Assembly (NCBI GenBank): GCA_034670405.1
Contig: JAXDDX010000071.1
Span: 2,447,501 to 2,511,500 of the forward strand
Source: Hoplostethus atlanticus
Taxonomy: Eukaryota; Chordata; Actinopteri; Trachichthyiformes; Trachichthyidae
Reading direction: 5' to 3'
Length of the DNA: 64,000 nt
The translations under genes and the position numbers were made by a program. The notes below the pieces were generated by a model, which saw only the letters and a list, made by a program, of their open reading frames with translations, made no database searches and was not told the DNA's origin. Below, piece by piece: positions 1-64,000 of this stretch (the stretch's first letter is position 1; each line of letters opens with the position of its first letter).

Positions 1-3000
1 AAGGGCTTTGACTTCTTGGCCAGTCCCGACGAGCTGGACGGATCGCCCGAATCCAGGAGTGGGGAGGACAGCAGGGACTGGGGTGAGACGGAGGGCGGGG
101 GTCTTAGTAATCCAGATCGGTGGTTTTCAGTCAGTTGTAGGGTTTCGTTCCAACACTACGCCTGTAGATGTCACTGATCGGTTCCTCTGCTGGGGTTCAG
201 ATCAGCGGCGGTAGTGTTGGAGAACCCACAACCTGCAGGTTCTTGGGTCTCTATGGCACATGATTGAAAACCGCTGATCTAAATCATTGATTACTGATTT
301 ACTTAAAATATATAATATACATGAATTTGGTTCTACTGTATAACATTTAAGAAATAATTGCCTGCAGAATTAAAGGAGGGTAGATGCAGGATGAATGTCT
401 GATGCAGAACTTCTACAATGGCTACCGCTCCGAGATACCCAGTCTAAGATGAGCATTATATGGCCGGAGGTGGACAAGTTCAATGACAAGTTAACCCAAC
501 ACACATTTTTCACAATATGATATTATGGCACAGTAAGAATTCATATTAAAACTGCTTGGAAACTGTTTTGAACTGGTACCAGTTGCAGGTAACCGCTATG
601 GAAGACTGCCGACGTCGCCTGAACTTATTTACACAGGTTTCCAACGTTGGTGAAGGCTGCTGCATCAGTCTCTTTAGAGTCAAAATGTCTGCTGGGTAAT
701 ACATAGTGCAGAGTGTGTGTGATATTGGGAAAAGTAAATATTCTAGTTTGTTCCAGCTACTGATTACCGATTACGGTCACCAGAAAGAAGGATCAGTAAT
801 AGAGAGGTTTGAGGCCTACGAAGAGGTTGGAACTGTAGAGCCATTGATTGGAGATCGAGGATCTTATTAGGACTGTGGCTTCATCATATTGGCTTCATCA
901 TATTTGTGAGGACATCTTGAGCATAAAACATAATTTATGGCTGTGATGGGGACAGCGGATCAAAACGGCCTTCAATTTAGTTTTGGTGTCAATCCTCCAT
1001 AGGGGAAAATTCTGTTATTGTACAAATACAAATGAAAACGCAGACAGAACATTGTGAAGGTGAAATACAACAAACCCAAAGGAAATAAAGAAATCCAATT
1101 GAATGGGTTTGTGAATGGGACACAAGGCCATCACTGCACCAACTCACCCACCACATGCCTCCTCCGTTGGCCAAAGTAGAAAAACTCTCTTTATAAAAGG
1201 TCCTCGGCTGGCGACCTGGCTGCCCCCTGCCGTTTGCACAGAATCCCCTTTTCTACTGTTGCCTAGCAACACGTTCTGTTTATAACAACCAATGACAAAA
1301 GGCTTCCCCACGCAGTTTGTGATTCAACACTTGACTGATCAGGTAGTAAAGGAGTGCTGACTGCAGTTGATTCCATCACCAGGTCTGTTGGGTTTTATAC
1401 TGCAGGGACTGGAGGTCTCGGTCCTCCAGGATCTGCTCTCGCCAGACAACCGCAGTCGTCGAGGCGTTGAAGTCAGATTGTGGCCACTTGATTTAGCTTG
1501 TTTCATTCACAGCTTTCCCTATTTCCGAAAAGCAATAACTTGTTGTCTGTTGGAATGGAAGAACTGTTGCTCTTGCTTTTTATCACCGTCTCTCCTTTCA
1601 TAAACTGTAATAATAGGCCAACACACACACACACACACACACACACATATTAAAGGACAGTTTAAAATAGTCTCTGTTTGGCTGCTAGCCGCTGCGTTAT
1701 GAAACAGATTTGTCATCCTCGGTGGCTGTGAGTAAGGACTCTGAAGTCCTTTCTTCTTGCTCCCACGCCGCCTCCACAGCCCAACGCATCACTAGCCCAG
1801 GGCTACCAGGAGGAATTAGAAACCACTATTTCTTTCAATGTGCTGTAATCATGCCTCCAGTCATTCCTGCAGTGATTTTTGCATGTTTTTCATCTTTCAA
1901 TCTGATCATGTACCCGTTGACCATGTGCAGATGTTTCAGCACCTTTTGATTTCATGAACATTTCAATCATCAGAAAATGTTGAAGGCATTTGCTGCCTTC
2001 ATGCTTTGTGCTGCTCTACTGCTGCTGCAGAGACTTTTAGGTGGCTGACAGAAAACCTTGCTGCCCGAGAGTACGATCATTTATGTTGGAATATTGTTTG
2101 CTTCACTGTTAAAGCTTGTCGTGACTTCTTCATGTGAACCAGTGTTGCTCGACTGCATTAACATTTCATTTACAGGACTGCCGAGAGCCATCAAATTTCA
2201 AATTTCAAGCTACATTTGACATTAGCCTGAATTTTCATTTGTCAAAGCCACTTTGGCTTTGAGGTGTTATTTTCCATCCCTTTGTTTATTGAATGGCACC
2301 TTTTTGTATTGTGTACATTTGTGTTTACACATCCACCAATGCAGATACACCTCAAGTCATGAATTCCCTGTGTTTCATATCTGTCTGTTGTTGATGGAAG
2401 ACTATTTGAGCCATGTTGGTAATTCTCTTCATGACCCAACTGTGTTGATGTCATCGTCTTTCTCTTAAAGAAGGAGCTGAAGGTGTTGTCGATGTTTTGA
2501 GTCTGAGTGGGGAAAAAAGTTTCAGAAGAACATAGTACACTACGTTGTACGCTACACCAATTAAAGAGGCGCACGCTATACACTATAAGCAGGATACACT
2601 ACTACAACATAGGTATACACCAAAACTTAGTACTGTATATGCAGGAGTATGCTCACACATTAACAATATTACCCATTTTGGCAATAGTTTAGATGGTTAG
2701 ATTGAAAGTTGGACCCTTAAAAAGCCTTCCTTGACTGAATTTGGACTATATTGGTTACCTGGCTGCGCTTTTTCCCGTCTGGTTTAGTAGACTGTCAAGG
2801 TAAAGTTTGTACGTATGTAGTGCATCCAGACACTTACAACAGGTTTCTACCCCACCCTCCTCCTTCTCCTCACCCTCCCCCTCCTCCTCCTCCTCCTCCT
2901 GGCCTGTAGAGAAGGAAGAGCAGTCTACCCTGGGCGAAATGGCCTGGGACGTGGACCAGGGACTGATAGCCCAGCTCAAGGAGCAGTACAGGAAGGAACG

Positions 3001-6000
3001 CAAGGGCAAGAAGGGGGTGAAGAGTAAGTCCTGTACAGGCCTTTGGTTCATCCTCATCTTGCGCTCTTTCTTCTAACTCTATCTTTTCCTCTCACTCCCG
3101 TCTTTCTTTTTCTTTTGCTCTTTATTTTTCTATCTTCATCTAACTTTATATATCTATCTAGCTATCGATTTATCTGTCGACCTAGCGATCCACCTGTCGA
3201 CCTAGCGATCTGCCTGTCGACCTAGCGATCTACCTGTCGACCTAGCGATCCATCTGTCGACCTAGCGATCCATCTGTCGACCTAACGATCTACCTGTCGA
3301 CCTAACGATCTACCTGTCGACCTAACGATCTACCTGTCGACCTAGCGATCTGCCTGTCGACCTAGCGATCTGCCTGTCGACCTAACGATCTGCCTGTCGA
3401 CCCAGCGACCCATCTGTCGACCTAGCGATCCACCTGTCGACCTAGCGATCTACCTGTCGACCTAACGATCTACCTGTCGACCTAGCGATCTACCTGTCGA
3501 CCTAGCGATCCTGCCTGTCGACCTAGCGATCTACCTGTCGACCTAACGATCTGCCTGTCGACCCAGCGACCCATCTGTCGACCTAACGATCTGCCTGTCG
3601 ACCCAGCGACCCGTCTGTCGACCTAACGATCTACCTGTCGACCTAACGATCTGCCTGTCGACCTAACGATCTACCTGTCGACTTAACGATCTACCTGTCG
3701 ACCTAGAGATCTGCCTGTCGACCTAACGATCTACCTGTCGACCTAGAGATCTGCCTGTCGACCTAACGATCTACCTGTCGACCTAGCGATCTGCCTGTCG
3801 ACTTAACGATCTACCTGTCGACTTAACGATCTACCTGTCGACCTAACGATCTACCTGTCGACCTAACGATCTGCCTGTCGACCTAGCGATCCGTCTGTCG
3901 ACCTAGCGATCTACCTGTCGACCTAGCGATCTACTTGTCGCCCTAGCGATCCACCTGTCGACCTATCGATCCATCTGTCGACCTAGCGATCCATCTGTCG
4001 CCCTAGCGTTCTACCTGTCGCCCTAGCGATCTACCTGTCGCCCTAGCGATCTACCTGTCGCCCTAGCGATCTACCTGTCGCCCTAGCGATCCATCTGTCG
4101 ACCTAGCGATCCATCTGTCGACCTAACAATGTACTTGTCGACCTAGCGATCTACCTGTCGACCTAACCTAGCTATCTAGTGATCTGTCGACCTAACAATC
4201 TATTTACCTAAAAGCCGATCTTTCTATCTCACTCTCTATTGCTCTACCTTTATCTCTCTTCTCCTTTCTATCTCTCCCAGAGATTTAGTGTTAAAAGGTG
4301 ACTAGGGAAGGAGTGGATCATAGCAGACATCACTCACCTCTTTTCCATTTTTAGCATCCCCGTCTTTGTCTCTGAGTCTGCTTTTTTTGTTTTCATTTTT
4401 TGAGAAGAGCTCTGGTCTTTAGGGTTACAAGAATGTGTTCCTCTATTCTTTCATTCCTTTCACCTTTTAATATCCTTGACCTCTTTTAGCTTCCTGTTGA
4501 TTTCCTGCATCCCCACACCTTCCTCAGTGACCCAAAGGGATGCACCGATACCTGAGTATTGATCTGATCCTTTACTGTTATTGACCAATGCAGAACTAGG
4601 CTACATTCACACTGCAGGCCTTTTTGTCTGACTGTCCACATTCACTTTTGTTAGTGACCCATATCCGATATCAGTTTGAACAGACTCCTGAAATGACCCA
4701 CATGTGCCCACAACAGCAAAAGTGTTGCAATGGGGTGCTTTTGCTTGTTGCATTGTGGGGGACTGGGTTAGACTGTCAGGGGCCATGTTTGCTTTGGTGT
4801 TGGGGTATATGTGCATGCGCAGAGAAGCACATTGACCACCAGTACAGACACATGTAGAATAGTGCCTTAATTAAGGTTATATCAAATAAAGTCCTCCACA
4901 CTCAGGAAAGGTCTGCCTCTGACCCATCCTTCCATGAGGTTACGCTGCAGACAAGGACAGTGAAAGTAAACTGGGGTTACTCCAGTAGGGTTTCTCAGTG
5001 CTGTTAACCTAACTAGCCCTTTGCTAACTATAGCATAGGGCTAGTTAGGCTAACGGCACAGACTCAGGCCCTGGAAATTCTGACAGAAGAGGATTTCCCC
5101 TGGGCTTGCTGACTATAGCCAGGAACAGAACTGGGAGGCATCTCCCCAAATTCTAATTAAATTTGCAACCTCGCTGTCTCTCCGCTAGCTGCTTGAGCTT
5201 TTGTCCTCCATGATTTTCCACTCAAATGGACACAGAGTTCTGACGACGGTGATCTGTCCCATAGAGGAAAAAACACCTGATCTGATCTGACAGTTCAGAC
5301 TGCAGTCATGTGGCCACAGATCAGATGTGGATCAGATTTAGGACCACGCATAAATGCAGTGTGAACGTAGCACACATAGTTCAAATCTTTGCTGAATAGC
5401 CTGGAATGGAATGGAATGAAAGCCGACTAGCGACTTGATTGGTATTTGGGGAGACGCCTCAATTCGGTCAAAACTGGATGGCCCATGCTGTAGCTGAAAT
5501 GTTTCCGTTACACATGTCTTTTCAACATCGCTGTCAGTTCATATTAGTATCAGATATGGTCACATCCTACAATAGATATGAACAGTCGTCCAAAAAAATC
5601 AGATATGAGCACTAATTCAGAGCATGAAGGCCTGCGGTGTGAACGTAGCCTAAGTCGCTTTACTTGGAGTGGATTTTCTATTAGATTTTAGCATTCAGGA
5701 AATTCTCTGATATCGATGCACTATTTTAGCCTGGAGTCAGTCCAGTACCTGATAACAGTATCGGTGCATCCCTAACATCTTGTTCCCATTTTGTTTCTCC
5801 ATGTCTTGATATGTTGTATTGATCAATGCTGCAGTTGAACTGTTGCTCTACTTCAAACAGCAGCTACCGGTACATTTCATCTGTTTCTGTTGTTTCAACT
5901 CTCTTCTTTTCATGCAATGTTATTCTGATCTCTGTGCTTACTCTCCCTTTTCCCCCTGATTTTATTTGCCTTCATCTTTACATTCTCTCCTCTCAGCTGT

Positions 6001-9000
6001 CTTTCTAAGCTGCATTCAGCCGTGGAGCTAGCGTCCATCTTAGCTCCATCCTCAACGCTGCTGGTCTCTTAACGTTGTTCAGTTCAGATTCTTGTTATAT
6101 TAGTGACAGTGTGGACTTCCTAATGTCTGTTCTTCATCTCTCTCCCAACCTCATTTTCCTTGTATTGTTCCACTGATACTCCTCTTGTATCCCTGTTTTC
6201 TCCTTCTCCTCCCGCTGTGTTTGTCTTTCCTCTTGGCATTTCCAACGCCACCATGAACCCTCTGATCATCTTGCTTATCCCATCCTCTTCCTCCTTCTCT
6301 CGTCCTCCTCCTCCTCCTTCATAACCAGGACCTAACCGGTCGAAGCTACAGGACATGCTGGCTAACCTGCGGGATGCTGAGGAGCTTCCCTCCATGCAGC
6401 CCCCCATGACGCCCCCCTCCCGGCCCAGCGTCCCCAGGCTCAATGAGCACGAAGTCGGCCGCCCAGAAGAAGGTACCCACCCTCCCTGTAGTGGACAGTC
6501 TTCAATTTGTTCCTAGTTTTTCCGAGTTTTTCCTGATGGTAGTCTCTGTGTCCCAGTAGAGACCATGACGTTCCTGCCATCATCGGGGAAGTCGTTCATC
6601 CTGGGCAGGGTGGACGAGGCGGTTTCCAGCGAGCTGGGACTGGGAGAACTGGCCGGCCTGACGGTGGCCAACGAGGCCGACAGCCTGGCGTACGACGTGA
6701 GTACGACTACTAACTCCTGACTCCACTGGTGGGGTTTCTAGAGATGGAGCAGGGAGATGGACGTGACACGCTAACCATTATTCTGACCACGTTCCCTCCC
6801 TCAGATCGCCAATAACAAAGACGCGCTGAGGAAGACGTGGAACCCAAAGTTCACGTTGCGGAGCCACTTCGACTCGGTCCGCAGCCTGACGTTCCACCCG
6901 GTGGAGCCCATCCTGGTCACCGCCTCCGACGACCACACCCTCAAACTGTGGAACCTGCAGAAGACGGCCCCCGCCAAGAAGTAGGAGCTCACACTCCGAA
7001 ATGTCACTGTATTCCTATATTTCTATCTAATACATTCTAGTGTTGTAATTGGTCAGTTTGGTTTAAATACCCCCCCCCCTTCATTTTCTTTACTGTATTC
7101 TATTACTATGACTTTCTGTAAGGACTCAATGTCCCCACAGGAGTAATTTGTTTAAACTTACTTTATCTTAAATTGTCCATAAAATCTGCTTACTACTGTT
7201 CTCTGCGTTTGTCTTCCCAGATGTGCTGCTCTAGATGTGGAGCCCATCTACACATTCAGGGCCCACTGGTGAGATCTCCTTCTATCTCTGCTGGAAACGA
7301 CGTGATACTCTCTAATATATATATTCATCAGTGACATACAGTACTGTGAAAAAGTCTTAGGCACATGTAAAAAAAAATAAATCCATAAAGCGAAGATGCT
7401 TTCAAAAATAATGAAATGAAAAGTTTCTAAATATTTGTTGAGTATGTTTACATGCACACTAATAACTCAAACCTAATCTGATTGAGGCAATACTCTATTG
7501 ACTATTGAAGGTGTCATGTAAACACCTTTTTCTGGTTATTTTAACCGAGGTAAGGTCACAATCAGAGGAGCATATAAACGGTCATGTAAACACCTCAGTC
7601 AGATGTCTTTCTGCGCAGGTCAAAGGTCACCAGGTATTTACAGAGAAACACCACGGTTTCTAAATGAATCCATGTAAACAGTTATCAGAGAAATCGTGTT
7701 ACTTTAAACCATGTAAACATAGAGGAAATACTGTCTTAATTTGTGTGCATACAAACAAACACATTGTTTAGCAGCTAGTTAGCAGTGTGGCCTCCATACC
7801 TGCAGGCTGGTTCATGTTCGGACAGTCTGGCTGGAGATGAATTTTGGGCCATACTCAGATTTTCAGTGTCCTAAATTGAATACACAGAGGAATCCTCTAA
7901 TTGGCAAATAAGAAAAGAATTAGCAAGGGATTAAGGACAAGCTAATGGTTTCTAGTATTAAATGACATGAGTGGTTGGCTAAAGCTAGGATTAACAGTAC
8001 GGTGTATACATTTAACAAAGAACAAATCGATTGAAATAGCATATACATTTCAGTGCTATAGGGAAGAGGTGATTGACAACAGGTATATAGATTTATTTAT
8101 AAAACTGTAAGAGATTCCAGTTCAGGAATATTTCAGTGTAAGTTCATATATACAAAACAATTTACAAGAAAAATGAAACTTATATGAGGTATTGAAGAAT
8201 CTCAAAAATACAGATCAAGAGGATTTATTACATTTATTCTGGTTCCAGATTTGGATATTGGTTCAAATATGGTTTGAACTAACTCTAACCTGTTAACTAA
8301 CCTGTTATAGTAGAGGGTATAATGAATGGGAGAGATATTGTTTATATCTTTCTTATCTTATCCTTTCCTATTGAAGAACTGGTGGCCAGGGAACAGGAAA
8401 ATGAGAGGGAGAGGTGGAATACCTTCTGCAGTCTTGAACAGTCGACTCAATAGAATAGTTGGTTTTGGTCTATGAAAGAAATAGTTTTTGTGTTTTTCTC
8501 TCAAATTGTTTAAATTTATGTTGAAGGATAAAATTAAAATAACAGAGAAATCAATTCAACCCCTCTGCTTCGTCCGGGGTAGCTAACTAGCAAAAATGTG
8601 TTCAACATTTGGGATTACCGTTACTCAGATGTCATATTTCGATTGTATTTATTATTCTGAATGATGGTTTCCTCTCAGACCTTTTTTAAACTCGTCCTTC
8701 TTGCTGACAGAGCGGAGACCTTTCCTGGCCAATGTCTCCATTGATTTCTGTAGTAAAAATGGACTGGAAAAACTGAAACTGCACCTTCTGTATTTTCAAC
8801 CATCATGATTGGAAATCTGTCTGTTTATGTATTTTTTCTTGAATTGCAATAAAAAAGATTTATGAAAATAGCAACTTTGGATTTGGCAGCAGAAGGCTTT
8901 AAGGTTAAACCTCTTGAGTTGAGAGCAGACGAATTGAGGATGTGAAGATGTCTCTGTCTGGTTTGTCCTCGGTAGCGGTGCAGTTCTGTGCGTAACCATG

Positions 9001-12000
9001 AGCTCGAGTGGTGAGCAGTGCTTCAGTGGGGGGGTGGACGGTACCATCCAGAGCTGGAACACCCCCAACCCCAACATCGACCCCTACGACTCATATGGTA
9101 CGCTCCGGCTTGTCTTGTCTTGGGGTTTTAGCAGAAATAATCCTCCTGTTTTCATCAGATCAAGAATAATAATGATTTACAATCATTATTATCTGACATT
9201 TTCTTTATGCTAGACTATAAAATATTCCCTTGTTCTGCTTCTTCATTCTTTCTTGTATATTTTTCTGTTCTATTGTATTTTACTTCATTGTTCTTTATGC
9301 ATCTTTCTTCATACTTGCCTCGATGTTTATCAATCAAATCTTCAAAACCATTTTCTATATCATTATATTTCCTCCATGTTGAAATAGACATGGAGGAAAT
9401 ATAATGATATAATAATAGATTACTTTAAATTCAGTGTATTCAGTATCTCTTAAGGTATCTACCATCCTTTGGAACGTCACATCATTTGGGTTAATTTTGT
9501 CAATACTAAAACTAGGAGTCAAATATCTTATTTTGGAATGAAACTCACTTCGTGTAGTAGAACATATCGCCCTATTCTTTATACTCCTTCATACTTAATA
9601 CGTTTATCAATCAAATGTATTTTGATAATGTCTCCATTTTCGTATCGTCGCCACAGAGCCCTCGGTCCTGCGGGGGGCGCTGTGCGGGCACACCGACTCA
9701 GTGTGGGGTCTGGCTTACAGCTCCGCCCACCACCGCCTCCTCTCCTGCTCGGGGGATGGTACGGTCCGGCTGTGGAACGCTGCCGACACCTCACCGGCTC
9801 TCACCATCTTCAACGAGAGAGGAGGTAAGAGACGTCCGGCGTCCTCCGCCAACCTGCTGCTCTATCATGTCAAAGTAAAGTTTATTTTGTTTCTGCCCTT
9901 TTCACACCCAGAAGAAAGATAGGTCTTTGGTGCCGCTGCACTTTGTACCGAAAGGTTGCTGAACAAATTGAACATGTTCATTGTCGAGGGGGAAACCGAC
10001 AAACAAAAGGGCTGAACAAAGACGGAGAAGCAATCCCACCAGTTTTAGAGAAGCCTGGCAAAAGGTCAGGAAGCTGGTGTGATGAGACTTCAAACCACAA
10101 GGATCAGATTCAGGAGGCGGGAGGAAGTCAGAGGCATCGAGGGCATAGCGAGGGCAAGACTACCAGGCAGGGCAAGGCTGTGGCACCTCAGATTTGTTAC
10201 CTCAGCACAGTCAAGAGTGGAGCACTACGGCAGGAGCAGGGGGAAAGCAGAGGGATATTGTAGGGATACAGGAGCATTATAGTACTGGGATATTGCAGGG
10301 ATATTGCATGGCAGGATCATGTGTTATTATTGTTCAGTGTGTGGTTCCCCGTTCTGCCCAATTGTCTAGTGTGAGCATACTTACCACTGAGAGACAAAAC
10401 TCAGTAAAATCCGTGATCCTGATCCTGATCCTGATGTGATGCGTTTTCTAACTGGGATGCAGTTTAACAGGCCTAAGCTGCATGTGTGTGTCTCAGAGCT
10501 GGGAGTGCCGACCTCCGTGGACGTGGTGAGCAGCGAGCCGGCCCACATGGTGGCGTCGTTCGGCACCGGCCACATCGGACTCTTCAACATGGAGACGCAG
10601 CAGCTCATCCTGAAGCTGGAGTCAGCCGGCTCCCCAGGTAAACCAACCCACAAAGAAGAGACACTTCTCATACCTTGACGCATTCGTATCATCGTTTTAG
10701 GGTCTCAAGAACCAAACAGCAGTAACTATTGTTTGTGGTTTAAAGGTCAAAGGTCATGACCAAGACTTTTTAGAATTTTATATCACCAAACATTATCATG
10801 ATAATCATTTTTCTTGCAGTTAGTGCTTTTTGGCTTTGTATGGCAGTGCTGTCTGAGTGCTGTGACCTCTGACCTTTTACCTAAATGCTCTTGATTGTTT
10901 GTAATGTTGGTGATCTTGCAAGTTGAAGCAAGTTGCTCTGAATAAGTGTCAGCTAAATTATTAAAATACAATCATAAATATAATGTAAATGTATATTTTA
11001 GATATATTAATAAGATGATAATTAAATAATATTAATTACAGTTATTAATTATTAAGTACATTTTTCCAGGTACTTTTCTGTTTTTAGTCAGACTATTCTG
11101 ACTCCACTACATTTCAAAGGAAATATTAAATTTTTTACTCTACTACTCTTTTTTTTTTTTTCTGTGACTTGCAGATACTTGAAGCTTTGAAAGAATATTG
11201 CAACTGTAAGATAAAGCAGTCAGAGCCATTATAAGAGCCATTATAACTTCTTTAATAATAACCCTAAGAGGTTAATGCATCAAGAATTGAAAGGTTTCTA
11301 GGCACTGAAATACAAGAGCGCCATATTGGATTGAATTAGTACTTTTACTTTTGATAATTAAGTACATTTGATGGTAAATACGTTGGTACATGTAGTCATG
11401 TAGAAGTTAAAGCTGCACAAGCACCAAATGACACTTCAGTACCCAGAAATCCTATAAGGTGAGGTCAGTGAACTGCACACAGCTCATGTTGACCAACCCG
11501 GCCGGTCAGTGATGGTTTATATCAAAGGAAACCAAAAGGATGAGAGGAAAATATTTCATTTGGTCATTTCATTTGAATCTACGGCTGATAAGACCGGCGT
11601 ATTTCTACATAACTATCTAGCGTAGCTTCAAAATGCTAATATTGTCCGTGTCATGTCCGCCCCCGTGCAGAAGCCCCATGCAAGATCAACAAAGTGCTGA
11701 GTCATCCCACCCTGCCAATCACCATCACCGCCCAGGAGGACCGGCACATCCAGTTCTTTGACAATAACACAGGTGGGCTGCAGTTATTCCTCAGGGCTTG
11801 GTTCCCGCTGAGGACGATGGACGTTCTTCATGTCCATCGGCTACAACAGCAGGCGGCCAAGCCCAGGATACTTTCCACTATTGATAGTAGTTTTTCATTT
11901 CTTTAACATTATTACTGAGGCCTCTTCGTGTTTATATTATAGACTCTGATGACTATTGGTCATGGAAACTGTGCTGTACGGTCTTGTAAAAGTCATCTGT

Positions 12001-14774
12001 ACCATCACTAAAAACATGTCACCAGACAAACATGTAAACTACCAGATGAAGAGTCCTCCCATCCTGTTTTATCATTATAGGAGAAGACCATTACAGGGGT
12101 CGTGTGAAACTAAGATGTGAAGCTTCATAGCTACAACTACATTTTCACAATAATACAACTTTTACTTCTACTACTTTTACTTCCTTTTATAAATTAGATA
12201 CAACTCAATAAAGAACATAATTGGTAGAAAAACTTAGATTTCTATAGCTATAGAGGAGTGATGTAGTTTGATAGTGTTCAGCTATAGAGGAGTGATGTAG
12301 TTTGATAGTGTTCAGCTATAGAGGAGTGATGTAGTTTGATAGTGTGTAGCTATAGAGGAGTGATGTAGTTTGATAGTGTGCTGCTATAGAGGAGTGATGT
12401 AGTTTGATAGTGTTCAGCTATAGAGTGATGTAGTTTGATAGTGTTCAGCTATAGAGGAGTGATGTAGTTTGATAGTGTGTAGCTATAGAGGAGTGATGTA
12501 GTTTGATAGTGTTCAGCTATAGAGGAGTGATGTAGTTTGATAGTGTGCTGCTATAGAGGAGTGATGTAGTTTGATAGTGTTCAGCTATAGAGGAGTGATG
12601 TAGTTTGATAGTGTTCAGCTATAGAGGAGTGATGTAGTTTGATAGTGTGCTTCTATAGAGGAGTGATGTAGTTTGATAGTGTTGAGCTATAGAGGAGTGA
12701 TGTAGTTTGATAGTGTGCTTCTATAGAGGAGTGATGTAGTTTGATAGTGTGCTGCTATAGAGGAGTGATGTAGTTTGATAGTGTTCAGCTATAGAGGAGT
12801 GATGTAGTTTGATAGTGTGCTGCTATAGAGGAGTGATGTAGTTTGATAGTGTTCAGCTATAGAGGAGTGATGTAGTTTGATAGTGTTCAGCTATAGAGGA
12901 GTGATGTAGTTTGATAGTGTGCTTCTATAGAGGAGTGATGTAGTTTGATAGTGTGCTGCTATAGAGGAGTGATGTAGTTTGATAGTGTTCAGCTATAGAG
13001 GAGTGATGTAGTTTGATAGTGTGCTGCTATAGAGGAGTGATGTAGTTTGATAGTGTTGAGCTAAAGAGGAGTGATGTAGTTTGATAGTGTTCAGCTATAG
13101 AGGAGTGATGTAGTTTGATAGTGTTCAGCTATAGAGGAGTGATGTAGTTTGATAGTGTTGAGCTAAAGAGGAGTGATGTAGTTTGATAGTGTTGAGCTAA
13201 AGAGGAGTGATGTAGTTTGATAGTGTTGAGCTAAAGAGGAGTGATGTAGTTTGATAGTGTTCAGCTATAGAGGAGTGATGTAGTTTGATAGTGTTGAGCT
13301 AAAGAGGAGTGATGTAGTTTGATAGTGTTGAGCTAAAGAGGAGTGATGTAGTTTGATAGTGTTCAGTTATACGGCCTCACGTGTGACATTCATGAAAGAA
13401 TCATAACAATGAATCTTTTAAATCTCAAGGTAAAGTGATCCACTCCATGGTCGCCCATCTGGACGCTGTCACAAGTTTAGCTGTGGATCCCAATGGACTG
13501 TACCTCATGTCTGGCAGTAAGTATTCTTCCAGTCCTCTTGTTAGCTGCTCTGGTTTCCCTCCTGGGAGAAACATGTGTTTGAAAGTCGGTTTACTATACC
13601 TCTACATGATTGACAGCTTTCTTTTTTGTGATCAATTCTTAGTTATTAGTCTTAGTAATGAAAGAATACTATCGACCATCACTACCGTTAACCTGCAGCG
13701 GACATGTTTAACCTGAAAGTACTCCTGTTACTAGGGTAGTAGGACACAATGGATAGTACAATACAATAATCCAGGAAGTAGGTTGGCTATTTATGACCAA
13801 TCAGGGCGCGAGGGGGAAGCCAGCATCGAGCTGCCAGTTTCTTGGCTGCAGTCGAGATTGCAAGCGATTTTCCTTTTGCTTTTCAAGTGAACCGAGGTTA
13901 GAACGGGATCAAGTGGGATATCATGACCAATCATATCTGACAGTATAGTATTTCCACAGGATATGGATTAAGTCCCAATCTGCTGATACTGGTGTTTAGT
14001 TTAGTGAGATATCACTGGGTGACGTGGATCCTCGTCTCACCGCTCACTGATGAAAGACTTTTAGGTTCTTATGTTTTAGTATGTTTAATGTTTTCATATC
14101 CTGTGTTTCACTAGTTTGTCTAGTCTGTTTTGTTTTTGTGCATTTTGTGAAGCACTTTAAAAAGGTGCTATATAAATACAAACTAAAACTAAAATAAAAA
14201 TACAAACTAAATTAAAAACATACTTACTTGCACATGTATGGAGCCCTTAAGGGTCACATGTGGGTCATGTGACCAAAATCTTTTTTATTATTTTTTAAAC
14301 AAACGCAGCAGATATTCTGCAATTTTAAAAGGTAGAGTGCATTATGATGTTTGATCACATTAGTATTAATATAATATCTTTCTTTTATACTTTTTTTTTT
14401 ATTACGTTGGATTGCCAACATCTGTGGATGCGTTGCCGCCTGTGTTGACACACTTCTGACACCAGGATAGAGATATCGGACTACAAAAACACCCGTCCTA
14501 CCTATGAACTGTCCCACGGAGGCTGACATAAACGAGGGTTAAATCCGATAAAAACCTAATTCAGTGCCAAAATAACAAGATGTCTCGGTGCTCTGTCCTC
14601 CCAGGTCACGACTGCTCCATCCGTCTGTGGAACATGGACAGCAAGACGTGCATCCAGGAGTTCACCGCTCACCGCAAGAAGTTCGACGAGTCCATCCACG
14701 ACGTGGCGTTCCACCCCACCAAGTGCTACATCGGCAGCGCCGGGGCGGACGCCCTCGCCAAGGTCTTCGTATGA
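1..14774 (+). CDS. strn: striatin, C-terminal part with complete WD40 domain (5' end off window)
   Basis: Scaffold and regulatory B''' subunit of PP2A in the cytoplasmic STRIPAK complex (family knowledge). Exons read from splice sites and protein match: 1-82, 2910-3023, 6329-6472, 6557-6696, 6805-6980, 7221-7268, 8976-9097, 9657-9824, 10497-10637, 11671-11772, 13430-13516, 14605-14774. All phases agree and give 497 residues, stop TGA. Visible order: acidic linker (KGFDFLASPDELDG), WDVDQGLIAQLKEQY, LQDMLANLRDAEELPS, ANEADSLAYDIANNKDAL, then WD40 blades (HTLKLWNLQKTAPAKK, DGTVRLWN, CSIRLWNMDSKTCIQEF) ending AGADALAKVFV. NPNIDPYDSY and FNMETQQ fit striatin better than STRN3 or STRN4, from memory of the family. 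The caveolin-binding, coiled-coil and calmodulin-binding N terminus lies upstream. I see no frameshift or missing blade. Introns hold large minisatellites and DNA elements, listed separately. Confidence 0.95.
83..2909 (+). other. striatin intron, little recognisable content
   Basis: Donor GTGAGA at 83 and a (CTC)n pyrimidine run before the acceptor ending at 2909. A CA dinucleotide run lies at about 1619-1647. No other exon, RNA gene or transposon with clear ends was recognised. Confidence 0.6.
3155..4203. repeat. 20-bp CpG-rich minisatellite in a striatin intron
   Basis: About fifty tandem copies of a 20-base unit close to CGATCTACCTGTCGACCTAG. Nearly every unit keeps GTCGAC (a SalI site), so CpG density is unusually high for an intron. 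Variants are point changes (AGCGATC or AACGATC, TACC, TGCC or CATC, GACCTA or GCCCTA), and neighbouring units share variants, as expected for unequal exchange. One unit near 3509 has an extra C. The array grows out of a (CTAT)-like simple sequence at 3130-3175 and decays into one at 4165-4260. Confidence 0.95.
4536..5773. mobile_element. outer non-autonomous DNA transposon with 16-bp terminal inverted repeats
   Basis: AGGGATGCACCGATAC at 4536-4551 and its exact inverse GTATCGGTGCATCCCT at 5758-5773 bound a 1.2-kb non-coding segment in a striatin intron. Such termini are familiar from hAT-type elements of fish, but no 8-bp target duplication is evident, so the superfamily is an inference. Another element is nested inside. 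Confidence 0.65.
4597..5652. mobile_element. inner DNA element nested in the 4536-5773 element
   Basis: GGCTACATTCACACTGCAGG near 4599 and its near-perfect inverse, ending in GTGAACGTAGCC at 5650, are flanked by TA on both sides. A third copy of the terminal motif (CAGTGTGAACGTAGC) lies internally near 5357-5372. No transposase reading frame is present. The TA flanks suggest Tc1/mariner-like or similar target choice, but this rests on two bases only. Confidence 0.6.
7269..8975 (+). other. striatin intron with a small inverted-repeat element
   Basis: TATGTTTACATG at 7443-7454 and its inverse CATGTAAACATA at 7710-7721 bound a roughly 280-bp MITE-like segment that repeats the motif ATGTAAACACC internally (about 7515 and 7585). 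ACAGTACTGTGAAAAAGTCT near 7328 resembles a DNA-transposon terminus common in fish, but no partner end was found. Nothing is recognised in the remainder. Confidence 0.45.
9357..9410. repeat. perfect 23-bp inverted repeat with 8-nt loop
   Basis: ATATCATTATATTTCCTCC..ATGT at 9357-9379 pairs perfectly with 9388-9410 across the loop TGAAATAG. It lies in the striatin intron between the exons ending at 9097 and starting at 9657. It could be a very young MITE remnant, a template-switch palindrome or a hairpin RNA. Sequence alone does not decide. Confidence 0.9.
10638..11670 (+). other. striatin intron, nothing recognised
   Basis: AT-rich intronic sequence with a T-run near 11150. No coding segment or transposon ends with a partner were seen. 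Confidence 0.5.
12238..13372. repeat. 34-bp minisatellite in a striatin intron
   Basis: About 33 copies of CTATAGAGGAGTGATGTAGT followed by TTGATAGTGTTCAG. The last four bases of the unit vary among a few states (TCAG, GTAG, GCTG, GCTT, TGAG), and runs of states recur (TCAG-GCTG, GCTT-GCTG, and TGAG with CTAAAG towards the 3' end), a sign of higher-order copying. One unit near 12420 lacks the GAG triplet region. The array ends 57 bases before the exon at 13430. Confidence 0.95.
13517..14604 (+). other. last striatin intron, nothing firm
   Basis: It starts GTAAGT and ends CCTCCCAG. The middle, around 14140-14220, is A-rich with a TATAAATACAAACTAAAACT-like simple tract, possibly the tail of an old retroelement. 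No gene is seen. Confidence 0.4.
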
Positions 14775-15700
14775 CCCAGCCGACCCCCGTCCACAACTGA
14801 CTGCTCAGCGCCACAAATACAGTTGAGTGTGGCAAAGAGGGAGACGCCTGTTCTGGGGTGGGTGTTTTGTTTTGTTTTCAGGTAGACGTGTTAACCATGT
14901 GGGTTCGAAAAAGCAATGGAAGAGGGGAAAAAAAATTGATTGGCAATAAGCTGGTGACGGAAAACCTGGAGGTGGCAGCGAACCCATGATGGACCCGAGT
15001 CCCAAGTCCATCACCTCCCCACCCGACCCGGGCTGGCCTGGGCGCCAACGCCAAACCCCTGGATGACGAATCAGAGCGGACAGGAGAGCCACTAGTAGAA
15101 ACCCTCAGCTCCTTACTGGGGCAGGAAGCTTGTTTGTGCAGTAACAGATAAGAAACACCAGTACGCTGCTCACTCCCTTCACTAACCACACACACACACA
15201 CACACACACACCAGTTACTGCCTGTGTTTTGTTGTTGTTTTGAAACACTTCATGAATATGTGCCTTTTTCTTCAGAACATACAAACCGGTTATTTTAGGT
15301 CTGGTAGGAACCGAACGGGACAGTTACTCTCTTCCAGAGCGAGGTAACGTCCCGTTTCCTTCCCATCCATAAAGTTCAGCTTTAAAATGATTGTCAGAGC
15401 TGAAGGTGTCTCTGCTTTTACATCACTTTAGTTTGGTGTTATTATCGAAACTCGTTTAATTATTATCTCCTCCTTAGAATTGAAAACTTTTAAGTTGTGC
15501 CTAAAGAATGTTAGTTTCTCATTGGAGAACAGGTGATTGTCTTTGAGTAGTGGCAGTGATCCTCTTGATCCTTGAGGAGGAAGATTCATCATACCCCCCC
15601 CCCCCCCCCCCCCCTCATAGGGAGGTCAGAGGTCAGAGGCTTGAGGCTTGAGCTGGTAGTGCTTTGCTCAAGGGCACTTCTCGGGGGATTGAAGACCTTA

Positions 15701-16279
15701 AAGGAAAAATCCACCCTCAGACCCTCTTCCTGTCAGATCATCAGTCTGTGATGTTCAACACATTCCAGGAGTTGTTTTGTGATGAAGTGTTGGAATTTAC
15801 TTTTTTATTTTACCCACTTTCACTCACTAATAATTTCCGATAACTAGAGGCATGAACTTGATGCCTTCAGCTGTGAGTTTCACATGTAGGTGGAGAGAGC
15901 GCTAGCGCTAGTTGTTGTTGCCAGTGGAGTAAAAAGGAGAGTCACTGCGCTGCATTGTGGACTATTGAGGATACCAGGCAGAGAAATTGGTCTCTCTCTC
16001 TCCTCCGATGGATTTCTCCTGTATGATTGTTGATCGTCGGTCTAGAAAGAAGCCCTTGCTCTTTGATTCTGATTGGCTGACACCAAAACCTGACGGTTAC
16101 CGTTGATGTTTTAGATCCATGAGACATTTTCTGATATCAAACTGGAAATATCTCAAGGTGACATCAGGTCGTCTACGACTGGAGGAAGAACAAAACAAAC
16201 TAAAGGACCCAGAAATAAATCGTACACAGCCGACAGCTGGTTTTAACGAATTAAAGTGTTCCAGGGTGGATTTTTCCTT
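15701..16279. mobile_element. MITE with 17-bp perfect terminal inverted repeats
   Basis: AAGGAAAAATCCACCCT at 15701-15717 is matched by AGGGTGGATTTTTCCTT at 16263-16279. The element is 579 bp with no transposase. The first 110 bp closely resemble segments at 43973 and 61804 next to the repeat-gene array (AAGGAAAATTCCACCCTCAG, then CATTCCAGGA.TTGTTTTGTG or TATGATGAAGTGTT), so this is a dispersed family. No target-site duplication was identified with confidence. Confidence 0.75.
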
Positions 16280-19123
16280 GGAGGACGTCTCCACCAGGCA
16301 GAAGAGTTTCAATGAGACCATGAGACCAAACCGTCACACCTGCTGTAACAAGATGACCTGGCATGGAAATAAAACTCATATATGTTATTATAGGTCATCA
16401 GCTATCGGAGCCCTTTACTCACATCATATTAACATTTAGAGTAGTCGTGTAGTCGTCTGCGTTTCTTATTGAGCAGTGGTCAAAATGCTACGCTACACGG
16501 GACAGCAGAGCTGTGACAAGTTCATGAAAATGTAAAATACTGTACCAAGCGTTGACCTGCACACCAGATCAGTTTCTAGTCGTAGATCAAATGAAGAGTT
16601 TCATTCCAAAGAGAAATTTCCACCATTTGAAAAATAAATTCGACACCTAGTCTGACAATGCAGCCCGTTATGGATGGATATTAAAGTTACTTCATCTTAA
16701 CCGCTGTTGATGAAATACGATGAGTTTCAGGCAGCAAGTTTTCCAAAGGGATATTTATTGTTTTGGAATGAATCCCTTCAGATCCTGTAGTTTTCTTCTG
16801 GGTGGATTTGAAAACATGCTGCTCTTTACCGTGTATTTACCATGAACATCCAGACACATTTATCTGTTTTACTTTGATCACATACAGTATTTATTAATGC
16901 TTTTAAATGCCATTCAAGCCAAAAGAGTCAACCAAGTCTAGTCTTCAGTGACGGGAGGAAGGCTTCCTGCTAAGTGAGTTCTTGTTGCTAATGCTATTAG
17001 CCAGTTGTTTGTAAAATAAAGGTAGTGCCAGGCTCGATGCTAGACCCTTTTAGCCCCAGGACTACGGTTCCCCAACTGCACTCCAACCTGTAAATGCTTT
17101 ACATGCTAACTGGCTAAAAATTGTATTTTGTGTAATTATTTTGAGCAATTACTAGTTTTTTATTTACTATTTGTGTTCGGTGAAAAGGCAGACTTGTAAA
17201 ATACAGGTAGATATTTTTTTAAGAAGTATTCTCTGTTTTACTTGAAAAGTGTAGTTACTCCTCTGGGGTTCGTGTAACTGCTTTATTTTATAGTGGGGGT
17301 TGTAGATACGCTGATACGCTGGTATTATCAGAAGTACGTGTACATGCCTTCACCTCTGAGCACTACATAACAAGATTTTGCTTTTTACCAAAATGTGGTT
17401 GTCTCAAAAAAGCGCGGGCGGTTTCCTGGGATGGTGGAAAACTTGGTGTGCTTGTGTAGACAAAAACACAAAAAAACTTTTGTCTTCAGGTAAATTTAGA
17501 CAATGTAAAGAAGGGAAACAAAAATTGTACAGTTTTAAAGTATTAAAGCAGATCTATTTATTAACCTGGCATGAAGTGTATATTAAAGGACACGTTCATC
17601 CCAAAATGAAAATGCTGCCATTATCTCCTCGCCGCCATGAAACCACGCTGAACTTCGTACAGCCGCCAAACACAGAGTTCCTTCTCCGATTCCTCCAGAA
17701 ACCATTGAAGTGAACGCTGCCTGGTTGTTTACAACTCAAAAAAAGAGGATAAAGTTTCTCTAAAAACACGTACAGCATAATCCAAGTATTCTTCTTCCCT
17801 TCCTTCTTCCTTCCTTACTTTTTTGTCCCACCACCTTAAATGTCTCTATATAAGTTTCCACAATTATGTACAAGTGTAAGATTATTGAAATTCTGAAAAT
17901 AGTGAAGACACAAAGTACACAAAGTATTTTTTTAAATGCAGTAAATCCTTTTGGACTCGCAGCATTAGCATTCACACGTAGCACGTTAGAATTAGCCTGT
18001 TAGTATTAAGACGTTAGCATTAGTATATTTACAGTAGAATTAAGTCGGTGTCGTTTCTGTCTGAGTTAGCTAATCTTGATTTCTGCGTCTGCGTACCTGC
18101 CAAGGCCAACAGACTAGCACGTATCGTCAACGTGTCCACTAGAGGGCAGTGTCGCATTTACTAAAACTAACAGTACAGAAAAGGAAGAAGAATCCAGATA
18201 CTGAAGTTTTCACCCCCCGTAAAAGTGTAAACAAAGAGACGTGCTCGTTACGTCGTGGTGTATCTTTTTTCATCTGTTGCTTTTCTCAGTTTGTTTTAGT
18301 TCGTTTTGGGTTTTGGCCAAACCCCCGACGCTACCGGCTATACCCTGCTCAACCAATCAGCGTTTGTTTGACGCAGCTACACGCGACATGTTGAGATTTT
18401 GGAGGTGTGCACGGCGATCATGAGAATCGCGAGAAGGAGCCGCGCAGGAAGTAGGCGTAACCCGCTGTGTGTTTGATGTGGATGACGGCAGCGCTTTCAT
18501 TTCGGGGTGAACGGCTCCTATAAGCCTCAGAATCAGCGATAGATGGAGTCCGTCTGGTGGCTTGTTGTGGTCGGTGTTCCCAACGTCGCCTCATCACTGC
18601 GCCTCTTAGCCAGAACCAGAACGGCGCCCCCTGTTGGTCAACATGTAGAAGCCCTGCTGAAGGTGGTGGGATCGGGTCTCCTCAACGTTCCTGTGTTTTA
18701 ATAGAAGTTGCCGTTTGTGGGTTGCAGAGCACCAATAGTCGTACCTCCTGACCCATCCGATACCAGTGTGTGTGTGTTGACGACCATGTGAGCCGATCAT
18801 AGTGGACTAGGTGTGCATCGTCTTCTCAATGTTAGACGTCATTTACACTACATATACAACTCTTCAGGAGTACTAGTGATATGAGTAGCTGAGCTGTACA
18901 AGTAGGACGTCATTTTGAAACTTCTGTTCAGATCAAACTATATATTTGTCTTCTCTGGCCGACAGCGGCGCCGAACCAATTCACCACCGAGCATCAGACA
19001 AAACTAGAACACAACAAACAACAAGCTGCCCAATGGGAGAGCGAACACATCCTGTGCTGTCAAGTTCAGTTTGCCTGTAAATTATCCTCATTGCCCCTTT
19101 AACCTTCAGTTGTACAGAGAAAC

Positions 19124-19129
19124 AATAAA
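19124..19129 (+). promoter_or_regulatory. candidate polyadenylation signal for striatin
   Basis: AATAAA in AACAATAAAGAGATTATAAA, the first canonical hexamer in a plausible context downstream of the striatin stop codon. Assignment to striatin is an inference. Confidence 0.4.
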
Positions 19130-19130
19130 G

Positions 19131-22100
19131 AGATTATAAATGATAATTTGGCTGTAAGTACATACGATTAGTGTTGTTATTCTTTTTCTCATGTGTTTTT
19201 TTTCTGAAATGGGAGAGTGACAGATTTATCAATAACAATAAAGGAATATGTTGTATATCATAACGTGTCTTCTGTTGCATTGAAACCACAGTGAGTGTTT
19301 ATTTCGTTCAACCTTTACTCGTCCATGGTAAGTCAGCTGAACACGGATGCTGTTCTACTGAGCAGCTCCAGTAGAACAGTGGGGCGTTCAGTGCCTTGCT
19401 CAAGGATGGGGAAAGTGTTTGTCAGTGACTTTCCCTACCCAGACAGTTCAGGAATTCAAACCAGCAACCTTCAGTTAAAAATATATAAGTTTGGAAATGG
19501 CATAACCACATTTTATGAAATATTGTGCTCTATTATTTAAGTCTACTTATTTATTTATTGTTGATGTCAAAAGGTTGAGCTCAGTTTGGGTGTGATTCCC
19601 TGTATGGCCAGCAGAGGTCAGTACAACAGACCTATAAAACATGTTTTTTTTAAATCCAAAACCTTTATTAGGAACAAACAAATTACAAAGATATAACACA
19701 CAATACAAATACAACATACAGAAAAGAATAAAAGACTAACGAATAGAATCGATATGAAGTCATTGAGATACATAAAGTTGAAACTTCAAGACACTATTTT
19801 ATTCTATCAAATTGATAGAATAGAATAGTGTCTTGTGTAGACCTCAGACGAAAAATCCCAAATAAATGTTTTGATATATATTATATAGCTTAATAGCACA
19901 ACAAAATGAGCAAAAAGTCAAGTTGCTGTATGATTAAATCCTGAGGGACTTAAATGAGACATAACAACACAGTACAACATAATGGTGTCAAAGGTTAGAC
20001 TGAGTTCATTTTGGAAAGATTTGCACTTATGAATATGATATTTATCCAGTAAGAAAATAAGATTGATTATTATTGATTAACTTTGCTTTTTTTATATATA
20101 TGATGTTAGGAATTATTTCTTGGTCGTGGTGATGAACGTAAGAAGAAAGCAGCAACAAACTACGTCCGAGGATTCAATGAGTATTTAATACAGTTCAGCG
20201 CTGAAAGGGAGAAATATCCGGCAGCATCTCTGCCTACAAGGATAATCTAAAGAACACCAAGCAGATACAGTTCCTTTATACAGACATCCATGTGATATTT
20301 TACATAGATCCTTTCATCCCCCTCAGCCTCTGTCTGTCGTCCCTATGTTAATTGAGTTGAGTGGAAGTAGTTCTGTCTCACCTTCCTCTATACCTGTGAA
20401 CACCATGTCTCCTGTGCTAATTTCCAATTGATCAAAGGCAACCAAAAGGCCTGTATTGTATTGTAGAAGAGGCCTCCAGACGGCCTTAGTGTATTGTATT
20501 TTAGTGTCTTGCCGAGACAAGACAATCTTGCCTCTGCCAAATATACAATTCCCAACAATGAGAAAGAAAATTAAGTACATTCCTGAAAGTAAAAGAACTT
20601 TTGGATATATTCAAGAATGTCAGATGCTGAGTAGTGTCGGGATCTATTTGAAACTTTTTAAGAAAACTTAGCTCTAATCGATTAATTAATCTGTAAGAAA
20701 CTTCTCTCACTTTGTTGATTGATTAATATCCGAGGGGTGAAGTCACTACTGTTTTCCAGGGTCCATTCACCAACATGCCATCACCTGTGGCATTGTGACG
20801 ATATCTTTTTGAATAAAGCGCTGATATTTCTGTTACAGCCGACAGGGTGAGAAACATGTTTTACCCACAGCAGATTCCAGTGGATCTAAAGTGGATCACG
20901 AGGAAGTAAAGAATACGTGAGCGTAATGACACCTGAAGGACTTAAAGGCGTTAAACACCACAGCAAATTGATTTGGACTTACAAGGACACAACTTCTGAA
21001 TATTGATAAAGTTGTCTATTTGAATTGAATAGCTGACCAATAGATAAAGAATGTCCTTGTTCCATCTTGTATTAGGTATAAAATGTTACAAGATATTGAA
21101 CATTTTATCAATTGTTTTGGTTATGGAAATGGTGACACTGAAATACCTTCAAATTCTCACTACCACATCTTATCATGTTTTTGACATTGTCTTTAAGAAT
21201 CATTATTTGAAACAGTACTGTGGCAACATGTGAAGTGTAATGCCAATAAAGCCCACTGAGTTGAAATGGATATCAGCACTGGCTCAGTGCAGGAGACTCC
21301 GGGAACATCACGTTGCCATGGCAACAGCATCCTATAGCATCAGATCTTGATGGCATTCCAACGTTCTGCTTCCATGACGACATCAAAATGATATGGCAGC
21401 CATCTTGAAGTGTACCACAAGATTACTTTGATCCATCGAGAAGTGGCCTTTCTATTGATTCTCTCTCCCTCCTCTTTTTGCTAGGGAGCTCAAACATCAT
21501 TCTCCGGTCTCAGAAAAATGTTTAAAAACTAAAGGCACCACCAATATTTATTTTAATTGTATTTTACACTTTAATTTGATGATATACAAAAAAAATACCC
21601 TTAACCCTAAATATCGATATATTTTTGCTGCTGCATCTCCCTGTTATCCCAACAGGTTTGATAGGAAATTAATTTCCCCTGTGCATCCCGACACTCATAA
21701 TGCTGCACTTGTCACCACAGACAGATGTCACACCACCTCTCTGTGTTAAGGGCCTTTACACATCATGCAGTAACTGCCTTCAGCCTGTAGAGGGGAGCAA
21801 TCACTTGAAACGTCCAGCAGTATGACGTTCCGGATTCACGAAGAAGAAAACTAGCTAGTTACTGTAAACAAAGCTGAGCCACGAGTCTGTCGTCTGTAAT
21901 ATAACCGTTACGGTCATCATCTATATTAAACTACTTGACAGGTTGAAGGTATGATTGTATATACGTCTACTTACCATGAAAGTAACATGCTTTAGTTTAG
22001 TTCTCATCAAGCCTTTAGTCGCTGAACTAGAGATGAGAAAACTAAGGGTTATTGATATCGCTTTAGGTTAGCATAAACATGCTAACGTTAACAGTAAACA

Positions 22101-22309
22101 GTAATTTCCCCGCGGCGTTAGTCAGGTTAAACTAACAAGACGGGGATTGGAGTCCAATAGCCTTCACATTCTTGCAGGGTTTACCAACTATGTGAAAGTT
22201 AAATAGGACTTTCACGAATGATCTACCTTGACTTTTCCTAGCGAGCTAACGTCAGCTAACGTTTATTCCTGCTAACGCGCAAGCTAAAGTTACAGCTCAA
22301 GATTTGACG
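19131..22309. other. intergenic region between striatin and the BTB gene
   Basis: No gene recognised. Contents: a SINE-like fragment at about 19375-19470 (GCCTTGCTCAAGG and a B-box-like end), a 24-bp inverted repeat at 19787-19835, AATAAAGCCCACTGAGTTGA near 21247 that looks like a retroelement tail, and from about 22040 a promoter-like stretch with several GCTAAC/GTTAGC motifs and more CpG. Confidence 0.5.
19787..19835. repeat. 24-bp near-perfect palindrome with 1-nt spacer
   Basis: 19787-19810 pairs with 19812-19835 with a single mismatch (ATTTTATTC against ATTCTATTC). It is AT-rich and intergenic, so it could extrude as a cruciform or mark a deleted element. Confidence 0.85.
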
Positions 22310-22453
22310 GTAAGTTGCTTTCCCAGTGTCCCTGACTGTAATGTCTCGATGTGCGCAGACAGCAGCCGTCTCGAGACACCGAGGGTTTACTCCCATGAGC
22401 GACAACAAGCTACTACCGGGCTTCGTACCTGCCATGATCTCACCCGTGGTCCA
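22310..22453 (+). other. possible 5' UTR intron of the BTB gene
   Basis: GACG|GTAAGTTG at 22310 is a strong donor, and GGTCCAG at 22447-22453 could be its acceptor just before the start-codon exon. A 144-bp intron would place a non-coding first exon in the GCTAAC-rich, CpG-containing stretch upstream. Splice-site reading only. Confidence 0.35.
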
Positions 22454-22467
22454 GTAGTGGGTATAAG

Positions 22468-25146
22468 ATGGCTGCAGAGCTGTTTCCCACGAAGAAGCTG
22501 GTCCCGTCTGCCTCAGCGAGTACTGCCATCCAGCAATACCAGCAGCAGAACCTGACCAACAACAACACCATCCGGGGCTGCAACTGGCAGGGTCTCTACC
22601 CGACCATCCGAGAGAGGTGGGCGACTTTCAGATAACTTGACATACTTCCTGTAGGGATGGTGGAAACTGGTTGACAGTGTCTGATCATATAATGGTGTTG
22701 TACTATACTGTCGACAGGGTATCTGCAGGATCGTTAAAAGTCTGGGAAAGTGTATCTAAACTTAAGGCCTTAAAAGTATTCAAAATGTCTTAAATCCTGT
22801 TATTAGGTCTTATTTTTCCAGAACACGTTAGTAGTTCAATCTTCATTCTATCTGCTGTAATAAACAGTTTGACTTTTTCCTCTTTTACTTCGTTTATTCT
22901 TCCCATTTATAGTTTCACAACTTTCATCAGCGATGTTCTGTCAGAAAATAAATTGCTTTGTTTCTTTACTTTGGTTTTTAAATTGGATTTAAATTAATTA
23001 ACAAGGTCTTAAATTTGGCTTTCTGAAACCGGCAGACACCCTGGATCAACTAGTCGAACATCATTTACAAAATCACTAGTGATGGTCTGTATCCACACCA
23101 ACACCTGTTTCCTACATCAACTAACTGGCTAAACTCTTTGTAACTGCAGGAATTCGGTCATGTTCAACAATGAGGTGATGGCAGATGTTCACTTTGTGGT
23201 GGGGCCGCCCGGCGGGACTCAGCGGGTACCAGGGCACAAGGTAAACCTTCACATTCAGGCTGCTGGTCTTAGTGTAGGTCTACAACCAGGGTGGAAAAAC
23301 TGCTAAATGTAGTTGTGGCCAATAAGTTAGTTTAATCTACCAGGTAACCAGCCACTCCAAAACTAGTTAGCAGGTAAAATCATAAAACTGGTTGGTGAAG
23401 AAAAAGTAGATTCTGTACAGTCCCACAATGCTTTGTGGTGATGACCACACGTTTACGTTTGGATCTTCTCTTTCGTGACGTCCATGTTTCCTTTGGGTCC
23501 GGCAGTACGTTCTGGCTGTAGGTAGCTCGGTGTTCCACGCCATGTTCTATGGGGAACTGGCCGAGGACCAGGATGAGATCCGGATCCCCGACGTGGAGCC
23601 TCCTTCCTTCCTGGCCATGATGAAGTACGTGGATCTCACTCACTTTCTTTGATTCTCTTAGTTTAGTGAAGGAGCATTTTGTTTTGCCTCTATGTAGATA
23701 TCAGAAATGCAACAGCCGCAACTCCTTTTAATATTCACCCCCTTGAGTTTTTGCACATTATTCTGTTACAAAAATGTTTAAACTACATTTGTTTGTGAAA
23801 CAAACACATTTCAGAACTTCTTTTATTCATACTTCATCTTTAATAGTTCAACATTTTGAATAGAAAATTGTTCCAATTTTACTTTTAAAGTCAGGACGTC
23901 TGACACCAGCTCCCTTCAATACAGGCTGGACTCTGGTTCAGATTCAAGTTAATGGAGTTTCAAAGGAGAAACATCCTTTTTATACATTACAGAGCATAAA
24001 TCCCAACAGAATGTATTCTGACCTGCAGCATCAGAAAATGTGCAAAAATATTTGTATATGCTATAGTGAAGGCAGTGTCCCCATTTGACCTCTGCCCCCC
24101 CCTGCCTTCCCAGGTATATCTACTGTGATGAGATCGACCTGTGTGCCGACACCGTGCTGGCCACCCTCTATGCTGCCAAGAAGTACATTGTGCCTCACCT
24201 GGCTCGGGCCTGCGTCAACTTCCTGGAAACCAGCCTGAGTGCCAAGAACGCCTGTGTGCTGCTGTCCCAGAGCTGCCTGTTCGAGGAGCCCGACCTGACG
24301 CAGCGCTGCTGGGAGGTGATCGACGCCCAGGCCGAGCTCGCCCTGCGCTCTGAAGGCTTCTGCGACATCGACGTCCAGACGCTGGAGAGCATCCTGCGGA
24401 GAGAGACCCTCAACGCCAAGGAGATGGTCGTGTTTGAGGCGGCGCTGAACTGGGCTGAGGCCGAATGCCAACGGCAAGATCTGACGCCGACTATTGAGAA
24501 CAAGCGCCTGATGCTGGGCAAGGCCATCTACCTGATTCGCATCCCCACCATGGCACTGGACGATTTTGCCAACGGAGCGGCACAGTCTGGCGTGCTCACG
24601 CTCAACGAGACCAACGATATGTTCCTGTGGTACACTGCCGCCAACAAGCCTGAACTGCTGTTCTGCACCAAACCCCGTAAAGGCCTGGCACCACAGCGCT
24701 GCCACCGCTTCCAGTCTTGTGCCTACAGGAGCAACCAGTGGCGGTACCGAGGCCGCTGCGACAGCATTCAGTTTGCCGTGGACAAACGCGTTTTCATCGC
24801 GGGCTTCGGCCTCTACGGGTCCAGCTGCGGTTCGGCCGAGTACAGCGCCAAGATAGAGCTGAAGCGGCAGGGAGTGCCCATGGGCCAGAGGATCATCAAG
24901 TACTTCTCAGACGGCTCCAGCAGCACCTTCCCTGTGTGGTTCGAATACCCTGTGCAGATTGAGCCCGACACCTTCTACACAGCCAGCGTGGTGCTAGACG
25001 GCAATGAGCTCAGCTACTTCGGCCAGGAGGGCATGACAGAGGTGCAGTGTGGGAAGGTGACCTTCCAGTTCCAGTGCTCCTCAGACAGCACCAATGGAAC
25101 TGGAGTGCAGGGAGGACAGATTCCAGAACTGATCTTCTACGCCTGA
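22468..25146 (+). CDS. btbd3: BTB/POZ domain-containing protein 3-like (BTB-BACK-PHR)
   Basis: Exons 22468-22616, 23150-23240, 23506-23624 and 24114-25146 join in phase to 463 residues, close to the short human isoform. It starts MAAELFPTKKLVPSASASTA, and the start is chosen by match to the family's internal start. Order: variable Q/N-rich head (to about 45), BTB fold from MFNNEVMADVHFVVGPPGG through YVLAVGSSVFHAMFYGEL and the YIYCDEIDLCADTVLATLYA helices (about 55-150), BACK (about 165-275), and PHR beta-domain (about 305-463) ending GVQGGQIPELIFYA. EEPDLTQRCWEVIDAQAELAL separates it from BTBD6. Family members are Cul3 adaptors, and mammalian BTBD3 orients dendrites. Longer isoforms with an upstream basic exon exist in mammals; I did not find that exon here. 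Teleosts often keep two btbd3 paralogues and I cannot say which this is. Confidence 0.92.
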
Positions 25147-27028
25147 GCCTTTAGTCCCAAAGAGAAAGTCCTGCTTCACTGCCATGTTGAGGCTGGAGGT
25201 GAATTCTGGGGAAGCCTAGAAGCTTCTGCATCTGGAGGAGGTTGTTCTGAGGCTTCAGGAGGCGTTCAGGGTCTGATACCTGCTGTGACAAAACCACTTT
25301 TCCTCTGATATCAAGGCCAGGTTTCTACAAGGTTCTCATCCTAGTTGAAGCGATGGCAACATCACACCCTGTGAATTGGTAAATGAGGTTTAATGACTTT
25401 CATACAAACAAAAGGACAAAAAATAACTAAGGACACGTTTGCTGGTCGAACTAGTCAAATTATCCACACAGCCCAGTGTGACCGTCTAGACCTGGTCTAA
25501 CACGTCATGTGATTGGTTGTGTTGCTTTGTGGAAGTCATTTCCTTTCCCCCTTCGTTTCCGTCTCCAACATCTCATGGTCGACGCTTCACATCGCTTGGA
25601 GTCTGCAACGATCAAACTGTTTCTAAATCTATTTCCAGTTTCCCTACGTTGTCGTTTGCTCCTTAACGCACCGCCTCCGGGGAGCAGTGTAAATAAAACA
25701 ATACGAAGACGCAGGTCGTATACACACATTGATGTGACAACGTGTTTCAACTGTGTTTCTATTTTTGGGAAAGTTTGCCTCGGTCGTTGGTGAAACGCTG
25801 CCTGGACTGAGACGTTTATCAAGATGGGAACCGGTTTCCTGCCTCATCACAGATCCAGACGCTGTGACCAAAACTCAACGTGTCTTTAATATCTCACGTT
25901 ACTCGTGGAACTGAACTTTGCTGCTGTTTGGTTCTGGAAAGTTGAATACATTCCTGGGACGTTACAAACTTGATTTTCAATCTGTTTTGATATTTAGGGC
26001 TTAATATTTTTGATATTTAACAGTTCGCTCCAGTTAGTCCATGATTCTGGTTTTAATATAACCTGGTGCTGTGTGTTCTAGCCTTTTTATTTAAACACAC
26101 AAATATAAATATATATATATATATCTATCTCTTATAACAGACATAACATGGGAACCTAAAGGGGATTCCACCAATAATCACCTGAAGTCCATCTGCAGTG
26201 GAATCGATTCTCTAGAAGGATTTTTGTGACCTTTAGTTTATTTTTGGTTGTAATACTTTGTTTTAAGTTGAAGTTACTAACTTCATAACGATATAACACT
26301 ACACCCCCCCTTCACCGCCACAGCTTAATACATGTCTACTTTAGTTTTGGAAAACGTGAGATTAAACTTCAATGAATGTCTCCATGCGCTGCTGTAACTA
26401 ATGTCTTTTACAATGGGGAGAACAATTTTTGTATCTTATTCTACATTTAGAAACATATTTTTGGATGTTTATTTCCTGTCGTCTGATTCCAACCAGAATG
26501 TGGCTGCAGTGCGACGGAGACTGTGGCCTTATGAACGTGATGTGGAAATAAAGAGGAACTGTTTTGTCCAAGTTGTTGAAATTCAGTTTGGCTCCGTTCA
26601 CACTGCTGGAGCCTGATCTGATGTTTTGGATGATGCTCATATCTGATACCAATATGAACTGACAGATCAATATGTCACAAAGACACTTCCTCTCCTCGTT
26701 TCAGTTCCGACTGAACTGAGGCGTCTTTCTGCAGCGTGACCGGAGCTGGTATCTGTGCTGTCAATAGAAAACATGTCACTATACTCCCAGGCAGCAGCTT
26801 TATTCTTTAAAGTTGCACAATACAAACCTGATTTTTTTTTTTTTTTCCTGTACAAACATGTAGCTCATAAAAGATATGGTACACTCAGCAATAGGAAACA
26901 TCCACCACATAACCATCCATCATCTGGAGTCTCATTGTATTGTAAACTAGGCGGCTGGTGAACTAGTGAAAGTGTCTGGTGACCAGTAGGAACAATCTCT
27001 CCTGACCGGTGGTCCAGTTCAGTCGGTC
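25147..27028. other. convergent 3' UTR region of btbd3 and esf1
   Basis: The two genes are tail to tail 1.9 kb apart. AATAAA at 25692-25697 is a candidate signal for btbd3, and TTTATT at 26799-26804 (AATAAA on the minus strand) for esf1. An AT dinucleotide run lies near 26108-26124. No further gene is seen. Confidence 0.5.
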
Positions 27029-30000
27029 CTACTTGACCTTCTGTTTCTTTCGTGCCTGGAACTGCTCTGTTTTGTTCTTAATCGACTTGACCAGCAGAGA
27101 CAGACTGGGATCCATCGGTTTCTTGGTGGAGGCCTTTTCCTCCCGTTTCCCGCCCGGCGCTTCCTGTGTGGGCGTGGCCTGCTGGGTGCCGAGGGCGTCC
27201 TCTCGGCGGTGCTGCTGCTCCTCCCTTCGCCGCTGCTTCTCAGCCAGGATGCTCTGAGTGCCTTTGGTCTTCTTGTAGCCGGGGTCCGACGGGTCCAGGC
27301 TGAACAGGTGGGAGGTGAACATGGCCTGGAAACGAGGATCCCTGATGTCCACCTGGACACAATCAGCGAGAGAAACACAGGCTCTTAAAGGGGTATCAAG
27401 CAATCTATGACCTTCATCGACCTCTAGTGGAAACAACATTCAACAGCTAGATAACTAGAGAACAGAAACGGGTAGTGAAGGGGAAATGTCACCATGCAAA
27501 ATACTGGGATAGTACTAGTACTACTGATTTGTATGGTGCTTTTACAGCTGAAGAAGAGAACAAATGTGTGCAAAAGTCACATTTCCCATAATCCTTGCTG
27601 CTTCCTGTCGCAAAGAGGATGTTGCTACTTGCTCCACTTGCACTGGAATACACTCAAAACTCAATTATATGCCAGAAATCCCACAACCAGCAGGAAAACA
27701 AACACTAATGATGAATTATGGCACTGATGAACTTCATATGACCCTCTAACCCCGCAGGGTCATATGACACAATAAGTGGTATCCCCTTTAACGAGACCGT
27801 CGCTCTGACCTGGAAGTCGTCGTCCTCCAGCGGCCCGTCGCTCTTCTTCAGCAGCTTCTTCCTCTTCTTCTTGCTCAGGTTCTGCTGTTCTACGATCTTG
27901 TCGTAGTTGAAGTGTTTGTGCTTGGCGTCGTCCTCGTCCTCCATCAGCAGAGCCATCTCCGCCTGGAGAAACATTTAGATCACATTCACACATTTCGATC
28001 CAGGGAGAACATGACAGGTTACTGATATGTGGTAGAACCAGGTGATCGACTTCCTTATGAATACACAATTTAACACAGTTTCATAATTTCAACACAATCT
28101 ATTACTTTGTTTAGTTTTAGAAGACGTGTCTCCTCATAGCCCTAGCCACTAGTCAGCCAGTGTGTCTTGGTTAACTTCGACAGTAGTGCAACATAAGCTG
28201 GGCGCTTCAATGTCTGGATCACCAGCAACCAATAGTATGAAGGGTCAAAGGTCAGCCTCTCGATGCAGAGCCACATCGACCTTCTGGGTTTTCATTGGTC
28301 GGCAAACGCCCCAAATATCAACACTACCACGGAAACCACCGGATCCATCGATCTGTTCAAGCGTGGTCATTAGACCTGGAGGGAGAAACCCTGATCAGCT
28401 GATCTGTTTGGTCACGATGCTGAAAGGAGAAACCAAACCTTTCGTTTCTCCAGCTCCTCTTCCTCCTCAGGCGTTCTCTCCTCTTCCTCCACCTTCTTGT
28501 TTTTCTTCTTCGTTTTCTTTCTGGGCTCCGCTGGTGGGAGACAGACGACAAGATGTTGGTATTTCTAGTCACCTTGAGGTGAACATGGTGATTCTGTCTG
28601 ATTGGTCAGTTTTTAGATATTGTGATTTGCTTATATACTACAAATATACAAAACAATTATCAATAACAACTAGAAATACTTAAATTCTATATTTGTATAC
28701 GAGCTGCATCAGATACACCAAGCACAAAATTAGCTAAAAAGAAAAACTACTTTTTTTTTTACCAACCAAATCTGACCTGATAATAATAATAATAATAACA
28801 ACAACAATAAATATCTGGCAATTTACTGCAGCTTTTGTCATTTCTATGTTATGGGGTATTTTAGATGAAAAAGAGTTTCACCATATACAAAATAAAGTAA
28901 TATACTACAATAATAGTATAAAACACATTTGTTAATAATTCATTAAAAAAAAAGAAATAGCCGTTAAGAGAAGTTTCCTGATATTTTATAAAATATGAGT
29001 TATTTTGAGTGTATCTGACAAAATAAAAGTCATCATATAAAAAGTGTTGGTGTCCATATTCAATATTAAATTCCACCTGGTGCCCGACGGAACATCCCAA
29101 CATCACAGATACTCAGGAAAGGGAGAATGATGCTGCAGCATCCAGAACCAGGAAAGACTGACAGTATTGATTGACAGGTTGATTGATTAACAGTATTGAT
29201 CGGTCACCTGGAGAACCGAGCTCTTCAGCGAAGAACGGGTCGCTGAGGTCGACGTCCGGAGGAAGCTCGTCGTCGCTGGCGTCGGACTCAGACGCCCCCT
29301 GGAGGAAGAAACAACATCAGTCATAAATAAAAACCTTTATTTATCATGGGAAGATTTGCAGAGCACGCATGGTTGTTTTCAGCCACGCCCACATTCAAGT
29401 GTGTGTGTGTGTTTCTGTATGCAGCGAGCTCCAGTCACCTGTTGTTTTTTTACTTTCTTCTGCTTCTTCTTCTCTCTCTTCTTCTCCAGGAAGTCCTCCC
29501 AGGGCGTCAGCTTGTCCTTCCCCTCCAGCTTCTTCTTCACCAGCTGCTCCGTCGTCTCCTTCAGGCCTGTGGGCATGAGACAGAGGTCAGACAGGTCGAG
29601 GCTGCTAGCGGCCTCAGACTAGAAACTAGAGGTGACTAGTGGACTAGTAACTAGAGGTGAGACAGGTCGAGGCTGCCTCAGACTAGTAACTAGGGGTGAG
29701 ACAGACTGGTAACTATGGGTGAGACAGACTAGTGACTAGAGGTGAGACAGGTCGAGGCTGCTAGCGGCCTCAGACTAGAAACTAGAGGTGAGACAGGTCA
29801 AGGCTGCTAGCGGCCTCAGACTAGTAACTAGAGGTGAGACAGGTCAAGGCTGCTAGCGGCCTCAGACTAGTAACTAGAGGTGAGACAGGTCGAGGCTGCC
29901 TCAGACTAGTAACTAGGGGTGAGACAGACTGGTAACTATGGGTGAGACAGACTAGTAACTAGGGGTGAGACAGACTAGTGACTAGAGGTGAGACAGGTCG

Positions 30001-31553
30001 AGGCTGCCTCAGACTAGTAACTAGGGGTGAGACAGACTGGTAACTAGGGGTGAGACAGACCAGTAACTAGGGGTGAGACAGACCAGTAACTAGGGGTGAG
30101 ACAGGTCAGAACTAGTAGGTGTCTCACTACATCTAGTAACCAGGACAGGAAACGTGTTAAATCCCGCCCCAAATAAAAACACAACAACAATAAGTGATGT
30201 GATTGGTTTCCTGTAAACAGACAGCTGCTTCCTCCTGGCGGAGACCTGATGAAGACCTGATGAAGACCTGATGAAGACCTGATGAAGACCTGATGAAGAC
30301 CTGATGAAGAAGCAGCGAGTCGTTCTGCTGGTCGGACATGAAACACTAATACAAGTTTTTACTGTCACATGGTACAAAATGTCCATGATGCATCGGGAGG
30401 GTCGCTGATCAATCCCAGTGACTCAACCATGACCTGGTCAGCTGCTGAGACTTCTAGCCCCGCCCCACCCCCCGCTGGATCTCTCCAGTGATCTCCTACC
30501 TGGAACCCAGGTGATCTCCATCTCCATGTCCTTGTCTTGCTGCAACTTCTTGTCTTTGTCCTGGAGGCTCTTCAGGATCTCTCTGTACTTGGAGATCTGC
30601 TCAGCACTTTTCTCCTTCTTCTTCTTCTTCTTCTTCTCCTTCTCCTCCTCCTCCTCCTCGGGTTCATTCTCCACCTCTACAGCAGTCTCTCCTGTCTGTT
30701 CAGCTACAACACCTACAGAGGACAAAAGAAGAAGAAGAAGTAGTTTGAATCGGTGACATCATCATATTGCAGTAATGTGTTTCCAGTTATTGTCTTACCC
30801 TCTGCTGTCTCGCTGTCCTCCTGCTTTCCAAACTCCATCACTCCGTCCACCTCCTCCTCCTCCTCTTCTTCGCTGGAGGAGGCCAGGTAGGCGTTGAAGT
30901 CCATCTCCAGCAGCTCATCCTTGTTGAACTTCCTGTTCATGGCGGTCACACGCTCGTGGTCCGTCTCGTCCCAGGTCAGCTCCACCTGATTGGTTGAACA
31001 GAACCTCAGACACTCTCAACGCCCTTTTGTCCGTCTTGGCGGCTGAGAAAACCGACTTCCACAAACGCCTCGTGACAATCAGGACTGAAGTCAACTTCCA
31101 TTTGCACTAAATTATCCAATCTTGTTTGAGAAATATCAGTAGTTTTTTTATTATAAATGTACCCACTGTACTGAGGTCAGTATTCTACATGTTCTGCTGG
31201 TCTCCATGTATGTTACTAACATAAGAACATGGTGTTGACGCAATCCTGCCTTACAATCCATTACAATCACTTTCTTCCTGTGCATGACAGTGTGGTCACA
31301 GTGTAGCAGCCTTGTTAAGGTGCATACCGGTTATACGGTGTGTTCAATGTCGTCTAGTATTACTGAGCCTCACCTTGGACGTGGAGGCGGAGGACGAGGT
31401 GAACAGTTTGGGGGTGTAGGCTGACAGGTCCACTTCTGTCACCTCGTCTTTGGGCTCGTCGTCAAACAAAACGTCATCAGGAATGAACCTGAAGGAAACG
31501 CCCACCCTCAGACAGTCAGATACACACTCATTTTTTATATTACTGTAATACAA

Positions 31554-31601
<48 letters not shown>

Positions 31602-34600
31602 TTAAAAAATCTTCCAAGGCCATACAAATTTAATTAACTGTTTAACGGATGCCCTGCAACACTACAAAAAATAAATAAAAATCTAGGACGGCATATAAAA
31701 TGCTGATGCAGCGTTTTTTATGCCGTCCTAGAATCAATTTTTTTTTTTTTGCAAGAAAAATCGACGTGGGGAATTTATTAAACAGTTAATTAACTTTTTA
31801 TGGCCCAAGTAAAATGTAAGGCTTATAAAGACCTCTTAGTGCCTGGTAGAATCACATATAAGAGTAGAGAGTCGACTTAGCAGACTGGAGTTCTGACTGA
31901 CTGATTTCTTGCTGATTTCTTGCTGAATCTTGCTTTAACTTCATTAAAGACCTTTATGTTTAGATGATGTGATTCGAGACCCTGCGGTCGTTTGTTCTGC
32001 TGCTGAACTCTCGATAAACCGGTAAATCTGCTAAATGCCTGTAATGTAATGTAAATCTAAACCGTCTCCTCTCACCGCAGGTCCAGAACTGAGCAGCTGC
32101 TCTCGTACTCGAAGCCGTCACACTCCGCGTAGATCTTGGCGGCGGTGTCCAGCGAGTCGCACTCCACCACGGCGTAGTAATACTTCAGCCGCTTGAACTG
32201 GTAGTCACGCATCTTCTCCCTGTAGACCCTGGAGACACGTGAACAACAGTTCCCCATCTCAAACGTGAATTAGAAACACCGATCGTTCCAGAATTGATTT
32301 GTAACCCGGTACAAATCAATTCTTTTAGTATCGGCTGATGTTGTGGCCAGACCAAAACAAAGAATGGCATGACCAACATCATGACCAACATCATGACCAA
32401 CATCATGACCAACATCCAAAGTCACTTTTGAACTGCTGTGCAATAAAACTAATAATTTGAGACATTTATTGAATTGGGGTGTTAAATACGAACTAAAGAC
32501 TTTAATTTTACATCCAACATGTTCTCGTTGTAAAGCATCTATTAAAGTTCAACTCAATACTAAATTACGTTAAAGTCAATATTGTTCCATCGCAATTTAT
32601 TGTATAATTTCTTTACTACAAAAACATTTTTCCACTTTGAGCGAGCGGAAAAACTTCATCATTTCAAAACTGCACGCACATAAACCTGAAAAGCTGCGTT
32701 ACCAACAGCAAGGATGTTGCGTTAAGTGTGTGTGTGTGTGTGTGTGTTACTTCTCCTCCTCGGTGTCGTTGTCGGGGTCGTCCGGCAGGGCCCTCAGCTC
32801 CTCGGGGCCGTGGGTCTGCTCCACCTGCAACCTCTCCTTCCCAAACTCTGATGGGTAGATCTGGAAAACACCCAGCATGCATTGCTGTCAATAAATACTT
32901 CTCTTTCTCCTCACATGCAGTTGTGAGAAAACGTTTGTGAACCCTTTTGAATTACCTGTATTCCTACATAAACGGATCCTAAAATATGGTCTGATCTTCG
33001 CCTGAGTCATAAAAATAGATCAACACGATGCAACTGCAACTTTCTCACAACTGTAGATCAGTTGTGAAAGTGTGTCACACCTTCACCTTTCATGTCAGCA
33101 TGGCTGCTCCACCGAGAGCTTTTATTTTGAAAGAGGTGCAGAGGGCAAAATGGTCTGGACGAGTATAGATGCGGCATTTTCTCACTACATGAGTAAATGT
33201 AAAGAGACGCTGAGCTCAGACACCAGTACAGGTACGGTCAGCACAGCCTGTGTGGGTTGACATTCATTTGATGATTTTCCTTCATGACTCAATAAACCAG
33301 AAAACAATCAATATCATCTGTGATATTTCAATTATTATTATTTCAGCCATGAAATAATGTTCCTCAGTCTGGTCAGTCTGGTTCCTCAGTCTGGTTTCCA
33401 CTCCAGTTGGACTGGAAACCATCTAATGCAATGAATGTGTGAAACAAGTTGGATCCCTGATATTCCCTGACTTTAACAAATCCCTTGACTGTCCCTGCCT
33501 GGAATACCGCTCTCAAAATCCATGATGTTCCAGAAACTCCCTGATAGAGGTAGTGAGGCTTCACCTTCACAGAGAGCACCACGCCTCCACTGGGTTTGAA
33601 GGAGTTGAATAAAGCCAGAAGGTCCTTGGCTTTCATCCTGTCCCAGTCCATGTTGCAGACGGCGAGCCTCGTGGAAACCTGGCAGGGAGACAAAACACCA
33701 CCAAGTTAACCAAGTTAACCAAGTCTTCTGTTTGGTGTGTGCAGGTTCCCTGGTGGGTGGAATGGAAAATATATGAAACCAAGACAAATAATTGTGATTA
33801 ATAAACACAATCACAATAATTAGCTAAATAATGCTGATTGTTATTTCTGCCATAATCTGCACCAATAAGACAATAAATCAATAAGACTATAAACCAATAA
33901 GACAATAAATCAATAAGACTATAAACCAATAAGACTATAAATCAATAAGACTATAAACCAATAAGACTATAAACCAATAAGACAACAGATCAATAAGACT
34001 ATAAATCAATAAGACAACAGATCAATAAGACTATAAACCAATAAGACTATAAATCAATAAGACAACAGATCAATAAGACTATAAATCAATAAGACAACAG
34101 ATCAATAAGACTATAAACCAATAAGACAACAGATCAATAAGACTATAAACCTCGTCGTTGCGCGGCGCGTCTTTGCACAGCTCTCCCCAGTCGTGTTCGA
34201 TCTCCTCTTCCTCGCGCTGCAGGATGGCCTCCACCTCGTCTTCCTCGTCTTCGTCGGAGCTGGTCTCCACGTTGCCCTTCCCCCTGGCCGGGTCCGGCTC
34301 GCTGTCGCTGTCCTCCTCCGAATCCAGACCAGACTCTTCCTCATCAGAGCCACCCTCCGCCTCTGCATCACTGTCATCCTCCTCCTCCTCATCATCATCA
34401 TCTGTAACGCTATCTCCCAGGTCCACGTCATCCTCATTTACACTTTGCTGTTCCTCATCGTCTTCATCATCACCTGGGAAAAATAGATTCTGTTCAGCGT
34501 GCTGCAGTCACAGACGTCTGCGGCGTGGGAAACGACAGCCTCTTCGCTGGGCAATGAAACATCCAAAGGTCTTAATCTATGACTGGAAGGTGAAACAGTG

Positions 34601-34669
34601 AAAGTAGTCGGTGCATTTTGGGATGTAGCAGCCAGTGTGGCCTGCAGACAGAAAAGTTAGTTGTCCTAC

Positions 34670-34706
<37 letters not shown>

Positions 34707-35592
34707 AGGCGAATGTTTCTGCAAAATATTGAATAAAGCCTACTGCAGACTTGTCGTCCCTCCTCTCTCACCGAGTCTCTCTCTACTAACTCTTTCTACC
34801 ACTCACATAAACCAGAGACTGTATGTTCACCATGTGAGCAACGTGATCAACAAGCCACCAGAAGTTAGAAGTTTCCTCAGCCTGATGTGTCGCTCTACAA
34901 GGTTGTCAGCTGAGAAAAGACATGGCTGAACTTTTCATGGACAGCCAATCAGATGTCTGCTTCCTTGTTTCCCCACTGATGTGATTTAGTTTCATGATCA
35001 ATAGTAATAATATAGCATAGATAATAATAGCAATATAATAATAGCAAGAATGGAGAAGTTGATTCCACCTATTCAAAGCTTCCCAGTTCTCTACAACTTT
35101 AATTTGAAAGATGACAGGAATAAACGTCTTAAAACCGACAACACCAAAGCAGCAAAAAAATACATTTGCCCGTTCAAAACCTTGTATCTTACCCTCCTCA
35201 ATAACTTTGACTCCTTGTGCAGGCTGTTCTACTTCGACTTTACCATCTCGGTTCTGCACAGCTTTTCCTTTCTTTGTGGTTTTCTCAGCGTTGACCATTC
35301 CCTCCAACTTTCCTTTGATTTTCTTTTTCTTTTTGCTCTCTGCATCCTCCTCCTCCTCCTCGGAGTCGGACACTTGGTAGAAGCGCTTTAGGTCTTCCGT
35401 GGAGGTGTGGTTGATGGGACGGCCTCGTTTGTCCACGGTGTACTTCACCTTGAAGCGTTTGTCGTGAAACATGGACTGGAAACGCTTGTCGATCTTGATC
35501 TTGCGTTCTTTCTCGGGCATTTCCCAGAAGCGGGGGTCCTTCTGCACCCTGAGGAAGCGGTCATCGCCGCCCGGGTTCTTTGAGGAGGACAT
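27029..35592 (-). CDS. esf1: ESF1 nucleolar pre-rRNA processing protein
   Basis: Thirteen coding exons, in transcription order: 35592-35193, 34473-34151, 33678-33565, 32860-32751, 32228-32076, 31488-31374, 30985-30799, 30712-30500, 29566-29454, 29298-29208, 28530-28439, 27962-27810, 27352-27029. All phases agree, giving 795 residues (human about 850). It starts [20 protein letters not shown]. Then come acidic tracts (exon 2 is mostly D/E/S), the conserved core [20 protein letters not shown] and [17 protein letters not shown] (about 245-400), lysine/glutamate runs coded by simple repeats in exon 8, EMEITWVPG, and the C-terminal NUC153-type motif [20 protein letters not shown], ending [14 protein letters not shown]. 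Yeast Esf1 works in 18S rRNA maturation in the nucleolus. Several donors abut simple repeats: exon 2 has the weak donor GTTTAT. A 5' UTR acceptor (TTGTCAG) lies just before the start codon, so the promoter is further upstream. Confidence 0.95.
29590..30115. repeat. minisatellite in esf1 intron (GACTAGTAACTAGGGGTGAG type)
   Basis: Irregular tandem array of about 23-bp cores (AGACTAGTAACTAGGGGTGAGAC) mixed with a longer core containing AGGTCGAGGCTGCTAGCGGC. Two unit types alternate and short blocks recur, so it is a composite array. It starts soon after the acceptor of the exon at 29566 on the minus strand. Confidence 0.9.
30240..30315. repeat. 11-bp tandem repeat in esf1 intron
   Basis: Six to seven copies of ACCTGATGAAG in direct tandem between the esf1 exons at 29566 and 30500. 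It is short and near-perfect, so probably length-variable. Confidence 0.9.
31552..31806. repeat. AAT microsatellite followed by a hairpin-forming MITE-like element
   Basis: (AAT)n covers about 31552-31600. After it, outer arms near 31618-31650 (GGCCATACAAATTTAATTAA, CTGTTTA) pair with 31771-31805 (TAAACAGTTAATTAAC, TTATGGCC), and inner arms CTAGGACGGCATA at about 31682 pair with TATGCCGTCCTAG near 31720. The whole could fold into a long imperfect stem. It lies in the esf1 intron between exons 31488-31374 and 32228-32076. Confidence 0.7.
32727..32748. repeat. CA/GT microsatellite touching an esf1 splice donor
   Basis: (GT)n on the plus strand. Read on the gene strand it is GTAACACACACAC, so the repeat begins within the donor of the exon 32860-32751. 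Confidence 0.9.
33850..34150. repeat. 15-bp-type minisatellite abutting the esf1 exon 2 donor
   Basis: Tandem units of AATAAGACTATAAACC or AATAAGACAACAGATC type, about 18-20 copies. On the gene strand the intron begins GTTTATAGTCTTATTG, which is the repeat unit itself, so the exon 2 donor is the first unit of the array. Confidence 0.9.
34669..34706. repeat. CTGT tetranucleotide microsatellite
   Basis: About nine uninterrupted CTGT units in esf1 intron 1. Confidence 0.95.
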
Positions 35593-36690
35593 GGCAGCAA
35601 ACTCTGTGTGTCACCTGACAAGAAAACAGATTTAATTCGTTTTCAAACAGAATGTATTTGAAGGCCCCTGCTTGTCAATCACATGTCTCGGCCTTGTGCA
35701 TATTTTGCCTCAGACTCATCTCGCTCTTGTGCCACTGTTGGACTTGGACTCAACCGTTCCCTGCCCATTTAAAAATACAAAACATCTGTAGTTTTCTTGA
35801 TGTGGATCTGGAAGACATTCACACTGTTTGTTCCCTAGATGGGTCTAGAATAGGACTTGACTTGCTCTTGGTCTAGACCACTTTGGATCTGGTCTTGGAC
35901 TTCACTAAGTTGATCCTGACTACAGTCCTGGTCAAACTGAGCCACAGCAGCATCAACACCAGAGCAGGAATGACAGCAACTCTCCAACTGGTAAAACAAA
36001 CCGTTAAACAATGTGAGCCTGGGAAACTGGATTTCTGTTTTAAAGCAACGCTGTTAGTATCCCGTCATGCTAACACGTCTCTGTGTAACGTTACTATCCC
36101 GGTAACTATCACCACATCTAAAAACAGCGCTAACGCTATTTCAGTTAGCACAGCACCGACAGACATGTAAACAACGCTTCCGTACGGTAATTCAGCGAAT
36201 GGCGGGAGAAACGCTGACGACCTGCTAACGGAATATCTAAGACTCAACAGACACATTCAAATATAAGAGCTGAAATACGTTTAATACATGAGTAAAACTT
36301 ACAAAAAGTAAAACTGTACCGATATCTCCAGTCCGCTCTACACGTGTTTTCCCAGAATGCACCACTTCAGTGACCTTTCCCCGTTTCTGCCCCTTTCCTA
36401 CTACGACAAGCGACGTGGGACAAATCAGACAAACGGGAGACACGCGATACACTACGATAGTTGTAAACCGTTGTGAAAGAAAGTGTTTATTTGAGTATAA
36501 CAAAAACAAGGACAGTAAAACATATGTAATAAATGTTTTTAATAGATATATTTCATGTTCATAAATGTCTGTTTACAACATTCTATAAGGACACTGAATA
36601 ATAGACTATCCTACTCTCTTCCAATAAGAAAGCTGTGAAATGGGTACAGTTGTGATAATATTATAATAATAACGATTACAATACTGCAAT

Positions 36691-36737
<47 letters not shown>

Positions 36738-36973
36738 ATAATAATAATAATAATAATAAAGCCACACTCAATTTAAAGTCCAATCCTAGCCTGGTTCCGT
36801 ATTTTCAGGAGCCGAGGGGGATCCAGTTCCATATTTTCCCACCGTCTTTCACTGAGGTCATTCAATGTGGACGACAGCAACAGGCCGTATTAGTTGTTGT
36901 GCAATGCTCGGATGAAACCCGTTACTGTCGTGCTCGGGGTTTACAGGACACCAGTTACCTCCAGCAGTGAACC
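35593..36973. promoter_or_regulatory. head-to-head interval, probable divergent promoter region of esf1 and ndufaf5
   Basis: The two start codons are divergent and 1.4 kb apart. The esf1 side has a 5' UTR acceptor at about 35619, so its first exon probably lies near 36050-36400, where GCTAAC/GTTAGC motifs and CpGs cluster. A (ACT)n-(AAT)n microsatellite occupies about 36690-36760. Human ESF1 and NDUFAF5 are also adjacent and divergent (known arrangement). No TATA box was identified. Confidence 0.5.
36690..36762. repeat. compound ACT/AAT microsatellite
   Basis: About 15 ACT units run directly into about eight AAT units, in the divergent promoter interval. Confidence 0.95.
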
Positions 36974-37354
36974 ATGAGCGGTGCGGCGGGGAACGGCTTC
37001 CTGCGGGGGCTGTGTATCTACCGGAGGGTCCTGAGGATCTGCACGGGCAGGCGTCCCTCCAGGCCCGGGGTGGATGTGTGTCTACCGGGTTCCCCGCTGA
37101 CAGAGCCCCGCAGAGGGATGTCAGCCCGGGGAGCGATGAACGTCTTCGACCGGACGATGAAGAGGAAGCAGAAAAGCTGGGCGGCGACCCTGCAGGACGG
37201 CCACCAGTACGACTACCTGAGAGACGAGGCGAGTGAGAATCACGTGGGGCTACGAGGGGAAGACCGATATATGGCTTTACCGATATTGGTCTTGTATTGA
37301 TTGGAATGGGATACTAGCAAACTGCACTACATACTCAGGTGGCGAATGAGTATA

Positions 37355-37447
<93 letters not shown>

Positions 37448-40400
37448 CTAGTGGAGTTCACACTAATGAAGTTTGATTTCCTGTTGTGTTTCACTGCAGG
37501 TTGGCAGCCGAGTGGCAGATCGGGTCTATGACATTGCCAGGTAGGTTACTTGCTCCCATATTTACCACAGGTCTGGAAAGTCAGGAAAAGTATGAAACGA
37601 GTCTTTATAACTTACTTGACAAATGTTTATATGTTTGGAGGTTGGAGTCAGTGGAGAGTTTGAGTGTCCATGATGGTCTAAATGCTGCTTCAGAGGCTTC
37701 AGGTCACCCTCATGCTCTCCTGTTGTTCTGCTTTCTTGTTTCAGGACATTTCCTCTGGTTCTGGACATCGGAGGTGGGAAAAGTCACATTGCAGAGCATT
37801 TGAGCAAGGTACAGTCCATACACCTGTATCTGTGTTACAATGGTACAGTCCATACACCTGTATCTGTGTTACAATGGTACAGTCCATACACCTGTATCTG
37901 TGTTACAATGGTACAGTCCATACGCCTGTATCTGTGTTACAATGGTACAGTCCATACGCCTGTATCTGTGTTACAATGGTACAGTCCATACGCCTGTATC
38001 TGTGGTACAATGGTACAGTCCAGACCTGTATATCTGATTCTTCATGTTTTCTGTGCTGCTGGTCTTCCAGGACGTGGTGGAGCGTCTCTTCCTGACGGAC
38101 ATCTCAGACTCCACTCTGGTGAGTTGAAACATCCAGACAGTTCAAGTTCCTCTCGAGACAACCAGTGGATTGAATGACACCGTTTGGATGCAGGATGTGA
38201 GCCTGCATATAAATACTGAGGTTTATTCTGACTTTACTGTCCCGACCCCCAGAAACAGAGGAGAGGCTGTGAGATCCCGACCCACTGTGTTCTGGCCGAC
38301 GAGGAGTTTCTGCCTTTTAAAGAGAACACCTTTGACATGGTGGTCAGCAGCCTGAGGTGAGTGATGCAGTTACGTGTATATAGTAGTATACTAGTAGTAG
38401 CTCAAAACCTGACAGATGTTTGTTGTCTGTATTTTATCTGGTCATTTATATGTCTGGTGAGTTTCAGGACCACAGAGACCATTAAACCCACTGCGAATTT
38501 CCTAGATGGTTTGATACTGATACAGTTCAATGGAGAAATTGGAGATGTGAGGTTTTCAGTCTGTGTTCACTTTGGACCAGCATGTTTATATATTGGTTGT
38601 TATATTCCAAACTATCATGAGTACTCATAACCTGAGTTATAGTATGACTAAGTGTGACAGACAGATAGGATGGATGGACGGACAGCAGGGTGGTCAGAGG
38701 CTGTGGGTTCGAGCCTCCAGTCAGCAAGCATCCACCCTGCTGAAGAGTCCTTGAGCACTAGACCTCTGACCTCTGACCTCTGAAAGAGGAGCAAGAGAAG
38801 ATCACGAAGAAAGTAAACCTGGGAACATGAATATGGCGGCTGAGGGGTGAACAGCCACGCTAGCAAACTCAGTAGTAAACTAGTTTCACGTCACTGTTTT
38901 TCTTTCCTCCTTCCAGTCTGCACTGGATCAACGACCTGCCTGGAGCCCTGAGACAGGTAGGGATGATAACGTGACTATACTGAGGTTTAGAGTGGTAGAA
39001 CACAGTCATACAAGGCAGAGCAGAGAAAGAGGAAAAGGTCCAAATGTGTGATAGAAGATAATCAATGGTTCTGTGAGCCGAGTGGACAGATTTCTATTTA
39101 CTGCTCTCATTTCTACACAAGGACGTGACCTCAGTCCTGCTGCCCGGTTCAGGTTAAGAATGAGAAGAAGTAAACAAGATTCTTACAAAACCTTTGTCTG
39201 TTTTGGTTTGTTTGGCGCTGCTGCCCCCCGCTGGCCGTTCAGGGAAGGGTAACGTTTCATCTGAACGCTCCGGTAGTGAGTGGGTTCAGTTAGTTATTTC
39301 CATCCATCTCTCCAGATCCAGCAGGTGCTGAAGCCAGACGGGGTGTTCATCGGGGCGATGGTGGGCGGCGAGACGCTGTACGAACTGCGGTGTTCCCTCC
39401 AGCTGGCCGAGACCGAGAGGGAAGGAGGCTTCTCCCCCCGCGTCTCCCCCTACACCGCCGTCACCGACCTGGGCAACCTGCTGGGCCAGGCCGGCTTCAC
39501 CATGCTGACTGTGGTGAGGGCCGGCAGCAACACACACGACTGACATCATTAGAAATATCCTCTCAGGTCTGTGGAGATCGGTTTCTAGGTGCTCGGGAGG
39601 AGCAGCTTTCTTTAATTATAGCGCCCCCATCAGGCCAAACAGCAGATGCATCATTCCTCCAAATTTCAGCTATTACAATCAAACAATAGTAAATAAGAAT
39701 TTTTAAAAAAGGCAAATACAACCAAAATGAAAATTCTGTAAAAATAACTTTTAATAAGCAATTTAAGAGATGATTCTTTTTTTCTTCTTTTTTTTGCCAG
39801 CTGAAGCTCCGGTCACTGGTTCAGTTTTATTGAGAAATAGTAAAGTTTTGGTTAACAGTGACACTGACACAAGCAACTTTCACATGTATGTGCACACAAA
39901 CACACATTTAAAATTGATTAGCAAAAAAGTGTAGGCACCTTGTTGATGTGTCTTCATAAACCCTTTCCCATCTCTCCCTGTTGTTACAGGACATTGATGA
40001 AATTCAGGTTCACTATCCAGGCGTCATTGAAGTCATGACCGACTTGCAAGGTATTGTCCAGCACGTTCAGTCACGAGATCAAACCATGTTCATGTCAAGG
40101 ACCCCTGAACAGGAAGACGTTAGGACCCCATGGACCCTCATCACAGATGATCTGTTGTCGTGTGTAGCAACTTGCTATTGTACATGTCCCTCAACAGTGA
40201 ATTTACTGGAGTCCTTTTTCTTATTCTGCACATTTATATTTTCTCAACTTTCATCAGCTCAATCAAATAGTCTGGTTTTGTTTTTGGCTTTGTTTCTTCA
40301 TTACGTTTTTTAAGTTGGTCTTGATATAATTTCCAGGCAGCATTAAAAAGGTCTTAAAGTCTTAAATTTGGCTTTCTGAAACCTTATCTACCCTGTCCCG

Positions 40401-42082
40401 GGGTCCCTGAACCACACTTTCATTTCATTAATCTACAGTGTTTTTATCTTTTATCATCATACTGTAGGTATGGGTGAGAGTAACTGTGCCTGGAACAGGA
40501 GGTCGCTGTTGCACAGAGACACCATTTTAGCATCAGCAGCCATTTACAAAGGTGAGTCTGACGTTGTGGAAATCTGTTGGTCAACTTAGCCGGTAAGTGA
40601 TGAGAACATAGACACCAATGTCATCCACGTGTCCCCGGTGGACCGTTGGCTACATGCTAACACTGTAGCTAACACTGTAGCTAACACTTTAGCATGCATG
40701 CGAGGGACACATGGATGACTTTGGTGTCCATGTTCTCATCACTTAACCGGTCATTTAACCAACAGGACAATCTCCTAAAACGTTGTGTATTCCTTTAACT
40801 TAGTGGTGTAAAACGTTTTAAGTTTTGTTGGGTCTTGTCTACTTCTTGTTTTTTCCACTGTGGTTTCCTTGCCTCGTTTTCACTGTTGTCAGCCACAATG
40901 ACACATTAGCCCAAAGATAGACAGCCAAATGTGACTGCTCAACTTCCTTCTCCTTAGATGTAATAGGACCAGAGCATGCAGCACAGATATCATGGTATCA
41001 GAAGTGTTATCTGTGGTTTTTTTATTACTTCGTGAGATGCAACAAAGGACCACATCATATTCTGTTGATTGGACAAGTTGGGTGACAAACTTAGCTAAGA
41101 GAAGAGAGCTGCAATCCTTTACATTTAAACGTTGGTCCAGTCCAGCACAAATGCACCTCCACCTGATTTCTCTGATCAGCTCCTTCAACCAGAGAGGAGG
41201 AGCTAATCCGTGATCAGATGCTCTAGTGATTGGCTGGAATGAAAACCCGCAGACCGTTGGGTTTTGATGACACTTGGTTGAAGACCCCTGTTGTAGGAGG
41301 CATTTTAGTGTTTTGCAGTTCTAACATTGTTTGTCTGAAACCATTTCAGAGATGTATGGAAACGAGGACGGGTCTGTTCCTGCCACCTTCGAGATCCTCT
41401 ACATGATTGGCTGGAAGCCTCATGAGTTGCAGGTAAGAAGTTCAGTTGAAATCGATCAGGTGTCGTCGTGTTGTCTGCAAACTCAGATTAAAAGTGGTAA
41501 TCCACAAAGTCCTCGTTTGTTTGTTTTTATTCAATCTCCATCTTCGTCTCTCAGCCTCACTGTGGTATTCCTCACTGTGGTGTTCCTCACTGTGGTGTTC
41601 CTCACTGTGGTGTTCTTCACTGTGGTGTTCCTCACTGTGGTGTTCCTCACTGCTCTTCCCAGAGATCACCTGTCAATCAAACGGTGTGTCCAGTACTGTG
41701 ACGTCTTTCTTCTTGGATTTCCTGTTGATGGAGTTTGAGTTCCTGTAGGTGGCGCTCTTTTCTCTGTCTGTTCAGCCACGGTGGCTATCGCTGCTCATGC
41801 TAACTACCAGTTCTTCTTCTGTTGAAACGCATCACTTCCTGTTTCCAGAGGAAGCTTCATGACCTGGTAGAGGTTGATCACTGTTGGGTTACAGCGACCA
41901 GATAAAGAGGAGCAGAACAAACATGAATTCATATGAAAATGTTGCAGATTATTACTTTAAATGATCTGTGTTTTGTTTTCCAGGCCAAACCAGCGAAAAG
42001 AGGCTCTGCCACCGTCTCGTTCGGGGATTTGTCGAAGATCAACCCGCCAACAAGCACAGACAGGAGCCAGACCACTGAATAG
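36974..42082 (+). CDS. ndufaf5: NADH dehydrogenase complex I assembly factor 5 (arginine hydroxylase with methyltransferase fold)
   Basis: Exons 36974-37228, 37500-37540, 37745-37808, 38071-38118, 38253-38356, 38917-38956, 39316-39513, 39990-40050, 40468-40551, 41350-41432 and 41984-42082 join in phase to 358 residues (human 345). The N terminus is Arg-rich without acidic residues at first ([20 protein letters not shown]), fitting a mitochondrial presequence. Then come [17 protein letters not shown] motif I as [76 protein letters not shown] and [15 protein letters not shown], ending RSQTTE. In human the protein hydroxylates an arginine of NDUFS7 early in complex I assembly in the matrix. The first intron has a GC donor (GAG|GCGAGT) with a normal AG acceptor. 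Motif I ends GGGKSH rather than the human GCGRGY. Candidate polyA signal at 42176. Confidence 0.95.
37356..37444. repeat. CA microsatellite in ndufaf5 intron 1
   Basis: About 43 uninterrupted CA units ending 55 bases before the exon 2 acceptor. Confidence 0.98.
37809..38022. repeat. 34-bp minisatellite starting exactly at the ndufaf5 exon 3 donor
   Basis: Unit GTACAGTCCATACACCTGTA plus TCTGTGTTACAATG. Copies begin at 37809, 37843, 37877, 37911, 37945 and 37979, with a partial one at 38013. The first unit starts with the intron's own GTACAG donor, so each copy repeats a donor-like AATG|GTACAG. Confidence 0.95.
38656..38800 (+). mobile_element. tRNA-derived SINE fragment in ndufaf5 intron
   Basis: CAGCAGGGTGGTCAGAGGCT, then GTGGGTTCGAGCCTCC, which is a B-box-like RNA polymerase III motif (GGTTCGANNCC), followed by GCTGAAGAGTCCTTGAGCAC, a tail style common in fish SINEs. 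It lies between exons 38356 and 38917. The family name is not assigned. Confidence 0.5.
40574..40765. mobile_element. MITE-like long inverted repeat in ndufaf5 intron 9
   Basis: CTGTTGG at 40574 and CCAACAG ending at 40765 begin arms of about 60 bp. AAGTGATGAGAACATAGACACC pairs with GGTGTCCATGTTCTCATCAC with a few mismatches. The centre holds three short AACACTGTAGCT repeats. No coding capacity. Confidence 0.75.
41566..41655. repeat. 15-bp tandem repeat in ndufaf5 intron 10
   Basis: Six copies of CTCACTGTGGTGTTC (first with A, one with initial T), ending in a broken unit CTCACTGCTCTT. Confidence 0.9.
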
Positions 42083-42175
42083 CTGTTCTACTACAGACTG
42101 TAAATAGTGTTTTTAATGTAAATAACTGCTTTGTGGCCAGAAAAATATCAACCAATGTCATCTAATATCCTCTGC

Positions 42176-42181
42176 AATAAA
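42176..42181 (+). promoter_or_regulatory. polyadenylation signal of ndufaf5
   Basis: AATAAA 94 bases after the stop codon in CTGCAATAAACTTGAG, implying a short 3' UTR. Confidence 0.7.
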
Positions 42182-42384
42182 CTTGAGCAATGAGAACAGA
42201 GATGTGAGCGTTAATGCTTTCCTTGGCAGGTAGGTCGACTTTTAGACATGAAGACTGAACAGCATTGGAACCATGCAAAATCAACACGACTGATTTAGTG
42301 TATTTAAAATAAAAACATGTCAAATTATAATTTCCCATTTTATTTGTAACATGAGAAACATGAAGAGTTGACTTTATTTTACCT

Positions 42385-42600
42385 TTAATCTTAATTTTTT
42401 TTTTTTAAATCCCCTTTTCTCCCAATTTGGTATGGCCAATTCCCCCTGCCTAAGCGATCCTGGTCGCTGCTCCACCCCCTCTGCCGGCCTGGGGAGGGTG
42501 TAGACTACCACATGCTTCCTGCGATGCATGTGGAGTCGCCAGCCACTTCTTTTCACCAGACAGCGAGGAGTTTCACCGGGAGGGCGTATCGCGTGCGGAA
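42385..42600 (+). mobile_element. teleost SINE fragment
   Basis: It contains CTCCCAATTTGGTATGGCCA, CTCCACCCCCTCTGCCGGCC, GGGGAGGGTGTAGACTACCA, CATGTGGAGTCGCCAGCCAC and TTCTTTTCACCAGACAGCGA, a word order I recognise from a widespread fish tRNA-derived SINE. The usual promoter-proximal part is absent, so it is a fragment. Confidence 0.55.
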
Positions 42601-43972
42601 GAACACGTTATGACACTGAAACTTATTCTGCACCACAAATATCACAACATGCAAAATGCCAAAGGGTGTACAACTATATAAAATATTAAGTTATTTTTAG
42701 TCATGAAATCTGCAAAAGAATGGAAATATTTCTATCCATACTTTTGCAGACATTTTGTGCAATTCCCCAATTTTTCAAGATCTGAATATTATCAAGTTCA
42801 TTTTCCATACATTTCCAGACCTGCAGAAGAACTTTGTCTACAGTATGAACATCAAATGACATTTTATTTATACATCACCGTTCCAGTCTCAAAGGTCTTT
42901 ACAGTATGGGGAGCTAAAACTGACATAACTGAGTACAAATAAATGAATTAATGTATAAATAAATAAAATCAACTAATCAGTGTGTGTATATATATATAAA
43001 AATAATGCATGAATGCACACTAATGAATAAATAAAGAGATGAAATATGGTATGAATGTATATTTCTGTATTTTTGTCTATGTAAAATTAATGAGACAATA
43101 AATAAGTAGGCTGGGCACCAGCAGCTGTCACACTTGACACTCCAGGGACCAGTGAGAAGGTATCTGTCACAAATAGGTCTGAATATTGTAAATACTATGA
43201 GATTGATTCCATTTCAGAGTTCCTCCAGGTTTCACCACACAACATTTGGTGTGTGTAACTATTTAGTTGTCTAACAGCCACAGTAGCCACGATCACTGCA
43301 TTGATGTAGCACTCTGGCTCGTGGTCTCCAGCATGTACATGATTATAGGAGACTGCTATTTTCACACGAGAAAATCGATGAGTGGACTGTTAGCATTTAA
43401 TTGATGTACATGTGTCAAAGGAATACTGCTGCATTATTCTACAACCATAGAAACTACAATTATATAATCTGGGACTAACAGTATTTGGCCCAATAAAAAT
43501 AAGCCATATCTGTATTCAGGGGGAAATACATCTAGAGTTACATATCCAGAATACAGTCATGTAAAGTGGCCAACTGCTTGATATCACTGATGATAGATCA
43601 TATGCACGTCCTTTAGGCCTTAGCAAAATTAGAGATTGATAAAATTAGGAAAATGAACATCCCCTGGACCCACTATGTTCTTCAGGATGGAATAGTGTGC
43701 AGGATTTCCTGTTGATCATTGCCTCAAAAGCACCTACGTGGTGCTCTTAGATGTTTGGGGTTTCCTCTGTTTGCTTGGATGTCTGATGCAGGATGGATTT
43801 TTTTCTCCAGGTCTGTCACATTGCTTAGGTCAGCCAGGGAATTCCTCGTCTAATTCAACATTTGGCCAGCAAAGAAATGAAAGTCTCTTTTGCCCCCTGC
43901 AGCCTGATAGGGAACCCTACACCAATATGCATTTGTGCTTGATATTTGATGAGTCAACAGATGCTGCTTTTC

Positions 43973-44080
43973 AAGGAAAATTCCACCCTCAGGTACACTT
44001 ACACTGTTAAATATCAATGTGCATGTCCAATGCATTCCAGGACTTGTTTTATGATGAAGTGTTTTAATTGACTTTTGGTG
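43973..44080 (+). mobile_element. 5' fragment of the 15701-type MITE beside array copy 1
   Basis: AAGGAAAATTCCACCCTCAG, then GCATTCCAGGACTTGTTTTA and TGATGAAGTGTTTTAATTGA match the first 110 bp of the element at 15701-16279. The other terminus is not found nearby. The same fragment is at 61804 in the second clean copy. Confidence 0.65.
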
Positions 44081-45059
44081 TACACAGTTTATAGTAGCGG
44101 GCAGCAGGGTGGCCCGTTATGCTGCGTTCACATCTCATGGGAATAAATGATTGACTGAAAGACAGCTTGTAAGTGTTAACTCCTTCAAATGAGTTTGAAG
44201 CCATGATTGGAGTTCTGTAGGCTTTAATTGCTTTGTGATAATTCTCAGCCTTCTGATGTTTAGCGCAGTCCAAACACTGCAATACCGACCACAAATGGGG
44301 AAAAACAAAAACAACTTGTGCCCTGCCACTGTTGTAAACGAGTCACTTAAATTTGTTTATTTGAAACGTTCAGCTCTGCAACGTGGGTGCTGGCCCCCGG
44401 TCGATATGGAATGCGGTTGTCGACCCCGGGCCAAAGTAGGATGTGGTAACATTCCCCGCTGACGTGAGATGCAGGCTCTCAACACCAGACCGATACAAGG
44501 GCCCTGGTCGACTGAGGACACATGACCACTACATATGCTGAACCATAGGGGCCCTGGCTGTACAAGGATATTGAATTGTTAGTCAACTATATAGCCTGCC
44601 CTATATTTTGTCTGGCATATTACACACCCAGCAGTCCTGTGGGGGGAGATTCCTCTTTGATTTGGCCCAGTCAAGTTTCTTCCATTTTTTCACCTCTTCT
44701 CAGGCTGATTGTGCTGACCAGGTTAGGCTACTTTAGCAAGCCTACATAATCTGCCTATGTCCAAGTCCTAGGCACATCATTTTGGTGGGTGTTCCATTAC
44801 ACCATGAGCAAGGCAATAACAGAGGTCTCAGACACACATGGACAAGCAAAGTCAGTTTATTTTTTCCCCCCCAAAGCCCATCACAAGAACAAAGTCAAGT
44901 TGGCCCATCAGTTGAGGGAAGTCTTGGAAGCACCTTGCGAGGTAGATGGTCTGAAATGACAAGACTAGTCAGTGGCTTTCAGTTGACTGAAAATTAGCTG
45001 GGGAATTGCCAGACAACATTCTTAGCTTTGAGATTCCCTCCTGCCATCCCAGAAATCCC

Positions 45060-48031
45060 CTAGCTGGGCATGTATCTATATCCACTGCCTTTCCCAACAT
45101 TCATGCCAAACCTAAAAGAGCATAACACTAGGTGAAGCTCAGGACCTATACCTTTTTTGAACTGGTTAAGACTGACCTGGACACAAATATGTCAAAATCG
45201 GAGCCAGAAAGTAAACGCACACCTACCCATTTTCATTGAAACTGGTGGCTGCACCTCCAGTCTGGGCAGCAGCAGGATAAGAACCGTAAATGTTGCTGAA
45301 GGCAGGCTGGTAGCTGGGCACCTGGGGCTGCTAGCTGGGCACCTGGGGCTCGTAGCTGGGCACCTGGGGCTGCTTGGGCTCGTAGCTGGGCTGCTGGGGC
45401 CCGTAGCTGGGCACCTGGGGCTGCTTGGGCTCGTAGCTGGGCTGCTGGGGCCCGTAGCTGGGCACCTGGGGCTGCTTGGGCTCGTAGCTGGGCTGCTGGG
45501 GCCCGTAGCTGGGCACCTGGGGCTGCTTGGGCTCGTAGCTGGGCTGCTGGGGCCGGAAGCTGGGCACCTGGGGCTGCTTGGGCTCGTAGCTGGGCACCTG
45601 GGGCCGGAAGCTGGGCACATGGGGCTGCTTGGGCTCGTAGCTGGGCACCTGGGGCCGGTTGCTGGGAACCTGGGGTTGCTTGGGCTCGTAGCTGGGCTGC
45701 TGGGGCCGGTTGCTGGGCACCTGGGGCTGCTGGGGCCGGTAGCTGGGCACCTGGGGCTGCTGGGGCCGGTAGCTGGGCTGCTGGGGCCGGTAGCTGGGCA
45801 CCTGGGGCTGCTTGGGCTCGTAGCTGGGCTGCTGGGGCCGGTAGCTGGGCACCTGGGGCTGCTTGGGCTCGTAGCTGGGCTGCTGGGGCCGGTAGCTGGG
45901 CACCTGGGGCTGCTGGGGCCGGTAGCTGGCCTGGGCTGCTGGGGCCGGTAGCTGGGCTGCTGGGGCCGGTAGCTGGGCTGCTGGGGCCGCTTGGGCTCGT
46001 AGCTGGGCTGCTGGGGCCGGTAGCTGGGCACCTGGGGCCGCTTGGGCTCGTAGCTGGGCTGCTGGGGCCGGTAGCTGGGCACCTGGGGCTGCTTGGGCTC
46101 GTAGCTGGGCTGCTGGGGCCTGTAGCTGGGCACCTGGGGCTTGTAGCTGGGCACCTGGGATCGTGGCTGAAATTTAGGGGTCTCCACATGCTGTTGAGGC
46201 TTGTGCTGGTAGCTGGGCAGCTGGGGCTTGTAGCTGGGCAGCTGGGGCTTGTAGCTGGGCAGCTGGGGCTTGTAGCTGGGCAGCTGGGGCTGCTTTGGCT
46301 CGTAGCTGGGCACCTGGGGCTTGTAGCTGGGCACCTGGGGCTTGTAGCTGGGCACCTGGGGCTTGTAGCTGGGCACCTGGGGCTTGTAGCTGGGCACCTG
46401 GGGCTGCTTTGGCTGCTGGGGATCGTAGCTGGGCACCTGGGGCTTGTAGCTGGGCACCTGGGGCTGCTTTGGCTGCTGGGGCTCGTAGCTGGGCACCTGG
46501 GGCTGCTTTGGCTGCTGGGGCTCGTAGCTGGGCACCTGGGGCTGCTTTGGCTTGTAGCTGGGCTCCTGGGGCTTGTAGCTGGGCACCTGGGGCTGCTTTG
46601 GCTCGTAGCTGGGCACCTGGGGCTTGTAGCTGGGCACCTGGGGCTGCTTTGGCTCGTAGCTGGGCACCTGGGGCTTGTAGCTGGGCACCTGGGGCTTGTC
46701 GCTAAGCACCTGGGGCTGCTTGGGCTCGTAGCTGGACACCTGGGGCTTGTAGCTAGGCACCTGGGGCCTGTAGCTAGGCACCTGGGGCCGCTTGGGCTGC
46801 TGGGGCTCGTAGCTGGGAACCTGGGGCTTGTAGCTAGGCACCTGGGGCCGCTTGGGCTGCTGGGGCTCGTAGCTGGGAACCTGGGGCTTGTAGCTAGGCA
46901 CCTGGGGCCGCTTGGGCTGCTGGGGCTCGTAGCTGGGAACCTGGGGCTTGTAGCTAGGCACCTGGGGCCGCTTGGGCTGCTGGGGCTCGTAGCTGGGAAC
47001 CTGGGGCTTGTAGCTAGGCACCTGGGGCCGCCTGGGCTGCTGGGGCTCGTAGCTGGGAACCTGGGGCTTGTAGCTAGGCACCTGGGGCCGCTTGGGCTGC
47101 TGGGGCTCGTAGCTGGGCACCTGGGGCCGCTTGGGCTGCTGGGGCTCGTAGCTGGGAACCTGGGGCTTGTAGCTGGGAACCTGGGGCTTGTAGCTAGGCA
47201 CCTGGGGCCGCTTGGGCTGCTGGGGCTCGTAGCTGGGAACCTGGGGCTTGTAGCTGGGCACCTGGGGCCGCTTGGGCTGCTGGGGCTCGTAGCTGGGAAC
47301 CTGGGGCTTGTAGCTAGGCACCTGGGGCCGCTTGGGCTGCTGGGGCTCGTAGCTGGGAACCTGGGGCTTGTAGCTAGGCACCTGGGGCCGCTTGGGCTGC
47401 TGGGGCTCGTAGCTAGGCTGCTGTGGCTGGTAGCTAATCTTCCGCTGGAGTCTGGAACTGGAAACACTGTCCCCCTGGTTATATCCACCTTCCCCACTAG
47501 GATAAGAGCCTGCCTGGGCAGAATTGCCAGAGCTAGTAAGGGCCATGGGGCCATAACTGTTGGTAGAAACTGAGCTTGAGCCATAACTAGTAGCAAGCAG
47601 CTGCAAGTTGGCTAGGGATTCAGCAGAGCCACTGTCATCAGGTTGGTATCCTGGTCTACGGAGTACCTTTTCATTAGCACCAGGCTCAAATCCATCATGT
47701 AAAGCTGCAGACAGATACAAATGTTTTTTTTAAAATGCAGTGTGTCATACTGAGGAAGCCATTTCGTGATATTTGAAATGTAGGTTTATAGGTGGAAAAG
47801 TCAATTTTGTCAATATGTTACATTGGCTTTTTAAATAGTTCTAAATGACATGCACTCACATGTACCACTAGCTTGAGGTCTTCCAACAGCTAGAAGAGAC
47901 AGCAGCACCACCCTAGACAAGACAGTGACATTTAGATTGGATACTCTCAACTACGTAGGCAAAACATCTAAGACCATTTTCACGTGAAGCACAGGACGGC
48001 TCTTTGAAAATTACCGTAGAAGAAACGCCAT
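45060..48031 (-). CDS. unknown secreted Pro/Tyr/Gln-rich repeat protein, array copy 1 (frame disrupted)
   Basis: I do not recognise the family. Proposed exons: 48031-48015, 47912-47860, 47704-45227, 45111-45060. The first two encode MAFLLRVVLLSLLAVGRPQA, a good signal peptide. Exon 3 gives a Ser/Gly/Tyr-rich segment (LATSYGSSSVSTNSYGPMAL), then about 700 residues of repeats built from PQVPSYKPQVPSYEPQQPKR. It ends AFSNIYGSYPAAAQTGGAAT, and exon 4 adds FGMNVGKGSGYRYMPS. All splice phases fit only if exon 3 gains four bases: relative to neighbouring repeats 4 nt are missing near 45930, shifting the frame. Beyond it the PSY frame also has TAG at 45331-45333 where TAC is expected. Upstream frames are clean. 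The intron phases (2, 1, 2) do not fit SCPP genes, and no ZP domain is seen. Tyr, Lys and Gln repeats suggest a cross-linked extracellular structural or adhesive role (inference only). Confidence 0.6.
46790..47410 (-). repeat. 60-bp coding higher-order repeat (20 residues)
   Basis: About ten copies of a 60-bp unit coding KRPQVPSYKPQVPSYEPQQP. Several successive copies (46801-47040) are identical or differ by one base. One copy lacks a half unit near 47110 and another gains one near 47160, both in frame. Further downstream (46200-46790 and 45300-46190) other unit types occur (KPQLPSY, EPKQPQVPSYKPQ, RPQQPSYEPKQPQVPSY). Confidence 0.95.
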
Positions 48032-48230
48032 GACTTCAGCCAGAGCTATGATCAGCGGCAAACCCAAACTCCTCTAGCTGCTTCCGGCTGACTCACACAA
48101 TCAGAACAGTCCTACCACACTGACTCAATAGTGGCATGTACTAGTGCAGTTTCTTTAACCTGCTTTGACAGCCAATCACTGTTTTGCTTTCTAATTGGGT
48201 GATTGGAAACAGGTGGAGTTTAGTGAAAGG
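48014..48230 (-). promoter_or_regulatory. probable 5' region of the repeat-protein gene, copy 1
   Basis: Upstream of the start codon at 48031 the gene strand holds CCAAT-like motifs (TTTCCAATCACCC and an inverted GATTGGCT at about 48170-48205). No TATA box is clear. The TSS is unknown. Confidence 0.3.
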
Positions 48231-49579
48231 TGAGTTTTAAATTAGATTTCCATTTCGATACCTCCAGGTTTCACACTAATTTGGTGTGGTAATATTTGTT
48301 TCTTACACCAGGCATCGATAAAGCATGCATAGCTTGGCCAAGCTAGCATTACACATTTAGATCTCTTTTCAATATAGAAATCGTGTGGATTATCATTTAT
48401 TATGTATCAATGTATAAAATGACATTAAAAATTAGAAATTAAATTTTATTGGCGAAATATCTTGCTCTATCAAAAATAATTAAATTAGCAAACTACAGTA
48501 ACGCCATATTAACAATGAACGTTGAATATTAGGTTAAAAATAATATCCATTCTAGCTACAAAATTCAGATTATAAAATTGAAAATACCTGTCTTTCCTCT
48601 AAATTAATGTTGCAATTCTGGTTACTTTGAGAAACTATGTGTTTTTTGTTCCCGATTTCTTAATTCATTTGCAGATGTTTTCAGTTGCAAGATTGCTCAA
48701 AATTCCTCGAGCAATAACTATTTGTCACCATTGAATAAGTCTTTTCCCCCAGGACCTCTAAGTGTAATCATATCAGTAATATTAATTGTTAGCACGATCA
48801 GTACAGTTATACACTTTTAAGTGACTTTTAAGTTTATATGTCCTTCAATAATTAACTTATGAAAGCTTTAATTGACTTTTGTTCAAGTTTTGATGAGCAT
48901 CATTTGGAATTGATGCTGGTTAATACTCATGAAATTTGTGATAGTTTAAGGAGTCAAACCTATGGGATAAAACCTGAAAATTTAATGCATAATTTTGTAA
49001 TATCCAAATGATGTTTATCCAGCGTCCAAACGGATTCACGCAGGGAAATTAAGCTTGCCCCCGTGCCATGTATATAGCACAACCTACTTAAGAGGTAATT
49101 TAACACACCTGCTCCTGTTCCGGAGTAAAGACTTGTTGGAACCCCGCCTATGGGTGTATCCCCTATAAGGATGCGGTGTACCGCCCAAACAGCCTGGCGA
49201 TAGACTCCATATACTTGAACATGACCCTTAGGCTAAGGTCAAAACCATACATAAGCCATATTTGGCATCAGCACACTTTTTGGTGGGACATATACCTCCA
49301 TACTATTGTCTCAATCCCAACACTACTGGCATTGCCATGAAACTTGCAAGTCTGAATATTATCTGCCAGTAAGCCAGCAAACATTGTGGTGTTACCTTAG
49401 CCATTGCAAGATAAAAGTCTAAGACAACACACACAGTTTTATTTTTTCCCAAACCCATAAACAGTCAACAACATGGCCGCAAGTTAAGGAAATTTGAACC
49501 ACGAGTAACTGTTGAACGGTAGACTGGACTAATTGAGCAATTGAGGGTATAGCACACATTCTGATCCCTCGTCGGCCAA
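48231..49579. repeat. degraded flank unit of the array (copy 2)
   Basis: The sequence follows the order of the clean flank 43200-45300 but with frequent small differences: CCTCCAGGTTTCAC at about 48262, TTAATTGACTTTTG near 48875 (compare 44070), and CACACACAGTTTTATTTTTTCCC near 49430 (compare 44860). No genes. Confidence 0.65.
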
Positions 49580-51550
49580 CGAAGCAATGAAGTACATCCT
49601 GTCCATGCTGGCCCCTGCTGCAAGCCAGGCTAATGCACCTGGCTGTTGGCGATCTGGGCTTCTGGACCGTAGGCGCGGGTGGAGTAACTGGACGGGCCAG
49701 CTAGGCGGCTGCTGCTGTGCTGACTGGGCGTGCGACTGGGAGCATGGAGTACAGGACTGGGGTGAGGTGGTGTGGGCCCTGGGCGGCTGGGCTGGTGGGC
49801 TGTACTGGGCCTGGGGCTGTGGGCTCTAGCTGGGCCCTGGGGCCCGGTAGCTGGGCGCCTGGGCGTTGGGCTCGTAGCTGGGCTGTGGGGCCGTGGCGGT
49901 CTGGTGGCTGCTGGGGCCGTAGGGGCTGCTGGGGCCGGGTAGCTGGGCACCTGGGGCCTGGTGGTGGTGGCTGTGGGGCCTGGCTGGGCCCTGGGCCGCT
50001 GTGGGGCCTGGGGCTGGGGGTTGGGCCTGTGGGCTTGGGCGTAGTGGGACGGGGGCGTGCTGACTGTGGGCCTGGGTGGGCTGGGCCCGGGCTGGGTGCT
50101 GGGCTGGGGCCTGGGGCCGGTTGGCTGGCGCTGGGTGTCGGGCTGGCCTGGGTGCTGGCGGGCTGGGCTGGTGGGCCTGGGGCTGGGAGCTGGGCGTAGC
50201 TGGCCTGGGGCTGTGGGAGCGGCCTGGGGCTGGGGCCGGGCTGGGCTGGGTCACTGGGGCTGCTGGGGCTGGTCGTGGCGCCTGGGGCGTAGCTGGGCAC
50301 CTGGGGCGCTTGGGCGCTTGGGCTGCTGGGGCCGGGGCTGGGCTGGTGCGGGGCTGGTGTGGCGCCTGGGGTCTCTGGGCCGGGCTGCTGGGCCTGGGGT
50401 TCTGGGCCTGTGGGCTTGTGTGGCTGGGCTGTGGGGACTGGGCTGGGCTGCCTGGGGCCGTAGTGGGCCCGGGGCTTGTAGGGGCCTGGGTGCTGGCCTG
50501 GGCTGGGCTGGGCTGAGCTTGGGTTGCCTGGGCCCTGGGGCTTGGCTGTGGGCTGGCTGGGACTGGGGTTGGGCTGGACCTGGGGCAGCTGGGCTTGGGC
50601 TGTAGGGACCTGGGGCTTTGCTGGCACTGGCCCTGGGTGTGGGGCCTGGGGCTTGGTGGCTGGGCTCTTGGGCTGGGGGCTTGGACCTGGGGCTTGGCTC
50701 GGGCCTGGCTGGGGCGTGGGCCTGGGCCCTGGGCACTGGGGCTGCTCGGGACCTGCGGGCTTGGCCTGGGGCTAGTGGACCTGGGGCTTGTAGGGACCTG
50801 GGGCTTGGTGCTGGGGGGCCTGGGCCCTGGGCTTGGCTGTACTGGGCCCTGGGGCTTGGTGGGGCCCTGGGCTGGTTTGGCTGTAGCTGGGCCCTGGGGC
50901 TTGTAGCTGGGACCTGGGGCTGCTTTGGTCGTAGCTGGGACCTGTGGGCTTGAGCTGGCCCTGTGGGCTTGGTAGTGACCTGGGCCTGGGCTTGTCTGGA
51001 ACTGGGGCTGACTGGAAGGGGCCTGGTAGCTCGGGCCTGGGCCGTGGGTGCTGGCCTAGAACTGGGGCTTTAAGCTGGCACCTAGGGGCCGCTGGGCTGC
51101 TGGGGCTCGTAGCTGGAACCTGGGGTTGTAGTAGCGCACGGGGCCGCGCTTGGGCGCTGGGGCTCTAGCTGAACTGGGTCTTGAGCCAGGCTTGGGGCTG
51201 GCTGGGACTGTAGGGCAGGACCGGAAGAATGTGCTTAGACGGAACCTGCTGTAGCTCCGGGCCGGCGCCTGGCATAGAGACTGGGGCTTGAACTGTAAGG
51301 CTGGCATTGGTCAAGGAGTGACTGGGACCTGGGCCCTGGGCGTGGGTCTGGAAACTGGAGTGTGTAGAACCTGCGATGTACTAGGACAATGGGCTTAAGG
51401 GTCTGAGTGGCACGGCGTGATATTGGCACTGGGCTCTACGTGTGATACTGGGAATGGGTTGTCTTGCACTGGGCATGCTATGAAATTGGTTTAATGGGAA
51501 CTGGGGCTTGCGTGCCGGGGGGTACAGGGACCTGGTCTAGACGGTTGCTA
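49580..51550 (-). pseudogene. scrambled repeat block 2 of the array
   Basis: Plus-strand words CTGGGCACCTGGGGC, CGTAGCTGGGC and GGGGCTGCTGGGG mark it as the same Pro/Tyr repeat gene on the minus strand, but indels every few bases destroy the codon phase. Long open frames here (for example 49701-50627) switch between PSY-like and out-of-phase A/P/S/Q text and are not credible proteins. Either a decayed copy or uncorrected sequence. Confidence 0.6.
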
Positions 51551-52979
51551 TGGATATCGGCAACGAACTAACGACTGTCCTTGGATACAACCCCACTGAT
51601 AGAAGACCCCGGAAAATGCTCAGGCATCAGTAAGCTGGCAAATTTGATATGAACTAGGAACAGTTGGAATTTAGGAAGCTATTGCAAGTTGTGTCAAGAT
51701 CGTATTACTATGGTCAGTAAACATTATTCAACAATCTAACAATCTTAACTCAGAAGCATGATATATTATTTTAAAGATGCAGGTTCATTGAAAATGCAGC
51801 TTGTATTTAATGAAATGTGTAATGGAATATTTTCAAATTAATGGTCTTTTAATTAAATGCATTCATGCATAATCCATCTTAGGCTTAAATTAGAACAATT
51901 ACACAGCAACAGACGCATGAAACATTAGAAGATACTTCACTAGCATAAGGCACAAACTTTACTTACTAAAAGGCGATCTTTAAAATTACGTTAGAATGAA
52001 TATTGGCAGACTATGTCTCCAACGCAAAACTCCTAGTTTGGTATTGCTCAAGAACGCAGTCTCAAGATTTGTGGATTACTTGTGATTCTTTACGTTTACC
52101 AATCAATTTTTTATGGGAATAAAGTGTTTAGCTCAAAGTCAAATAATATTGATTGGTTAGTCCTCCAGGTTACTACAAACATTGGTTGTTAAAAAATTTC
52201 ATCAGCCAAGTACCAATCATGCATTGCATTAAGAGACTTGGTTGTCTCAGATGAAATTATATTGCATACCGATAGGACTGATATTGATTAATTGATAACT
52301 GGCAAAGGATTATGTATTATTCAACTGAACTCAATATTTGGATTAGTATTTGGCCTATAAAATAAGCCATTCTTTTAGGGCAATTAATTAATATCCCCAA
52401 AATAGTATGAAAAAAGCCATTAGATAATTTTTTATAACTCGCTAGTGTTAGATGTGATCTATGATCCTGCATCTGTCCAAGTATGGTAATCCGGAATCCA
52501 AACCAACTAGCTGGCAGAAAGGCAGTTCCTTTGCATAGCCTAGGAACCCAAGTGGTGCTTAGATTTTGTGATCACTATTGCTGCTTCAGGATTGCCTTAT
52601 TCCACAGGTTGTCATCTATGGCATCTTGCCTTTTTACCTTATGGGCCTTTAAATATCTCTTTCCACCAAAGCTGATAGGAACCTGGACCAATACAGTTAA
52701 TTACTATGGAAATATGAAACTTTAAAATGTAACCTCAATATTTAACATGGTTATGTGAGCAAGCTTGTATGTTCGGGCGTTGTATATGTAATAGCGTACG
52801 AAGGGGAACAAAACGCGGCTGGTCTGTACAACTATGGTTGTTGACTGAGAGCTTGGGTTCTCTTACTTGTTGAACGTGGTCTTAGGCTTTAGGTTTGTAA
52901 TCACGCCTTGTCGCAATGGCCAAAAAACTAAACACCACAATGGAAACAACTTAACTGGCCTGACCACTGCTGAACGGGA
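51551..52979. repeat. degraded gene 5' end and flank unit between blocks 2 and 3
   Basis: GCGATCTTTAAAATTACGTT near 51972 parallels the exon 1 donor region of copy 1 (48001-48020). AGTATTTGGCC..ATAAAATAAGCCAT near 52348 parallels 43480. CTGATAGGAACCTGGACCAA near 52672 parallels 43910. Order is conserved and bases are noisy. No intact signal-peptide exon was found. Confidence 0.55.
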
Positions 52980-55300
52980 CTGGTAAGGACTATTGGCGTA
53001 TTGGCTTTGGCTGGCATGGGCTGGCCGGTGGGGTTGGCACTGGGCCAGGTTGGGACTTCCCCGCTGGCTGGGTGGGCTCTCACCGAGCGGACAGGGCTGG
53101 CTCTGGTGCACATGCCTGCTGCCGGACCTGGGGCTGGGCTGTCATGGACTGGATGTGGAACAGGAGCTCCGCCCATGGTGGCATGGTACTCCCGTCGCTG
53201 GGGCGGGAGTCCTGGTTGTTGGCCAGTAGTTGGTGGGCTTGGGCACTTGCTGTGGCTCATAGGCTCTGGGCCTGCGCCGGTTCGGGATGCCGGCACTAGT
53301 TGGCTTTGTCCATGGCATTCCCTGGCTGGGCTGTCTGAGCCGGCAGGCTAACAGGGGTCAGCAACTGGCGACAAAGGCTGAGCTGGCCCGAGCTTTAGCC
53401 AGTGAAAGGGCTGGGCCGTCGGGATGGGATGGACTGGTAGCGGCGGTTCTGGGACTGGGTGCTGGGCTGGCTGCTTGGGGGCGTATGACCTGGGGCTTGC
53501 AGAGATCTGGTGGCCCTGGCTGGGGCTCGGGTTAGCTGGGCCTGGTTCTGCTGCCGACGGGCAGCTTGGCGTAACTGGGAGCTGGGCCTACTGCTTTGGG
53601 ACTGGTTAGTGCTGGGGGCCTGTGCAAGCCTGGGGCTGATAGCCCCGGGTGCTGGGCTGGGGGCACTGGGGCTGGCGCTGGGGCGAGCGGGAAGCGATGT
53701 GGCACTGGGGGGCTGGGCTGCTGGGCCTGGGGGCCTGGGCTGGGGCTGGGCCCTGGCTGGGCCCTGGGGCGGTCTGGTGGACCTGGGGCTTGCTGGCCTG
53801 GGCCTGTGGGTGTGCTGGGCTGCTGGGGCCTGTGGCACTGGGGCCCTGGGGCTGGCTGGCTGCTGGGGCCGTAGCTGGGCTGGGGCTGTGGGCCGTGGGG
53901 CCTGGGGCTCGGAGCTGGGCCTGGGGGGCTGCTGGGCGTGCTGGGCTGGGCGGTAGCTGGGCTGGGGCTGTTGGCTGGGGCACCTGGGGCGTGCGGACCT
54001 GGGGCCTTGGGCTGGGGCTGGCGGGCGTTTGCTGGGCTGGACTGGGGGCTGGGCTGGACCTGGGGCCTGGGCTGTAGCTGGACCTGGGGTGCTGGGGCCG
54101 TGGCTGCTGGGGGCGTGTGGACCTGGGGCTGTGGGCCCTGGCTTGGGCCTGGGGGTGGGGACCTGGGGCGTGCTGGGGCTTGCGGGCTGGGTGCTGGGTC
54201 GGGCCTGGGGCGTGCTGGGGCCTGGGCTGGGCTGAGTGGCTGGGCCTGGGCTGCTGGGCCTGGGCTGTCTGGGCTGGACCTGGGCTGTAGCTGGGACCTG
54301 GGGCTGTGGCTCTGGGGCCTGCGGGCTGGTGGCTGGGCTGTGCCTGGGCGGGTTGACTGGGCCCTGGGCTTGCGCTGCGGGCCGGCTGGGCCTGGGCTGT
54401 TGGCAGCTGGGACTGCTTGGCCTTCTGCGTGTGAACTGGGCGGGGTGTCGGCTGAACTGGCTGTGCCTGAGCTGGGGCTTTGCTGGAGCCGGGCTTGTAG
54501 CTGGGCACTGGGGCTTTACTGGGACTGCTGTTGGCTTGCTGGGACCGGGTTTTTAGCTGGCGTGAGCTGGCTGGGCGCTGGGACTGGTTACTGACCTGGG
54601 GCTTGAGCTGGCTGGGGCTGGCCTGGCGAGCTGGAACTGGGTTGAGCTGGGGCACTGGGCTGGGCGTGCTGGACTGGGGCTTAGCTGACTGGAGTTGGTC
54701 TGGGGGGCCATTGGGAAATGGCTTGGCTTGGTGACGTGAACTGGCTAGATCACTGGAACTGTAGGCTTGAGCTGGCCTGGGGCTTTGGGTCAGCTCGACC
54801 GGATTGGGCTGGGCAATCTGGAACCTGGGGCTTGTGACTGGAACCTGGGCCTGTGTACTGGGCCTGGGGCTTGCGCTGGGCACTGGGCTATGGGCACTGG
54901 CCTGGCTGCGACTGTTGGGGCCTTGGTGCTTGGCTGCAGTGACCGGGCTTAGCTGGACCTGTGGCACTACTGGAGACGGGCTGGGCTTGTAGCAGGCTGG
55001 GGCTGTAGAGAGCTGACTGGGCCGATACTGGGAACCTGGGTTGACTAGGTCCTGGGGCCGCTTGGTGGGGGATCGTCTGGGAACATGGTTCTAGGCTGGC
55101 GCTTTGGCTCAGGGACTGCTGGGGCTTGGCACTGGGGCCTTGGCCGCTGGCTGGAACTGGGCTTGATAGCAGGTTCGCTTGGCTGGGTTCACAGTGGAAT
55201 GGTGTACTAAGCCAGTGGAACTGGCTGTAGGACTGACTTGACTGGACCTGTGAGACTGGCTTTCTAGGCCGGAAACTGTAAGTGGAATAATTTGTAACGG
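52980..55300 (-). pseudogene. scrambled repeat block 3 of the array
   Basis: Same G-rich plus strand and CTGGGCTGCTGGGGCC/TAGCTGGG words, with no maintained reading frame. Open frames such as 53606-54967 on the minus strand give low-complexity P/Q/S/A text with shifting phase, which is what a frame-scrambled PSY repeat gives. Confidence 0.6.
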
Positions 55301-56039
55301 TTAACGAGGCCTGGTATATTGAACTTGGATTGAGTGAAAATGGGCAATGATAGGTTAAACTGGGTCTTGCAGTGGCTTTAACTGGACCTGGGCTTGAGTC
55401 AACTGGAGCTTGGCTGGGCCCTAGAAAGTGCAATTGGTGTCCGACTAAACTTCCTGGCCAGTCATTCTTGGAAAAGCAGGCTAAACACTGGTACCTGATT
55501 AGGTTGAAGGCACCACTCTTAGAGCTGTCATGGCGCACATAACAGTCTCCAACCATGGCCAAATGATTCGTTCCTCCTGAGCTAACTTATGCATTGGGAT
55601 TAACACTGCAATATGAGACCTCTGAAAGACATGGTTTCATTCAGTTTAGTCAAACAAGATAGTCTAATTTTAGTAAGCCCACTAGTCCATATGTAAGCCT
55701 GACAGGCTCATATTAAAACCAAATATAACAAAACTGTAGTTGACGTATGATATGACATTCAAAGATATAGTGAATCTTAATTACTACAATAAATTGGCTC
55801 AATTTGCTATAAAAGACTAATAAAAAGAGAGCTTCGAACTTAGAAAGGTCTAAGTGGCACTGACTCAAGTTGCACTGGCTTTCATCATAGAGTTAAAACG
55901 TCAACAAGCACCTGGCCTTTGGACTTGCTGACGTTGAGAGCCTTGTCTAGCGACTGGGTGCGACATCTGTACTGGCTGCTAATGAAAAGTACTCGACTGG
56001 ATATGGCGGTTCCATCGAATGGCAGCATACCTGTGACGG
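55301..56039. repeat. short degraded flank between blocks 3 and 4
   Basis: AT-rich sequence of about 0.7 kb, much shorter than the 2-kb clean interval. Nothing coding. Confidence 0.4.
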
Positions 56040-58600
56040 CCAATAAATTCTTAAGCTGGGCTTTTGGCCCTGGGATTTAGGGAGCTGGAATTAACTGCAT
56101 CTTTAGGGTAATGCTGGTTCGAAACCTAGTGGATAAGATTAGTAAACTAGGCACAGAGCTGCCTGCTTGTGGCTGCACTTGGCCTGTGATCGGTGCTGTA
56201 GCGCACAGGGGCGTGCTGGTTCGTGTTAATGAAGTACTGGGGCATTACTGACTTACTAGTTGAGCAGATTGAGATCTGGGCTAGTTTTGGCCCGAAATAG
56301 CACTCTGGTTCGGCAAATGGCTAGGACACAATGGAACAAAGTCTTGATGTGGACAAGCTTGTACGGAATGTATTACGTGCTTGGGAACGGACTGGCATTG
56401 GCTGAATTGGAACTGGAACCAACTGGCACTTGGTCTTCGGTGGTGTGCGGCCTGCGGCTGACTGGGCCCTGGGCCTGGGTGGGTATGGGGTGGGCCCTGG
56501 CTTGGTGGTGCTGAGCTGTGGCCTTGGCTTGTAGGCCTGGCTTTGTGCTGGTATCGCGCGGTTGACTTGGGGGAGCAATGACTGGCTTTGGCCCAGAGTT
56601 GTAGCGACCTAGCAAGATTGGCTGCTTGGTTTGATGGGCAAAGTGGGCTTGTCAGTGGGCATCTGGCTGTGGGGCGGTGTTGCCATGGTGATGGCGTGCA
56701 CCGGACTGGTCATGAGGAGTTTTACTAGGCACGGGGAGACTGGGCCTGGGGCGCTGGCCGTGGTGCCCTGGCACTGGGGACTGGTTGGAAGATGTAGGGT
56801 TAGCTTAGGAATGGCCGCTTGCTGGAAGTTCTGTGTGCCTTGGGACTATGCCAGACTGGCTGGCCTGCGTCATGCACTGGTCTCGAATGGGTAGTAATGG
56901 CACCCTGTGACCTAGCCTGGTTGACGTAATACTGCTGGATTACTGGACTCAGCTAAGGGCTGGCGGCACCGGTTGAACTGGCGTTCGCCCGGGCAGTAGG
57001 AATGGTGAACATTGCTAGAGCTTGGGAGGCTGACCGCGGTAGGCGGGGCGTGGGCCTGGGGCTACATTGGTATGGGACCTGGGCTTCGGCAGGGTGTTGG
57101 TACTGGGCTGTGGCCGCTTGATGGGGTTTTGGCAGTACGCACCAGGCTACGTGGGGACGAGGTCTTGTTGGCCTGGTAAAGCTGTCTGTCCTCTGGGACT
57201 GTGGCCAGGTAGGCTTAGTAGGCTTACTGGCCTGGCCATCTGGCCAGCATTGGTGGTGTACTGCACTGGGACTGGGCTGACTGGGCACTGGGCGTCAGGA
57301 CCAGACTGGGTTTGTTCCCGCACTGGGCCCTAGAATAGCTGCCTGGGCCTGGCACCTGTGGCAGCTGGGCTGGAAGAGCTGGTGGTGCATGGTCTGAAAG
57401 CAGCTCAGTGGGCTGCTTGGTGAGCTGGGACTGGCAATGCTTGGGCTGAGCTTGGACTGGGCCATGCCGGACCGGGGGCTGGTGTAGCTGCCTTGGGACC
57501 ATCTGGCACTAAAAGGCTGACTACTGGGCGTAGTGGGACTGGGCTTTGTGGAGCTGTGAATGTAACTGGACGAAGGCTTGCAGCACCTGGGAACTGGGCT
57601 GCCGTGTGGCCATGGCCGTATGGGTTAACGGGAATTTGGGTACTGGACTGGTGCTAGCTGGGCACCTGGGGCCTTGGGCCCGGGTCTGCTGGGACTTGGA
57701 GCTGGCTCTGGCGTCTGTAAGCGGCTGGACTTGTGGCTGGCTGTTGGGCTGTGTGTGCGGCTGGCTGACTGAGCTTGGGCTGGTGACTGGGCGGGCCGGC
57801 TTGGCTGTTGGGCACTTGGGTTGTAGTGGCGCGTGGGCTGGCAGCTGGGGCTCTTAGGGGCCTTGGGCTGTGGCACGGCTGGACTGGGGCTGGGTGCTGG
57901 GCGTGGCGGGGCCCTCGGTCGTGCTGGCTTGGGTCGTAGCTTGGTGGGGCTCCTGGGCCTGGGGTGTGACGCTGGGGCTGTAGTGCACCTGGGCCTGGGC
58001 TGGCCTGTGGGAATCCGGGCGTAGGATGGGCTAGCTATGGCTGGCGACTGGGCTTGGGAACGGCCCTTGGGGGTATCTGCGGGTGCTGACTATGAACAGG
58101 ATAGCATGGGCTTAGCTGGACAGGTTTATGTGGAAGGTGCAGCTGGGGCGCGGTAGCTGGACTGGCGTACTGGGAACTGGCTTGGAGACTGTAGCTGGGC
58201 CTGGAGATGTTGAGCCTTGGGTACTGGCCTGGTCTGGCTTAGCTGGGCTGGGCTGGATAGCAGACGGAATGTGAATTGTGCTGACCGCTGGGGCTGCAGT
58301 ACTGGACTTGGGATACTGAAAGGCACTGGGCTTGCGGAAAGCGGCAAGGAATTGACTGTCCGACTGCTAACAGCGCCCCGGGGCTTAGCGGTACTGGGGC
58401 TTTACTGGCACCTGGGGCATTGGCTGGACTGATGGGTCTTGAACTGCTTGACAGTGCTGGGCACTGGGCTGGTGGCACCGTGCTTTGGCTGGGCTTGTAC
58501 TGGGCACCTTGGGGCTTGTTGACGTGCTGCCGAGGCTGAACTTAGCTTGGTCGGCTCAGCCATGTACTGGGCCCTTAACTGAGGGAGAGCTGGCATTGCT
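56040..58600 (-). pseudogene. scrambled repeat block 4 of the array
   Basis: More divergent than blocks 2 and 3. Words such as CTAGCTGGGCACCTGGGGCC at 57654 still show repeat identity, but most units are hard to align. No credible protein. Confidence 0.5.
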
Positions 58601-60399
58601 AGCTGAGACTGGGGCATGGTTTGTAAAGACTGAGAGGACTGGAAGTTTGGTCATAGATGGGCTTGACTCGGTTGACTGGGCCAGGTGCCCTACCTGCATG
58701 GGCTTAGCTGAGACCGGCTTTTAGCTGCACTGAGCTCGCTAGGTGTGATACTGGAACTGTGTAGATTGCTAGCACTGATGATCGGGCTCTATGAACTCCT
58801 GGAGTAGGCTGGCCTTGTTTCGGCTGTAGCGGGAATTCCTCCTGTCTAGACTGGCCTTGACGAGCACGTCAACAATCGGACAATGAGCTTAGCACTGGGC
58901 CCTGGGCGAGCGAATAGCATCGGTTTAGCTCCTGGCTGCTTGCAAGAATGCCTCTGCTTATTGGCAATGGCTGTGTGAATGGGCTTGCTTGGAAACTGGC
59001 TTTATGATTGGGTTTGTAGAGGACACTGGGCCTATGCTGTTCCAGTTATCAGATTCATAGCAGTTTGCAACACTTGGGTTTAACTTTGTCTTAACACACA
59101 GGAGCTGACTGAATGTGTCTTTGGGCTCACATATGAGGCAACGGATTTGACACTGAGACTGATGTTAGCTTTAAATTGGATTGTAAAGTACGCTGGACTT
59201 GCAGCTGACAGCAATCAATCTGGTGCCTGGTGCCCAATGAAAAATAACTCCTGATCAGGGAAAACTAGGATCATTCAGCTTGACAGGACACTGCTTCATT
59301 CTTGTAATGGGCAGTTCAGCTTAGAATGATTGTATAGGAAAATGCCATTCTGGTCCTATTCTCAGGTGGAAGAGACATTTGATTGACATTTCTAAAAATC
59401 ACTAGAGACTGATTGTTTGCTGGATTGGATTCAGCAGGAATGACTTTTGCATCGCAATTCTTAGGTAGGGAATACATGATCAACATTGAGTCAGAAAATG
59501 AAATCCTACTCTCCCCAAGGAACCCAAACAAATTCGTTAGTATTGTAAACATGCCAATAATTCGGTAATGTACAACTATCAATGTTATGCGAAATGCATC
59601 GATGTAATTTAGCTTAATTGCTTTGGTTACACAGTTACACGGCAGTCATCAGGGATCCTATCTGGCACCTAAGAAAGTTAAAGACTTATTTAACTCTAAG
59701 ATGAGCATATGAGTTTTGGTCTTTAATGCTTGAGCATTTCAGAATGTGTTTTACCAGTGAACTGCAGATAGAAATGAATGAAAAGTACTGTGCAGCATGA
59801 TAACTGTGCTAATTGTTTTGAAAGTAGCCCAACTGTTGCCCTGTTGGAGTCAACAGTGCTCTGGGACCAAGTGGCAGGACTTCCGTACTAGAGGCTTACA
59901 CTGCCGTACTGGCCTGTGTGAGGAAATGCACTACTTTGTGACCTAGGCTGTGAAGGTATGAGGTGCCTATTGGCAGCCATATTGGGATATGACAGCAGCA
60001 GTCTGGGAATTTCAGATTTCCCAGGTCGACTGTTCAGCTTTGGCTTGTGCTCAGGTCGGTACTTTGAGTCGACTGCCAGGCGTCACACATTGGTGGGTCT
60101 TACACCTGCATGTACAAGTTACAATGGTATAGACGGTATGTTCTGAACTGCGGACAGTGGCATTGGATAGCATTGATCCCGGTAGTGATGAAAGCACTGT
60201 CTGGGCTCTAAATGGAACTAGTGTGCTGGAAAGCCTCATTCGACTGGCCTGCTCACTTGTGGTTAGCTCAACTTGGGCTCCAAATTGCTGGTGACTGACC
60301 TGATTTATGGAGGATCTGCAGAGCAAATCAGTGATGTACTAGCACTGGCTTATGCACTGTGCAACGTCTGAAGATAGGTGGCGCTTCTTACGCCTGCTC
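58601..60399. repeat. degraded flank between blocks 4 and 5
   Basis: AT-richer noisy sequence; no gene. Correspondence to the clean flank is weak base by base. Confidence 0.35.
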
Positions 60400-61300
60400 T
60401 TGGCGTGTACTGGGACACGGCTTTGGTGTGTATGGGCTAGCTGCTGGATGTCTGGGCTTGTGGCCCGGTGTGACTGGCTGCTGGGTAGCGGCGGATATGG
60501 CTGAGCTGACACTGGTTGCCGAGTGACTGGGCTGGTCTGGCCCTGGGGTGGAACGCACTGGCTGTTGGGAAGGGAACGCGGCTGCGTCTGGGCGACTGGG
60601 ACCGGTTTGTACGGGTGCTGGCGTGCGGCTGTGCTGGGAACTGTTTGGGCACTGGGCCTTGGCTGCGGCGTGGTGGGCCGGTGCTTTGCACCTGGTGGCT
60701 GTGAGTGCTAACGGGGCTGAGCTGGCACTGGGCTTGGTGCTGGCTGTTGCTCTGGCACTGGGCTTGGCTCTGGGGCCTCTGGCTGCTTTGCGGGTCTGGC
60801 GACAGCACAGTGGGCCGTTGTCGGCTGAGCTGGCCTTGCTGACTGGGCCTGGGCCCTCTGGGCGTATGGAACTGGTTCTAGGACCGAGTTGGCTGACTGG
60901 TCCTGCTTGTATAGATTGGAGCTGGGCTGGGCTGTACGGCGGTTGTGAGTCGGGGTTGAGCAGTCCTGTTATGCAACTGCTGATAGACCTGGGGCGATGC
61001 GGTACGCTGGGGCTACTGTATGACTGGCAACGGAGACCCTGCAGGTTTGCGTGACTTATAGGCTTCTGGTTGGATCTGTTCATAGACCAGCTTCTGTAGG
61101 CTCAAGATAATCTATGGATGATGCATTGTGGCTGAGTCTTTGGTGGACTTGCATTTGTTGTTATGTCTAGACTGGCCTGCCTACTGAGTCTTCACGGAGA
61201 CTGGCCGCTGGTCATTATGACCTACTGGGCCTGCTTGCCTGACAGGGACTGGTTCGTAGAACGCGCTTGCCAGGCTATATCGAACCTGCCTTAGCTCCTT
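60400..61300 (-). pseudogene. scrambled short repeat block 5
   Basis: A short G-rich block with CTGGGCTTGGCTCTGGGGCC-like words, the least preserved repeat block, then noisy flank to about 61730. Confidence 0.4.
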
Positions 61301-61734
61301 GTCTGGCTTGCTCACGAAGTGGCTGTACTAGGTCCTCCTGTTTGAAGCAGCACTTCTATGGCTTGAGTGAGTGCTGAATGGTATCGTGCATTAAACTGTG
61401 ACTTTTAAGACTGCACAGTGCGCTGCTCGTCTAGGATTTACCGAAGGATTTTTTATGGCTCATATGATATGAACGGAATTGGCTATAGCTTGTGATACAT
61501 AACGAGTTGAGGTGATCATGAAGGCTTTACTAGATATGAACTCGCTCAGATGCGATACTTAATCCTCGATTGCAGATTGTCCTTTTCATCAGATTGCAGT
61601 CACAGCTAGAGCAGTCCTTCATTTTTGCGCTGAATCTTTGCCTGTTAAGGACTACAACTGTATGTACTTAGGATCATACACCAGTAAATCATTTCCTCCA
61701 GGAGTAAGTTTCACTTGGGAATTTTTTTGCCCCC

Positions 61735-62894
61735 CAGCCTGATGGGAACCTACACCAATATGCATTTGTGCTTGAATTTGATGGTCAACAGATGCTGCTT
61801 TTCAAGGAAAATTCCACCCTCAGGTACACTTACACTGTTAAATATCAATGTGCAGTGTCCAATGCATTCCAGGACTTGTTTTATGATGAAGTGTTTTAAT
61901 TGACTTTTGGTGTACACAGTTTTATAGTAGCGGGCAGCAGGGTGGCCCGTTATGCTGCGTTCACATCTCATGGGAATAAATGATTGACTGAAAGACAGCT
62001 TGTAAGTGTTAAACTCCTTCAAATGAGTTTGAAGCCATGATTGGAGTTCTGTAGGCTTTAATTGCTTTGTGATAATTCTCTAGCCTTCTGATGTTTAGCG
62101 CAGTCCAAACACTGCAATACCGACCACAAATGGGGAAAAACAAAAACAACTTGTGCCCTGCCACTGTTGTAAACGAGTCACTTAAATTTGTTTATTTGAA
62201 ACGTTCAGCTCTGCAACGTGGGTGCTGGCCCCCGGTCGATATGGAATGCGGTTGTCGACCCCGGGCCAAAGTAGGATGTGGTAACATTCCCCGCTGACGT
62301 GAGATGCAGGCTCTCAACACCAGACCGATACAAGGGCCCTGGTCGACTGAGGACACATGACCACTACATATGCTGAACCATAGGGGCCCTGGCTGTACAA
62401 GGATATTGAATTGTTAGTCAACTATATAGCCTGCCCTATATTTTGTCTGGCATATTACACACCCAGCAGTCCTGTGGGGGGAGATTCCTCTTTGATTTGG
62501 CCCAGTCAAGTTTCTTCCATTTTTTCACCTCTTCTCAGGCTGATTGTGCTGACCAGGTTAGGCTACTTTAGCAAGCCTACATAATCTGCCTATGTCCAAG
62601 TCCTAGGCACATCATTTTGGTGGGTGTTCCATTACACCATGAGCAAGGCAATAACAGAGGTCTCAGACACACATGGACAAGCAAAGTCAGTTTATTTTTT
62701 CCCCCCCAAAGCCCATCACAAGAACAAAGTCAAGTTGGCCCATCAGTTGAGGGAAGTCTTGGAAGCACCTTGCGAGGTAGATGGTCTGAAATGACAAGAC
62801 TAGTCAGTGGCTTTCAGTTGACTGAAAATTAGCTGGGGAATTGCCAGACAACATTCTTAGCTTTGAGATTCCCTCCTGCCATCCCAGAAATCCC
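61735..62894. repeat. clean downstream flank of array copy 6
   Basis: From about 62091 it matches 44256 onwards base for base at an offset of 17,835. Between 61735 and 62090 it matches 43900-44255 with several single-base indels (for example CCTGATGGGAACC against CCTGATAGGGAACCC, and GTTAAACTCC against GTTAACTCC). It includes the MITE fragment at 61804. Confidence 0.9.
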
Positions 62895-64000
62895 CTAGCT
62901 GGGCATGTATCTATATCCACTGCCTTTCCCAACATTCATGCCAAACCTAAAAGAGCATAACACTAGGTGAAGCTCAGGACCTATACCTTTTTTGAACTGG
63001 TTAAGACTGACCTGGACACAAATATGTCAAAATCGGAGCCAGAAAGTAAACGCACACCTACCCATTTTCATTGAAACTGGTGGCTGCACCTCCAGTCTGG
63101 GCAGCAGCAGGATAAGAACCGTAAATGTTGCTGAAGGCAGGCTGGTAGCTGGGCACCTGGGGCTGCTAGCTGGGCACCTGGGGCTCGTAGCTGGGCACCT
63201 GGGGCTGCTTGGGCTCGTAGCTGGGCTGCTGGGGCCCGTAGCTGGGCACCTGGGGCTGCTTGGGCTCGTAGCTGGGCTGCTGGGGCCCGTAGCTGGGCAC
63301 CTGGGGCTGCTTGGGCTCGTAGCTGGGCTGCTGGGGCCCGTAGCTGGGCACCTGGGGCTGCTTGGGCTCGTAGCTGGGCTGCTGGGGCCGGAAGCTGGGC
63401 ACCTGGGGCTGCTTGGGCTCGTAGCTGGGCACCTGGGGCCGGAAGCTGGGCACATGGGGCTGCTTGGGCTCGTAGCTGGGCACCTGGGGCCGGTTGCTGG
63501 GAACCTGGGGTTGCTTGGGCTCGTAGCTGGGCTGCTGGGGCCGGTTGCTGGGCACCTGGGGCTGCTGGGGCCGGTAGCTGGGCACCTGGGGCTGCTGGGG
63601 CCGGTAGCTGGGCTGCTGGGGCCGGTAGCTGGGCAGCCTGGGGCTGCTTGGGCTCGTAGCTGGGCTGCTGGGGCCGGTAGCTGGGCACCTGGGGCTGCTT
63701 GGGCTCGTAGCTGGGCTGCTGGGGCCGGTAGCTGGGCACCTGGGGCTGCTTGGGCCGGTAGCTGGGCACCTGGGGCTGCTTGGGCCGGTAGCTGGGCTGC
63801 TGGGGCCGGTAGCTGGGCTGCTGGGGCCGCTTGGGCTCGTAGCTGGGCTGCTGGGGCCGGTAGCTGGGCACCTGGGGCCGCTTGGGCTCGTAGCTGGGCT
63901 GCTGGGGCCGGTAGCTGGGCACCTGGGGCTGCTTGGGCTCGTAGCTGGGCTGCTGGGGCCTGTAGCTGGGCACCTGGGGCTTGTAGCTGGGCACCTGGGA
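62895..64000 (-). CDS. unknown secreted Pro/Tyr/Gln-rich repeat protein, array copy 6 (partial)
   Basis: Last exon 62946-62895 and the 3' part of the repeat exon (64000-63062) are present; the signal-peptide exons lie beyond the window. Same products as copy 1: PSYRPQQPSYEPKQPQVPSY repeats, AFSNIYGSYPAAAQTGGAAT, and exon 4 FGMNVGKGSGYRYMPS. It shares the TAG at 63166-63168. It lacks the 4-base loss of copy 1 but has one extra base near 63635, which shifts the frame there. Repeat order between about 63630 and 63830 differs from copy 1 by whole units. Confidence 0.55.

What the first reader, a model, noticed from the sequence alone, without database searches (positions are those of the whole stretch)
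43200..64000. Tandem array of a secreted PSY-repeat protein resembling mussel foot or egg-coat adhesives
Seen: one readable gene with a signal peptide and a 700-residue repeat of PSYKPQ/PSYEPQQPKRP, a second clean partial copy, and about four degraded blocks in the same orientation. Known: mussel foot protein 1 has Lys/Pro/Ser/Tyr decapeptides, and fish egg-envelope proteins have Pro/Gln repeats cross-linked by transglutaminase. Inference: a fish-specific extracellular structural or adhesive protein, evolved independently. I recognise no named family; no ZP domain or SCPP gene structure is present.
Basis: partly seen in the sequence, partly recalled or inferred. Interest (0 to 1): 0.78.

Follow-up and report, generated by a model that had tools for sequence, protein, structure and literature searches.

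The report
Fish repeat-protein gene in noisy assembly
The window holds what looks like a fish gene for a secreted protein made largely of a short proline-, glutamine-, tyrosine- and lysine-rich repeat, perhaps an outer coat, while the extra 'degraded' copies beside it look like poorly corrected sequence and not like dead genes.

Summary
Partly confirmed. The minus strand of 43171-48206 holds a plausible four-exon fish gene: leader-like start, about 90 unique residues, about 700 residues of PSYKPQ/PSYEPQQPKRP repeat (72 of 73 repeat spacings divide by 3), a short tail exon and a poly(A) signal. It is less clean than stated: one frameshift and an in-frame TAG late in the repeat. The partial second copy (61725-64000) has its own different frameshift and the same TAG. 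The four 'degraded blocks' (48207-61724) are best read as uncorrected or badly corrected long-read sequence: flanks of three of the four show 1164 indel events against 510 substitutions, and each noisy unit fits the clean unit far better than another noisy unit. A tandem array of about 5 kb units is likely; its copy number is not reliable. No domain or relative was found, with limits: the protein search sees only 465-1480 residues. The window's own genome could not be searched. Best guess: a secreted, disordered, cross-linkable coat protein, egg envelope first, mucosal surface second. Function, expression and tissue are untested.

The parts
43171..48206 (-). Clean 5 kb unit (unit 0) that holds the readable gene
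   Evidence: Similarity between this unit and the next begins at 43171/48207; nothing left of 43171 matches the gene's upstream side; piece-by-piece map
48015..48031 (-). Proposed exon 1, coding part (ATG, 17 bases)
   Evidence: MAFLLR, donor gtaatt; intron phase 2; inferred from sequence only
47860..47912 (-). Proposed exon 2, rest of the leader (MAFLLRVVLLSLLAVGRPQASG...)
   Evidence: Donor gtgagt, intron phase 1, 8-residue hydropathy peak 3.08; no signal-peptide predictor was available
45227..47704 (-). Proposed exon 3: about 90 unique residues, then the PSY repeat (about 45305-47436)
   Evidence: Acceptor tctgcag, donor gtaggt at 45226; tandem arrays
45060..45111 (-). Proposed exon 4, tail peptide FGMNVGKGSGYRYMPS and stop
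   Evidence: lies downstream of the in-frame TAG, so not translated in the sequence as it stands
44856..44861 (-). Poly(A) signal AATAAA
45331..45333 (-). In-frame TAG late in the repeat
   Evidence: the same TAG is in the right-hand copy
45915..45941 (-). Frame change private to unit 0
   Evidence: 4 bases fewer than the right-hand copy, and a motif spacing of 26
48207..61724 (-). Four noisy units in order (starts near 48207, 52129, 56000, 59000)
   Evidence: Map; error spectrum for flanks of units 1, 2 and 4
61725..64000 (-). Right-hand clean partial copy, beginning in mid-unit and cut by the window end
   Evidence: Matches 43888-46160: 2 mismatches, 12 gaps

Best explanation
A fish gene on the minus strand, just 3' of a gene I take to be NDUFAF5, encodes a secreted, intrinsically disordered protein of roughly 810 residues, mostly PSY units of 7, 10, 13 and 17 residues rich in Pro, Gln, Ser, Tyr and Lys. 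It most likely sits in a short tandem array of about 5 kb units that the assembly did not resolve, so that the inner units appear as noise. By composition the product most likely works as a passive coat or matrix protein: chains are secreted, stay extended because of proline, and are joined through Gln-Lys isopeptide bonds by a transglutaminase and/or through oxidised tyrosines. The egg envelope is the first place to look, a mucosal or skin coat the second. Shown in the sequence: frame, repeat, leader-like start, splice-like signals, noise spectrum. Inferred: expression, splicing, secretion, array, cross-linking, tissue. I hold the anatomy and the noise reading at about 0.85 and the functional part at about one in three.
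For: Register kept at 72 of 73 and 28 of 29 spacings; leader, splice-like sites and poly(A) signal in one order; repeat composition over 494 residues P 28.7, Q 20.2, S 11.1, Y 10.5, K 9.7%; noisy units colinear with the unit, indel-dominated (957 deletion and 207 insertion events, 510 substitutions) and each much closer to the clean unit (scores 133-156) than to each other (43-61; shuffles 29-33). Medaka ChgH/Hm, whose Pro-Gln-Xaa repeats carry most fertilization cross-links (PMC10140178, passages), show that such a repeat can work this way.
Against: Frameshift and in-frame TAG. No relative or domain. No sign of purifying selection by codon position (10, 11, 12 of 220). No expression data. Array copy number rests on noisy sequence with missing parts. 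Transition/transversion does not separate noise from decay here: two natural tandem arrays of this window have ratios of 0.82 and 0.50, a third 16 to 7. One study of adhesive fish eggs names mucin, fucolectin and cystatin-B, not a repeat protein of this kind (PMC9513835, passages).
Confidence: 0.4

Rival explanations
1. Single-copy gene; the array is wholly an assembly product. The right-hand clean copy is the same locus assembled again, bridged by low-quality read sequence.
For: The right-hand copy starts in mid-unit, and 43888-45914 has no substitution between the copies, nine short indels lying at the edge next to the noise; about 700 bases expected before it are not there.
Against: Four noisy units with independent errors follow each other in order and orientation; concatenating separate reads of one locus four times would be odd. 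Identity of the clean copies can also come from polishing with the same reads.
Confidence: 0.2
2. The gene is dead: all copies are pseudogenes of a once-functional repeat protein.
For: In-frame TAG in both clean copies and one frameshift in each.
Against: The frameshifts lie at different places and each copy keeps register where the other loses it, as expected of consensus errors; the TAG comes after nearly all of the repeat.
Confidence: 0.12
3. The inner blocks are truly decayed gene copies.
For: They are similar but not readable; transition/transversion alone (178 to 332) does not exclude decay, since natural arrays in the window give similar ratios.
Against: Indel events outnumber substitutions more than two to one; 512 of 957 deletions and 160 of 207 insertions are single bases; non-coding flanks of the clean unit sit at the centre of all noisy units; noise thins out into the clean copy. 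Three natural tandem arrays of the window keep register with 0% indels, though a fourth, 29642-30107, shows 12-13% indels.
Confidence: 0.05
4. Tyrosine-based adhesive (DOPA) protein for eggs or skin, convergent with mussel foot protein 1.
For: PSY core, Tyr 10.5% and Lys 9.7% in the repeat; mfp-1 has AKPSYPPTYK repeats with 10-15 mol% DOPA (PMC7018715, passages).
Against: Composition only; Gln 20% is unlike that decapeptide; no evidence for tyrosine hydroxylation or an adhesive organ.
Confidence: 0.15
5. Non-coding GC-rich minisatellite that happens to be open.
For: 69% G+C, several frames open, no codon-position bias.
Against: Register of spacings, fixed unique coding flank, leader and splice-like sites.
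Confidence: 0.07

Closest known systems
Medaka choriogenin H / Hm (egg-envelope ZP proteins with Pro-Gln-Xaa repeats)
   Same: Fish, extracellular, long Pro/Gln-rich repeat after a leader; Gln and Lys available for isopeptide bonds (PMC10140178, passages)
   Different: Repeat unit is not a Pro-Gln-Xaa triplet; no trefoil or ZP domain found (PMC3819744, passages)
[quoted passage not shown]
   Same: Secreted Lys/Pro/Ser/Tyr repeat with a PSY core (PMC7018715, passages)
   Different: Unit is not AKPSYPPTYK, rich in Gln, no evidence of DOPA; unrelated lineage
RNA polymerase II C-terminal heptads
   Same: Tyr/Ser/Pro heptads; the 16 solved-structure matches at E up to 1 are RPB1 or its CTD peptides
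   Different: Nuclear, YSPTSPS order, part of a polymerase; the match is read as compositional
SCPP genes (Pro/Gln-rich members)
   Same: Secreted, Pro/Gln-rich (recalled)
   Different: Intron phases 2, 1, 2 here against phase 0 (recalled)

Membership tests
Choriogenin H / ZP egg-envelope proteins | ZP domain | tested here: not met
   Pfam scans of 15 peptides from 42.9-61.1 kb, not of every frame, and the array runs out of the window
Choriogenin H / ZP egg-envelope proteins | Pro-Gln-Xaa (Pro-Xaa-Yaa) triplet repeat | tested here: not met
   Units are 7, 10, 13 and 17 residues of PSY type
Choriogenin H / ZP egg-envelope proteins | Leader peptide | tested here: inconclusive
   Strongly hydrophobic start, peak 3.08; splice model inferred, no predictor
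Choriogenin H / ZP egg-envelope proteins | Liver or ovary expression, transglutaminase cross-linking | not testable with these tools
   No expression or protein data
Mussel foot protein 1 | Decapeptide AKPSYPPTYK with DOPA | tested here: not met
   Commonest units PSYKPQV (19) and PSYEPQQ (13); DOPA itself not testable
SCPP family | Phase-0 introns (recalled) | tested here: not met
   Phases 2, 1, 2 in the inferred model
Secreted, disordered structural repeat protein (general kind) | Leader plus long low-complexity Pro-rich repeat kept in frame | tested here: met
   secretion itself not shown

The most novel reading that the evidence does not exclude
An undescribed, lineage-restricted family of secreted PSY-repeat genes, tandemly amplified next to NDUFAF5 in some fish, unrelated to any known family, serving as a cross-linked or adhesive coat convergent with mussel foot protein 1.
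Probability: 0.15. Interest if true: 0.65.

Novelty: new member of a known kind. Interest (0 to 1): 0.33.

Why it matters
If expressed, it is a vertebrate Pro/Gln/Tyr/Lys repeat polymer that could be compared with egg-coat and adhesive proteins. It is also a worked case of poor consensus in a tandem gene array passing for a family of pseudogenes.

Tried and rejected
Decay of the inner blocks: judged unlikely on indel excess, single-base indels and the central place of the clean unit. Transition/transversion was tried as a separator and failed: the noisy flanks give 178 to 332, natural tandem arrays of the window 163 to 198, 52 to 103 and 16 to 7. Percent identity also separates little (clean against noisy 0.587-0.604, noisy against noisy 0.573-0.579 over shorter alignments); the scores do. 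Nanopore-type homopolymer loss: not supported. Deletion per base was 0.33, 0.29, 0.25 and 0.32 for run lengths 1, 2, 3 and 4 or more, against 0.25-0.26 in a simulation with position-blind deletion; 1-nt deletions lay in runs of two or more in 101 of 512 cases against a background of 0.45. The platform and the exact cause of the noise stay unknown.

Codon-position test on the 60-bp array: flat (10, 11, 12 of 220). Protein relatives: N terminus (residues 9-115), none at E up to 1 among 498 candidates; repeat (residues 113-520), none at E up to 0.001 among the 7988 candidates scored, the list being cut to those sharing most words. The collection holds fish proteins (BTBD3 control: 944 matches, 120 listed), but only proteins of about 465-1480 residues could be seen, so shorter relatives are not excluded. 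Five repeat strings occur in no paper of the held library; that covers those strings in open-licence papers only. Searches returned no paper. Rfam, 42000-64000: nothing at gathering score. Inverted repeats in 43000-48300: two pairs, not pursued. Viral Pfam names (E 0.065 and 8.5, below the curated cut-offs) dismissed. Solved-structure hits of 39280-39543 (repeat proteins, no stretch passing on its own) set aside.

Full report
What is there. The window is fish DNA: the BTBD3 frame at 24070-25146 matches fish BTBD3 best (97% to an unnamed entry, 96% to Paralichthys olivaceus). An exon at 39280-39543 has a weak match to a BioC methyltransferase model (E 2.4e-4, below cut-off) and belongs to what I take, by recall and reading, to be NDUFAF5 on the plus strand, ending near 42.1 kb. 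ESF1 (about 27-35.6 kb, minus) is named by recall; Pfam gave only a sub-threshold NUC153 (E 0.42) and solved structures nothing. From 43171 the minus strand carries the PSY unit.

Gene model, inferred from sequence: ATG at 48031, 17 coding bases, donor gtaatt; exon 2 at 47912-47860, donor gtgagt; exon 3 at 47704-45227, unique for about 90 residues and then repeat; exon 4 at 45111-45060; AATAAA at 44861-44856. The start MAFLLRVVLLSLLAVGRPQASG is strongly hydrophobic (peak 3.08). The 494 repeat residues before the frame is lost hold P 28.7, Q 20.2, S 11.1, Y 10.5, K 9.7, V 8.7, E 4.5, R 4.3%.

Coding evidence. Several frames of the repeat are open for more than 700 codons, against a longest stretch of mean 284 and maximum 603 codons in 200 shuffles, so openness by itself says little. 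Register says more: 72 of 73 motif spacings in unit 0 and 28 of 29 in the right-hand copy divide by three, with one frameshift in each copy at different places; in noisy units 1, 2 and 3, 8 of 12, 2 of 4 and 4 of 6 do not, and unit 4 has too few motifs. A codon-position test was flat, so purifying selection is not shown.

Flaws in the readable gene. Unit 0 loses the frame near 45930, where the right-hand copy has four more bases; the right-hand copy loses it near 63636, where it has one base more than unit 0. Both have a TAG at the same point late in the repeat. Taken as it stands, with the frame change allowed for, the product would be roughly 810 residues and end at that TAG.

The other blocks. 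Pieces of 300 bases from 47600-62200 placed on the clean unit give an ordered, same-strand series of units starting near 48207, 52129, 56000 and 59000, then the clean copy from 61725. Some pieces do not exceed the control (55700-55999: 52 against 50; 61400-61699: 52 against 55). The part after about 44.4 kb is missing from unit 2; flanks of unit 3 and the 5' flank of unit 4 are only weakly placeable (56223-56552, score 44 against 26 +- 4; 58771-59089, 37 against 20 +- 3; 61131-61708, 32 against 21 +- 2). Five flank alignments from units 1, 2 and 4 hold 3806 matches, 510 substitutions (178 transitions, 332 transversions), 957 deletion events (512 of one base) and 207 insertion events (160 of one base). 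Low gap penalties inflate the indel count somewhat. Noisy units score 133-156 against the clean unit and 43-61 against each other, shuffles 29-33; percent identity differs less (0.587-0.604 against 0.573-0.579, over shorter alignments). The transition ratio is no help, since natural arrays in the window give similar values. Between the two clean copies there is no substitution from 43888 to 45914, nine short indels from 43898 to 44247 next to the noise, and identity from 44248 to 45800. Together this points to uncorrected or badly corrected long-read sequence. [quoted passage not shown]

Is the array real? Probably, since whole units follow in order with independent errors. But identity of the clean copies may come from polishing with the same reads and does not date the duplication; the mid-unit start of the right-hand copy looks like a join; copy number is not reliable. 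The own genome could not be searched: ten identical requests did not complete.

Relatives and function. No Pfam family in 14 of the 15 peptides scanned from 42.9-61.1 kb, and in one a sub-threshold viral name; no NCBIfam family for the repeat frame; no protein relative within the visible length range. Solved-structure matches are RNA polymerase II heptads, read as composition. Medaka ChgH/ChgHm carry most fertilization cross-links in Pro-Gln-Xaa repeats (PMC10140178, passages), and ZI-1,2 has a trefoil and a ZP domain after its repeat (PMC3819744, passages). Mussel mfp-1 shares composition and the PSY core (PMC7018715, passages). Work on adhesive cyprinid eggs names mucin, fucolectin and cystatin-B (PMC9513835, passages). 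I commit to a cross-linkable extracellular coat protein as the most likely role, about one chance in three for that functional part.

Noticed in passing
3162-4165, 12246-13371, 33863-34149, 29642-30107: Tandem arrays elsewhere in the window; the first three keep register with 0% indels, the fourth has 12-13% indels. Used as a control.
   Followed up: partly
37808-38022: A 34-bp tandem repeat, 6.3 copies, 98% matches, in what I take to be an NDUFAF5 intron.
   Followed up: no
45192-47729, minus strand: Best solved-structure matches of the repeat are RNA polymerase II heptads (E down to 3.5e-30), a caution for naming such repeats by similarity.
   Followed up: partly
48207-61724: Single-base deletions in the noisy units lie in homopolymers less often than expected (101 of 512 against 0.45), while the rate per base is nearly flat with run length; the cause is unexplained.
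   Followed up: partly
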